In this document: in pieces, positions 1 to 64,000 of the stretch
How positions within the stretch are numbered: the stretch's first letter is position 1
How the letters are laid out: the number at the start of each line of letters is the position of its first letter
From: Erythrobasidium yunnanense
Lineage: Eukaryota; Basidiomycota; Cystobasidiomycetes; Erythrobasidiales; Erythrobasidiaceae
Assembly (NCBI GenBank): GCA_001600175.1
Contig: BCJC01000007.1
Coordinates: 1,326,115 to 1,390,114 of the forward strand
DNA length: 64,000 nucleotides
Direction: 5' to 3'
Notes under the pieces: generated by a model
Databases searched by the model: none
The model's input: only the letters and a program-made list of their open reading frames with translations
Told to the model about the DNA's origin: nothing
Position numbers and translations under genes: made by a program

Positions 1-986
1 CTCTAAGCCCACCTGGTAGCCAGCCGGCGTAAGATGCAGACCATCACTCAGGTACTTCGTCAAGCCAGTATCGTAATCGGGTCCAGCGGCCTTCATGATA
101 GCTTCAAACGCAGGGACATATGCAACCTTGCATTCGTGAGCAACTTCCTTGACTGCCTGAGCGAAGTCTTTTGTCCTCTCAAATGATCTGTCCAGTTCCA
201 ATCCTGGCCCGAATCGTCTTTCCACATCTGCTGCCCGCTGTGGCACGCAGATAGGCGGAGGAGATATGAGGAAGATGGTAGTATCGGGACTGTAGTGCTC
301 AGACTTTGGCGAGCGTAGCATCTCGATGAACTTGTGCAGGTTTTCCTTAAACTCGGACAGGGGAATGGACTGCGTTCGCATCGGTAAACAGGCATCATTG
401 GCGCCCCACCACATAGTGATAGCTTTCAAGGGCTGTTGTGCGGTCTTCGTTTGCGGAAAGACCTAATACAGACCCCAAGTTCAGCTTGTCCGGCGAACGT
501 AAGAGCGTTCAGACGTACATGCGGAGCGACCCTGAGAGCCCAGCGAGAGTTGTATCCACTGTAGCCTGCGATGTCAGATGTCAGAAATACAAGAAACCGC
601 GCATGCTTTCGGTTAGTCACGCTCGCTGACCTCTGTTTACTATATCAATCTTGCGCTGATACGCATCGGAGAGATGCTGTCCTAGACCTCCAGAGCAGAA
701 GGATTGTTGCGTAATCTGAGACAAGCCTGTCAGCTCGTATATTCGTTACGTTCGGCGCTTCGTTTCAACGCACAGAATCGCCAAAGAGGATCCACTGAGG
801 ATAGGTGATCATAGTGGTTGGATTGACAGAAGGAGAGGAAGGAGGCTTTTCGGTATCGACCTTGACCTCGGTCAACTGTTCTTTGTGCGAATCTGCGGGA
901 ACCTGTGCGCGTTTGCGTATTTGGAGCTTCTCTGCGACTAGAACAGCAACGACGAGGATTCCAGCTGCACCAAGGACCAGTCGCAT
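1..986 (-). CDS. IAH1: Isoamyl acetate-hydrolysing esterase-like GDSL/SGNH hydrolase (3' end beyond window)
   Basis: This is a GDSL/SGNH-fold esterase of the IAH1 family, which hydrolyses short acetate esters in yeast. Read on the minus strand, spliced exons give FGDSITQ (block I, catalytic Ser), GYSGYNSRWAL (block II), WWGANDACLP (block III) and DGLHLTPAGYQ (block V, with the catalytic Asp and His), in the right order and close to the window edge, so only the extreme C-terminus is missing. An intron interrupts the codons just after FGDS. The start at 986 adds about 60 residues before the usual start, including a hydrophobic segment (LVLGAAGILVVAVLVA) followed by basic residues, which looks like a membrane anchor. 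The alternative Met just before YPQWILFGDS would give the usual soluble form. It is divergent from the next gene with 130 bp between starts. The family is sure; the start is less so. Confidence 0.85.
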
Positions 987-1116
987 CCACTGAGATTCCT
1001 GTGCTTGACAATTGCGCGTTCGTTCTCGTGCGACTCGCGAAGACTGGTTTGCCAGAGCTCAAAGCTTTATCGAGGTTTGCAGCTATTCGATCTTCTGCTG
1101 GCTGTCTTGCTGAAGC

Positions 1117-1791
1117 TTGCTCCTAGGTACCACTATGCCTTCCTCTCCATTCTTCCTGGACCTAGCTACGCGCATGCAGTCAATCAGCGCGCTGTCTTTT
1201 TCCGCTTTTCTGGCCATGCATCTCGCGGCACCACTTGCTGTAGCTCTTCAACTAGATGCGAACGGCGTAATGCTTCTCACACGCGAATACTACCAGACGA
1301 GTCTTCTCGAGCCGATTTTGGTATGGGGTAGCTTAGGCTTGCATCTGCTCAGTAGCACTACTCGGCGTATCATTCTGGGTCCTCCCAAGAAGCCTTCAGC
1401 GCACAGTCTGACGGGCTATCTCCTGGTGCCTGTCGTTGCGGCGCACTCTATCACCCATCGCATCTTTCTCGCTAGAAGAGGACTGTCACCTTCGTTATTT
1501 TCCTACTCTTTCGTCTCGTATTCTCTAGTGGCCTACCCTGTCCTCAGTTGGCTCAGCTACGGCGTCTTGTCAATGTTGACAGGCTATCATTCAATAACGG
1601 GCTTGAGGAGGATATTATCGGGCCGTAGGAAGGCAGCTGTCCTTCCAGACAACACTTGGAAAGCGAGCTATGCCATCCTGCTGTCTGGTCTAGGCCTAGG
1701 AATAGCCAATCTGGCAGGCGAAGGAGCGGATGTACCGATATGGCTGGGCAAACGCTACGCAGAGCTACTGAAGGAAATGTACGGCTTCTAG
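1117..1791 (+). CDS. MCP1: MCP1-like mitochondrial membrane protein (DUF1691)
   Basis: An intron-free reading frame of 224 residues with at least four hydrophobic segments. The pattern AFLAMHLAAPLA, then a segment with LLTREYYQTSLLEPILVWG, then TGYLLVPVVAAHSITHR, matches the Mcp1 family as I know it. Mcp1 is a mitochondrial outer-membrane multi-span protein found as a suppressor of ERMES/MDM10 defects and connected with Vps13 lipid transport. Several conserved histidines sit in or near the membrane segments (MHLA, AHSITHR), as expected for this cytochrome-b-like fold. A second Met lies six codons in and may be the true start. It is divergent from the IAH1-like gene. Membrane topology is seen directly; the family assignment is by remembered motif pattern. 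Confidence 0.7.
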   Translation: MLLGTTMPSSPFFLDLATRMQSISALSFSAFLAMHLAAPLAVALQLDANGVMLLTREYYQTSLLEPILVWGSLGLHLLSSTTRRIILGPPKKPSAHSLTGYLLVPVVAAHSITHRIFLARRGLSPSLFSYSFVSYSLVAYPVLSWLSYGVLSMLTGYHSITGLRRILSGRRKAAVLPDNTWKASYAILLSGLGLGIANLAGEGADVPIWLGKRYAELLKEMYGF

Positions 1792-1844
1792 ACAATCTTT
1801 ATTGATACAACAACACCCTGGCGAACCTGAAGGGCTTCCGCACT

Positions 1845-3322
1845 TCAGCCGTTTATCTTTCTCAAGTCACCAACGGCAACGGGCATTCTGGTCACCGGAC
1901 ATTTGCCCTCCTTCTCCACATAATCATATAGGCACTTATAGTCCCCGACCCAGCCTGATGGTAGCGCAGTCGGGTTGGCGGTGACGTTCTTGCATATTGG
2001 GCAAGCACCAGGCTTCAGCGAAGCTTCACCTTCACTTCCCAGCACGCCATCAGGATGCGGAGGAGGACGGGTCCTCGGAGCTCGTATAGCAGGTATCGAG
2101 TTGTCATTCTTCTTCCCATTCAACCGCTGTCTCGTATATGAGGAGGAATACCACCACTCCAAGAATTTGAAGAAGAAGATGGAAGTAGGCAGAATCACCT
2201 TGAGGGCTTCCAGGAAGAGTTGTGGACTAGCTTTGAGAGCCCGTAGCAGGTTTTGGAGAACTCCGGGCTTTAGACCTGACGCAGAAGTGCGCTGCAAAAT
2301 CGAGTCGCGCAGACTTTGTTGTGCCGCATTGGCCTTGCGCTAGAAACACTCTCCGATCAGCGTTCGTGTCAGGGTAGCATACAAGATCGCATTCTCACAT
2401 AATCATGCTCGCTCATTCTGCGCAAATCGATACCCAGCCAGTGCAGCCAGGGCCGATAGTAAGGTGTCTTGTCGAATAAGTACGCTACGTTGTAAGCAAG
2501 TAGTGTCACTTCGTAGCTCTTGGTCAAGACCGGCCAACATCTCACGAAGAGCGTTCTAAGCCGATTCCGCAGAGCTTGCATACGAGACTCTGTCTGCTGA
2601 TCGCAAGTCAACCGATTACTGAAGGAGCAACGATCCCTCGGTCACTCACATCAGGGTCTGCTAGCTGAGCTTGCGGTCTGTCCCCAAAGAGGTCTCCGCC
2701 GGCGCCTCCTCCCATAGTTTCGTACAAATCGTCTACTTTTGACCGAAGGTACGGTATTGCAACGAGGAAGAAGAGCGACCATCTCATCTCTCGCTTGCGC
2801 AGCTGCTCGTGATCTGTAAAGAGATCTATGGCGGATTGGGCACGCTCAGAGGAGACGCCTGGCCGCCGTCTTCGTTTCATGCCATAGAAGTTTTCGGCAA
2901 AAGAGCCGCCTGCGCATCGGAAGAGGTGTGAGTAGGATACTGCAAGAAAGCAGAGCGGAGGCCAAACTGACTCCATTGCTGCAGGTAATGACGCTCGACG
3001 AGCAGCATCATGACGGCATAAGTCTCCTCATGCCTGTTGGAGAAGCGTAATGCATATCGAGGATATCTTGTAGCCAGAACCTGCCGTCGACTTCAGACTG
3101 GATTCGTAATAGCCGGTCTGCATGATTGACGTACGGAAAGCAGGTACCGCACAACAGGCTGCAGCAGGTCGCGTAGTTGTTCTAAGGAAGGCAAATAGCA
3201 TATGTGAATCTTAGCATCGTTGGTGAATACTCTGCCTTGATTTGCGAACCTTGGGCAGCGAGCTCAAAGAACGAGGGCCGGTATCTGTCGTCGCCGCTCG
3301 ATACATCAGATAGGAACTCCAT
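1845..3322 (-). CDS. PEX12: Peroxin 12, RING subunit of the peroxisomal ubiquitin ligase
   Basis: Pex12 is a peroxisomal membrane RING protein that acts with Pex2 and Pex10 to ubiquitinate the import receptor Pex5. The first exon begins MEFLSDVSSGDDRYRPSFFE, containing the family's N-terminal PSFFELAAQ motif. Later exons carry RYPRYALRFSNRHEE, VERHYLQQW, SFAENFYGMKRR and a C-terminal zinc-binding module starting CPICKNV and ending GKCPVTRMP. The order and spacing match Pex12. Several introns of about 50-70 nt break the gene. One oddity is that the usual third zinc ligand (the first Cys of the FCYxC motif) is replaced, the sequence reading VGDYKC. Pex12 RINGs bind only one zinc, so this could matter or Asp could substitute. 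The gene is head to head with SCAP across about 1 kb. Confidence 0.92.
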
Positions 3323-4370
3323 AGTCGTGACCTTCAAGCAGGTCTATTGATGTTTCGTAAAGTCTTGAAATCGCATCGAAACTTTATGCCGGTTGTCGTC
3401 TTACAAGACACTACTTTTCTGCCGGTTGTCGCCTTACAAGACATCCGCCGTCTACAACGCGCTCTTATCCTGAATTCATTAAATAGAGATCGCCGCTTGC
3501 GCAAAACAATCCCGGCTGTAAGGAGGGCCTATCCTGTTCAGGATGCCAGTCCAACCCAGCCACTCTACCATCTTTCCAATCTCACTGACATCGTCCCTCT
3601 GACTACAGAAGTACGCGCAGTCTCTTCTTCCTTCTTTGACTCTTCCTTCCTATCCTTCCATGTCAGACTACTGACAAATCCGCAAAAGAGTGTGTTTCGA
3701 GCTGTGCCACACCATTGTCAGCACAGAGAAGCTGCAGTCCTGACGCCCGTCCTCACATGTGCATGCGCTCTGCTTCTCAAAGGCGCTAAAAACCTATTTG
3801 TGAAGTCCGAAGACAGGGCCAGGCATGCCGGCAACCAGTGTTGGGCAGAGCACTGCGAAAGGGGGATAGAGCATGAGCATGAGGTGACTTCACGCCTATA
3901 GAGCAATACAGGCTCACCAGCGAGGATAGGGGAAAGGTATCGAAATGTAGGGGAGAGGTTTATGGGTTACATGGAGAGAAAAGAAAGAGAGGAGGGAGCA
4001 GCGATGGGACAGGTTTTTATAGTCGAGGGATTAGAGGGAAGGCTCGCAAATTCTGATGCCCAGCTGTTGGACTGTTCCACGATTGGCGATGCATGTGTTA
4101 TTCCGGTTAGGACGGGATGAGGCAGGCATGAAGGAGTAGATCACGAAGGGATGTTAGGTGGACAGCAAACAGGCCAGTCTTCGACCAACATGCAGTGTGT
4201 TCTGTAGAAACCCTAATTGTCAGAAGCGTCTCAGAAAATCCCATCTTGCTCCTCCTTACCAAGACTTTCTCGTAACTTTGGCTCGGTCTTGCGCGGAAAG
4301 ACACTTAAACCTGCAAAAGATGCGCGAAACACTTCATTCTACACGATAACACCAATACCGAACGGTTCCC
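3323..4370. other. Divergent intergenic region PEX12/SCAP
   Basis: About 1 kb separates the starts of PEX12 and SCAP. It holds a 185-codon open frame (3347-3901) without family resemblance, which I regard as chance. It also holds a short tandem duplication (listed separately), a pyrimidine-rich tract near 3620-3660 and a purine-rich tract near 3950-4020. Such tracts are common in fungal promoters. I see no clear RNA gene. Confidence 0.5.
3388..3453. repeat. Imperfect 33-bp tandem duplication
   Basis: Two copies begin at 3388 and 3421, each starting with gccggttgtcg. The first 23 bases differ at one position and the rest has drifted. It lies about 65 bp upstream of the PEX12 start. Confidence 0.7.
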
Positions 4371-7300
4371 TTGGGCGCCTGGACGATGTCGTCCCAAAAC
4401 GGCGAGATGCGGTGGTATATAGCGAGCCAAATCTACGCCAGACGAATGCTGCAAGCATGGGGTCGCTTCGTTGCGACGCATCAGATCGCAGTCCTGCTGC
4501 ACTGCTGTGTGTTTCTATGCGCCCTTACATACCCCGTTCTGTCCCTTTACGCCTGGGCAGCTCCTTCGTCTACTTCGGACTTCTTCGACTTCCTCAGGAC
4601 ATCTCCCACTTGGAACCTCATCGGAGCAGATGGAAGCATAGCTCGGGCTAGAGATTTGAAACTGCCCTGGCAAGATCTGGACGCTCTTGTCGTTAACTCC
4701 GAAGAAGCTTGTTGGCAGAGAATACCAAAGTTCAGAGAGGTATCGGTGCAGCAGATACTCTTGGGCTTTCCAGAGGATGGAGGTACTGCTAGCGAGCATG
4801 GTGTTTTGGACCGAAGAGCACTCCACAGCGTGCACAAGCTGGAGAGAAAGCTGCAGGAGGCATTGTCTTCGGATCGGATGAGACTCGCAGCACCTTGCGT
4901 GCAGCTGGAAGATCCTAATGTACCGTCATACCAAAGGTGCCTTACGCTGTCGCCGATGGCCTACTGGAATAACGATGAGAGCGCAATGCTGGCCGACACT
5001 TCCCTTATTGCAACCGTCAATTTGGCCGAACAAAGGTATTACGACATGCCTCTACGACAAGACGTCCTCTTTGGCGGTCGCGTACACTCCGGATCAACAA
5101 TGCGAAAAGCCGACTATGCCGTCCTCACCGTCTTCTTGCAAGAAGCGCCAAGTCTACATGTCCTTCATGAATTACTACAGTCTTTGACTGCCGACTCTAC
5201 GGACATAGTATTGGTGGAGACAGCGAAGAAGGATTCAAAAGTTGTAATGAAGCATCGTTCAGATGTCAGGGTACGCTCAAAAGCCTGGGAGGACGTCTTC
5301 TTCTATCTTGGCTACGTGGTCGTAGGACTCTATATCTTCATGACACTACGTGGGCTCGACAAGGTGCATTCAAAAATGGGTCTAGTTCTTACCGGGATCG
5401 TCCAGTCGCTCGCCTCCGGTATGATGTCCCTTAGTCTCTGCGCCTTGGCTGGTTACAAGATCAACCTTGGTATGACATGCGAAATCACATATGCTTGTAA
5501 TCCTCTGACAAATTTTGGCAGTTCCTTGGAAACTCATCCCCTTTCTAATCATCGTCCTAGGCGTCGACAACATGTTCGTCCTCACTAGTGCAGTCTCTTC
5601 CACCTCTATCAATCTTTCCGTCAAGGAACGCATAGCAGAAGGCTTGTCGATGAGCGGCGTCAGTATCTTCCTCAATCTCGTTGCCGAGCTGTTCTTCATA
5701 TGGGGTCTATACATTTTCATACCGGCAAGGGTGATCAGGGAGATGGTCGTCTTCAATGCTATAGCTCTCATTATGGACTTCTTGCTGGAGATGACCTACT
5801 TTATCACGGTCTTGAGTATCGACATGCAAAGACTCGAATTGGCAGACTTCATCACGCAAGGATCCAGGACACCAACCTCGAAAGGGTCTTTGCGGTATCT
5901 GGAAGGCAGTAAGATCCCTAAGCTAGCGGAGGGTCTGATTAGATCCTTTCAAGAGCGCAAGGCCAGGACTTATACTGCGATACTGGTAAGGTGGCATACT
6001 CTGGACAAACCGAGAGCGATATGCTGACAGGTTGAACAGCTGGTCGCATCCAACTGGTTTTTATACATCCTTTACGGTGCAGACTACTTTGTCCCGGCCT
6101 TCTGTTCCAACCTGGATTTTGCCGAGGGACCGAAGCTTAGCAAGACCTCTGGTGCTTTTCTTACAGCAAGCGAAGCCTTCTGGCAACACCTTGGCGCCCG
6201 CCCGTCTGAAGCAGTTCATGTTCACATTACGACACCCTTCGTCTTCTTCTTTGGACACGGCAGTCAGCCTTCGTCGTCTCTCTCAAACATCACTCGAAGC
6301 TCCATCCGCACGGCCATCAAGTTTGTGGGCCTCCCCATCTCCTTTACGACGCTTGTCCTGTATCTGCTGCTGCGCCAGCTTCTCAAGGGTAGCGAAATGC
6401 TCAATACCAAGGAGTCGTCTCAGGAGCAAGAACTTGAAGTCTTGGGTCCTAAAGATATACCAAGTCCCGATGATCCTTCCGTCAATGCCCGAATCGTGTC
6501 TTCTCGGCAGTCAGACATCGAATTGCTGGCTTGTAGCCGAGATGGAAGATTCACTGCTACTTGGGTACCCCTAGAGCACGCCATTTCGGTCCTGCCTACG
6601 GACGACAGCGATTCAACAGGAACCAAAGTAGTATTGCCACTGAAGGGCGTTCTTGCGCGCGGCGAGAATCTGATAGCTGTGTCTCTCTCCGACCGAGGAG
6701 ACTATTGTGCTGCAGCCTCCAGTAGCGGAAGGCTGCTGATCTGGCCCCTGCTGCTGCAAGGCTCACCAGTTGCGAACCCAAGCTCGTCCGGACCAGCAGC
6801 ATCGCGCATACTGCGAATATCAGCAGAACACTGCCTGGACGATCAGAAGCCTCCGAAAGCTTTGGGCAGTTTGGACACCTCCCAAGCCAGTGTTCTCTTC
6901 TATACCACCCATCAGGATGGGTCTGTCATGCAGTGGGCATCAGACAGGGCGGAGCCGGTTATCATTGTGGCTTCGGCAGGCGAAACATGCAGGACGACAT
7001 TCCTTGAAGAAGTTTCAGAATCAGTGCTCATCATGCGCACAATTCAGTCAAAGTCTATCCAGATCTGGGCGAAGCGGAACGAGTCAGCTGCAGCACTCAG
7101 CTGCATGAGCGAAATAACGGCGAATAGTGGGATTACATCGGAGGCGAGCTGCCGCTTCGAAGGCAAACTCATCCTGGCCTTAGGATTCAAGAACGGCACA
7201 ACTGCAATCTACGATGTTGAAGATGGCGGGCAGCTTCTTACACTGAACGCTTCAACGAGCCCCGTGAAGAAGCTTCGTTTGTCGCCGATAGCGGGCAGTA

Positions 7301-8190
7301 GATGCCCTTCTTGCACGAACTACAACAACAGCGGCCTTTCAGTGGCAATAGCATCCTCTGCTGTAGCTCTTCAGCTTTACAAAGTGACATCTTCTTCGAT
7401 CGCGGCTTGCAATTGTCGACCTTTCAGCCCTGCGGGCGAGTCGAGCAGCTCGAAACCCGCTTCGCTGTCCCCTCTATCACAGCGTCGAACGACGGGAGGT
7501 GCTCGTAGACCATCTGAAGACGTGCAAGCACTCTCATACCCCTTATCGCCACACGCTCTAAGACGATTCAGTCATGCGGCAAGTGATCGCAAGAAGATTG
7601 AAGAATCAACGGGCCGGAAAGCAGTGAGCAACGGAGAAATCATCAACGGCGGGTCGCACGAGCCCGCAGATCCAATCTTCGCACATACGAGGAATGGCCC
7701 CTCTACACACTCCGACGCTTCATCCCCTGACGAAATTTCTAGTTGGTCGTCGCAATACCTGGGCAGTATACAACTGGATGAGAGAGGTCAGTGGGATACC
7801 GACGGCCATGTTCTTGTTGGCATGAGACGGAAGTCGACCTTTCAGGGTAGTTCTCCCTTTGCGCGTTGGGATGTTTGGACAACATCGCTCGAGCGAATCT
7901 CGTTTGCGCTGGATCCGAGCAGTTCACACGCTCGTAGCCTGTTTGAGCTGCTTCAGCCTCCAGCACTAGATGGTCTTTTCAGGGTGACTGGCAGTGGTGG
8001 CAGAGCCTCGCAAGAAGCTGACTTGAGGGCGCAGCTGCCTTTCTTCGAAGTCCGACGCCTGCAGATGGCTCGTGCGTCAGGCAATACGAGCGCTGCTACC
8101 GTGGTTCTCGGAAACAGTCTAGTACAATTCGATATTACGCTGCCGGCCTTATCGGTGAAGCGCACAAGATCACGACAGCCTCTCACCTGA
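4371..8190 (+). CDS. SCP1: SCAP/Scp1-like sterol-sensing SREBP cleavage-activating protein
   Basis: This is the fungal SCAP homologue, an ER membrane protein that escorts the SREBP-type factor Sre1 and senses sterol or oxygen shortage. Three exons join in frame (introns 5470-5521 and 5986-6039) to 1237 residues; a second Met at 4386 is an equally good start. An N-terminal membrane segment (LLHCCVFLCALTYPVLSL) precedes a luminal loop. The sterol-sensing domain then runs from about residue 300 to 520 and includes LGYVVVGLYIFMTLRGL, FLIIVLGVDNMFVLTSAV and NLVAELFFIWGLYIF. After another membrane pair the C-terminal half (from about 700) is cytosolic and WD40-like, with degenerate repeats such as LILALGFKNGTTAIYDVEDG. 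It is the only sterol-regulation gene here apart from the ErdS pair 40 kb away. Confidence 0.93.
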
Positions 8191-8653
8191 ATTACCTAGA
8201 CTACGATCACACACATCAACTATCACGACTAATTTAGCTCTTGCTGAGAGCCGGTCGGCATATGACGCGGCGCACAACGCAATCAGGCTCTCTACCAAGA
8301 CAGCACGCCAGCGCCAGCCATGCTTGAACAGATGATTGAGGCGGCGCATGTGTTGTCGCTGCGTTGCGATTGAGGCACAGCTGGATTGATTTCTCTCCCG
8401 GCCGCCTTCTCTGCATCTCGATGCTTCGTGACTCGGTCAAGGATAAGGCCTTGATAGTACAGACTACGTCAAAGGTGAGCTTGGTGGTGGTTCTACAGCG
8501 ACTCGAATATTGCTTACACTCCAATCTCCTTACTGGGATGCAGGGTGCCCTTGGAATAGATTCCAGCCTGAAGACCGCGTTGAGTAGCTTCGCAGAGATC
8601 GTAGTCTTCCTGCTCGACTTGCTCTGCTTACGAATTCAGCGGAAGTGCTCGCG
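8191..8653. other. Tail-to-tail spacer with unexplained exon-like pieces
   Basis: This spacer lies between the stops of SCAP (+) and the Rieske gene (-). The plus strand holds short open pieces: SRSAYDAAHNAIRLSTKTAR near 8255, MLEQMIEAAHVLSLRCD near 8320, and two pieces flanking a good-looking intron (donor gtgagc at about 8474, acceptor about 8543). I cannot assemble them into one gene with a start and stop, and no family is recognised. They may be a small plus-strand gene, a decayed one, or chance. Confidence 0.3.
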
Positions 8654-10038
8654 CTATCCGCCGATGGTCAGCTCACCATAAAACTTCATGAACTCCTTCA
8701 ATTCATCCATTCCCATAGATCTGTGCTTGTAGACGTCGTATTCCCTGAAGTAGTTTTCGGATTTTCTACTTAGCATCCTCAGTCTATTCTACGAATTTTT
8801 AGTAGCATACAGTCGGGTTTCGTGAGCAGACACGGGTACGCAACGCATCATATACCTGGAGTGTAGTCAGCTATTGTTGTTGTTGGCGCATAGAGATGTA
8901 TCTATAGCGCATACCACATCTCCGGTGTCGTAGTCACCCCAGTGCTGTAGCCCGAGCAGGTCAGCTGGTTCTGTGAATAGCTGTTGCCGCTCGCGCTTAC
9001 TTGGGAAACGTGAAGGTGAAAGTAGGAGGATTCTTGTCATCCGGATTCTTGTTCGGAACTTGATGTCTAGCGAAGTTCGTGAAGGGCACCACATCGTACT
9101 TCGATAGATCGAGAGTCTTTGCGAAGCCAGGGTGACCGATCTGACCTATAGGCCAGCAGAATTGATTTACGAATACTTGTCGTGAAGCTCGACTTACAGT
9201 GGTAGCACTCTTGATAGCCGTCCATTAAGGCTGCAGGATCGGGTGATCAGCTCAAGCTCGGCCCTTTAGAGGATATGTTTTTACTCTTCCAGTTGAATGT
9301 GCCAGTAACTTGCCAGCTATAAGCATAGCTGTACTCCTCAACGGGCAACTTTGACCACTCGCTTGTGAGAGCGCCAAAATGGTCTTCGATAGCAATCGGC
9401 TCTTCAGCTGAGAAGTTGATGAAAACGAAGCCTTTTTCCGATACGTGGATATGGATAGGGAAGAGGCTCTGTAAAGAATGAGCAGCAAAGTCAGCTTACT
9501 TAGGGCTATCGACTAGGCATGGGCTTACGTTCTCTTCCTTCTTGAAGTCTGGCTCAGTGTCGAATTTAGGTGCCTTGATGAGAGAGCCATCCTCTCTGTA
9601 TGACCAGCTATGATACTTGCACGCAATAATGGAAGCCGAGCCTTCGGGTTTGTTAAGTACAGGAAAGGCCTATGCAGCGGTCAGGTCGACGAAATACGTT
9701 AAGAAGAGAGAGAAACGCACCCGATGTCGGCAGACGTTGTGATGAGCATGGAACTGACCATCTGTACCTCGGATGATGAAGTACGAGAAACCAGCGTATG
9801 TCTGAGCAACAAAGTCTCCAGGTGCAGCGAAGCGGCTGGTGTGACTGGCTAGAATCCAGACGTTAGAGAAGATAGCACGGCGTTCCAGCTGAAAGAAACT
9901 ATCGTCTCGGAAAGCCACAGCCGGAAGTGATTTGGCTAGCTTGCCAGCTTCTCTTTTGCCCTCGGCAACGGAAGTAGCGATCTTGCTTGCAGCACTGGCG
10001 TTGGAGCTGCTCCAGCTTCCGAAGAGTGAAGGTGCCAT
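8654..10038 (-). CDS. Rieske non-haem iron oxygenase (ring-hydroxylating/choline monooxygenase-like alpha subunit)
   Basis: This is a Rieske-type mononuclear iron oxygenase. The first exon (start 10038) ends in HHNVCRHR, the first half of the [2Fe-2S] Rieske site; the next exon supplies CKYHSWSY, the second half. The catalytic domain follows, with SLFPIHIHVSEKGFVFINFS, then FNWKTLMDGYQECYHC joined by splicing to GHPGFAKTLDLSKYD. That segment carries the two iron-binding histidines in the usual position. The protein ends ENYFREYDVYKHRS...ELTIGG. At least five short introns break it. The closest families I know are fungal choline-monooxygenase-like and aromatic-ring oxygenases; the substrate cannot be told from sequence. 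There is no signal peptide, and no reductase partner lies nearby. It is divergent from the CreC homologue across 0.9 kb. Confidence 0.88.
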
Positions 10039-10937
10039 GACGTGTCGAGGAGTATATAGGGCGTCTCAAGAGGCCCAGTGGTGATGTGCGTATGGGAAGC
10101 TGATGGAAAGGAAGGAGAGAAGCGCATATCCCAAACTAGTGCATCTTGTAACTACTGCCTCGTCTATCGGGCGTATGACTGTTCGCCATGAGTGGAGGAC
10201 GCTTATCATGGGGCTTCGGGTGCCCTCGCCTTTGCGCCAGCAGGTAGACAGCGGAGGTTCAGGTATACTGCCGTGGGAAATATCAAAGCATGGACAGTAG
10301 GTATGCGACCTTGAAAAGCTGGAAATTGAGGGGATCAGAAGAAGCGGGGCTGTGAGCAGAAAGGGCCTAAGTAATTTGCAATGTCAGCATGCACGAGCGA
10401 TTTTGGATGTAGTAAAGTCATGCATGCAGGTCATGGGCGGGACTTGCGGCTCGAATAGCAGCGCAGTCACGTCGATTCTGCTTGTTCTTGCGTCTCCTCC
10501 CGAAATCTCGGAAGCTGTGTGCTCAGCTGTCAGCTCTTTAACTTCACCCAGTAGACAGACGACAAGGGTTCTTCAGAGCTCGAAAAGCAGCAATCGCAGG
10601 CAGTAGCGGAAAGACGGAATCCATCCATGCATCAGGAAGAGACGGGAGAGCTGTGACTTGAGGAGCATTCTTCGAAGGTAGCATAATATGGCCAGCAAAG
10701 GGTAAGCTTCCCACCTTTCTGGCGGTTGGGCTGGGAAAGAACGACAGATAGCGGTCGGGCCGATCCATTATGCTCAAACAAGCTCTGAACAGGCCTCTGT
10801 GCCGTCAAAAAGCCATAAGAATTCGCTGACTTGTGCTTCTTTCCTTCTGCTCTTCTCCCTGCATTTGATCTGGTATCTTCTGCCTCCGATACTCGCGCTA
10901 TCTTACGGCCTCGTCTCGTGCTTCCATCTCGGTCTGA
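10039..10937. other. Divergent promoter region Rieske oxygenase/CreC
   Basis: About 900 bp lie between two start codons. Short open frames occur on both strands (10103-10300, 10352-10606, 10544-10777), but none has family resemblance, splice logic or domain signal. It is probably the regulatory region of both genes. Confidence 0.5.
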
Positions 10938-13224
10938 ATGCTGGGTCGACGCTCTTCGACGACGCCTGCTGTGGATGAACGCCTACGTTTCCCTCCTATC
11001 GCTTCGTCATCCGAATCATACAGCTTCCATGCTCCAGAAGGAGCGTACGAACTCGCATATGAAGTCACTCCGCCTCCGCCTTCTTCAGCAACGCCTATGG
11101 CGCCTGGAATCAGCAACGTAGCTACAGTAGCTGCTGCTCAGCAGCCGCAACCAGATTGGCCGTCTTGTCTGGCTACAGCTGTCATTCGCTTTCCTCCGTC
11201 ACAATCGTCTGGCTCCGGCGGTATCTTGGGTCTAGGCGGCAATCAACGTGGTGCGAGAAGCAGAGAGCCTTCCGCAGTAGAATCACCTCAGGCATCACCA
11301 GCGGCGGATGAGAGCTCGTCTGCCTCATCATACGACAATGCGAACGCTCTGCCTGGCGCATCGGCGGCCAGCCTGCAATATGCAAACTCGACAAAGCGGA
11401 AACCCTTGATATCGCTACCGTCGTCCGTAGGGATATCTTCCTTAGGTAGCGGGAGCAATACTACACAGCAACAAGCGCCGGCATCGAAGCCCAAGAGTGC
11501 ATTCAGAGGAACCAGCTCAACTTTTGTCAAAGCATACGAGGGCCTACCTTTCAGCGGGCGAGCCGACAAGCTGTGGGCAGGGCAAGAGTACAGAGATGTC
11601 TCGCTGGCTATCTTTACTGCCGGCAAAGTGATCATCATAACAGATATAAGCCCTCGGGCAAAGTCACGCGTGAGCCGCATCCGTCGAAGCCAGGGGAACT
11701 CGACTGATTGTTTCTCCTCGTTAGGATCCCATTGCACGTCTGGCGTTCGGCGCCGTGCCAGTATGTCTCGCTGTGAACCAGAATTCTCTTTCGCACGACA
11801 GGTTAGACCTGCTGGTGGGCTTCTCCACTGGCGACTTGATGTGGATAGAGTGCTTCTCCGGTCGCTATACAAGATACAACAAGGATGCTTCTTTGGCGGC
11901 AAACTCTACCGCGCCCGGAAAGCCTACCCCATTTATATCTGGCGCTCCGGTCAAGAAGGTGCAATGGCTCGCCAGCGATACTATCTTTGCTGCTGCATTT
12001 CTTGATGGGACAATGGCGTTCTTTGATCGCGACAGAGACGATCCAAGCAACTTCACGCCAACGCCTGGCTTTGCACCACAGCCTGGATCGGTACTGGCTC
12101 CTGTGCAACCGTTACAGCGTATAGACTCGCACATGGATGGAAACGAACAAGGGTCTGAGGGACATGGATCTGCCTACATCAACGGAGACAAGCCGTCTTC
12201 CAGACATAAACCTTATCTAGCACCACTCGATGAACATACCGCAGATATCATAGTAACGATACCTCAGCCTGGGGATCGTAAAAATGCAAGCAAGTTCAAT
12301 CCTATAGCACATTGGAAAGTCAGCCGGAAACCGATAACAGGTAAGGTAGAGCATCGGCAAACAGATGCAGGCTCCTTTGCTGAGACAGTCGCTGTTTCGC
12401 AGACTTTGCCTTCTCTCCTGACAATGCACACGTCGCTGTAGTCAGCGAAGATGGATGTCTTCGGATACTGGACGCCGGCTCGCAGCGGCTTCTTGACACC
12501 TTTTCCGCATACTTTGGCGCCCTTACGTGCGTAACATGGTCGCCAGATGGGCGTTTCGTCTTGGTGAGCACTAATACATCAGTACTTGTCCATTACTAAC
12601 TTTATTTGCGCTTTCGAAGACCGGCGGACAAGACGACTTAGCTTGCGTCTGGGCACCTTTTGAGCAGCGGATAGTCGCTCGCTGTGAAGGACACGCTTCC
12701 TTCCTCACAGGCCTTGCATTCGATGCCTGGCGGTGTGACGGGCGGACACAACGCTTTGCCAGTGTTAGCGAAGACTGCCGACTCATCCTCTGGGAGCTTT
12801 CGTCTGCAGCTCTGCAGCGACCGAAAGCTCACCAACACCATACTTCTCATAGACATGCTGCACATAGTCAGCAACATGTACGTATTCCTTGCATAGCGAG
12901 ATCAGCGGACCATGCTAACCCAAGCATCTCTAGAACTCTGTATATAATCGTCGGACATCGGCTATGTCCTCGCTATCGCTCTCGCGGCGGCGGACAATCG
13001 AGTCTGGCACCAACGGACAATATACATCAGCTGAAAACGAAGGGGCAGCTCCCCTTTGGCATCGAGCACCGAATAGGAGCGAGGTGCCGGGCCTGCAGCC
13101 TGTCTCCTCCAAACAAATATCGACAGACCTACTGTCAGGTATAGCTTTCTTACCAGGTTTGGTGGTAGCTCTTACTCGCAACTCGACTGTCAAGGTCTTT
13201 GTCCGCCCAGATCAGCGATTTTAG
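10938..13224 (+). CDS. creC: CreC/WDR20-type WD40 protein, deubiquitinase co-factor
   Basis: This WD40 protein belongs to the CreC (Aspergillus)/WDR20 family, which stabilises and activates a ubiquitin protease (CreB or UBP type) and in Aspergillus takes part in carbon catabolite repression. The N-terminal ~200 residues are low-complexity. Spliced exons then give IARLAFGAVPVCLAVNQN, LDLLVGFSTGDLMWIECFSG, NPIAHWKVSRKPIT joined to DFAFSPDNAHVAVVSEDG, YFGALTCVTWSPDGRFVLTG and GQDDLACVWAPFEQRIVARC. These are the signature repeats of the family. The last exon ends DLLSGIAFLPGLVVALTRN...FVRPDQRF. Several short introns interrupt it; the first donor is near 11660. It lies head to head with the Rieske gene. 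A CreB-type protease should be found elsewhere in the genome. Confidence 0.9.
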
Positions 13225-13333
13225 AGCGACGTTCATGTAGCTATAGTAACGTGAGATGTATCGATACAGTGTTGTACGACAGAGCACTTCCTAACTTAAT
13301 GGTGCAACATAGTAAGCAGGCGAATCGAAAAGA

Positions 13334-14046
13334 TCACACCTCGTCCTTGATGCCTGTGATCTCGACATGTTAGCCATGATGATTCCTGCATAGTAGGCGG
13401 TTTGCGACACACCATGCGCCTCTTTCTTGGCTGTAAGCTCTGCCTCCCGCCTTGCGAGGTCTGCCTTGTAGCCCGTCTTCGTCGCAGCATGATACAGGAC
13501 TGCGGCGTAAAGGCTCAGCGTCTGCAAAAGCCAAAGCGAACGACAACAGCTTACCGACTAGGTATCTATCTTGTAGATGGAAGCCATTGAGATTCTCGAA
13601 TGCGTTCTTTGCCTGCTCAAGCACAATCAGCTAACGGTCATCTTCTCGCAGGCTGGACGGACGCACATCGAAAATATCGTCGTATACGACGTACGCCGTC
13701 CCTCTCGTCTTAGGGCCATTGCCTATCCGGATCTGCCTGATGCCGCCATACCGTCCAAAGAGCTCGTAAACTGCGAAACCAGGCCAAATCAGCTGGGAAT
13801 CCAGCATCTCGACGTTGTCAGACGCACGATCTTCTCCTTTAGTCTTGAAGTTGAGATTCTTGCAGTAGAGTATCCGGTTACTGCACCCAAGGAGTCAGCC
13901 TCGACATTGAGAACCTTGCTGGCCGTTCTCTGCCTCTTACACATCCGAAGGGATCTTGGACTGGACGAACGCAAGGTGTCAGCACAAGTCAATCTTGACT
14001 GCTTGTGTCAAAACATGCTCACACTCGAAGACCTTGCGAGAGCCAT
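13334..14046 (-). CDS. SF3B6: Splicing factor 3B subunit 6 (p14/SF3b14a)
   Basis: SF3B6 is the small RRM protein of the U2 snRNP SF3b complex that sits near the branch-point adenosine. It is easily missed because it is split into seven exons, two of them only 20 nt long. My reconstruction gives 121 residues (human about 125). It reads [19 protein letters not shown] (RNP2), then [37 protein letters not shown] (RNP1), [20 protein letters not shown], and [17 protein letters not shown], ending AHGIKDEV. Every segment aligns with the human protein without gaps inside the RRM. Introns are about 35-90 nt with ordinary GT...AG ends. The first exon is only eight codons. It lies on the minus strand between CreC and the small secreted protein, with about 135 bp to the latter's stop. 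Confidence 0.93.
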
Positions 14047-14181
14047 GTCTGGGAAGCTTGATATCGAGCACAAGGAAAGGCCGATTCGATATAGCAAACA
14101 ACAGGGTATATGTCAAGGCTGATGTACAGGATCACCGTTCTACGATGATACTCTCCTGCTGTGCGATCTGTCCTCTATCAT

Positions 14182-14823
14182 CTATTCCTGGTCGCCAAAC
14201 ATGATCAAGACCAGGTTTGGATTCTCCTTGACCGTACAATGTGCCATGGTATGAGCGGTATCCTTGGTGAAACATGTCTTGGACCAGTACTTGACCCAGT
14301 CACTGACTGCCCCGTCTGGGAAAATGACCGACTTCGACACGTCTGCATGTGCCAGTCCTTTCTCGATGCCTCCGCTACAATAACATCAGCTGAGTTCGCA
14401 CAAGCGCCCAGTCATACTCACATTCCGACATAGCAGTTGCCAACCCCGTCTGCAGTCAAGGCGTACCCTGGTACGTTTATCTTGGCGGCTAAATCCGCGC
14501 ATTTACCCTAACAGATCAAGGTCAGCGCGACAGGCAACCAGAGCATTCAGCTGCTGAACTTACGATCTTAGGCTTCTTATAGATGCCCTTCACGTTGGTT
14601 ACCTGATGAGACAAAGGTGCATATCAGCCGGGCATTACCCATTCTCTAGCTGGTTCGATGGACATACACAGTTGCTGTAGGGTGTGCCTTCTCCGTCTTC
14701 AAGACATTGAAGCTGGCTAATGGTGATCGTTTCGACAGCGTTGTCCCGTTCAGCGACTTGGGCGCCTAAGCAGTCAACAGCTGCGACGAGGGCTACTGTG
14801 AGCATCGGAAGGGTGAACTTCAT
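14182..14823 (-). CDS. Small secreted cysteine-containing protein
   Basis: Four exons join in frame to 157 residues. The N-terminus MKFTLPMLTVALVAAVDCLG is a clear signal peptide with likely cleavage near residue 21. The mature part has six cysteines (about residues 40, 52, 68, 90, 128 and 140), enough for three disulfides, and no membrane segment. Parts readable after splicing are CLEDGEGTPYSNC, VTNVKGIYKKPK, KCADLAAKINVPGYALTADG, NCYVGIGGIEKG and WVKYWSKTCFTKDTAHTMAH. I do not recognise a family. A small secreted, disulfide-rich protein in a plant-, insect- or host-associated basidiomycete is often an effector or a wall protein, but this is inference only. Its upstream space (14824-15288) separates it from the PL14 gene on the same strand. 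Confidence 0.75.
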
Positions 14824-15288
14824 ACTGGTGAGCTGGTGGTGGGTTCGTCGGTGAAAGAGTGGGTGTCTGGTGGTAAGCTTGGTTATCTATTTCAAGCGGG
14901 GTTTCGGTTTCGACTATTGTTCCTCGGTAGTTAGGAAAGAAACAGTAGACTTCAGGCAAGTCTGACAATCCCTAAGATCCGCTTACTTTCATGGCCAAGC
15001 TCGCCCATTGTCCAAATTTCGGCCTTCAACCAAAGTCACCGGTGCTCTTCCTCAATGGCACGGTGTGAAGAAGCTGATAATTTGCGTTGCTGTATTACTG
15101 CTGCGAGTCTCTGCATGGAACTTATAAATCTAAAGGTACACGTCACTGCAAGAAAACGATGTTCACTAATTGCATTTTGCTATCGGTTGCGAAACGAGAA
15201 ACGGATTGCTAAGTGTCGTGAGAATGATAATATAGAGTATGTCGTTCTTTTGTTTCGTTTACTTATCGTTTGAGAAGCTCTGCCCTTT
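14824..15288. other. Intergenic region upstream of the secreted-protein gene
   Basis: This spacer lies between the stop of the PL14-like gene and the start of the secreted-protein gene, both on the minus strand, so it holds the 3' end of the first and the promoter of the second. It is AT-richer than its surroundings near 15120-15280. I see no gene or repeat in it. Confidence 0.5.
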
Positions 15289-18200
15289 TCAATCGCCCCT
15301 GAAAAACCCTACTTGATCGACCTGGTTGGGCGTATAGACCGAGCCATTGCTCATTGCAGATTCTGGCCTAATAGGCCTTGCCAGATCTAAATGCATAGGC
15401 TTGTGGGCCTGTCCCCGTGCGCTTGAGACAGGCTCATCGTAATAAAATTCGTTATCGGTCGTTATGACGCTGGGCGTACTTGTTCGAGAAATAGATGTAG
15501 GCGAGACGATGCTTGCTGTGATTTGTCCTGAATTTCGGACGTCGGGATTGATGACCCGTAGACTGTGTTTTACCCCGAATGGATCGGTAGTGCGTCTTTG
15601 CAGAAGAGTCGGCTGGAGAGTAGGTGATTTGGGAAGAGGCGGGTTGTCAGAGTACAGAGGACTCTCGGTCATTGATCGATCATCTGCTAAAGGAGAAGAT
15701 GATGGATAGAGTAGTTCTTGCTGAGAGGGAGCTAGGTGAATAGCTAGCTGCGGCTTGCGCGTGCTAGCTTTAGGCGAACTTCCAGCGTCATCGTAGCCGA
15801 GTACAGTAGTAGCGTGTGTACTTGTGGAGCCAGATGGTTTATGCTGACTTCTTGCCACATCCGAGAGATACTGTTCTGAGCTAGAAGGCGTCAAAGCACT
15901 TCCAGACGATGGATATGTCCGATGAGATCTCGATCTCGCTCGATAGGGTGCAGCGCCAGCAGGCAGGAAGTACCCATTGTCTGAAGGATCGTCTCTGTAG
16001 ATCTGGGACATGTCTGGTCCGGAGCTCATCTGTCGATGATGAATAGGTCGAGATGAAGGCGACCACCTTTCGGGAGACGATAGATCGCCACCGTTCTCGA
16101 ACGATACAGGAGTATACGTATCGGCTGATTCGATACTAAATGCTCGAGATCGACGTCTTTGTGCAGCTGTACCGCCTCCAGACCCTCCGCTAGACAAGAG
16201 ACCAGGCAGAGAGTACGCAGAACCAGTTGTATGCAGGCGCTCGACAATCGGCTTGACAAACTTGTTACGACGGCGCTGTAAGTGTGCAGAGGGGTAAGCT
16301 CATGTCCAACAGGCACATAATGGCAATGAACTCACTTTGCCTAGCATCCAGACGATGGCTGCGATGACAATAATCCCCATAATGATGCCAGTAACTGTAC
16401 CTGCAACGATCTTACCACTCGTACTTATGCCACCGCCTGTATCGTTGTTTAAGAATGGATTTCTTCCTCTAGTCGTTGTAGTCAATGTAGTAGGCTGTCC
16501 ATTCGCATCTGTACCCGTTGAGAAGTACACGCTTTCGCCATCCGATAGAGGCGTAGTGGGCGTAGGTTGGAAGATATCGCTTAAGCGAGATAATTCAGTG
16601 GCAGCGGATGTGGGAAGGACTTGTTGGCCGATAGAGACTACAGGAGCTGCATCTGCGGAAGCTGTTTGGCCAACTGCAACTTTGGCTGCAGAAGCCTGGG
16701 CTGCAGTAGCGGCGTTCCCGCCAGAAGCTGAAGATGGCGATTGTACAAGTTTTGAAGTATCGATGTTCGTGGTACCGCTTGCAGTCTGTACGGAGCTCGA
16801 GACTGCCGCACTATCGCTAAGCGACAGCGTCCCGCGAGTTGTCCCAGTCGAGAGCTCAGCCGATGTCGTGCCTGTCCCGCTCGAATTTGAAGTGCTGGAC
16901 TCCGACTGTGTCCGCGTTTGAGTGGCCGTCTCAGAGGTTGTATCCGAGCTTGTCAATGTAGACGTATCTACATCGGTACGTGAAGTCCGACTGGTCGTTA
17001 CTTGCGTACTTGTGGTCGTTGTATCGGGATCTTGCTGGGTCTGAGTCTGCGTAGGCTGGCTCGTGGTAGTTGTAGTATTGTCATCTACGCTAGTGTCGTT
17101 ATCATCTGATTGATTGGACGTTGTTGTTTGAGGTGGGTTCTGATCTTGGGTAGTCGTAGGCTGATCCTGCGTCTGCTGACTGGTCTGCTCCCCGTTGTCA
17201 CCATCGTTGCCGCGTTGTGTATCCGTCTGTCTAGGCTGAGAAGTGCTCCCTCCGTTATCGCTGTCGTTATCATTGCTGTCCTCTCCACCTCTCGTCCGTG
17301 TAGGCTGTTGGGAAGAATCATCTTGACCAGATCCATTGCCTGTCTCTTGCGGCTCATCTGCAGCACTATATCCTCCGCTTTCCTCCATACTGGTTGAAAT
17401 ACTCGACCGTGAAGGCGCAGAATCGTCAAAAGTAGATGAGGATCCCTCGGGAGGTTGGCTTGATGTTTGCTGGTCCTGCGACGATGTCGAAACTGTAACG
17501 TCGAAGGATGTCTGAGTGGTCTCCTCGTCTGAAAAACGCGATGTAGTACGCGAGGCTGTGCCTGTCACCGAAGTCGGTCCTGATGTCTCGCTACTTGTGG
17601 TCTTGGGTTGCGTAGTCTCCTCCTCTCCTTGACTGGATGTAAAAGTATAGCCTTGCGAACTCGTGAAGGGACTACTTTGCGATCCAGGCTCTTTTTGAGT
17701 TGTCTCTTCAGTTACGCCTGCAGTAGGCGTGGAAGGGTCACTCGAAGTAGGTGTGTAATTAGGATCCCCTTGAGAAGTGTATGGAGATCCTGAAGGTGTG
17801 CTAGAGCTTGTAGGAGGAAATGAAGAAGTGCGAGATAAAGGGAGAGTGTCTTCGCTTGGGTCGTCACGCGAATTGCTTTGCGATGCTGTAGGGGGTGATT
17901 GCGATGCAGTATCAGAAGTGTGGCCACTCTGGCTATACGTGGTTGACCGCGTAGGCTGAGCTTGCGATGTTCTGGCTTCTCGAGCTACAGAGCGTAAATG
18001 CGGTCAGACCGAATTCTCTTGCGATTTCGACCTCTTCACCGGCTCACAAGAATCAGATACTGTATTTCCCGAGTTAGTGCCTTCCTCTCTGTCGTTATTG
18101 CTGCTCTGCGTGTCTTGACTGCTATCGCTCCCGCTTGAGCCTTCTTGACTTTGTCTTTTGCTGAATCTGCCCGAACTTTGGCTGTTTCTGCGATGTACTG

Positions 18201-20074
18201 CTGCTGCTACGTTATCGTATTCGTCGTCGTTCTCGTCGTCCAGCGACTTTGTGGATTCGTGCTGATCTTGCGCTGTGAATTCGTGTAAGGCCAAAAGGCG
18301 CGGTACCTGATTCAGCGGCTTTCCACGCGAGCGACTAGAGCATATCGTAGACTGGACTTGCAGGCGGTTCTTTGCGACTTGTCAGAAAGGTCAAGACTAT
18401 GGAGCCTGGCGTTTCAGATCTCAAGTCAGCTTTTGCAAGAAATGATGACCGCTCGATATGATAGCACCTCTGCCTGGTCTTTGTGCTGTTCTGGCGATGT
18501 AAAAGCATCAAATCGCGACATGAAGAGGCAACAATCAGCTACAGATACGATGACAGTCTGCTCAATTCTGCTGGGTTACGCAAAGGTCCCGCAGTTTCAC
18601 GGTGATCTACGGACAGACGCGCTTTAGGCTTTTCAGCGGTGACCTCCAGAAGATGACCAGGCACATCGCAGACAAGGCATCAATGCAACTGAAATGCAGG
18701 CTATACACGGTTGGCTCTTCCTCCTGTCATCATCGAATGTGAGGTGTGCTTACGCGTAAAGTACAAGCAACAACGACAGAGCGCTACACACTACCAATGA
18801 TATAGAAGATGCACTAAATGAAGCTATACCAGAAGACTCTGCATCGACAGTCCGCAACTCGGCCGGATTCAGCCAGACCTATCGAGATAAGCCGTCAAGA
18901 TACGCAAAATACCTCGCTCGCCAATTCAATTATACCGTACCTGAAGATCCTTGAAGTAGCTGCGCTGAGTCTGCGGGCTGGCCCAGTCAGATGTCGAGCC
19001 ACCAAAGAATGTAGAAAAGAAGATCCTGGAGGCACGTTGCATCACCCTATACGATCTTACAAGTATCCTATCTAGAAGGCTCACCTTGTCGGGTTGGACA
19101 CCTTCTTCCGGAAGATGATATCGTCAAGTCGAATGACTGGCTTGCTGTCCACCCAGAGCTGCAGACTCCCGTCTGAAAGGCCGAGAGTATTCTGTGCTAC
19201 GTAAAGCGAAACTTCCGTATACCTGGAAGACATGCTCAGATGCAAATCAGCCCTGGGAGGGCTATCTTACTCACTGCCCGCCAGTCAGATTGAACGTTCC
19301 TCGACCGATAGATGTGCCGTAATCCTCGTTACATATGACCGACGCTCCATTCGAGAGAGTCGCGTTCGCCGCTCCAGCACATAGGTCGTTCTCCAAGGGC
19401 AGGTAAGCGTAAACTGCTCATATTGATCAGCCCGGCCGATCATGCAAGACTGCGTCTAGCCCACCTTCACCAACACCGTCTCCTCTCCACATCAATCTCA
19501 CACTCCAACAATCTTCATCACCACTCTGATTCCCTCCTGAACAATCTTTCCCTTCCTTTCCACTCCATAATCCAGGCAGCTTTCCTCCCTTATTCCACTG
19601 AAATCCTTCCTGAAAAGCGACTTTATAGCTCAGCAGGGCATGGCTGACCTCTTCAGAATCTTCTGAGTCGGAGAGAGATGGATACATCGTCAAGCCGCCT
19701 GTCGGGACTTGCGACATCGGCGTCTGGCGATAAGAGCCTTCAGGGTACAAGACGGACGAAACATTCCCAGATGACGCTGAAAATGGATCCGATACGAAGT
19801 TGAAAGTAGACTCGTTCCCTCCATAAAGACGGTCGTTCCAGATATCCCATTCTTTCGATATGTAATTCAGCGCGTCCTGAGGCCTGCTCGTAGGCATGGA
19901 AAGGCTATGCAAAGACGTCAAATTCAGCGAGTATGCTATATCACTGACATCTTGAGCAGCTGTCCCGCTGACTGCGAGGCTTGCTGCTAGCAGTAGAAGC
20001 AGGAATCGATTCGATGCCCCTGGTCTTCTGGCTCGAATTCGCACTGGCTTTGGTGCTGTGGATGGTGATGACAT
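15289..20074 (-). CDS. Membrane-anchored PL14-type polysaccharide lyase-like protein with Ser/Thr-rich stalk
   Basis: The largest gene of the window has many exons on the minus strand. The start at 20074 is followed by a basic region and a signal sequence (FLLLLLAASLAVSGTAAQ). A lumenal/extracellular domain follows, with SYKVAFQEGFQWNKGGKLPG, CWSVRLMWRGDG, LQLWVDSKPVIRLDDI and FFSTFFGGSTSDWASPQTQ. This is the pattern of polysaccharide lyase family 14 / alginate-lyase-like domains of basidiomycetes. A very long Ser/Thr/Gln/Asp-rich stalk (coded by about 18300-16500) leads to one membrane segment (IVAGTVTGIIMGIIVIAAIVW). It ends in a basic juxtamembrane motif and a cytoplasmic tail of roughly 300 residues rich in Ser/Pro/Tyr that closes at 15289. 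The layout resembles a wall-tethered enzyme or a mucin-type sensor. Exact internal exon joins in the stalk were not resolved. Substrate is unknown. Confidence 0.75.
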
Positions 20075-20628
20075 CGGAGCATATGTCGAGCATGTCGTAG
20101 ATGTGCAAAGAACCCTAAGCTATTCCTTCCCTCTGATATTTTCGCAAACAAGGCTGGCGATTCCAATCTGGCCCGGCACAACGCTGATGACAGTTAACAT
20201 CACCTCTACAACATGCTACACAGAAGGAACAGCAGCAGTAGTGATTTAGACGCTTCGCGGCAGTAAAGCACGTGTGTGACAGGTGTTGACGTAACTTATC
20301 AGTAGCCTTCTCGGAGCGGCCTTCCCAGGCCAAACAAGGGATTTTCCAGCATCGTATAGCTTGTGCAACTACACATCTCTTCCTTGTGTATTCTTGTCAT
20401 CTGTTCTACCGAGATTTTAGACCCACCTTCCCGTTTGGGGGAGATCCGACATTGCAATTCATGGTGAAGGCGTCAACGTCAACGTCCAGGTTTAGCTTAG
20501 GCCATCTACTTGCTTCACTTCAAAACACAATCATTCAAGGAAGGTCGAGGTCTGCGGCAAACTCCGCCTGTCAAGTAACCCTTTTTCGACGGTCGCCCCT
20601 CGTTTGAGTTCTTCTCTACCCAAAAGCC
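20075..20628. other. Divergent promoter region PL14-like/GT31
   Basis: This 554-bp spacer separates the starts of the PL14-like gene (-) and the GT31 gene (+), which could be co-regulated from here. Only short open frames occur. No RNA gene was seen. Confidence 0.5.
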
Positions 20629-23600
20629 ATGGCCAGCTCGCGACCTGGGACGCCATACTACATCTTCAGGGATACGACTGACGGGTCTTTGGATCCGCCG
20701 CCGTACTATACTTCTGGCTCAAGCGATGGATCTCCCCCGTCGAGCTTGAGCAGCCCAAGATTGGGGCAGGCAGAAGTCGCAGTGCAGCTGCCACCGCTGC
20801 TACGAGGAGATACAACTATTACAATAGATAATGCACATCTGCGACGCCAGGAAAATCCGCCGAGGGATGTCCTTCACTCGTCTTCAAATTCGGCCTCGAG
20901 ATCCTCGCTTTCCGTTACAGACGATGGCGAATACGCGTTCGCACTGAGCGACAACGATGACAGAGCAAGTACAAGCGGTGGATATGGAAGTAGTAGTGGT
21001 CTTGCAGAGGGTTCGCGAAACTCCGCTGCTCATACAGCTGCTCGAGTGAGGAGAATCAACAGTGCTGGCAGCGGGTTGAGCATCCTGGGCAATCCGCGCT
21101 ACAGGCATAATGGAGGATTCTCAGCTGCAGGAAGTGCATTTACCACGAGCGCAATGAGCCCGATGTCGGATACAGAAGGTCCGACAAGCAGATTCAGTAG
21201 CAGGGCAGCTTCACCTGCGATGGGTGCTTCCGCATCTTCTGCATCTTCAGTAGCTGGTTCAGCTTCATCTTCGACATATTACATTCACCACCATCACTAT
21301 CATCACCCTTCAACGGCTTCTACCACCTCAAGCTCTGCCAATTCCCTGGACGGCAAGAGCAGCAGTGCGAAAGGGAAAGAACGCGCTCGCCCACTATACA
21401 GTACACCTTCATCATCAAACCTTAACTCTCCGGACTATGCAGTGCCGATAGATGGGCCGTACGGCTCAGCCTATCATTACCGCAACGGTCCGTTGGCAAA
21501 GAAGCTAGGAGGTGCTATCCTCTCACGCGACCCTTCTCTAACCGATCTTCCTCTTCTGGCGAACGGATCTACGTCAGCATCAGGTTCAGCCGCACATCGC
21601 CGGAGGTCTGGCTGGAAAACACCTAGAAACAGCAGTATAGACGAAGATCCCAGCGATCTAGCACTACATCTCGATACCTCATTACGGCAAAAACGACGTA
21701 TAAGTCACTTCATACCGTTTCCAGGCCTGGTCAAATCCTGGAATCGCTTTCTCCGCCATCCTTTCGTCCCAACTCAACCCCTTACTATACTCTTCGCTCT
21801 TGGCCTTTTCGTATCTTTCGCATATTCCGTAACAACGTTCATGTATCATATTCTCTCGACCGACAAGACACCAAGACCTTGGCGGACATACTGTCAAGAA
21901 CAGCGGCCTTTCCCTCACGATCTGGCAGACTCTCTTAATCCTGTAGACGTCTTCGTTGGCGTCTTCTCAGTAGACGCAGCATACGAGCGGCGGCATCTCA
22001 TCAGATCAACCTATCTACGACATTCTCGTCCAATAGACCCTTATACCGGCAGCCCAGGCAACAACGTTCAAGTCAAGTTTATCCTTGGGCGGCCGCGGAA
22101 ACACCATGCCAGGCGCGTTGCTCTGGAAATGGAGACATACAACGATATCGTCGTTCTCGACATCAAGGAGAATATGAACCAAGGCAAAACGCATACCTTC
22201 TTCAGATGGGCGAATGAGAACGCTACAGTACCGGTTTACTACAAGCAAGCATCTGGCAAGAAGTACGGAGCTCTGGACCCGAGTTCTAGCGAAACAGGCG
22301 TAGAACGATACAGTCTGGCTTTCAAGAAAGCAGACTACGTTGTCAAAGCGGATGATGATGCATTCTTGGTCCTGTCTGAGCTAGAAAGGCATCTGCGGGT
22401 AGCGCCGCGAAACAATATGTACTGGGGATGTGAGTGACCGCTTACCTAGTATACATGGTGCACTTTCTGACTGCTGGTATCCATAGATCTCATTCGAAAC
22501 CTTTTTATGGGCGGCGAATGCTATGCTCTTTCAGCTGATCTCGTCAACTATGTAGCTACGGCACCGGCGCTCGAGGCTTATACCGCAGGGGCCGAAGACA
22601 AGCGTGTAGCGAAATGGATGCGAATGCACCCGAATGCTTCTTCCATCAACTGGATAACCGAACGATGCTATGTCTACGATCATCCGAAGGCAGCCACTAC
22701 CTACTCTCACGGCTTCCTTTTCCCCGATGAAGTCGAAAGAGTGAGAGCAGAGGGCAGACTTGGCATATCACCCGCAGAGAAAACAAGGAGAGGTGGAGAA
22801 ATAGCAGACGCTTGGAGTAGCGTGTCGAAATGGAAGAAAGCATATTCTCGCCCAAAGTCAGAGATGACAATGGAAGAAGAGGTCGAAGCTCTCATCGAAG
22901 GTGGAGGAAGATGGACCGCACTTGATGGCTGGACCAATCAGATTTCTTCCAACGATGTCGTCAAGTGGGAAGACGTGGTTTTCGAGCCCTCCGATACACG
23001 CATCAAGGGAAGCGCCGATAATGTCCGAAAAGCAACTCAGGCTCGGTCAGAATAGTAAGCCTACTTTTCAAGCAGCAGACGGACATGTCTGAGTATAACT
23101 TTACTTGTAGTAACGCCAAGGCCGAAATGGCTTTCGGGAAATACAACCGCATGCCAAACTCCCTGATTCGCGATCCTGGCGATAGCGACATTCGACCTCA
23201 GCACGCAAAACGAAAGTCATCCTCTTATGCCTTCTGGAAGCGGGGTTCATCTGGCAATACCTCGGCTGAAGATACAAGTAGTGCCGAATCCTCTATGCTT
23301 GAAAGCACTTCTTTGGCTAGCTATGCCAACCATACGCATTCCACATCCTCTCTTCTATCGTACTTATCGAACAGTTATTCCAATCCTCCCCACGCTTCCG
23401 CTTCTTCCCCTTCCCTAGACCAGCCACAAAATCACCACCATCAGATTGTCATCGGTGCTCCCAATTTCAAGCAGGGCTACTCCCTTTTCCCAGATACAGA
23501 TCATGATCCCGATTCATACAAGAAGAAGGCCATCCCTGCTCCTCAACTCCGGTACGATCCTACAAACATGTCAGTTCGTGAGAAGCGCTTCTTAGGCCTA

Positions 23601-24074
23601 CCACATGGAGGAACGGTCGTCGTGCATTACCTCAAGAGGAACGAGTGGTTCCTAGAGACAGCGCTCGCTCTTCTCGGGCGCGAGAGGACGTGGGACACTG
23701 GTCTAGATGCTCCGGCGTATCCTCCGCGCGTCCCTAATCCTCCTCCTGGTAGTCGACAACAGCTTCGTCCAGATGATCGGCAAAAGCAAGAAAAAGTCGT
23801 TTCATCGATGCCCAATCTCAAGACGAAAGGCGAAGTCGAAATCGTGAGCCCTCAATGGGGAGGCGCACGCATGTACGGGTCTCCTCTTATTAAAGAGAGC
23901 GGATTCGTATCTGCTGGTCGGACTGTGCCTTGGGATGCGCTACAGAAGAGTGAGGCTGCCAAGTATGGCAATCTGCAAGCTTCGCCTCGACAACTGTATG
24001 CCGATATTCCCGGCGAAGACTCGGCGTTACAGCGATCGTCAAGTCTGTCGTCGTCGTCCTCCTCCTCGTCATAA
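20629..24074 (+). CDS. GT31-family (beta-1,3-galactosyltransferase-like) glycosyltransferase
   Basis: Three exons (introns 22430-22486 and 23055-23110) join in frame to 1110 residues. Residues 1-380 are low-complexity and presumably cytosolic; they include a histidine-rich run (YYIHHHHYHHPSTAST). A membrane anchor (LTILFALGLFVSFAYSVTTF) follows. The lumenal catalytic domain reads VDVFVGVFSVDAAYERRHLI, VQVKFILGRPRKHH, DIVVLDIKENMNQGKTHTF, ADYVVKADDDAFLVLSELE (the metal-binding DxD-type motif) and, after the intron, FMGGECYALSADLVNYV and EDKRVAKWM. This is the GT31 type II Golgi topology. After the catalytic domain there are a further ~350 residues, including another Ser-rich region, ending in a run of about a dozen serines. 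Linkage and acceptor are unknown; a role in wall or protein glycans is likely. Confidence 0.88.
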
Positions 24075-24821
24075 GTGCTTCTTCCCTCTTTCCCTCCCCC
24101 TTCCCTTCCTCTCCAAAGCTCTCAATACACGCCGAGGGCTAATCGATTTACAGAGCGTCGCCGCTCTATTCATCCCTTCTACTAGAGTCAAATAGATACA
24201 ACGGACATTTTAGACTGCACCTTCCGCTGCTTTTCTGCTTTATTTAGATCTTCGTACGGTTTCATCTTTACATACACGGTACAGTCTTGTTGGCAACATT
24301 ATTCAACTCAACAGTCTATGTATCTGCTTTCGACATGGTTATATAGCGGCTGTATCATAGTTTTTGGCAGAGGCTGCCGTCCCTAGTAGCAGCATCTTGG
24401 GCGTTAACACACGCAGCGCGACATGTACGGGTGCCCTCTACCCACTGGCCGGCTGAAGCGTATCCAATCTCTCCACCACATGATCCTCATACCTTCCAAT
24501 TTTTCTCCAATAGACCATCCTTTCCTCGCTTATCTTTCCACGAACACGGGCAAAGCTCGGCGGACTAATCCAAAGAGAACACACAGCAAACTCAAGTAAG
24601 CCGTCTTATGTTATTTACTTCTTCTGAAAGGCGTGTTGACCAACATTCTGACCAAATAACTCATCAGGCCAAAGAGACGACTCGGATCTAAAGCGAAGAC
24701 AGAGGACAATGCATTGTCTCTGTGAACAAACAGCCTTCTCGCCCATCATCCAAAGTTACGAACGTTGGACAGTCTGACAAACTGATTTTAGAGAACTAAG
24801 GAGGCATACCGAACGGCCAGC
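24075..24821. other. Spacer between GT31 and Zn2Cys6 genes
   Basis: This ~750-bp spacer holds the 3' end of the GT31 gene and the promoter of the Zn2Cys6 gene. It has several T-rich stretches (24200-24310). No open frame with family resemblance and no RNA gene was seen. Confidence 0.5.
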
Positions 24822-26372
24822 ATGACACGAAGTCCAAAGAAGGGCTCGGTACCGGCAGAGTCGTGTTTCTGCTCCTGCGGCTGCCCAGCTCACAGCAACA
24901 GCTTCACTAGGGCCAGCAACCTCCCATCACCACGAAAGACACGATCGAATACCCAAGATCTACACAGATTGATGGACATACCAAGACCCCCAAGCATATC
25001 GGCTTTGGGACTTGATGCTGCCAAGGATGTCTCTCCGTCTCGTCGCGTTTCCAGTACGCGTGCCTTTCTCTCTTTCCACTGGGTGACCGATACTAATGTC
25101 TCCATTATTGGCAGACAAGAAAGGTCCTACAGCGTGCGATGCGTGTAGGAAACGCAAGATTAAAGTGAATACGTTCGGCTTTGCGGATTGGGGCTGAGCT
25201 GATAAGAGTTGCTTCCAGTGCAACCTCGAAGAACCCTGCTCCAACTGCTTCGCCCGGGCCACTCCATGTCTATACAACCTAGCCAAGGGGTAATATAACT
25301 ACTCTTCGCTATCAGAATACATCTAATCCATGTTCTGTGCAGAAAGCCAGTTGCCGCAAGAGCGGACCTTTTTGGCAGCACTTCGACTCTGCCTCCTGCG
25401 ATAGTATCCGATTCCCTACCTCCTTTAGGAACACTTCTAGCAAGGACAAATGCGCGACCTCTGGCACGACACACGCCATCATCTTCCTCCAGCTCGCTCA
25501 GCTCGTTCCCATCGAGAAGCCCGGTCCTTCAGCGCAGTATGCACGACAGCGCTATGCTTCCGTCTAGATCAGGCAGTTGGAGCTCGGTGGAAGCTGCCCT
25601 TCCCTACATTCCTACCGCCGCCAGGCCCGACCATATGCCTCTGCTAAGCGGTCGAACAGCTAGGCGATCTTCCAACGCGTCAAACGGTATCACACTCCCG
25701 CACCTTCCTCCTCTATCTATCCCTCCTCGTCCTTCTTCCCCTTTGGCAGGACTGCGCAGATCTGCTTCGTCAGCCAGCCTGTCGGACTCTCAGAACTGGC
25801 AGAGTCGCGCTGATCTCCCGCCCCTAGAATCTAGACGGATGTCGTCCTTCTACGATCAAGAGCTGTCCAGTGGCCTGACTTCCGCATCTTCGTGGTCGAG
25901 TAATTCAGAGTTTGGCAGTCCCTTTTCGACTCCAGGCCACGAAGATCCTTACTACAATAGCTACAATTCAACCTTTGACGGCACTCCCTCCAAGTCTATC
26001 AGCTCCAAGCACTTCAGCACTCCCAAAGCACCAGGCACCTCTTCCCGCCGCAGCGCTTTCTCGAGCCTCTCCTCCATATCTTCAACTGGAAGGGTCGAGT
26101 CTGGCTCTACCTATGGTTTGGAAGATCCCTCCAAATTATCAAAATACAGTATGCCTCCTCTTCCTCCCAACCTCTTCAGCAACACCTCTAGCATCTACGA
26201 CTCGCCGACAGCATACGATCCTCAACCACTCTACCATAGACCGCCTTCGCCTGGTCCAGGAAGTCTGGCCCGATCAACGATGGGATCAATATCGCGCCCT
26301 CGCGAAAGAAGTCTGAACCGCTACGCCTCTTCCTCCGGCTTAAGTCGCTATGAGGGCAGCGGTTGGCATTAA
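24822..26372 (+). CDS. Zn2Cys6 binuclear cluster transcription factor
   Basis: Four exons (24822-25053, 25115-25164, 25219-25289, 25343-26372) join in frame to 460 residues. The zinc cluster CDACRKRKIKC joined by splicing to NLEEPCSNCFARATPC has the spacing C-x2-C-x6-C-x5-C-x2-C-x6-C and is split over two tiny exons. The DNA-binding cluster is near residues 80-110. The rest is Ser/Pro-rich and disordered, without a recognisable fungal_trans middle-homology domain. It ends RYEGSGWH. The start may also be the Met at 24972 (MDIPRPPS). It lies between GT31 and the 5-phosphatase on the same strand. Targets are unknown; regulation of the neighbouring glycan genes is possible but unsupported. Confidence 0.9.
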
Positions 26373-26742
26373 AAACAGCCTCAAAACGGTCATAGGACCA
26401 TGTGAAGTACCAACTTAGACTGTATTTAGACGGGTTCATAGTCAAAATCGATAGCCAATGCTCTTTCCGCTGAATAGCGCTGGAAAGCCAATGAGGGACA
26501 TGATACAACGGACTATTAGGAGTATTAGCACGCGGTAGCCGTTGTATGCAAAAGCATGTTTTGCCCGCGTGAGAGCAACCTCATCTCGTAGTAGGGCATA
26601 CCAGCTGCAATTACAATTAAGAAGAATAGCGCTGATCGTACAGAACGTAAACGGTTGAAAAGTAGAGTGGATGGGACGATTCATCTTGATCGCGTCCGAA
26701 CGCTCTTGGCTTCGCTCAGAACCTCAGTAATCACCAGGTAAC
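26373..26742. other. Spacer between Zn2Cys6 and inositol 5-phosphatase genes
   Basis: This 370-bp spacer lies between two plus-strand genes. Short minus-strand open frames here show no family features. Nothing else was seen. Confidence 0.5.
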
Positions 26743-28225
26743 ATGCACGTCCAGATATGCACCTGGAACGCTGGACAGGTCCTCAACCAGCAGAAGACCC
26801 TTGATCTATCGACATGGCTCTCGGATGACCAATTATTTGACGATGCTCCGCCGGCCATGATTGCGTTCGGTTTCCAGTGCGTTGCAAGCTTTCGAGGCCT
26901 TCAGCATGACACTCAAGCGATAGTACACATAGAGAAACATCTCCTTTACCTCTGTCTCTTGTTGGGGCCGCCAGTGCTCAGCTGGCATCTCTCGAGGACC
27001 GGCTACGTCAGGAACTCGACAAACGGACTAGGCGAACTAATGATACAGCATACAGTCAGTTTGAATTTGGAAAGTCGGCGGGAAGTCCTGGCTAAGCTCG
27101 TGCATCAGAACTCGTCCGGAAAGCCATCATAGGAGGTATCGCGCTTTTCATATATGCAGACCATAAGACACATAGCAAGATTGCAGATATTCAGACATCC
27201 TCAGTAGGATGTGGACCGCTGTACATGTCTAACAAAGGTAAGCTGCAAGTATTCCGCTCAGAAGGATCGAATTTCATAGTGTTGCATTTGCCAGGCGCTG
27301 TTGGCATTCGAATACAACAGAAGAACAGTGATATATCTCATACATTCGTCTGCGCACACTTGAGCGCCCATGATTACAACCTTGCAAGACGAAACCTGGA
27401 TTGGCAGATGATCGTCTCTAGAATGGTCTTCACTGCTCGTAACGGCCGCCAACTGCAGATATATGATACATCCCACTTGTATGTCTTTGGTGATCTCAAT
27501 TATCGGGTAACCCTGGAGAGTCCTCGTCGCATTTCATTGTCTCAATTTGGCGATATGCTGGAGCAGGATCATCGGGATCTCCTGGTTCATGACCAGCTAT
27601 CGCAAGAAATGAAGGGAGAAAGGACTCTCCATGGTCTGTCGGAAGGAGAAGTAACCTTCGCGCCTAGCTACAAATTCAAGGTAGGAACGGATACTTACAA
27701 GGTAATTCAGCCCTTTCGCAAGTTCATCGGATATCCTGACATTGGCATCTATAGGCATACTCGAAGAGGATTCCAAGCTGGTGCGATCGCATTTTATATG
27801 CTTCGACTGGCGATGTTCAGGTCCGGCAGTACTACTCGGTAAGTACAACTGACAGTGGACCCATGCCGCGACAGATTGATTGAGGTATCTTGCAGGTAAA
27901 GGCGGTCCGCTTCAGTGATCACAAGCCGGTCATAGCTACATATGCTCTTGGATCTGAGCAGGAGAAGACTTCTCCAGGCACGCTTCAGCATCGATCACCC
28001 TTCAGTATTGATGACTGGACCACTTTCAAAAGACATGTCGGACTGTTGCTCGACAAGGTGGTCGGGTCTGTCTGGTGCTTAGTTTATTTTGCTGGCTTTG
28101 GCGACGATACACTAGGTCTAGCCTTGCTCTTGGTCTCGGCGTCCACTTTACTTCTCGGAAAGGCTTTGGGCGTCAACATACACTCTGCCTTGGAGTACAT
28201 TGGAAGCTGGTCTGCCACCACATGA
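26743..28225 (+). CDS. Inositol polyphosphate 5-phosphatase with C-terminal membrane segments
   Basis: This enzyme removes the 5-phosphate from phosphoinositides or soluble inositol phosphates. The start MHVQICTWNAG is the usual beginning of the IPPc catalytic domain (Asn as metal ligand). Later exons carry VCAHLSAHDYNLARRN (catalytic H), VFGDLNYRV, AYSKRIPSWCDRILYA and RFSDHKPVIATY, all signature motifs in order. After the catalytic domain the C-terminus has hydrophobic stretches (SVWCLVYFAGFGDDTLGLA and ALLLVSASTLLLGKALGV), so the enzyme is probably held at a membrane by its tail. There is no Sac1 domain, unlike synaptojanins. Several introns interrupt it. The stop at 28225 is about 50 bp before the next gene's likely start, an unusually tight same-strand arrangement. 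Confidence 0.9.
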
Positions 28226-28277
28226 CGGCCGTTGCACTCAGCCTTCTGACGGGCATTGGGATACGCAAACAAATCAT

Positions 28278-29829
28278 ATGATGTCGCCTACATCCACCAA
28301 TCCTGCGCTACAGCTCTGTCCTGTTCCTGAACGCTTCGGCCAATTTTCGCCAAGGCACGTGAAGATGCCGAAGCCAAGAATTTCCATCTACCACGAAGCT
28401 TACAACCAGTGTTTCTCTGCTCTGTTCCATCGAGGATGGTATGTCGCGGAGACCTGGCTATCTTTACAATCTCAGAAACCGGCTCCCTGCAAAAGCCATC
28501 CTTACAAATTCGTCAATCAAGGGATGATGCACAGAGCACGCCTACCGCCATCACGCTCGAGCTCTGGCTGCTCTAGCGACAGCGGACTATATGAGAAGGA
28601 TACATGCACGAAAGCGTTGCTGCCATTGGCGAATGTCGAGGTGTCTGGAAGAAACGTCGCAGATGCAGGATTAGATTGCAAGGAGATCTTTCGAAGCGCT
28701 CTTACTAGGCTACGGCCTACCCACTCGCGGATAACAAAGTCTTTGGCATTTCTTGCGCTCGTCTTGGCCGTACATACTGCTTATGCGTATGCACGGCCAT
28801 GGTACGACCTATACAAGGATCCAATCCGGCAGAACATCTTGGACATGTCGTCAATACAGTGTGCAGAAGCGCCCTTACAGTTCGATGGCTGGTACCAATG
28901 GCCTTTAGGCCACTACAATGACGATACCCTCGCATATACGCCTTCGGTGACAAGCGACGCTGACAGTCGGATCGGTCTCGTTCAAATCTGCACATATGCC
29001 AAGAAATCCTGGGTACTTGAGATGTTGCTCAACAATCACCGCGATTATGCGAAAGCCCATGGCTCGCGGTATATTTTCATGAGCGGGGCCTCTCTAGGAA
29101 AGCGTCAGAAGCCGGGGCAGATGCGACGAGTAATAGAGGAGGAATTGGCCAAGCCAGAAAATCAGCGGCTCGAGTGGCTTTTGTAGGCCTTCAATCATTA
29201 CAAGCGCAACAGCAAAAGACTGACACCGTTGCCATACGCAGTTTCAACGACATCGACACTATCATCACAAATCCCAGCATAGAACCGTCAACCTTTTTGC
29301 CGCCTTGGGACCGTACGCAGCAAGTCTGGCTTATTATCTCGAGTGCGTAGAGGCCATCGATGCGCATTCGGTCAAGAGGCTGACGCATGCAGCAGAGGAC
29401 CTCTTTGGACTGAACAGCGGCGTATACTTCATGAAGGTTGACCAACGATCAGTCGATTTCCTGCTCGCGGTGGAATCGGTACCGAAGCATGTGGATCCCC
29501 TGAAAGGCGAACAACCAGCCATTACCCTCTTGACCGAAGAGTGGGAGCTGGAAGCCAAAGGAGAATTAGTCTTTCTCGATCAACGTTACTTCAACTCATA
29601 CGAGTGTGAGGCAGGATATACAGAAGTCAAGGACACTTTTCAAATCCACTTCCCTTCCTTATCTCTGAAGGAGGAACGTATGCTGCCCATGATGCGGGAC
29701 ATCTGGGCAGGTAATACGCAACAAGATACATCTGCCTTTAGCCCTGGCCGAGCGAGCGTCAAAGGCGCCATGCAAGCATTCTGGAAGGAGCATTCCGCAT
29801 TTCAGAATACAACAACACCTGCGTCGTGA
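28278..29829 (+). CDS. GT34-family (GMA12/MNN10-like) glycosyltransferase
   Basis: This Golgi glycosyltransferase belongs to the alpha-1,2-galactosyl/alpha-1,6-mannosyltransferase family. After an N-terminal cytosolic part of about 150 residues a membrane anchor (SLAFLALVLAVHTAYAY) precedes the lumenal domain. That domain includes GLVQICTYAKKSWVLEMLLN and HRDYAKAHGSRYIFM. The intron at 29183-29241 joins LEWLF to FNDIDTIITNPSIEP, which gives the DxD motif (D-I-D) and TIITNPS as in GMA12. The next intron (starting near 29310) joins PPWD to PEDLFGLNSGVYFMKV. The C-terminus has FLDQRYFNSYE and DTFQIHFP. The start is placed at the Met pair at 28278 because upstream is the tail of the previous gene; later Mets are possible. 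Sugar and acceptor are unknown. Confidence 0.87.
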
Positions 29830-29916
29830 CTAGAGCCTCTTCGTTCGCTTTTCGCCGTAAGTTCCCGTCGTTGTGATAACATAGTCTTGTATATAGCATA
29901 ATTACGAATCTAGAGC

Positions 29917-32900
29917 TCAACTAGCCTTAATCCATGTACGACTAAGCGTTAAGGGGGCAAAGGCCTGCAAGCTTGTCTCATCGCAGGCTTCGCAGCCATG
30001 AATGCATGCACACCGACTTTTGGCCAGCGGGATCGCCGCTGCAGTATACGCCTTGTTCCTCGATTTTGGGAGTCGCTGCTGAAGACCCTGTAAACGTGAG
30101 AATTAGCCAGTTTTGTCTGATAGCTGGGTCCTAACTTACTTCAACGAGCTCCACACTCTCTATGGCGTAGCTTACGCCGTCATGGCTATTCCCCCAACAT
30201 CTGCTTCGCACGCCTGCTCTGAGCGAACCTTCGTATTTGATCAGCTTGGGGGCCACTACGATCGTGATCTTCAGAGAGCGCTCCCTAAAAGGCGCTGCCT
30301 TCTTGATTTTGCGTTTGCTGCTGCCTTCTTCGCTTGGAGAAAGTTGTTGACTAAACAGAGGTGCCGTGGACCCCAGTCGAAGCCAGCCCGAATGTATACA
30401 AGCAGCCAAAATATCTGAATCATCCGTATACACGTCTGTTCCCCATATTTTTCGGGATCTCAGCGGAGGAAGGTCCCAGAGTGTCCAGAGCGGTGGCTGG
30501 TTCTCCATCACTTCGGGACTCTCATCGATGTCCATATTGTCGGCTTGCACTTCTGGCTTTGCCCCGCTGTCCTTGGGCACTGGAGTCACATCAGTCGCGG
30601 GATGTGAGGGGGCTCCGGCTTCCCACGTTTCCCCTGCTAGCCATTTAGTGTCTAGCCAGATCTCAATTTTGCCGCCTACGCCCTGTCTGAGCAGATCTGC
30701 ATCCAGCATCTCTGCTGGGTCCAAGAACGGATCGTACGTAATTCTTCCCAAGAAAGCTGGCGTGTGTGATGTAGAAGCGGAGGCTATAGAGTTCTGGTGA
30801 GAGCGCTTGTGCAATGCCCGCACAACTAGATCCGACCGCACGACCATGAGAGGCGGTCTCAAAGCTGCACCCTTCACATCTTCAGGCGTGAAGAGAGGTC
30901 CTTGTCGCTTTTTCGGCGGAGGCACTACCGGAGGTAGAGGTGTATGTGTCTGCGCTTGATGCTGCGAAGCAGCCGCCTGTCGAGCTTGCGCCTGCGCCTG
31001 AGCCTCTCGATACAACTGGTTCTGCTGTGCAGCTTCTTGCAGATGGATAGGCAGCTGAACTGATGGCGATTGTTGTGCTGATAATCCGGGAGTGTCGGGG
31101 AATTCGCTACGTTTCCGCTTGTGACCGGACAGAGGCTAATATGCACGCCAGAATGGTCAGTCTTTCCAGAAAAACAGATGGCTAAGTTACTTACTGCAGG
31201 CTCTGCTGGGCTAGATGTCATACTCTGGCCGATGTCCTGCATCCGCGGCACTGACTGAAGTTTCGGGCTTGGATCGGTGGCTTTCCTGGCTTGATTCGCT
31301 GATCCACCGCCGGAGTAAGGAGGAATGAGGGGCAATGGAGAAGGAGCTTGATTTGACCAGCCAGCGGGCGGTGGGAAATTCGCCCTCCAGCCATTGGCAT
31401 AGATACCGCTCGCAGCAGCTTCGCCTGGACCTTGAGGAGCCTGAGCGTAGCTCGATGCGCTAGATGATGCTTGACCTGAAAGTATGCCCGTGTTTCCAGT
31501 TCTTGAGACGAGTCCATCGGGCCCCAAGCCCGCATTCAGGGATGCTGTTCGTGAATGATTAGCCTGCCTATTTATTGGTGCAGGAGAAGCTTGTGCCGAA
31601 GTCGAGGCCGCATTATTCCCGCTGGCAGCAGCTGCTGCCGGCGCCTGACTCTGTGAAGTTGAGATACCCTTGGCTGAGCCACCAGCTTGCTGTGTTAAGG
31701 CCGAGGTGGAGGGCGTGGACGTCATAGAGTTGTGATGGTGGTGATGATGTCTGTGATGCGCATGAGTGGGTGATTTCGGCGCGCTCTCGCCCGCTCGATT
31801 TTGCAAGCCTAGTCCGGACAGGCTAGACCCTCCATTGAGACTTGTCCCTGCCCTGTTTGCGAACATGACTCCCGAAGGCATATTCGATATTCCAGTAGGC
31901 TGTCCAGTGGGTGATGCAGCTCTCCCGCTTCCGAACATCATACCGTAGCTTCCTGGTCGTTCCCAGCCGGTCGCGCGGGAGGGAGCTCCCATCGACGATC
32001 TTTCAGGCGAAGCTGGAGCAGAAGGTGATCCATATTGTCTACCAGCTAAGCTACTCGTGGATCCAGATAAGCTAGATGATAGGTAGGGGTTTCTGGCCGC
32101 TTGACCAGGAAGAGTGGGAGATTTGCCTTGATTGGCTTGCTGAGAGGTGCTTGAAGCTCTCGCTCTAGCATCGGCTGTCGTAGCGTCTGTGGAGGCTCCT
32201 GAAGCGCTTTGACCAGATACTGCAGCTTTCTGAGTTGCGGCTTCCCGTTGCTGCGCCGCTATCCTCTCTCCGAACGTCATTCCAGTGTATCCTGCTGCTC
32301 TTTGCTGTGTCGCCGGGGATCTTTGTACACCAGGATACGTTGCGCCTGGCTTGTTATTGATGGACTCGGTTGGAGGACGCTGACCGTACACGAAAGGCGG
32401 TGTAGGCGCTTTGCTTTGGGCGGTAGACTTGTTATCGCCGGCCGAGGGTGGTTTGGTCGCACCAGGTACCGAAGCGTTTGCTGATGCAGGGGAAGCAGAT
32501 AGCAGCCTACCAGTAAGACTATCCCTATGCTGACCACCGTGTCTTTCTAATAAAGTCTTCCACGATGTATCTCCGGTACGAGATGCTAGGCCAGTCATGG
32601 AGCTGGAACCGGCTGGACTGCCTGCAGCTGGCACAGTCACAGGAGAGTGCGACATGAGTCTCTCCGTCACTGGATTCGGTGTTCTAGGATCTCTGGGCAG
32701 ATCGCTATTGGTGCCAGACGCCAGCGCTGCTGGTGCATTGCTTATAGCGGGCGACAGATGCGTAGCTCCTGCGGATTTCTGAGCGTCCTGCTGTTGTAAT
32801 GTACGGTTCGGCCCACCAATTGGCGATATGCTGGCATCCTTCTGTTGCGACCCGGCTTGCCCATTCGAAGCTAGGTTTGCGCCGAGGGTAGCATTGCTGT

Positions 32901-33765
32901 TGTTGTTGCTGTTGCCGGTGGCAGCAGTTGATGCCGCTGCTGCCTGTGAAAGGCCGAAAGCTCCTCCTGTTCTCGAGACGATCGGTGCGATCAGGGGAGA
33001 CGGTGCCAACGCTGAAGCTTGCGCAGGTTGTGATGAGGGGGAAGCTGTTACCCTTTGCTGTTGCTGCTGCGTTGACTGAGCTGCAGATAATGAGGAGGAA
33101 GCCTGCTGAGGAGCGCTGCTGTGATGGTTGATTCTACCAGAGCCGAAAAAGCCGGCTGCGATAGGATTGTTTGACCTCGGAGGTGGTTGCGGAGCTGTGC
33201 TTGAAGCTGCGGCTGCAGTTATAGATGCTGCTCTTTCTCTTGCGAAAGCTGGGATTGTATCGGCGGGCTTTGTTGCTGGAGTTGTGGTACTCGGCTGGGC
33301 TGCGCTTGCATTGGCAGCGGCTCGCTGGCCAAACATTATTGGAGTCGCTGATCTTGCTGCAGGATTTACTCCTGCTCCAGTGTTCGTAGTGGTAGCTGTC
33401 TGCCCGCTTCCGCCATTATCCGCTGTAGTCAGAGAATAGCGCGTCGAAAGAGAATGACGGTCAGTTCCGATTTTGGGCGAGATAAGAACATGGGAGATTC
33501 GACTTGTGAGCATACTTACGTTGCGCAGATTGTGATGGTGCAGAAGCTGCTGTGTTCCCTGTCGAATTCGCTGGCTGCTTTGGGGGCTCGTTAGCGGCTA
33601 TCGTATCGGTAATTTCCCAAGGTCAGCCTAGAGTTTCTCGTTCTTCCGCAGCTGTTTCACTCCTATCTAGAGCTACCTACCTTGCGTACTTTGCCCTGCG
33701 TTCTGCGATGTTTCCTGCTTGTCTTCGCTGGCCTTGCCTGGCGCCCCGTCATGGCTCTTTTCCAT
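29917..33765 (-). CDS. RXT3: RXT3-like subunit of the Rpd3 histone deacetylase complex
   Basis: Rxt3 is a subunit of the large Rpd3 histone deacetylase complex. The first exon starts at 33765 (MEKSHDGAPGKASEDKQ), followed by ~800 residues of Ser/Ala/Gln/Pro-rich disordered sequence with poly-Gln and His runs. The conserved C-terminal domain reads RKIWGTDVYTDDSDILAACI, HSGWLRLG, LKITIVVAPKLIKYEGS and AGVRSRCWGNSHDGVSYAIE, the Rxt3 signature. A perfect donor (gtaagt) follows VELVE. If used with the acceptor about 50 bp on, the protein ends at 29917 (TWIKAS); if retained, it stops at 30131. I list the spliced form. It is tail to tail with GT34 and head to head with a small gene 145 bp away. Confidence 0.85.
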
Positions 33766-33910
33766 GGCGTTTCAAGGGCTAAGGTAGCTGTGAAGCGTTG
33801 CTTTGCTGTCTTGAATGGATCTGTAAAACTTCCAAGACTGTCCGGTATCAGATTTCAAAGGTCGGTAAACGCATAAGATCAAGGGTTTGCTTTTGCACGA
33901 CTTGAACGAT

Positions 33911-34421
33911 ATGGCTTCGAGCTCGTTTGGCGCGACAGGACCGAAGTCGCAGTTCATCGCATGGACAGGATTGATAGGAGGTAAACATGCATCAAGCTGC
34001 GACGAAAGCGCCGCCTTACTCTCGAAACAGCCGGTGTCGCGTTCTACATCTATGTCAAAGGCGTCAATTCAAGCAAGAAACGACTCGACATGGCCAATAC
34101 TGCAAGATCTATTCCCACGAATGAAGGTAGCGAAAGGCCGCCCTAGAAGACGAGCTATTTACGGGAGTCTGATGATTGCCAACGATTCTAGATGGCACAC
34201 CTTTGCGACGTAGAGGCGGCGCAGGCGTTTCTACAGGCTCTTCTGCCTATGCACTCTCCACTCCACCTTCTCAACCTCTTCCCGAAGCGAATTTCCTGCC
34301 GCAACCGCCTGTTACACCTCATACAGCCCCGCTTACGCTGGCTCAGTATAGAGCAGCTGTCAACGCCAAGAGAACGGTAGAGGGGAATCGCGAGCACTTC
34401 TCTACTCCACACAATGCTTGA
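33911..34421 (+). CDS. Small single-span membrane protein of unknown function
   Basis: Three exons join in frame to about 130 residues. The N-terminus MASSSFGATGPKSQFIAWTG leads straight into a hydrophobic segment (FIAWTGLIGAGVAFYIYV) followed by lysines (KGVNSSKKRLD). This is the look of a small inner mitochondrial or ER membrane protein. A polar tail (GTPLRRRGGAGVSTGSS, then a Pro-rich part and RAAVNAKRTVEGNREHFST) follows. I do not recognise a family. An upstream Met at 33887 is in frame. It shares a 145-bp divergent spacer with the RXT3-like gene. The exon joins are supported by good splice sites and by the absence of alternative long frames. Confidence 0.65.
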
Positions 34422-34551
34422 TGGGCCAGCTTGAAGCGATATGTAGCGGATGTAAGGTAACGGAGACTGTACGCCAGGTGTGACGTGACACTCTGTACTA
34501 TAGCCACTTTCCTCCAACTGTAGCATAAAATTGAAAGGTATGCGGACGAAA

Positions 34552-35756
34552 CTACCACTCTGAGTCCTGCATGCTGCGCAGCATCAAGAACTCCTCAAAT
34601 TGTCCATCTTTGCCCTTCATGAGATCGATAGGTAGCTGCTTGTCTCCAAAGCTAGTTCCTGCTTTCCGCCTCGCCAGAAATATAAAGATAGTGTCTTCGT
34701 CTTCAGTTTCTTCATCGCTCTCATCAGGTAATGTCAAGCCCGCAGTGCCGTCGTCTTCTTCGGACGAGCTGGCCAAGTTACGCCGTATCACAGGCCACAG
34801 CTCGAAGTAGACACCGAAGCTTTCCCAGAACGGCGTCTCTTTCGTGAGCGACCGGACTTTGTCTGCGCAATGGACATGATCTATCAGCCTTGACCGCCAT
34901 GTTGATAGCATGAGCTGATGGCCTTACATCCAATGATGATCTCTATGGTTGCACCCGTCTCCCTATCGTCCGTAAGCCAGAGTAGACTCCTCAGCAGCGG
35001 TTCCAGCAGATGAGGGAAATAGACTAGGTCGCTGCATAATATATGCGATAGCGGTTTCTTGTTCTGACTCAGGTACTGCTGCAGCTCATCGATATGTGCT
35101 TGCAGGCCCCATTCTAAGGCTCGGACCTGCAGATCGCAAGCTTTGCCTGCTGGACGCTTGACTACATTGGCCTTGAGCAGCGGGACGACCTGCTCCAGGT
35201 CGGATAGTATGATCTCGTCATCTTCATGAAGCAGAGGAGCTAGGTGATGTATGGCAAGCACTCCGTTTCCGGATCCTAACTCTAGGATGGTGTTGCTAGT
35301 AGGAGCAGAGGGGGAGGAGGAGGTAGAACTGGGACAAGTGCGGAAGAAAGAGCATGGTGGATCAAAGGAGTAGTCATGCTGGAGGTGCGGAGGTGTGAGG
35401 TAGTAGGCCAGAAACGGTGCAGCTTCCCTGGACACAGCCCGATACCATAGCAATCAGAACTCTGGACAACCTAGTTAATCGAATGCTTCCACTAACCATA
35501 TCCTTCCTGCTATACCGTACTGCGAAATCCAAGATGCCTGGTTGTCCTCCCCGGCTGATAACGAGGTTTGGGCTAACGACAGCTGATTTGGAGAAATCGC
35601 AAGGCCGTCTGGAAAGTTGAAGTCTCCCATACTTGACCAACTGCTACCGCAAGTATCTGGCTCTTGCAAGACAATCGAAGCGTATGGTGTCGCAGAAGCA
35701 AGGTGTTCGAAGAGCAAGGCGACGCATTCTTTCTGTCGACTTGCAAGCGGATGCAA
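34552..35756 (-). CDS. Methyltransf_16-family protein lysine methyltransferase (METTL21/EFM-like)
   Basis: This is a seven-beta-strand SAM-dependent methyltransferase of the family that methylates lysines on elongation factors and chaperones. The first exon, from 35756, ends in SQYGIAGRIW. Splicing gives YGIAGRIWEAAPFLAYYL, the family's GRxWEAA motif. Then come ILELGSGNGVLAIHHLAP (SAM-binding motif I), EIILSDLEQVVPLLKANV (acidic end of strand 2) and SHILCSDLVYFPHLLEPLL (the D-x-x-Y catalytic region). The C-terminus has VRSLTKETPFWESFGVYFEL, then an acidic loop and FIFLARRK. Which substrate it modifies cannot be told; the family includes EFM2, EFM3, EFM6, EFM7 and RRG1. It is divergent from the next gene with 210 bp between. 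Confidence 0.82.
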
Positions 35757-35966
35757 TCACGATCACACTGTCCTACACTTCTCTAGCTCTGCATACACGA
35801 GCGAGCCCTCACCCTTCACTCTGCTTTTCATGAGCGGGTGTGCTTAAACTTCGAGCTCCCTGCAAGATGTCCCTCTAGCTCTCGCTTCCACCAACTTTAG
35901 ACTCAAGCGGCCGACTTCTTTGTCAATACTGTCAGCTCCCAAGTCTACCAAGCTAGCCCATCTACC

Positions 35967-36458
35967 ATGAACAACGGCTCATCACCTCACAGACGGCCTT
36001 CCGGCTCGGACTCTCGCTCCCCTTCCAGATCAGGAGCAGTAGGATCGACGACTCCACGACGAGGAAGTGCCACCACTCCTCTCCAGCGAACTGCAAGCCA
36101 GAGATCGCTCGCAGCGAGACAAGCCGGTCAGCAGGCAGCGGGCCACACCGCCTCGATGCCTCGACAACCTCAACATGCGCACATAACCCAAAACATGCCT
36201 AATGGCATTATACCTGATACTCCACGAGTGACTCAGCAACCGGCGCCTGTTCAGCAACCCCAGTACCGACGACAGAAGATTACCACGAAAGATATAGATC
36301 GAGGTGCCCGAAGAGGCCTTGGCTGGATCTGCGCTGCGGCCACGATTCCCATTCCCTTCATCTATGGTACGGTCTGTTGCTGCCAGTGTACCGATTTCGC
36401 GAAGAGCTATTTCAAGGCTGTGGACGAGTGCTGTACGGACTGCGGCGGCATTTGCTGA
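35967..36458 (+). CDS. Protein of unknown function with Cys-rich hydrophobic C-terminus
   Basis: A single uninterrupted frame of 163 residues. The first ~100 residues are disordered and rich in Ser, Gln, Arg and Pro. The last ~60 are quite different: after a basic stretch (RRQKITTKDIDRGARRGLG) comes a short hydrophobic segment (WICAAATIPIPFIYGTV). It is followed at once by cysteines (VCCCQC, then DECCTDCGGIC). Nine or ten cysteines in the last 30 residues beside a membrane segment suggest palmitoylation or metal binding, somewhat like CYSTM-type proteins, but I do not recognise the family. The stop is 226 bp before that of the convergent ADF-H/PH gene. Confidence 0.6.
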   Translation: MNNGSSPHRRPSGSDSRSPSRSGAVGSTTPRRGSATTPLQRTASQRSLAARQAGQQAAGHTASMPRQPQHAHITQNMPNGIIPDTPRVTQQPAPVQQPQYRRQKITTKDIDRGARRGLGWICAAATIPIPFIYGTVCCCQCTDFAKSYFKAVDECCTDCGGIC

Positions 36459-36684
36459 TTATCGTCTGTAACGAGTAGCTCTGCTATCTGAACGTCGTAT
36501 TGCACACGTGTCATCGAGCGCCGCCGGCTACCGGTATGGTGGTAAAATCCGAAAGGCTATGCAGCGCAGATACCGTCAAGGCTTCACTATAGCTTACTCG
36601 CCTGCTTGTTGACATTCTCACTTAGAACGGCGATGGCACGGTACTCAGCTGGACAGCTACAACGAGCGTCTGGCGACGAAGCTT

Positions 36685-39174
36685 TCAGATGCGAGCTGCT
36701 AGCTTCACCGCGGCGACCAGAAGCTCCTTATCGTCCTGTCACAAATGTCAGCGTCGTGACTTTACTAGGAGCGCTGTCTCTCACCTCCTCATCGCAGTAG
36801 AACAGCATCGGCTCTTCCCCCGCATCTCGAAAGAAAACCTTGAAAGAATGGGGGATGGCCAACAGCTCTTCTGCTGCAAGCTCTACCGCTTTTATTCGAT
36901 TAGGCAAGCTGACTGTGTCGATCGGACTTGCCCGGTCTTTGTCGTTCTTGAAGAGGTTCAGAGCTGAAGGAGTGAGCTCGAAGTATCTCCTTCGCCAAAG
37001 CTGTGTATGCGCGTCAGCCTGTTCAGGCAAGCCGGTCCACTGCGAAGCTCACTATGGACGCGCCGCCTTGTGCGGACACAAAGCCCGTCAGCACAGGCAG
37101 ATTTGGGTCCTGTGCATCTGTGAGTCTGGTCCGCAGATTCTCTCTGATAGCCAGCTTTGCCTCTGCTTTCTGCTTAGCCAACGCTTCCGCTGCGTCTATC
37201 TCGGCCTGTTTCGCTCGCTCTTCTGCTTCTCTGGCTTCCTGAGCTGCACGCTCCTCTGCTTCTCTGGCTTCCTGAGCTGCTCGCTCTTCTGCTTCTTTGG
37301 CTTCCTGGATCGCCCTGGCTTCTGCTTCCTGCCTTTCTTGCTCCTGCCGCTCCTCCGCTTCTCTTGCTGTGCGTTGTTCCTCTTCCCGCCGTCGCCGATC
37401 CTCTTCCTCAGCTCGCGCCTTCTCTTCCTCTGCTAGCCGCACAGCCCGCTCCTCTTCCTCCTTTTGCGCTTGTTCAGCGAGCCGGGCTTCTTCTTCTGCA
37501 TGCCGCTTGTAATTTAGCAGTTGTTGTTCCTCCTCTTTCAGCGCGGCAAGCCTTTCTTCCTCCACTCTCTGGATTTCCAGGAGGCGTTCGCGCTCATATG
37601 CTGCATTTGAGTGTTCTCCTTCTTCTTCCTGGCGCAATTCCTCGTCTTGTACGTCTCGCCGAGGTTCCTCTGCCTGGTGCTTGATTACTTCCAGCTGCCG
37701 CTGCTCAAGCTGCAAGTTCCGTAGCCTCTCCTGTTCGAGACTTAGCTCTCTTTGAAGCTTATGTCGCAGCTTTGGACTACCGGACGCGGCCGAACTCTGG
37801 CTTACATCGCCCTCTTCTTGAATCTCCAGTATGGGCCGCGGCTGTGAAGTCGACCGTCGATGTGCATGCCACCGCTCTTCTGCCGCTCGCGCTATCGATT
37901 CAGCGACACGCTGCCTGTCCGCTTCAGTTGAGACACGCCTCGACTGTTGGCTAGTAGGCGCAACTACATTGTTTGCAGGTTGCGGCGACTGAGGCTGCAT
38001 TGTATCTGCATCTAAACTTGTGTCGCCATCGTCTGAGATAAGCATACTCTGGAGCGTAGTATCTTCGAGCGAGCCTGGCAAGCTTTTATCTATGGTTCTA
38101 GGACTGCCTTCGACACCCGTCGCCGAAGTAGACTGAGGCGGATGCACCTGCAATGATGGTGATCGCGGGACGATGTGCACTTGGGTGGGAACTCCGATGC
38201 CAAGGCCACTCCCAGACGGGCTTCGCGAGCGTTCTGCTTGCGACTCTGGTGCTGCCGTATTATTGGCGTAGCGCATGGAAGGTGAAGCGGGTCGTGGAAG
38301 GTATTGGCTGGATTGAGGGTTGGGTGATAATCGAGTTGAAGCCGTTGAGCGTAAAGAGACGTTGGATCGCATACGAGCAAGCTGGGCCTGATCTTTCTCC
38401 GGTATCTGAGGGGCAGCGGCATCTTCGCTGAGCCTTGGCGAATGTTGTGTGCCATTTGGAAAAGAGTTTGCGCTGAGCGTAGGCGAGAAATTGCTTCGTA
38501 GAGGAGATGGTCCGCTATAGAATGCTTGAGGATTTGGCGAAGAGGGAAGACTAGATGAGGCGCTGCCTGTGTCGAGCTTGAGCTTGTTCCTCACTAGTCC
38601 TTCGGAAAACTCTTCAACTCTGGAAACAGTCAACGTAGCCTGATGCTGGAGCTTCGAACCAACGGCACGCGAGTGGACCAGAGCTCTTGCGCGCTTGACA
38701 CCTCCAGTATCTTCTGGTAAGACCGTGTAGAGTAATATGCGCCCTTCTACGCGTAGGATGCCAAAGAAAATGGCCGAACTTCCGGATACCGTCTGCCAAG
38801 GTCTTTCGTGAATAGCTGGAAGCGTTCGCACTCGAGACCATACATACCAGAGAGCCCTTCAGAGCAGCTAAACCGCCTTCGCCGCTGGATAGCAGAACGA
38901 GCTTGTCTTTAGGACCTTCCGGCGCGTAACCAAGAACAAGCCTGAGCAGAGAAAGCGTTGTCGCAAGCAAGGGAAGGGAGGACCAGCAATCAGCCGTGCT
39001 TCTGCAAGTATTGGAGGGTTCGTCTGTTCACCAGTCGAGCGGCGAGTCTTGATTTTGTATGATTCCATATGCTATGCATCGACCTTGTCAGACGATGTAC
39101 GGACTTTGCTCGCGGCAGAAGAAGTAGCACACACTATGAGCTATCGCAGGATCACTGCTCAAGTCTGCACTCAT
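36685..39174 (-). CDS. ADF-H, coiled-coil and PH domain protein, likely cortical actin regulator
   Basis: An N-terminal actin-depolymerising-factor homology domain is assembled from several exons: MSADLSSDPAIAH, then QDSPLDWLVLGYAPEGPKD, SSGEGGLAALKGSL, SGSSAIFFGILRVEG and KRARALVHSRAVGSKL. It is followed by ~300 disordered Ser/Pro-rich residues. A long Glu/Arg/Ala-rich coiled coil comes next (partly built of 11-residue repeats). Last is a C-terminal PH domain that begins VLTGFVSAQGGASILWRRRY, continues with FELTPSALNLFKND and ends KELLVAAVKLAARI. The PH exon is joined across a 50-nt intron near 37050-37000. The start at 39174 was chosen because splicing then restores the ADF-H N-terminus. 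ADF-H binds actin and PH binds phosphoinositides, so a link between membrane and actin is likely. I know no named yeast equivalent with this exact order. Confidence 0.8.
37217..37315. repeat. Three 33-bp coding repeats in the coiled coil
   Basis: Three consecutive 33-bp units start at 37217, 37250 and 37283 and differ at a few positions. On the minus strand they code 11-residue units of the type EERAAQEAREA in the ADF-H/PH protein, matching the three-turn helical repeat of a coiled coil or single alpha-helix. Confidence 0.85.
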
Positions 39175-39367
39175 GCCAGAGTCGAAATGCAAGATGTTGT
39201 TACGGCGCTGAGATCAACGAACAAGCGCGTCCAAAATCAGATGAGATCCTTGTCAGAGAAGGACTGCACAGTGGATTGTCGACTAGGCTAATGCGGCTAC
39301 AACAACGACACTTCTATCTAACTGCTCTTACGAAAGCCCTCAAAATGATACACTGTTGATTGTGCTT

Positions 39368-41906
39368 TCAAAAGCTAGGTGCGCCTGTTCCGACAAGTAT
39401 GAGTTCGTCTATCTTTTGCCGCGTACTTGCTGGTTGCTGCCTTCTTGTCTTGCCATTGTCAGAGCCGCCTTGTAAGGCTTCGATTTCAGCCTCCAACTCA
39501 GCTTCTGCATTCTGAGCAGGGTCTCGATTCGCAGCTTGACCATCGGTGTCTTTGGCTGTGCTAGAGTCTGACACTCCAGAAGAATCTGCATGCGAGTCGA
39601 GAATCTGGGTGCGAGAACACAACAGTCAACTGGATGGAGCGGACAGTGCGGGTCAAAGCTCACCTTGTATGTTTTGACGGTCTCTCCATATTCTGAAAGC
39701 TCGTATATCCTTACACGACGATCGAAGCCAACTTTAGAGTAGCCACTATAGCTGGACCCGCCAGCGAAGCAACTCCAGATGCCCTTGAAAAGCAATCTTT
39801 AGCAGGTATCTGACCCGTGAAGCTGTCGTGACCTACCTTGATGCGCTTGCACTGATCTGTGATATGGCAATGTCCGTTTAGAATCACTTTTACTTCCGGC
39901 TTCGCATTAAGCATGGCGGCCGCATAAACCGGATCATCCTCCACTTCCTGCTTGTCGACATCTTGCCCCGTACCTAGCTCGGTCTGTGCTAACAGCGCTT
40001 TTGTAAAGAAGCCTGAGTTCTTCTTCGGCGCACCTCTGCCCTCTTCCTCTGTTCCATATAAGAGCGGCGATTGTGATTTCGCATCCATGTCGGGAGGCTC
40101 ATCGTATACTTCCGGCAGCGGAATATGGAAGATAGCCATTGCATTCGGCTTTTTCAGCGTGCGTGATGCCGCATCTGCCCTGCTTTCCAAGTCATCGGTT
40201 ATGCCGAAAGTGTCGTTGGAAAGTATAGGCGGCGAATACGGGCGCTCGATCGCTTGTATTGAGCTACTCTGATTTTTAAACCAGATGATCTGCGAGTCTT
40301 TCAGGTAATCGTATTCGCTTGTAAATGGGTTGAGCGTAGAGGCATATGCGTGAGAGTCCAAGAAATACAAAGTGAAGAGGGCAGTCCGCGACTCGTCTGC
40401 GCTATACAGCTGCAAGACATAGTTTCCTTCTCCGTCAACCTCGATGGGTCCAGCTTCGCCTACGAAGTAAGGCAGAGCAGACATCATAATCATCTGGCCA
40501 TAGCGTGTGAGTGTCGTCTTCTCGCTGTCATGATTGCCCAGAACAGCTGCCCATGGTATCGCTCGATTCTCGAAGAGATGGGTGACTTTCAGCCAAACTG
40601 ATTCGGCACTATAAGAGGTATCTTGGCCGTTCAGTCTGAAAAGCGGAAGGATCAGTCTATGATCAAGTCACTTCTGCCATTATGTACGCACTGATCTCCG
40701 CTCAAGATGACCAGGTCTGGCCTTTCCGAGTCTAGCACTTCTCCTAGCCATTGTAGCGTGACATTGTCGCTTCCCATCGAATCTTTGCATCCCGGCCAGT
40801 TGCTATCTAAGCATTTGCCTTTGCCAACGGAAAAGTGCAGATCCGCTATCTGCATAATCTTGAAATTTCCGTCCGCACTGAAAGTAAGGGGAAGATCCGC
40901 TTTCGCCGGCGTAGGCGCTCCCTTCCTCCACATCAGCTCTGCTCCTTCATCTGTGTCTTTCGCTGCATTCTTCTCTTTCGGATCTGCAAAGTCTCGATGC
41001 ATCCTGCTCCAGCCAGGCAGAGTCCCGCTTGAACCCCAAATGACATCAATCTCGTTGATCTCATCCGTGCTCCAATCTGACTTCCTACTTCTTGCAGCGG
41101 TCCGATAATATAGATAGATAGCTTCTTGTGAAGGGAATATCCCGTCTCGAAGGCTTTGGGAAACCCTATGCCAGCCTTCATCCGGGTTCAAAGGGTTCGC
41201 TTTCTCTTCACTCTGCGTCAGTAGCTGGACCTCGCGTATAGTTGCTGTATTCGCTCCTTGAGGCAATCGTCGATAACTGATTAGGCGACACGTTTCATCA
41301 GCTACAATCTCCTTTGGATACGTTCACACCCACAATAGATAGAGATAGTAGACTCCTATCCGAAGGTTTAGATCCTTTTCGACCCTAATCCACTTCCCTC
41401 TTTCTGCATCTTCTCGCATTGTCGATTCCGGCATACAAGTATCGTATATGCTTGGAGGCCAGATACAGCTCTTCGCAGTAATCTCTACTAGCGGTCTTGG
41501 ATTTAGAATAAAGGGATCCTGGTGTATGAACTCGCATCAGACAGTTTGCGCGCGACATTCGCTCAGTTGTGCCTACCCAGATCTCAGCTGTCGGCTCAGC
41601 AGCAAAGCCATCGTATTCATCGTTATATTCATCATCTTCCCACCAGTTGCCGCTGTTTGCTGTTTGATTCGTATCCAGCGCGCTCGCTGCTTCCGTATTG
41701 CTGGAACCGGTCCTCGAGTTATACGCAGCACCGAAGCTCTGCCATCCTAGATTGGTCGCAGGTGCTTTGCCAGCTAATCTTGCTATCGTAGATTGCTCAT
41801 AAAGGCTGAAGGCGGCCAGACTTGTCAAGATAGCCAACGCAGGATACTTGAAGCGCTTCAATTGATTCATTCGCGCATGCCGCTGCGCTGACCGACTGCC
41901 ACGCAT
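39368..41906 (-). CDS. DCR2: DCR2-like metallophosphoesterase
   Basis: This calcineurin-like phosphoesterase belongs to the Dcr2 family. Yeast Dcr2 affects cell-cycle entry and dephosphorylates Ire1 in the unfolded-protein response. The N-terminus has a signal anchor (KYPALAILTSLAAFSLYE), so the enzyme domain lies in the lumen or outside. Metal-binding motifs appear in order: IMQIADLHFS (DxH), LVILSGDQ, WAAVLGNHDSEK (GNHD) and VILNGHCHITDQC (GHxH, here GHCH instead of the usual GHDH, both histidines kept). The family's C-terminal signature GIWSCFAGGSSYSGY and VGFDRRVRIYEL follows. It ends LVGTGAPSF after an acidic tail. At least four introns. An alternative name is phosphatase/purple-acid-phosphatase-like; the motif set fits Dcr2 best. 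Confidence 0.87.
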
Positions 41907-42043
41907 ATTATCAGCGCAGAGATGTGTAGGAGCTCGCAGGGCAAGGAAAGATTATCGTGACAGTAAGTATGGTTTGAAGATCAAAGGAAAGTCACGTTTC
42001 CAACAAGTCCGCATTCTTAGATTTGTATTACCACGCGCATAAT

Positions 42044-43086
42044 CTACAGTACCTTATCTTGTAGCCAGCCTCTAAACCCTGCTGTCCCGTCTTCTACGCT
42101 CTCTGCCGCCGTCTCTCCATTCATAGCAGGCTTCTCGAGCTCTTTCGCACTGGACGTGGCCCATGATACGTTGATCCCAAGCTTTTCCTCATCCCATGTA
42201 AAAGGACCATCGAAATCCAATACGTCGCTCTGAAGGATCTCCTGCTCGTCTTCGGGCAGTCTGATGCCGCCGACACTTGAAGTGGTGCTTGTGTTTTGCG
42301 ACTGCTTCGAGCCAAAGAGACCAAAGAAACTGAAAGGACTCCTCACTCCTGACGACGGCAGTTCGTCTATGCTCTCCAGCCTAGCCTGTGCTGCAGCGAC
42401 ACCGGATGAGGCTTTCCTTCTCTTCTCAAGCTCTCTCTCCAATGCTACCTTCACCCTCTCCTGGGACCTCTGTTTTTGTATAGCGCTCCATGAGTCTGAC
42501 TTCGTAAGAAGCAAGAGGACTGGAACAGCCGCCTTCTTGCCATTGCTCTTCTCCTCCAGAGTTCGGATCAGAGAGAGCAAGACATGCAGATGCTCTGCGG
42601 TCGTCTGTATGCCTTGCGAGTTGCCGTTCAGCTGAGGATCTATGAAGAAGACGATGCCATCTGCAGCGCTGAGATGCTGAGACAGAAGGTGTGACCGGAG
42701 TCGCTGATGGCCGGGCAGGTCGATGATCTTGATCTTCTCGTCAGGCAGGATCGCTGTACTGCTTGTCATACTTGTATGCGTGGGTGGTGATTGCGAGTAG
42801 ACTAGCTATTGAAACAGTCAGACTAGATACCCTGCAAGACCAGAAGCTGGCTTACCCTGCCAAAGAAGGATGTCTTTCCGCTCGCCATAGGGCCTACGAA
42901 GAGTATCGTAGCATTTGATCCACTTGCTCTCGCTCGTACGGGGACGCCAGCCTTGCTTTTTGTTGCAGAACCAGACAGGGCAACGACAAGGACGGCAGCT
43001 ACGACGGCGGCCAGCGCGACGATAGCATAGCTTCGCGAATCCAGGACATCCAGAAAGGGAGATATTGACGTCGAAAGCTTATCCAT
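42044..43086 (-). CDS. SRP102: Signal recognition particle receptor beta subunit
   Basis: SR-beta is the ER membrane GTPase that anchors the SRP receptor alpha subunit. The N-terminus carries one membrane segment (YAIVALAAVVAAVLVVALS). The P-loop exon reads ATILFVGPMASGKTSFFGRV. After a short intron the second exon has KIKIIDLPGHQRLRSHLLSQ (the DxPGH switch II motif), GIVFFIDPQ and VPVLLLLTKSDSWSA (TKxD specificity motif). The tail carries a Ser-rich insertion and ends GFRGWLQDKVL. Length and motif order match Srp102/SRPRB. It is head to head with VPS25, with only 82 bp between the two start codons. Confidence 0.93.
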
Positions 43087-43168
43087 ACGCGCCGAAAGTC
43101 TGAGTTCGTTTAAGGGAGAAACAGCGTATGCTTCGTATCGATACTTACAATCTCAAAACCACCTGATC

Positions 43169-44111
43169 ATGCAAGAACCTGCTGCTGCTGTATCCTATAA
43201 TGCCATATCATCGAGTCCGGCCAAGCCAGCGCAACTGGCGTTAAAGAGCGTCACCCTCCCGACCGGCTTCGTCTTTCCTCCCATCTTCAGCTTTCACGCC
43301 TTCTTTACGTGGGTTTCTTACGAGCTAATGATCTATCGAGCGTATCTGACAAACGCGACAGCCGGCAGCCCAATCCAGCGACCTACGCGTCCCAAGCTCG
43401 GCAATGGGTCTCTCTGATCTTGGCATACTGCTCCTTCCACCGCATCTTCAGGATAGACTTATCGGAGACTGCTCTGCTGCGTGAGGGCGATTCCGATGCG
43501 TCTCAGCTATGGCATAATACGCGGATAAAGCGTGCGTCGAGGGAATCTCGAACTTATTCGATCCTGACTGAGCATATTCGTACAGGTCATGCAAGACCTG
43601 ACTTTGTACAAGAGCTGATTTATTCCATGGTGAAAGCTGGTGAGACCGCTCGCGATCGCATCGCGCATCCGACCTGAGCCTAAAGTGCAGGTCAGGCGGC
43701 ATACGACCCTCCGATACCCAGCTCGCGTGTGCAATCAAGCACACCGCCGATGCTTCCTGCTGGCACAGGCGCTTTAGTATATTGGCGGTCCCCGGATGAA
43801 TGGGCGGCAGCTATACATCGTTGGGTAGGCGGTTGCGACAATCTACTGGTTGTTCAGAGCTGATGTGACTTAACACTAGGTTGTCGACTCTGGCCAGACA
43901 AACAGTATCATGACGATGTACGAGCTAGCGGAGCCGAGCAGTACGAAAGGTGAGTTCTCCGAACACTTTGTTATAGCGAGTTCTGACGCTACTCGTAGAC
44001 TTCGCCGATCTACCACCGCAACTGCTTAAGATCAGTCTGCAGATCTTGGTGAAGCAGAACAAAGCCCAAATATTCCAGGTCGCGGATGGCGAAGGTGTCA
44101 AGTTCTTCTAA
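43169..44111 (+). CDS. VPS25: ESCRT-II subunit Vps25
   Basis: Vps25 forms the two arms of the ESCRT-II complex that sorts ubiquitinated cargo into multivesicular bodies. Six exons (43169-43308, 43362-43531, 43586-43639, 43769-43824, 43880-43949, 43999-44111) join in frame to 200 residues, the normal family length. The spliced protein reads FVFPPIFSFHAFFTRQPN (the N-terminal PPxY/F-rich motif), QWVSLILAYCSFHRIFRID, TRIKRHARPDFVQELI, ALVYWRSPDEWAAAIHRW and SGQTNSIMTMYELAE, ending DGEGVKFF. Both winged-helix domains are complete. All splice sites are GT...AG, with introns of 49-129 nt. Confidence 0.95.
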
Positions 44112-44364
44112 GACAGTGTCAGAGTTCGTGCGGATTGCTGTTGCCAGTACGATAAGGAGCATATGCCTCGCGTACCATTAGGTGTTGGGCGAGTGCAGTA
44201 ACCTGTGAATCAGAATCCAATTCTGGCTGGCTGTCAGTGTCATTATGTAATTCGGACAGTTCTATTATGGTACGAGGCGTTCTTCCCTGAGAGATCGAGG
44301 TTGAGCACCTCTTTGATTCGTATGTAACCAATACAATAGCTAGTCTTCAGGCGCTTCGTTCAGT

Positions 44365-45988
44365 ATGCGTTTCCGCAAGAACAAGAAGTCCGATGACAGC
44401 CTGTCAACTCTGGCGGACTCGGACTTGAGCGAAACATCGACTTCTCCCAGCTCTTCGACGACTTCTGCAACATCTGCTTCTTCTTCTGTATCATCCTCAT
44501 CATCACGAAGAAAGTCTAGAAGAGCTAGCAAGAGCCAAGCGGCTGCGATGCTCGCCAACCCTCGTCTCGATCAGGTCTTGCCAGTAAAGCCACATCTGGC
44601 GCCCTCTTGGAGCGACTCGCTATGTTAGCCTTGATCATTAACGGATGATTTACCTCAACTGACCTGGGCTTCCAGCAATTCGCGGTATACGCGGCTACAT
44701 TTCGACCCATACCTACTTTGGCGCTGCACCTCTATACCTCCACGATCTGCAGACTACAATAAGAATACAAGGCACTCCAGACTGTCGTGTGCTCATATAC
44801 CTGCCAGCCAAGCAGAAGCACGATCAGGAAGAGAAAGAGAAGGGTGTCCTCGTCCACTTCGTGGGTCTTCTATGCGCAAGGCGATCGCGCAAAGCTGACT
44901 GTATTGGTCCAGCACGGTGGAGGCTGGTCGATGTAAGCTTCCTGTGCCGAAAAGCTATCTATCAGAAGCTGACATTGTTGCTGCAGATGCGTTCCCGAAA
45001 TGGAGGCCAAAATCTGTCGTTACATGGCAGACAATCTACAGTGTGAGACGTATCAACCTTAACCTACACTTCGCTGGCTGATTTTCCCTTCGACAGGCAT
45101 CGTTGTCGCGCCTGATTACGGGAAAGCACCCGAGAAATACTACCCGCAAGCTCTAAGGCAGTCCCATACCGTGCTCAACTGGATAGCGTCTACTGTCGAC
45201 GGAGACTCCCTCGGAGCTTTCCTAGCCGATAGCATCAAGCCATCGGCAGGGACACCTCGATACGCCTTTGATCGATCAAAAATCGCTCTTACTGGCAGCA
45301 GCTCTGGCGGCAACATCGCAGCGTGAGATTTTACTCGTGTTATAAATGACTGCTTCTAATGCACGTTTGATCTATGTCAGTGCTGTCACCCTTCTTACAC
45401 AAGAGGTTCCCTTGGCGAACAACGCTCACATCGTAGCGCTCGGCTTGCAGTACCCTGGGATGAATCTAGCAATGTCCTACGAAGAGAAGCTTGCAAGCTT
45501 GGAAGACCCAACCTTTGTCTGCCCGCCACCTTGGGCATCAAGACTCTTTCTACGCTGTGTCCTGCCCGCACCTTACAACACAAAGGAGGCGCGGTCACAT
45601 AAATACATCTCGCCTGGCCTGGCTAGCGATGACGAGATCAGGCAATTCCCGCCTACTCAGATCTGCACGGGCAGGAACGATCACTATCGCATTGTCGGTA
45701 TACACATCTGGAATGGCCGAGACCTAGAACTGATGTGCTCAATCCTAGGAAAGTGAAGATTTCGCGAAACGACTAGACAGTTTGGGCGTGCCTTACAGCA
45801 TAAAGGTCTTCGACAAGGTATCCCACGCCTTTGTGAGTGCTTAAGAGTCATAGATTGCCATCAAGCAAGGCTGATTACCGTTGCAGGATCTCCGCCTGCC
45901 TGCGGACCTTATACGCCGTCAAGCTTCTGAAGACGCAGGAAAAGAGTCATATCGCCTCTTGGCTCACCACATCTCGCAATATCTGTAG
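44365..45988 (+). CDS. HSL-like alpha/beta hydrolase, candidate ergosteryl-aspartate hydrolase (ErdH)
   Basis: Eight exons (44365-44623, 44676-44860, 44913-44932, 44987-45042, 45097-45322, 45381-45693, 45749-45832, 45887-45988) join in frame to 414 residues. The 20-nt third exon codes most of the oxyanion-hole motif HGGGW (residues 149-153). The nucleophile motif TGSSSGGN gives Ser about 242; acid and base are Asp about 349 (GRNDHYR) and His about 379 (SHAF). This is the alpha/beta-hydrolase fold-3 (HSL-like) layout. The first ~75 residues are Ser-rich and basic, and there is no signal peptide. It lies tail to tail with the AspRS-DUF2156 fusion gene. As I recall it, the Erg-Asp pathway pairs the synthase ErdS with an alpha/beta hydrolase, ErdH. 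The hydrolase fold is certain; the ErdH role is inferred and it could be another esterase. Confidence 0.85.
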
Positions 45989-46637
45989 CACGACAACTCA
46001 AGACACAAAAGGACACTCTCATCGTTATATATCACATAGATTACCAGCATCGCTAAAAGCTCTGTAGCAAGTATATCTCGATAATCCTGGGCATTTAAAG
46101 CTCCTACACAAAACGAAGCGCGCAGCCTTGCGCGATTTGAAGGCTTACCACAGCTCTTCGCCAAGGCCGGCTAAAGCGGCTTCCACGGGTTGACTGTCCA
46201 ACAACACCTACAAAAAGGGAATCCAGCCAGATATCCCTTCATGGAGCATCAAGTAAAGCAAAAACACGGGGCACACATTGATCTGGCCCCCTGAAACCCC
46301 ACTTCCGTTGCCAGCCCTAGGATTTTTTATTTGAGCAACTCCTAACCTGATTGGTAGTGTTACAGGATTGGCATTTCAGAGTGCTCTTGCCAATCAAAGA
46401 GAGCCAATAATGGCGAAGGTGAATTGGCATCTGGGCGCCAGTATTTGATATATATAGCATTCGAACGCGAAGTGTCGTGTTGACCAGGATCAACATCGCG
46501 AGCCCTGTTTGATCAGCTCAAAACAAACGCAATGGCAAACGCAATGTCCTGTCCTCGTAGCTAATACAATTACGGTGCTGGTCTAGCCAAACACATATCG
46601 AAGACTTGTATAACAGGACTCAATTTGCTTAGATCGT
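45989..46637. other. Tail-to-tail spacer with promoter-like elements
   Basis: This 649-bp spacer lies between two stop codons, yet holds several CCAAT/ATTGG boxes between about 46349 and 46420, an AT-rich TATA-like run (gatatatatag near 46448), the inverted repeat listed separately, a second small inverted repeat (tgttga/tcaaca near 46480-46500) and a direct repeat of caaacgcaatg near 46526-46548. Tail-to-tail regions normally lack such elements. A non-coding transcript or regulatory site is possible, but I see no open frame of note. Confidence 0.5.
46366..46395. repeat. Perfect 8-bp inverted repeat with CCAAT cores
   Basis: gattggca at 46366-46373 is followed after 14 bp by its exact reverse complement tgccaatc at 46388-46395. 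Each arm contains a CCAAT/ATTGG core, and a third attggca lies at about 46413. It could be a paired CCAAT-binding-complex site or a weak stem-loop near the 3' ends of both genes. Confidence 0.7.
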
Positions 46638-49600
46638 TTATTCTTCGGAAAGACCCTTAACAAGAGCGTGGATACCGCCCACACCAAGACCTCCATGCTT
46701 GGGATAGCAGATGTAGACCATGTCTTGCTCGGTGCCGAACTGCCGCAACAATTATCAGCAAGAACTCAAGCATCTGTGTGCGTCTATGCTCACCTTAGCT
46801 CTGAACTCCGGCTTGGATAGCAGGTGGAACGAGCTTGTTATAGCATCGTAAGCCTTTGAGAGCGTCTTCATCTTCAGTGCGCTCTGGTGAGAGCCCTCGC
46901 CAAGGTGAGTAGCAGCGGATGTTCCGAATGTAGTCGAGTGGCAGCCTGCTTCTCCCAAAGTCGTGATGGCTGTAGAGAGGAGAAGCTCGATAGCTCCTGG
47001 TGGACCATCGGGGAAAGAGAGCGAGTACTTGATCTGCCAGCCGTGCATGGGTGCTAGCTGAGCCAAAGTGACAAGAGCGACGATCTGCAAGACACACAAT
47101 AGTCAGTGACTGGCTCGAAATGACATAGGTCATTTTGGGAGTCACCTTTCCCTGCTTGTCAGTAGCGTAGAAGTACCGTCTATGGGCGCTATCGTCCCAA
47201 GGCAACAGACTTGTAGTATGCATCTGCTTGCCCTCACGGGTACCTCGCCAATCCTGATAGCGATGGAACGCTTAGCTCCGTGCGCTAACAGCTGAACTGA
47301 CTCGGGACTGACCTCCATTCGCTGATCGATTTCAGCACGAATCTTCTCATCCGGCAAAGAATCGCAAACGACAGCTTTGACACCATTATTTCTAGCTTGC
47401 GTAATCTTCTTGCCCAAGTTGGAGCGCGTAGTCTGGCTGTTCGGGTTGTGTGCGGTTGGGTCAATTCGCTCTTCTGCTGCAACGGCGAGGGAGCGCCAGT
47501 CGAAATCTTTGGCCATGATTTGTTCAGTAGGCTCGTCGACGCAGACGAAGAGAGGCTTGAGCTTCCTCTCTTTCTTGAGGTAGGCCAAGTAGCGTGTAAC
47601 AACGGTCTGGCGAGCGAAATCATAGCGTTAGCAGAGGTGTAAGATGAAGGGACAATTGGAGCGGCATACCTTCAGATGTTTGTCATCGCACAATGGACGA
47701 CCCCATGAAATAGCAAAGCCTTCGCTCTCTCGGAAGCCACAGGCTGCACCACTTTCTGAATCTCGCCAGATCTCCCAGCTTGGGTCCAAGTATACAGTAT
47801 TGGCAGCGTCTCCGTATGAAGCGACTGGATGCACAAATCACTTATCAGTATGTCTCGAGAAATGTAAGGTCGACTTTTGACTCACTAAGATCCTCCACAG
47901 AAGGTAGAGGAGGGTCCTCTCCACGTCGTCTGGCAGTATCCCAGTCGTCCAAGTTGACTTCTGGTCCTCTTAGCGAAGCACCTCCATTCGGCGTCTTGTC
48001 CTCGGGGAATGACTTCGGGTCTCTCGGGAACAGCGAAGCCCATCTTACATTTCCTAGATCCAAGAAAAGGAAGATAACGCGCTCTAAACCGATACCACCA
48101 CCACCATGAGGCGGGCAGCCCCATCTGAATCCATCTAGGTAATCGACCATCTGCTTCGGGTCGATCTTGGCAGCTTTCATCTTTTCTTCTAGTAAAGGAG
48201 CATGGTGGATTCTCTGTCCTCCAGAAAGGATCTCTTGTCCTCTTAGGAAGAAATCCGCAGAATTGGAGATCCGTGGATCGTCTGGATCAGGCATGGTGTA
48301 GAACGGCCGTGCAGAAGCAGGGAATTTATCGACGATGTAGTAGTCGGTGTTGTATTTCTCCTTAACGAGTTTGCCCAAATGCTTCTCCGTAGGAGTGCTG
48401 AAATCCTCGTATTCGGAGATCAGCTCCCCGTCCTCGCGCCAGCCTGAGTCGTTCAGGATCTTGACAGCCTCTTTGAATGTCAGGCGAACAGTCTTATCAG
48501 GGATGACAAGGTCTTGGGAGGGGAATTGGCGGCGGATGATGTCGATGAGGTGGCTGTGGTTCTTTTGTAAATTCTGGAAGAGATTGATGAACATGCCGTC
48601 GAGGGTGTCGATGACTGAAAGAGCGAGCGAAGGTCAGCATGCGAAGTGTCGGTGATAGAAGTCAGCTGACCTTCATGGTAATCGTTATCGATCTGCATCT
48701 CCAGATCCATTCCGATGAACTCGGTCATGCTGCCAGAAAATTATCAGTAACGGCCAACCTGACCCCTCTAAGTCTGTCTCGGAACTCACTGTCTAGCAGT
48801 CTGTGAATTCTCCGCCCTGAACACCGGTCCAATCTCAAACACACGTTCCATATCTCCCGCAATACACATCTGTTTCGCCAACTGCGGACTCTGGGCTAGA
48901 GAAATAGGTCTCTTGAAATAGTCTACCTTAAACACTGATGCCCCACTCTCTGGAGCGCCTTGTTGGAATTTAGAAGACTGGATCTCCGTGAAACCTTGTT
49001 CTGTAAGATAGGTGCGGAAATAGTGGCATACGGCGGCGCGGAATTGGAAGATGGCTTGGGAGACGGGTGTCTAGAGAAACTTGTCAGTATCTGGCTTTGC
49101 AATTCCTCATATACTTTCTGTGCGCATACACGGAGAGAGGCGACTCGGTTGCTGAAGTGCATCCTGGCGGACACTTGATTTCCGAGATGGGAGTGATTCT
49201 GCACATTTGGTTCCTTAGGTCAGCTTGTCTGATCTGTGTATCACGCAAAAACTAGCTGCAGCGCACCTCGTGGAAATCAGACTCTGGCCGCGCAGCATCG
49301 TGAATATTGAAAGGAGGGGCAGCGGTGACTTGCGAGACTACGTGTAGCTATATCCAATCACACGACCTTCAGTCCTTATCCACCAATACTCGTTAAAGCA
49401 TGCGGCACAGCTGACCTTCTTTATCCTGACTTCGACGTTATGGATAGTGGTATAGTGAATATCCGACTGTCCATGTTTATGTGGATCTTGCACGACCGCT
49501 CGTACGAGGACTATCGTTTCTTGCGGCAAGCGCTCTACGAAGCGAACCATGTTTTCGGAAACTTCATTCTCTTGAATACTCAGCACGCCTTGAAGCTCTT

Positions 49601-50488
49601 GATAGCGCTGGCGGAAGATGACGAATGCTAGCTTGGCGCCTGGACATAGCACGGTTTAGCGAATAAACAGTAGAGGATAGACGATCGCGCACTTTGAGGT
49701 CGCACGCTTTGTATCCTTGCTCGGAAATATACCTCGTCGCCTTCACTCTTCTTTGCAATCTCTACGAATGTGTCTTTCCTATCAAGCCCAGAATACGCGT
49801 TAGCTTTACCCAAATATAGGAACCAGCCAAAGAGCTCGTCCACTCACCTTCCGGACGTATCCACACCGACGTTAGGCGTCGCATCGATGTTCAAGAATCC
49901 ATAATGTTTGTTCAGAGGATCCTTCTCGTATGCTTCTTTATAGCCGAGTTCACGCTGTAGCTGTTCCTGCTTGAGTTCCATTGCCTTGTCCACCCTCAAT
50001 GCTCTCGTATCTTCTTGAGTGATGGTATGATGCATTCCAGGTCGTGCTGCTGTCTTCTCATCCATTGACGCTCTCGGGGATGCTGATGACGATCCCTCGG
50101 TATGCTTCTTCTTGTTCCCCAGGGATGCTTTCACAGCCAAGAAATGTTCGTGTGGATCTTTGCACTTGGTGCTATTGCTTCTCTCCAGCCCATCTGCGTG
50201 CGAGTCTGCGTGCTTTTCATGCTTGTTGTGCTTGCCAAACAGGGCGTCCAAGGGACCATGGCTCTTGTTGGAGGCAGCATGACCAGCAGGATGAGTTGTA
50301 TGATCATGGTTGACTGGCGTTGTCGCTCCACTGGCTACAGGCGAGTTCAAATCTGAATTGACGTGGGCCAGCGCTGCATGATGCGGGTCTGTCGGAGTCG
50401 CAGTCCCAGAAGCAGAGCTGCCCTCATGCTTATCCTTGTTGTCGTGGTGTGTCAGCTTGTTGAGAGCATTCTTGACCAGCTTCGACAT
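46638..50488 (-). CDS. erdS: Ergosteryl-3beta-O-L-aspartate synthase: aspartyl-tRNA synthetase fused to DUF2156
   Basis: ErdS charges tRNA-Asp and then moves the aspartate to the 3-OH of ergosterol. Thirteen exons join in frame to 1039 residues. Residues 1-~190 are a His/Lys/Ser-rich extension. The class IIb AspRS follows: OB-fold (EVYFRARIQSVRPQ, LAFVIFRQRYQELQG), motif 2 FEIGPVFRAENSQTARH (Arg about 452), SADFFLRGQEILSGGQRIHH and motif 3 GCPPHGGGGIGLERV (Arg about 659). The intron at 47885-47825 joins EDL to IASYGDAANTVYLDPSW, so the DUF2156 (GNAT-like transferase) domain, about 724-1039, continues in the same frame. It includes AISWGRPLCDDKHLK, LFVCVDEPTEQ, AVAAEERIDPTAHN, HGWQIKYSLSFPDGPPG, GCHSTTFGTSAA and LGVGGIHALVKGL. 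Each domain alone is recognisable; fused, they define ErdS. A separate cytosolic AspRS should exist elsewhere. Confidence 0.93.
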
Positions 50489-50900
50489 TGTCGCAGGCTC
50501 AAATTGGAGCAGAGGGAGAGAGAGATACCCTAGTGCTCGGTCGGGCTGACAACGCCTTGAAGGAAGAAGAAGAAGGAAACGAGAAGGAGCAAAGGCAAGG
50601 TAGGGAGTTGATGTATGTATACCTTCCAAGACTATTACGTACATCAGCTTGCAAAGCTCGCTCATCTAGGCCCTGATAAATTGACGCAGATGAGATGGGA
50701 TGGCCTATTTGGGGACATCTCGCAGATAACGCCGAGTCGCAGCTGCAGTTACTGCATCAGTGTCGCATCAGTCACATAATCTGATAGTGCTCTGTCTTGT
50801 TTCTTCCGCAAGAAAGCCCTGACACCAGACCTTATCCCCGTATTACGAAGATCCCAAATCCATGCTTCGAAAGACGTTCGCATTACCATCAAGCATACAC
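50489..50900. promoter_or_regulatory. Upstream region of the ErdS gene
   Basis: This 412-bp spacer lies between the SF3A3 stop and the ErdS start, both minus strand. About 70-110 bp upstream of the ErdS ATG the coding strand has a CT-rich tract (purine-rich near 50560-50600 on the plus strand), a common core-promoter feature in fungi. The 5' leader continues an open frame upstream of the chosen ATG, but without domain content. Confidence 0.45.
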
Positions 50901-52725
50901 TTATATGAGGCCCTGTCTCTTGAGGTCCTCATACGTCTTCCTATTGTACACATTCCCCTCGTCGTCCTCAATCTCCTCCATCGTCTCTACAGAGAGCGCA
51001 TCCTGGCGTCCTTGATTCTTCAGCTTCTCAGCCAGTGCAACCGCATCTGCTATCTTCGTAATCTCGTGGAAATGCTTCGTGTTGGGCAGACCTAGTGCAC
51101 GCATGCCGAAAGCATGGCGGGCTTCCTGGAAGTGTCGCTCGAAGTTTTTCCTGGACAAACGACCGGAATCAGCATGTAGATGACAGAGTATACGTTGACA
51201 AGAAAGTCACGCACCTGCCGCGGTAAGAGAAGTTTGAGCAAATCTCACAGTCATACTCGACTCCCAGTCCGTGAAGTTTGTACAGCCAGAAGGGAATAGG
51301 TTTTCCATCCCATCCAAGGGGCAGTTTCAGAGGATTATAAATTCTTTCTTCCTCATCATCATCTCCCAGCGCCCCATTTGCACCATTCTCATCTCCGTTG
51401 TTGATACCAGCTGAAGCGTTTCCTCCCTTCTTTGCTGCTTTCTCAGACTTGGCAGCGTATTCTTCAGCTTCTTTCCTCTCTCTCAACTCGAGCTCCTCAT
51501 TCTCGATCTGGCGCTCTTTGTCCGTCAAAGCCTGTTTGCGCTCAACATTCGCTTTCGTGTCGTTTCGGATCACAAGCAGCGGTGAGTCGTAGTCGGATAC
51601 GAGCGTCCGGACCTGATATTCGAGTAAAGCCATGGAACGGGCTTTCTCATTGTTTGTTAGGTTGGCAGTTGAGGATGAAGAGGTGGAGGTGGAAGCTTGG
51701 GCGGAGGAAGCGGTGCTGTCGCCATTTGTCTGGGCGGCGGCTTTCTTGAGATGGTTCTTGGACTTGAGATGTGCGTCGTAGACAGTCTGCTTGGCATACG
51801 AGCGCTGGCCTGAACACCGAATGCCAGGATCCGTCAGAACGGCTATCATCGCGATAAGACAGGGGTGTATATTTGCTTACAGGCGGCACACCATATACCC
51901 TCCTGCACTGCCGCCTGTCCATTCGCAGTCGCTTCGTTCCATCCTTCGACCTGTCCTTTCTCCCACTTCCCTCTAAATTCATTGACCGCTATCTCCAGCT
52001 CGCTATCCAGGTCTTTCAGCGGGAATGATCTCGTATAGAACGACTTCAGGTAATCTAGTAGCGCTTGTAGGTATTTCGCATAGTTGTCGTTCTTGGCCGC
52101 TCGAGGGATCTTGTCGAAAGCGTCAAAGTCGTCCAGGTATTGAAGGTAGTTGATCCGCTTGATGCCGTGCCCTAGGTTGGAATGCCGTTCGTGCAGAGCG
52201 ACCAAGTCGAGGTAGCGTCCTAGAAACTCTTCGCCAGAGAACATGCGGTCGAGGACTGCGATTTCGAGTCCGGAGGAGTTAGCCGCTGTGCTTTGTAACA
52301 CGAATATATGAGAGAGCGGATGGCTCACAATCCCTTCCATCCACAAAGCCAGCCCCAAACAAGGACGAGTAATCCACTTTTTCCTCCTCGTCTACCCTCG
52401 AAGCGTTCTCTGGGAATTTGCGATGGTATTCCTTCAAGCCCGCTAGTCTGTTATAGAACTCTGCTATACCTCCATTCGCAATAGCTTCCATCTCAGTCTG
52501 ACGGGGATGGCTTCCATTGACATTATCCTTGTAGGCCAGCCTGAGCTCGGATGAACGGTCTACGATACGGTCTAGGAGGTGCGATGCTTGATGTTTGGCA
52601 GCTAGACGTTCACGGTGTAGCTTGTAGTTGTCCTCGGGAACAGCAAGAAGATGGGTTAAAGCTTGCTCGTACGTCTCCAGAGCCAGGTGCGTCTGGCGCT
52701 GCGACTCGATGACAGACGTGGACAT
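50901..52725 (-). CDS. SF3A3: Splicing factor 3A subunit 3 (SF3a60/Prp9)
   Basis: SF3a60 is a U2 snRNP protein needed for prespliceosome assembly. The start at 52725 ([17 protein letters not shown]) opens an N-terminal helical region with [15 protein letters not shown]. Then come [38 protein letters not shown] and [19 protein letters not shown] first zinc finger is split by an intron ([24 protein letters not shown]). The C-terminal matrin-type finger reads [20 protein letters not shown], again spliced, followed by [20 protein letters not shown] and the usual end [13 protein letters not shown]. All family landmarks are present in order. A Ser/Ala-rich insertion lies between the fingers. With SF3B6 it is the second U2 snRNP gene in the window. 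It is head to head with the LisH-CTLH gene (136 bp). Confidence 0.94.
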
Positions 52726-52861
52726 TGTAGACTATTCAACTCTTTGATTCTGGAGTCTTGAATTGTCCTTTGAGTTCCAGCTTGAATCTTGAAGAGTCGT
52801 CGTCTGGACAAGCCTTTACTCACTCGCTAATCCAAAGTGCACAGTCTTGAATTTCCCAAGG

Positions 52862-54471
52862 ATGGCCAACGATGATGTTAATACGACGACAATGAAAGAC
52901 CCTACGATACATCCTGGAATGACACTGCAAGGCGCGCCCAAGCTGGCCCTAAAGAGCGACGAGATGCGCAAGATTGTGCTCGACTACCTCACGCACAGCG
53001 CTTACGTCGATACAGCCATCGCGTTCGCAAGAGAGAGTAGTAGCAGTAGCTCTACTCAGGCATCTGGATCAGGCTCTGGAGCTGCTGGATCAGCCGGACT
53101 GGCCGCGTCCGCGAATGGCGACGACATGGACGAAGATGCAGATATGCAAGACGACGATGATGAGATTCAAGACGGGGATGCAGATGCTACCATCCGCGAC
53201 AATGAGCACGATGGCTCGAGTAACGGGCGCAGTAGTGGTAGTTCCGATAACGATATCGACACACCTATGCTGAGACGCGAGGATATACGGCTCATACGTA
53301 TACGAAGAGGTAACACTAAGTATCCCTGTATACTTGCTGGACCACTGTTGATGCTGGTTGAGCAGAGATCATGCGTTTAGTGCAGCAAGGGCACATCCAA
53401 CAGGCCATCGATCTATGCAACGCGCACTTCCCTTCAGTCCTCACTCCACCTTCATCTTCTTCTTCGTCCAAAGCGTCTCGTACAGCAGCGATATCGAATA
53501 CTTCCTCGTCATCCGCCTCATCATCAGCAGCTACACCTCGCGGGTCTCTCCCTTCCTCAAGCTCAGCTGGCTTGTTCAACCGCAATGTCTCCTCTTCTTC
53601 ATCATCCAAATCATCAGCTACTTCATCCCTCCTCCATGCCTTCTCTTCCCATATCTCCTCTTCGAATCCCGCGATCTCTTCATTACCCATACTCCTTTCC
53701 CTATCATTACAAATACAACTTTTCATCGAAGTCGTGCGATCATCAGCGAATGGCATCTCTGGATCTACGATTTCCCGCCCCAGTACACCGTATTCACAAG
53801 CACATTCTCCAAGTTCCAACAACGGTACAGGATCAATGGAGGGTTCTACAGCTTCTCTCGCATCAAATGGCTCTTCGCAAATGTCAACTACGTCCGTGCT
53901 AAGCTCAACAAGCACGAATGGCTCGACGTCCGCTATACAAGTAGCACTCACACATGCGCAGAACCTGCATGCCCAAGCTAGTCTTCTACCGGATCCAGGG
54001 ATGAGAGCGGCATATCTAAAAGAACTAGAAACAGTCTCTGGCTTGTTGCCGTATCACGATCCGAGGACGAGCCCTGTTGCATATTATCTGGATGAATCGA
54101 GGAGGGATGTGTTGGCGAACATGGTCAATGGGGCTATCTTACGTACGTGATGCATCAAGCATTCGTAGATGGCGCATGGCTGATACGTACTCGTCAGTGA
54201 GTCTGGGACACTCGTCTACTTCGTCGAAGCTCGCGCAGATAGTAGCGCAGAATCAGACTGTCTGGCGATGCTTGAATGAACTGAAAGCTACATATCCGCC
54301 CGAGAAAGGAAGTGCAAAGGATAAAGCGCCTAGGGTGCGTCAAATAACAGTGTGCTATATTGGTTGTAAGCGGCTGACCTATGTTTCCTATGATTCACCG
54401 CGCAGGCTATTCTTCCGTTCGACATGGACACCTTCCTCAATACTGCAACTCTACCGGGGCAGACTCACTGA
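52862..54471 (+). CDS. LisH-CTLH-CRA protein related to RanBPM/Gid1, no SPRY domain
   Basis: LisH-CTLH-CRA proteins are scaffold subunits of the GID/CTLH ubiquitin ligase. The LisH motif reads EMRKIVLDYLTHSAYVDTAI. A Ser/Asp-rich linker precedes a CTLH region split by an intron (MLRREDIRLIRIRR, then MRLVQQGHIQQAIDLCNAHF). After a long Ser-rich insertion come LQIQLFIEVVRSSANG and LLPYHDPRTSPVAYYLDESR. The CRA part is spliced as VNGAILLSLGHSSTSSKLAQ, with the end ILPFDMDTFLNTATLPGQTH at 54471. The phrases DPRTSPV and VNGAIL resemble RanBP9/10 and Gid1 more than Gid8. The SPRY domain normally ahead of LisH in that group is absent, and the upstream gene is divergent, so it is not simply missed. 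A minus-strand frame opposite the Ser codons is a shadow. Confidence 0.85.
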
Positions 54472-54977
54472 GATCCAACATCTTTCATGCGTCGCAACCA
54501 GCTGTGTAAATCAGTCATTAAGCTTACGTACATTGTTGATGTCTCAATACTCTATCAAGCGCAACAGCCTGCGTGCGAGTTATAACAACTGGGACTCTGT
54601 CTGTCTGGCATGATCTAGCTTGACTATGGCCCGTTCTACTGTGACCGAATGCCGTGCTCCAATAAGCCAGCATATCGTTTTTACGTACCGTGGACGGGGA
54701 ACATAAAAAATCGTGCTAAGACGGTTCAGAGCAACAAATAGCTAGCATTGCAAAACGAAATGAGAAGAATACAACAACGAAGCACTACTCCCAGCAGATG
54801 GCACAAATGGGATGACTGAAGGCTCAAACACTGGTTATACTAACGCGACGTCTTCTCGCTTGAAAAGGGGAGGGAGGTCTGACCGCCGAAAGGCCATTCG
54901 ACTTGCCTGCACGTCGCGGCATTGACAACGCTGCGTGTGATGAAGACAAAGGTGGTGAAGTAGAGGAGAGCTCATGC
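54472..54977. other. Tail-to-tail spacer LisH-CTLH/FYV7
   Basis: This ~500-bp spacer lies between two stop codons. It is AT-richer near 54690-54780. A box like the C/D snoRNA C motif (gtgatgaag near 54937) occurs, but no matching D box and terminal stem were found, so no RNA gene is called. Confidence 0.5.
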
Positions 54978-56080
54978 TCACTTCTTGCCAACACTCTTCT
55001 CGATCTTGCCTAAGAGGACGTCCATTCTTTTTCCCTATGTCAAGGTTCTAGCATCAGCTTTAGCTTTCGTGGGCGTCTTCAATGCATCTTACCATCATCG
55101 GCTGACCCGTCCTTCCCTTCTTCATCCAGTCTCTCTTCTTCTCCTTTCGCTCATTCCTCTTCTCTTCAATCTCATCCTCCGTCAATCTCTGCCTCTTCTG
55201 CGGAGGCTGTTGTTCCACCTCCTCTCTTCTCCCTCTTCCTTTACCCTTCCCATCGTGCCTTCGATCAGGATGAACATGATTCGGATTTGCAGATGCGGAT
55301 GCGGATATCGAGGATGATGGGCCAGGAGGAGCGCCATCTTCATCATCTAGCATATCGTCTGGATGTCGTTCCATTTCACTCGATTTCCGCTTGCTGAGAA
55401 TAGGTCGTGGAGGGACTATATCTTCTTGCATCGCCAAAGGATCTCTCTTCGGCCGTTTGCTTCTGACCCGACTTGGACCGGCTTCTTCTTCTTCTTGCAT
55501 TATAGAATCACCTTCATGTGTATCGTCTAGGCTGTCTTCAACATCCATTGAATCGTCATCTTCGCGGGTCGCACGGGCAGCAGTTGCTCCAGCTGAAAGC
55601 CCTTTGCCTAGCCCTTCTCGCTGTAGCATTTTCGCATACTGTTTCTTGACTTTTGCATTATGTATCAGAGAAGCTTTGATCTTATCGGCTGGTCGCGTTA
55701 ACGAGGGGGGGATGTTATAGGCTCAGCTATCGTTCGCAAGTAGAACAGTACATGATTGATCAGTGCACACCTTTTCCAGTGTACACGCCTGGAGCTGGTT
55801 TGCGGCCTATCCTGAATCCGGTCCTCTGCTTGGACTGCTGCTGATCTGACGAGGATGTCGCGAGTTTGCTGCCCGGTCCTTTTGACGGCCTTGATGACTT
55901 GGATCCAGATCCAGTAGCTGTTGATGTTGTATATGATGTTGACTGCTGAGGTCGCGATGATGATCCAGCTCCTCCTGATTTCCCTGCCCGACCTCTCTGC
56001 GGTCCTTTGCCCTTTCCCTTTGCTGCTTTGATCTCTTCCCTCCCTTGCTTGCTATACTTGAGCTTATCCTTGTTGGCCAT
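54978..56080 (-). CDS. FYV7: FYV7-like rRNA processing protein
   Basis: Fyv7 is a nucleolar protein needed for processing of the 35S pre-rRNA (CCDC59 in animals). Three exons (56080-55771, 55721-55093, 55034-54978) join in frame to 331 residues. The N-terminus is basic (MANKDKLKYSKQGREEIKAA). Around the first intron the sequence becomes FRIGRKPAPGVYTGKAYNIP, then ADKIKASLIHNAKVKKQYAK, which is the family core. After an acidic, disordered middle, the C-terminus reads RTGQPMMGKRMDVLLGKIEK, the other conserved Fyv7 element (GQP, then a helix). It is longer than yeast Fyv7 (about 150 residues) because of the middle. It is head to head with UTP30 at 121 bp, both acting in ribosome assembly. Confidence 0.83.
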
Positions 56081-56201
56081 TGTGTATATACTGGGTATAC
56101 ATCAAAGGTTAACCCCATCATCAGCCTTCCTTACATTCATCTCACGTGCATTGAAACACTTTCAAGACTCTGCTTTACACAATACCAAGTGATATACAAC
56201 G

Positions 56202-57608
56202 ATGGTCCGCGCAAAGAAGAACCATTCACGCAGCGCAAAGCTCACTGAGAAGCTATACATCAAGCCAAAATCAGTCAAAGCCTTACCGCCAGCTGAGCCC
56301 CCCAAGATTGAGAGCCTGAACGTCGACAAGAAGCAATGCAGTAAAGCTGTAACTGCGCTAGTCAGCTTTGCAAAGAAGAGAATTGCAGAGAAAGCAGAGA
56401 CGGATCTGCTGGCTGGGGAGGATAACGAGGATGTATGGCTCACCGTGGCATTGAAGCAGATGTGGGCGCATTTTGGGGCCATTTATAGTGCTATGAACTG
56501 ATGTATATCATGCAGGTCCCCCAAAGACAACCACAAACCAGCAAGAATCCCACTACCTAACCCTCTGATGGATCCTCGCAAGAACCCAGTCTGCCTGCTC
56601 GTCAAAGATCCCCAGCGCGAGTACAAGGACCTTCTAGAAAGCAAGAAGATCAAGTTCATAAGCAGAGTCGTCGGCATGTCCAAGCTACAAGGCAAAGTAT
56701 GCTCTTTCATCCAATTTCCAGATTTTTACATGATGCTGAATATACTGCATTGTGTGGTCCTGTTCTAGTTCAAGCCTTTCGAAGCTAGGAGACAGCTCAT
56801 GAAGGAGAACGACCTCTTCTTAGTGGATGACAGGATAGTGCCCGAGATGCCTCGCGTCTTGGGGAAAGCCTGGTTGCAAGCCAAAAAATCACCTATTCCC
56901 GTGACGCTTTCGCGGGCAGACTTGAAGGGTGAATTAGAGCGCGCGATCTCATCTACGTATCTGCGAATCAACAAGGGCACGTCTCTATCTATCAAAATCG
57001 GATCGCTAGAAGCGCATACGCCTGAACAACTGCAAGAGAACCTACTCGCTATCATCCCTCATCTAGCTATCAAGCTTCCCCTAGGCGGATGGGACAACGT
57101 CCAATCCTTGCATATTAAGACTACGTCTTCCATCGCTTTACCGATCTGGAACTGTTCCCTAGGTGACGCGAGCGACGAGAGTAAAGAAGGACGATTCTTC
57201 GCGCAGCCCATCAACAAGGAAGAGATAGAAGGTAAATTGAAAGGGAAAGCTATCAAGGAAGATAGGATACAGGAGAAGAAGGCGCGAAAGCTGTTGGGAG
57301 CTTCAGCTGATGAGATACGGGAAGCGCTGGAAGAAGGGTCGATAGCGGCGCAAGATGCAGGGTCCGAAATTGAAGGAGACGAGGAGGACGAAGAGGCGGA
57401 GGCGGAGTTGGAGGAGATTGACGAGTCGCTAGTCGTCCCTTCATCCCCCGCAAGCGAGAAAGCCAAGAAATCAAGCAAGAAGCCGAAGGCGAGGGGACCA
57501 GCTGTCGCTTCAGACGACAGGAAGACGGTCTCTAGCACGAGCAAAAAGATGAAAGGCCTGGATAGCGTAAAAGGTCTGCCTCGCAAAGCGAGCAAGAAGG
57601 CTGCTTAG
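56202..57608 (+). CDS. UTP30: Ribosomal L1-domain protein UTP30/CIC1 family
   Basis: This ribosome biogenesis factor has an L1-like fold (Utp30/Cic1, RSL1D1 in animals). Three exons (56202-56461, 56516-56696, 56769-57608) join in frame to 426 residues. The N-terminus is basic (MVRAKKNHSRSAKLTEKLYI). Splicing restores the L1 core: KPARIPLPNPLMDPRKNPVC, LLVKDPQREYKDLLE, KLQGKFKPFEARRQLMKEND, DLFLVDDRIVPEMPRVLGKA, PIPVTLSR and LKLPLGGWDNVQSLHI-like region (IKLPLGGWDNVQSLHIKTTS). The C-terminus has an acidic run (about residues 340-375) and a Lys-rich end. Utp30 and Cic1 are paralogues in budding yeast; I cannot separate them here. The first exon alone could be taken for a small separate protein, but the intron restores a continuous domain. 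Confidence 0.9.
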
Positions 57609-57726
57609 ACGCGCCGACTATAATCCCTTTCGAGTCTGACCATGTTGTTCCCTTCTCTCTTTCGCATGCTACTCCCTCTAGTATACTGCTTGTTGTTATT
57701 CTTCCATCGGAATACATTCGCTTCTA

Positions 57727-58891
57727 ATGCATGCTTCATCGAAAATGACGTTGCTTCTTGCTTCTTCCACCTTGTGCATGCTCTCGCGCACTTTAACCAA
57801 ATCTCTTCTTTCTTCTTCCATACTAATACGCCCTTCTTACCGTTCATATCCTCGCACTTTCTCCTCTTCCCGCATCATGACAGAAGCGACCAACAACCCC
57901 GACGGGACCAAGATCCCTCACCCTGACAAAATCCCAGCAGAAATCAACAAGGATGGATACAAGCCTATTCCAGAAACAGGCTGGGAGGGAGAAGTGCCTT
58001 CGCATAAGGGAGGAGACTACGAGAAGGACTTTATGAATAAACCCCCGTATAAATGGAACAGCGACAAGTTTGTAAAGAAATACGAGGCGTGAGTCAATCT
58101 ACAGACGTATGTGTGTGAAGGCAAGAAGCTGAGAGAAAGATTCCAGACAATGCTGGTGCGGGAACGTCAAGTTTGAATACGCCGGCGATCCTTGGGACTC
58201 GAAATTCTGCCATTGCACAGACGTGCGTAGACATGCTTATACTTGCGATGAGCATGCTAAGAAGTCCTGTCAACAGTGCCAGCGTCTCCATGGAGCGCCG
58301 CTGCAACACGCTGTCGTGAGTGCCTTCAGATCGTCATCGAGGCACAGATTGGCTGATATTGCTTTAAACACTAGATCTTCCCCAAGGTATATTGGAAGAC
58401 TTAGTATCTACCTCACGCTGTAGAAGCTGACTTCGTGCGATCCACTCAGACCTCCGTCCGGATGAGCAAGAGCGAGTGTCACAGCGAAGGATCTAGCTGT
58501 TTGAGCTTCTTCAGCACTGACACAAAGACATCCGTACACAATGTACCATGCAAGATATCATGTGACAACTGTGGATCAGCTCTGTTCGATGAGGTGCGAT
58601 CTGATCAATCAAAGCGTGGGCACGTTTCACCCAGACTTACGATTTCATCGTTGTTTGAATTTACAGGGAAGGAACACTGTTCTATGCTACCCCTCCTCTT
58701 TCAACTTCGGAGAAGGCCGCAAGATGCCTGACGATTTCAAGGCTAAATGCCATATCTTCTACGGATCAAGAAGCATGGACTGCGTGGATGGTCTTCCGAA
58801 GTGGGCAGGCCACAAGGATCACAGTGAATTAATCCCTGAAGTAGCACAGACCAAAGAACAGCAGGACAAGTTACGTCAACCGAAGTTCTAG
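57727..58891 (+). CDS. GFA/CENP-V-fold (Mss4-like) zinc protein, possibly mitochondrial
   Basis: This protein belongs to the glutathione-dependent formaldehyde-activating (GFA) superfamily of zinc proteins with beta-tent fold. The first exon codes a basic Ser/Arg-rich leader (LSRTLTKSLLSSSILIRPS and on) typical of a mitochondrial presequence, then MTEATNNPDGTKIPHPDKIP. The Met at 57877 would give a cytosolic form. Spliced exons supply the zinc ligands: CWCGNVKFEYAGDPWDSKFC, HCTDCQRLHGAPLQHAVIFP, PCKISCDNCGSALFDE and GRNTVLCYPSSFNFG. The C-terminus reads HIFYGSRSMDCVDGLPKWAG, ending KLRQPKF. This family in fungi (about 190-240 residues) has mostly unknown substrates, and GFA activity itself has been questioned. 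Intron joins of 40-65 nt were verified by frame. Confidence 0.83.
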
Positions 58892-59048
58892 ATTGTCAAG
58901 TAGCAGTGAAAGTAGGATAACGAGTGGATCCAAATAGAGGAAGATGTATGTATAAGTCCACGTATGTAGCGCGTATCTAGTCAGAAAATTCCATAGCCGA
59001 GCCAAATTGACCTTATCGTCTTGCACTCGCTTCGATTTGCGTATACCA

Positions 59049-60436
59049 ATGCTCGCAAAGCAGTCCTTTTCTTCTTTCATATCCACACCACTCCGTCGAA
59101 GCTTCGCTACTACATCTGCCAGAATGTCCTCTTCTAAGCTCAAGGTCGTCGTGACGCGCAGTGGGCTCGCTTTGCCGGAAACTTGGACAATATCGTAACT
59201 CACACAGACCTTGCCAGCTCTACCGGATCAAGGTGCCAATCTTCTCGCTGAAGACAGTCGCATAGAAGCTATAACATGGCCTGAAGACCGCGTAAAGAAT
59301 CCTATGCTATCGAAATACCCGGAAATATCGAAACGCTGACTTTCTGGATACATCATAGCCCTGCGATAGACAATGGCTTCTGGACAATATCAAAGGCGCC
59401 TCTGGTCTGCTGTGCATGCTCAATGATAAATGCGACCAAGAGTTACTCAATCAAGCTGGCGATAAGCTGAAAGTAATCTCGTCCTTCTCGGCTGGATGTG
59501 AGCGGACTCCTATGCCTCCGCGAACTAGGTTATGTGCTAAATTCACAGCTGCAGTTGATCATGTCGACCTTCCTGCGCTGAAAGAACGCAATATACGGCT
59601 TGGATACACGCCCTCTGCGCTCACAGATGCTGTTGCAGACCTGACAGTCATGCTAGCTTTGATGGCAACGCGAAGAGGAGGAGAAGCAATGCGACGTGTG
59701 CTAGACGGGGACTGGCCCAATATGCCATGGTCACCTCTGCTTCTCGCTGGACCTCAGATCAGTCAATCTACAGTCGGCTTTCTCGGATTCGGAAGGATAG
59801 CACAAGCTACGCTCGTTCGTCTACTACCGTTCGGGATCTCAAAAGCTCTATATCTAGGCTCCAAGCCTGGCCAACCTGCCAAAGAAGACCATTATGGAAT
59901 AGTCAAAGAACAGAGAATACCCATACAGCCGGCGCAAGACTGGAAACAGCTGGCGAAAGAAAGTGATATACTGATTGTTGGATCGGCATTGACGCCCGAG
60001 ACGAAACATCTCGTAGGCAGCGAGTTCCTCAGTCTCATGAAAAAGAGAGCTGTGGTCGTCAATATCGCTAGAGGGTGAGGACCACGCTTTTGTGGCAAGG
60101 GGAAATGCGACTGACGTGTTGAGTAGACCCATCATAGATACACAAGCACTCGTGAAAGCCCTTGAGACAGAACAGATATTCGGAGCAGCTCTCGATGTGA
60201 TCGAGAATGAACCTCAAATCCCGGCAGATCATCCTCTCGTGCAGCAACGTCGCTGTGTGGTAAGTCATTACCGACGAAGGAGCCTTTATAGAGCTAGCTA
60301 AGGTGTTTGCGACCAGCTTCTTCCGCATATCGGATCCGCAAATATCGAGACGAGAAGCTTGATGTCTGAAGAATCTGTCAAGAATCTTCAAGCTGGCTTA
60401 TTTGACGGGAAGATGGTCAATGAGAAAGCTCTGTGA
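59049..60436 (+). CDS. D-isomer-specific 2-hydroxyacid dehydrogenase, glyoxylate/hydroxypyruvate reductase-like
   Basis: This NAD(P)-dependent enzyme most likely reduces glyoxylate or hydroxypyruvate. The leader [20 protein letters not shown] looks like a mitochondrial presequence; [10 protein letters not shown] at 59121 would give a cytosolic form, and 59007 is a further in-frame Met. The spliced body has [60 protein letters not shown], the Rossmann motif [45 protein letters not shown] (catalytic Arg), [20 protein letters not shown] (catalytic Glu) and [11 protein letters not shown] (catalytic His). All catalytic residues are present. It ends KMVNEKAL. The family contains formate, glycerate and phosphoglycerate dehydrogenases too; GRHPR fits best by the VIENEP and HIGSA contexts. 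The exact first intron donor is uncertain. Confidence 0.87.
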
Positions 60437-60613
60437 ACACAAGATTCGCGTCCTGTGGAAGCGCTGTCTTGACCATACTATATGAGGCCCAAAGCTATCG
60501 CTAGAATAGGATAGAGAGTTGTAATAGCATGATAAGGTAGATCGCATAATAGACTCGAAGAGATCGTGCATTGCGACCAGGTCGGCTTCTTACCATCAAA
60601 CCATGGCCGGGCA

Positions 60614-63600
60614 ATGAGCTCTTCGCGTGCATCGCTCGACTCAGAGAGCGGCTACTCTGTCGTCGACCACAGCAATGACGGCCACTCTCTACGACGCCCA
60701 AGCGAGATCATTGCTCGAAACAGCCAGTTGGCCAAGAGTTACGGGACAAGCAGCGATGGCCGACTCAACTCGTATTCGTATGTAGAGTTGACAGCAATGC
60801 ATCAGAACCAGCTCGCGAACCCTCTACATGCTATGCTTGCAGGATCTCGAGCATACTCTCAACGCCGACAACCTCCACTGCCGCCGTGATCAGTACGAAC
60901 CTGAGCAACCTGAATCCACTGCGATCCACGACTGGCCCGAAGACAGGAGCAACTCGAGGCAAAGCTGCGACTCCCATAGTCTTATCCGACTTGCCGAAAG
61001 TCTCGCGCAAGGACTTTGACGCGTACATCGAATCTATCCGGGCAGACTATACGACATGGAGCAAGCTACAGACTGCTCTTGCTGACAGGCCTATCCTAGA
61101 AGATATAGATGCGGATGAGTTGCTGGACGAAGAAGCTAGTCGGCGCAAGAAAGCCGTTGCTCAAGCGCTCGAAGGCAGTAACCTAGGGCAGGAGAAGAAA
61201 GGTCGCAGGAGGAGACAATTACCTTCTCTGGATGAGATACCGCAGATCTTCTTCGAGGAAAACTTCAACTTGGCGAATCCGCATACATTCGAAGTCGTGA
61301 CAACCGGATCATCTGGAGCAGCGCAAGGAAACAGGAAACAACAAAGCTTGAGTGATTTCTCAACAGATCAAATACTTCAAGAGAAGCTATCGCACTACCT
61401 CGATATAGTGGAAGTCCATCTGAGCGTGGAGATTTCGATGCGATCAGCCTCGTTCTTCTCGGCGCTCTCGAATCTGCAAGCGCTGGATTCACAATCAGCA
61501 GAAGCACTGAAGGAGATAGCGTCGCTCAAGACAGTCTTGACAGAAGTCGATACGAGCGTGGCTCAGAAAGGCTTGGAAGCTGTGCGGAAAGGCGCGAAGC
61601 GGAGGAAGCTCAGCGAACTTGATCAAGCAGTAGAGAGGGTCAAGGAGGTCCTAAGAGCTGTCGAGCAGGCGGAAGACATGGGCGAAGCTGGAGAGATCGA
61701 TGGCGCTCTGGACCTTATCGAAGCGCTGGAGAATGAGTGGGATGCGAGCCTACAAGACGAGACAACTTTTCCGATAGACAAGGCTGCTGCTTCTACCACC
61801 GTAGCGTATACAACCCAACCCCTGGCGGTCATAGGCGAAGATGACGAGTGTGAAGTGTCTGCTCAAGCCTCGAAGCAACCGAAGACCCCGTTGACGAGTA
61901 TATTTCGCCGAGCGCAACACCACGCTCCTGTGCGGATAGCGCGAATACATGCCCTAGCCGGCGTCCCTGCTCGACTCTCATCTTTACGTCTCGCGATCGC
62001 GCAAGCGCTTGAGCACGAATTGCTAGCAGTCCTGTTACACGAGCGCGGCGAGGCCCTGTCCGACTTCCCAACCTTCAGCACATCCGATATAACAGAAACA
62101 GAAGGAAACGATGTGCAGGCCTGGCAGGACCGTGTCAAATCAAGCATAGAAGCCAAATCATCCAACATCATCCGAGGGCTTGTCCGCTGCGGCAAGCCTG
62201 CTGTAGACAGCGCGTTAATAGCATGGCGAGAAAGCTCTCTTCGGAACCTGCGGCGCACTTTGCAGGATCAGCTACCGCAAGCGGCTGCCGAGGCGCATGA
62301 CGATGACGAGGTCCGCAGCGGGGTTGACTCAAGTGGAAGATCGTCTTTCGAAGGTAGTCGGCCAACCATGGACGCGCCTGCATCCGGCTACTTGACCCTC
62401 GCAAGCATGCCTCATTCTGCTTTCATGGAGCTCAGCAATCAGATCTATACGGCTATGCTCGGCTGTATATCCGTGACAGACCTTCAAGCCCAAGTCATGC
62501 AGCAAACAGTCTCGCAAAGCCTTCTACCCACAAAGTCCGATAGTGCGACGGCTGGCAGCTCAGGTCAAGCTCTGAACGAAGCCTGGATAACAGCTCTACA
62601 AGCAGAGCTTACAGAGACAATCCAAGCTGTTGCGGATCTTGCGAATGCTCGACTTGCCAAGCTGGTTACAGGTCGAGCCGATGCACACGCACACCTGCCT
62701 TTGCGGCAGTTCGTCGAAATTTTCGAGTATACTTGGCAATTTGTGCTCAAGTGCGAAACCCTCGGTCGCAAGATGATCGTTGGGCTCCGGGGTGTCATTC
62801 TCGCCCAGGTTAGTCATTACACAAGCTATCGATGGTATTCTCTGACTGAATACGCTCGTACAGTCGAAAACCTTCCTCCAGACATTCCATCAACGCCAGC
62901 TTACAGCTTCTGCAAAGGCAGTGGAAACGGAACAATGGTCGCCCACCGACATTTCTGCAGCCATACAAAGCGTAGTCTCGCGCTTGGTAGACAGTGCGAT
63001 GCAAGATCCGCCTCAGCTCAGCTTCAAGAACCAGTCGCAAGTGTCTGAGCAGACATTATCAGTCTCCGCCAAACACCTTACAGTGGAGGACAAGGAGTTC
63101 TTCGCTGTCTCTGCTGGTCTCCGCTCTTTAGAAGTGCTAGAAGAATACCTACAGATAGTCATCAACCTACCTCAGCTTACTACCGATGTGATGAGCAAGA
63201 TCATCGAGTTCCTTAAGCAATTCAACTCGCGAACCTGTCAAGTCGTTTTGGGAGCCGGTGCGATGCGCTCAGCTGGGCTGAAGAACATTACCGCAAAGCA
63301 TCTTGCTCTAGCTTCGCAAGCTCTTTCAATCATGATCTCTCTGATCCCCTACATTCGTGAATGCTTGCGGCGGCATCTGCGCGCGAAACAAGCTGTTATT
63401 CTTGTTGATTTCGACAAACTCAGGCGGGATTATCAAGAACATCAGTACGAAATCCACGCGAAGCTAGTTGCTATCATGGGAGACCGTCTATCCGTACATT
63501 GCAAGACCTTACAAAGCATTGATTGGGAGAAAGAGGGTGACTCTGCGCCACCCAACGCATACATGGAGACGCTTGTCAAGGAGGCAGGAACGCTGCATAA

Positions 63601-64000
63601 GGTTCTGCTGAAGTACCTCCCCGGCACAGCATTAGAATTGGTAATGATGCAAGTCTTGTCGGCCATCAACTCGCGACTCGCGGACGAGTACAGCCGGATC
63701 GAAGTGAAGTCGGAGGGTGCGAAGGAGCGCATCTTAGCAGACGCAAAGTACATGCGAGTCAAGTTCTCCGAGCTGAAAGGTCTCGAAAGGCCTGCGCCTG
63801 GTGCAGTGCGTGGTAGTCTCATCGTATTTGAGCATAGACTGACCGTCTCCACAGGAACTGGAGAGCCTCATACAGATGAAAAAGGTCGTAGCCCCCGCAG
63901 CCGCTCCTACGCCTGCACCACCGGTCAAGTCATTCGTGACACCCTCTCTGACCAGAGCACGTACCGGCTCCGTCTCGCAGCATAAGCGGACACCTTCGTC
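60614..64000 (+). CDS. VPS54: GARP complex subunit Vps54 (3' end beyond window)
   Basis: Vps54 is a subunit of the Golgi-associated retrograde protein tethering complex that receives endosome-derived vesicles. The start MSSSRASLDSESGYSVVDHS is placed at 60614. An intron with donor near 60778 and acceptor near 60842 joins LNSYS to ISSILSTPTT. The conserved N-terminal part reads LPSLDEIPQIFFEENFNLAN, PHTFEVV, LQEKLSHYLDIVEVHLSVEI and RSASFFSALSNLQALDSQSA. A middle helical region follows. A further intron near 62810 leads to the C-terminal domain with SAKHLTVEDKEFFAVSAGLR, LALASQALSIMISLIPYIRE and LLKYLPGTALELVMM. The last intron joins PAPGA to ELESLIQMKKVVAPAAA, and the frame is still open at the window end, so only the Ala/Pro/Ser-rich tail is cut. 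Confidence 0.92.

Follow-up and report, generated by a model that had tools for sequence, protein, structure and literature searches.

The window, a stretch of 64,000 nucleotides, contains on its minus strand (50488–46638) a gene that encodes an aspartyl-tRNA synthetase (AspRS) and a DUF2156 domain in a single reading frame. Splicing by hand yielded 13 exons and 12 introns, all introns having GT...AG borders, a size of 53–69 nt and a total length of 731 nt. Exons 1–7 are located at 50488–49848, 49778–49693, 49639–49416, 49347–49267, 49198–49130, 49070–48790 and 48729–48671 and exons 8–13 at 48614–47886, 47824–47670, 47606–47313, 47253–47146, 47084–46794 and 46739–46638. With the stop codon counted, the exons comprise 3120 nt in all, and the product has 1039 residues without an internal stop, which is exactly the whole number of codons stated in a preliminary description of the locus. 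The gene of an SF3a60/Prp9 splicing factor (50901–51876, minus strand) ends 412 nt upstream of the start at 50488, on the same strand.

Exon 1 (49848–50488, minus strand as all features of this gene) codes for residues 1–213, a low-complexity N-terminal extension with a basic amphipathic start, MSKLVKNALNKL, similar to a stretch found in homologues. The OB-fold region and the N-terminal portion of the class II catalytic domain are encoded by exons 2–7 (48671–49778, residues 214–480), as judged from the Pfam profiles PF01336 and PF00152 and from the alignment to yeast AspRS (1asy). The OB-fold match (PF01336 at 231–320) reaches 19.9 bits and is under its cut-off of 27, and PF00152 matches residues 356–679 with an E-value of 8e-73. 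Motif 2 with the sequence FRAENSQTARH (48729–48821, residues 451–461) is interrupted by the intron 48789–48730. Exon 8 (47886–48614, residues 481–723) covers the remainder of the catalytic domain, in which motif 3 (GGGIGLER) starts at residue 652, together with the linker; the class II motifs of this half of the protein are intact. The synthetase half matches yeast AspRS 1asy far better than the best LysRS chain (E-value 1.1e-138 vs 1.2e-18), and a LysRS half of the LysX type is ruled out. The boundary between AspRS and DUF2156 coincides with an intron of 61 nt in the splice reconstruction (47825–47885), which sits after residue 722 and splits codon 723. Exons 9–13 (46638–47824, residues 724–1039) encode the DUF2156 (LPG_synthase_C) half, which is recognized by conserved columns and by PF09924 at residues 742–1018 (E-value 1.5e-15); the score of 57.5 bits against a curated cut-off of 27.5 supports the earlier assignment of the C-terminal part to DUF2156.

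A chance fusion is excluded, because 2157 proteins match at E ≤ 0.001 out of 7988 scored candidates and all of the best 120 of them are annotated by the database with both PF00152 and PF09924. The protein matches fungal AspRS–DUF2156 fusions along both domains, including those of the PDB entries 9w9e, 9w9f and 9w9g, and three proteins of a second list (best 120 of 1611), P0116, P0281 and P0282, are named ergosteryl-3beta-O-L-aspartate synthase (ErdS) by JGI. In a tree of hand-picked sequences (43 of the 120 homologues, the window protein and 7 plain AspRS) the 44 ErdS sequences are separated from the plain AspRS with a support of 100/100, and the protein falls among the ErdS, as expected from the preliminary description, and not among the plain AspRS. 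It retains 87 of the 89 columns that are doubly conserved in AspRS and, in the DUF2156 half, 57 of the 63 near-invariant ErdS columns, six being changed, in counts which omit the partial Entrophospora sequences P0123 and P0124. P0001, the nearest of the listed homologues with 74% identity, aligns through the neighbourhoods of all 12 splice junctions and differs slightly in length around residues 213 and 716; in more distant homologues the length also varies near residue 344.

If the gene encodes an ErdS, the genome should also contain a second, plain AspRS, as had been predicted. In the host genome (20.9 Mb, 10 contigs) additional matches to the AspRS half are found on the contigs C1, C2 and C6. 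The gene on C1 is indeed a plain AspRS: its nine exons, assembled by hand, encode 573 residues with 51% identity to the window protein across 464 aligned columns, with the canonical motif 2 FRAEDSNTHRH and with no DUF2156 ahead of the stop codon. At 27–29% identity, the matches on C2 and C6 probably represent class II synthetases of other kinds. When the DUF2156 half was compared with the host genome at E ≤ 10, only its own gene was found, in a search that a diverged gene with short exons could escape. The profile PF09924 gave 0 matches in the whole genome, a result which is uninformative, since with its short exons even the gene in the window escaped this search.

Based on the fusion of both domains, the grouping with ErdS and the separate plain AspRS, we predict with high confidence that the gene encodes an ergosteryl-3beta-O-L-aspartate synthase. 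The known ErdS (Yakobov 2020, as cited in PMC9437257 and PMC10449517) is like the window gene in its domains and their order, in the homology over both domains, in the separate plain AspRS and in the N-terminal extension. Unlike the characterized ErdS, the window protein belongs to a side clade with three Mycena proteins and is altered at residues 358, 365, 457 and 459. ErgS (ergosteryl-3beta-O-glycine synthase) is likewise a tRNA-dependent transferase that modifies a sterol, its acceptor being ergosterol, but according to PMC10449517 it uses Gly-tRNA from an independent synthetase and has been found only in Ascomycota, whereas the window gene has a fused AspRS; a free-standing DUF2156 protein of the ErgS type is ruled out by this fusion. 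The mycobacterial LysX, described in PMC9437257 as a LysRS fused to MprF, resembles ErdS in joining a synthetase and a lipid transferase in one chain, but its synthetase is a LysRS and not an AspRS. The bacterial MprF proteins and aminoacyl-phosphatidylglycerol synthases use phosphatidylglycerol and not a sterol as acceptor, have no fused AspRS and show 13–14% identity. LysX also differs from ErdS in its domain order and its membrane domain, and ErdS has a partner, the hydrolase ErdH.

The chemistry of ErdS comprises the charging of the tRNA and then the transfer of the aspartyl group to ergosterol, as outlined in PMC9437257 and PMC10449517. In the window protein the AspRS half would activate aspartate with ATP and charge tRNA-Asp, the charged CCA end would move to the C-terminal MprF-like acyltransferase, and the latter would take the aspartyl group off the tRNA and attach it to the 3beta-hydroxyl group of ergosterol, while the separate plain AspRS would provide Asp-tRNA for translation. 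It may fairly be inferred that the organism would produce ergosteryl-aspartate, and we likewise infer that this copy of ErdS would be active. The enzyme type is already known; the novelty lies in the lineage and in the shared changes of the synthetase and is modest.

The N-terminal extension had been described as a His/Lys/Ser-rich region of about 190 residues. It is present and a trait of the family, but its length is about 213–225 residues (225 ahead of the OB-fold) and residues 1–213 consist of 11% Ala, 10% His, 10% Lys and 9% Ser besides other residues. The median length of the extension is 159 residues in 120 ErdS homologues versus 95 in plain AspRS. A pattern search for a basic amphipathic stretch like MSKLVKNALNKL was positive for 62 of 120 ErdS N-termini, for 0 of 120 plain AspRS and on average for 0.035 of 120 shuffled ErdS N-termini, the pattern having been composed after viewing the set and the homologues being related, so that the counts are not independent. 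The pattern is absent in the six nearest sequences of the clade (P0001 to P0005 and P0007), perhaps due to wrong starts or a looser spacing. An in-frame ATG is present further upstream at 50665, the region 50489–50665 (minus strand) is free of stops, and a start there would add 59 residues. This longer start is possible; we favour the start at 50488, since the stretch found there is like these N-termini of the homologues. The hydrophobic moment of residues 1–14 of the window protein is attained by 0.4% of shuffles. The natural reading of this stretch is that of a membrane-tethering helix, and with its basic amphipathic start the extension may hold the otherwise soluble enzyme at the membrane. 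If confirmed as an anchor, it would explain how a soluble AspRS fusion meets its membrane substrate.

Could two genes have been wrongly merged, that is a plain AspRS ending within the junction intron and a downstream ErgS-like DUF2156 gene? Reading into the intron 47885–47825 leads to an in-frame stop after 13 residues, and a transcript retaining the intron would encode an AspRS-only product of 735 residues. On the other hand the intron has consensus GT–AG borders and a matching phase, the homologues are continuous across the junction at PSVEDL/IASYGD, the best 120 matches all have both domains and a plain AspRS is found elsewhere in the genome. In P0001 both domains lie in one uninterrupted frame of 1093 residues on contigs no longer than 3678 bases; 731 nt of introns as in the window gene would be too long for these contigs, hence P0001 is a transcript or a gene with fewer introns. 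We consider a wrong merger to be highly improbable, and the initial claim that the AspRS continues in frame across this intron into DUF2156 stands on the rebuilt splicing, the Pfam matches and the homologues spanning the junction. It is also highly improbable that the fused gene is the translation AspRS of the cell with a vestigial DUF2156 half. The good preservation of the synthetase half would fit this idea, which is opposed by the separate AspRS with its canonical motif 2 and by the near-invariant ErdS columns retained in the DUF2156 half (57 of 63).

A different question is whether the ErdS has diverged. Residue 457, which corresponds to Asn330 of the yeast enzyme (residue 459 to His332, counted by hand in the 1asy alignment), is Asn in 116 of 121 ErdS sequences, and the remaining five are the members of the side clade (Q, Q, H, Q and H). 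The same five sequences have Ala or Gly at position 459, where all other ErdS have His or Tyr; just ahead of motif 1, all five have Ser at position 365 (Asp in 115 of the 116 other ErdS), and at position 358 the clade has His or Gln (Arg in 112 of 115 other ErdS). Arg460 and His461 of motif 2 are identical in 121 of 121 ErdS sequences, and in P0005 and P0007 motif 2 is of the common NTHRH type. The QTARH context, singled out in the preliminary description, is a signature of an ErdS clade, but the Asn position is not strictly conserved in plain AspRS either, with N in 101, F in 11, S in 3, L in 2 and Y in 1 of 118 sequences. These plain AspRS must be active enzymes. The host tRNA-Asp genes were searched with an anticodon-arm pattern (60 matches; 34 in the reversed control), and ARAGORN identified two tRNA-Asp genes among the 30 of the 60 matches that were fetched. 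Both genes, read by eye, have U1-A72 and G73, the latter being the standard aspartate determinant according to PMC9976931. An altered tRNA-Asp as the cause of QTARH is rejected for these two ordinary genes.

Altered or lost ErdS activity is possible because of the changes at 358, 365 and 457 and in the six near-invariant DUF2156 columns. In such a diverged enzyme the AspRS half would be weak or retuned and the DUF2156 half would depend mostly on Asp-tRNA charged by the separate plain enzyme; alternatively, the sterol product would be a different one. The clade-wide changes at the four positions point in this direction, as does the absence of a compensating change in the two tRNA-Asp genes. In addition, 9w9g differs from 9w9f by substitutions in the motif-2 loop and at a few other sites, which presumably were meant to disable charging. 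Nevertheless, motif 2 has kept its Arg and His, most conserved columns of both halves are retained (87 of 89 and 57 of 63), and 17 of 118 plain AspRS also lack Asn at 457. We regard such a divergence as unlikely: a changed function of ErdS from the altered residues is possible but not indicated, because plain AspRS also differ among themselves at residue 457 and both tRNA-Asp genes are ordinary.

Turning to the relationships of this predicted ErdS, the full-protein tree unites the window protein, the environmental protein P0001 and the ErdS of Mycena galericulata, M. capillaripes and M. metata in a clade with a support of 100/99; together with the two JGI proteins P0005 and P0007 the support is 98/91. 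The clade is apart from 22 agaric-type sequences, 14 ascomycete-type sequences and a long-branched Athelia sequence. Grouping the Mycena ErdS with the 22 agaric-type sequences costs 51.8 log-likelihood units and is rejected (AU p 0.00075), in a test whose group was chosen after the tree was seen and from which the Athelia sequence was excluded. With the trait columns removed the five-member clade recurs with 100/98 in the DUF2156 half and weakly, with 84/59, in the AspRS half, and the seven-member clade is weak in both halves (AspRS 70/85, DUF2156 64/9). Such a side branch would be expected from a transfer between basidiomycetes and equally from an old duplication followed by losses. It is unlikely that a Pucciniomycotina-like fungus, its environmental relative and Mycena share a second ErdS lineage, moved horizontally between basidiomycetes, in which the AspRS half would read the acceptor end of the tRNA with a changed motif-2 loop and would thereby charge tRNA-Asp unlike any characterized ErdS. 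The few ErdS of this clade, with the synthetase changes they have in common, provide a case for the drift of a duplicated synthetase freed from translation.

The predicted structure of the relative P0001, not of the window protein itself, has a mean pLDDT of 67.6 and a pTM of 0.42. Its residues 1–213 have a pLDDT under 50; the motif-2 stretch also lies in a segment below 50, so that no reading is drawn from the loop. The chains of 9w9e–g are absent from the 50 listed fold matches of this model.

The plain AspRS gives an indication of the position of the host. Among its 120 listed homologues, which are mostly from basidiomycetes, two environmental proteins have 81–82% identity and the next at most 65%. 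In a one-gene tree of 35 hand-picked sequences (34 of these 120 and the AspRS of the window genome) it groups with Mixia, a long branch, at 100/98, and the Microbotryomycetes are apart from both. This position points to a member of the Pucciniomycotina outside the Microbotryomycetes, as far as one gene can tell. Pucciniomycotina, Ustilaginomycotina and Tremellomycetes all occur among the 120 listed plain AspRS matches. To our knowledge, none of the named organisms in the two ErdS lists (best 120 of 2157 and of 1611, from searches which score word-sharing candidates only) belongs to these three groups, which suggests that ErdS is rare in them. The window gene thus places a predicted ErdS in a basidiomycete lineage that is not known to have members among the named organisms of both lists. 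In the open-licence literature we found nothing that joins ErdS with Pucciniomycotina or with cryo-EM, and nothing relevant on DUF2156 and Basidiomycota beyond the review PMC9437257.

The window also contains a SCAP-like gene (4350–8190, plus strand), in which a SCAP_N match of 31.7 bits (cut-off 27.9) precedes a frame whose WD40-type matches are sub-threshold; this sterol-sensing regulator lies about 38 kb from the ErdS gene, with no sign of linkage between them. Pfam matches above the cut-off were obtained for a galactosyltransferase (20608–22434, plus strand), Exo_endo_phos2 (27096–27839, plus strand), the beta subunit of the SRP receptor (42047–42805, minus strand) and a 2-hydroxyacid dehydrogenase (59359–60075, plus strand). 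A frame of 567 residues (16300–18003, minus strand) is very rich in Ser and Thr, has a hydrophobic stretch near its end and resembles a surface protein of the wall or mucin type. Vps54 of the GARP complex is encoded at 60679–63985 (plus strand), with a sub-threshold Vps54_N match in the first frame and PF07928 with an E-value of 7e-56 in the second.
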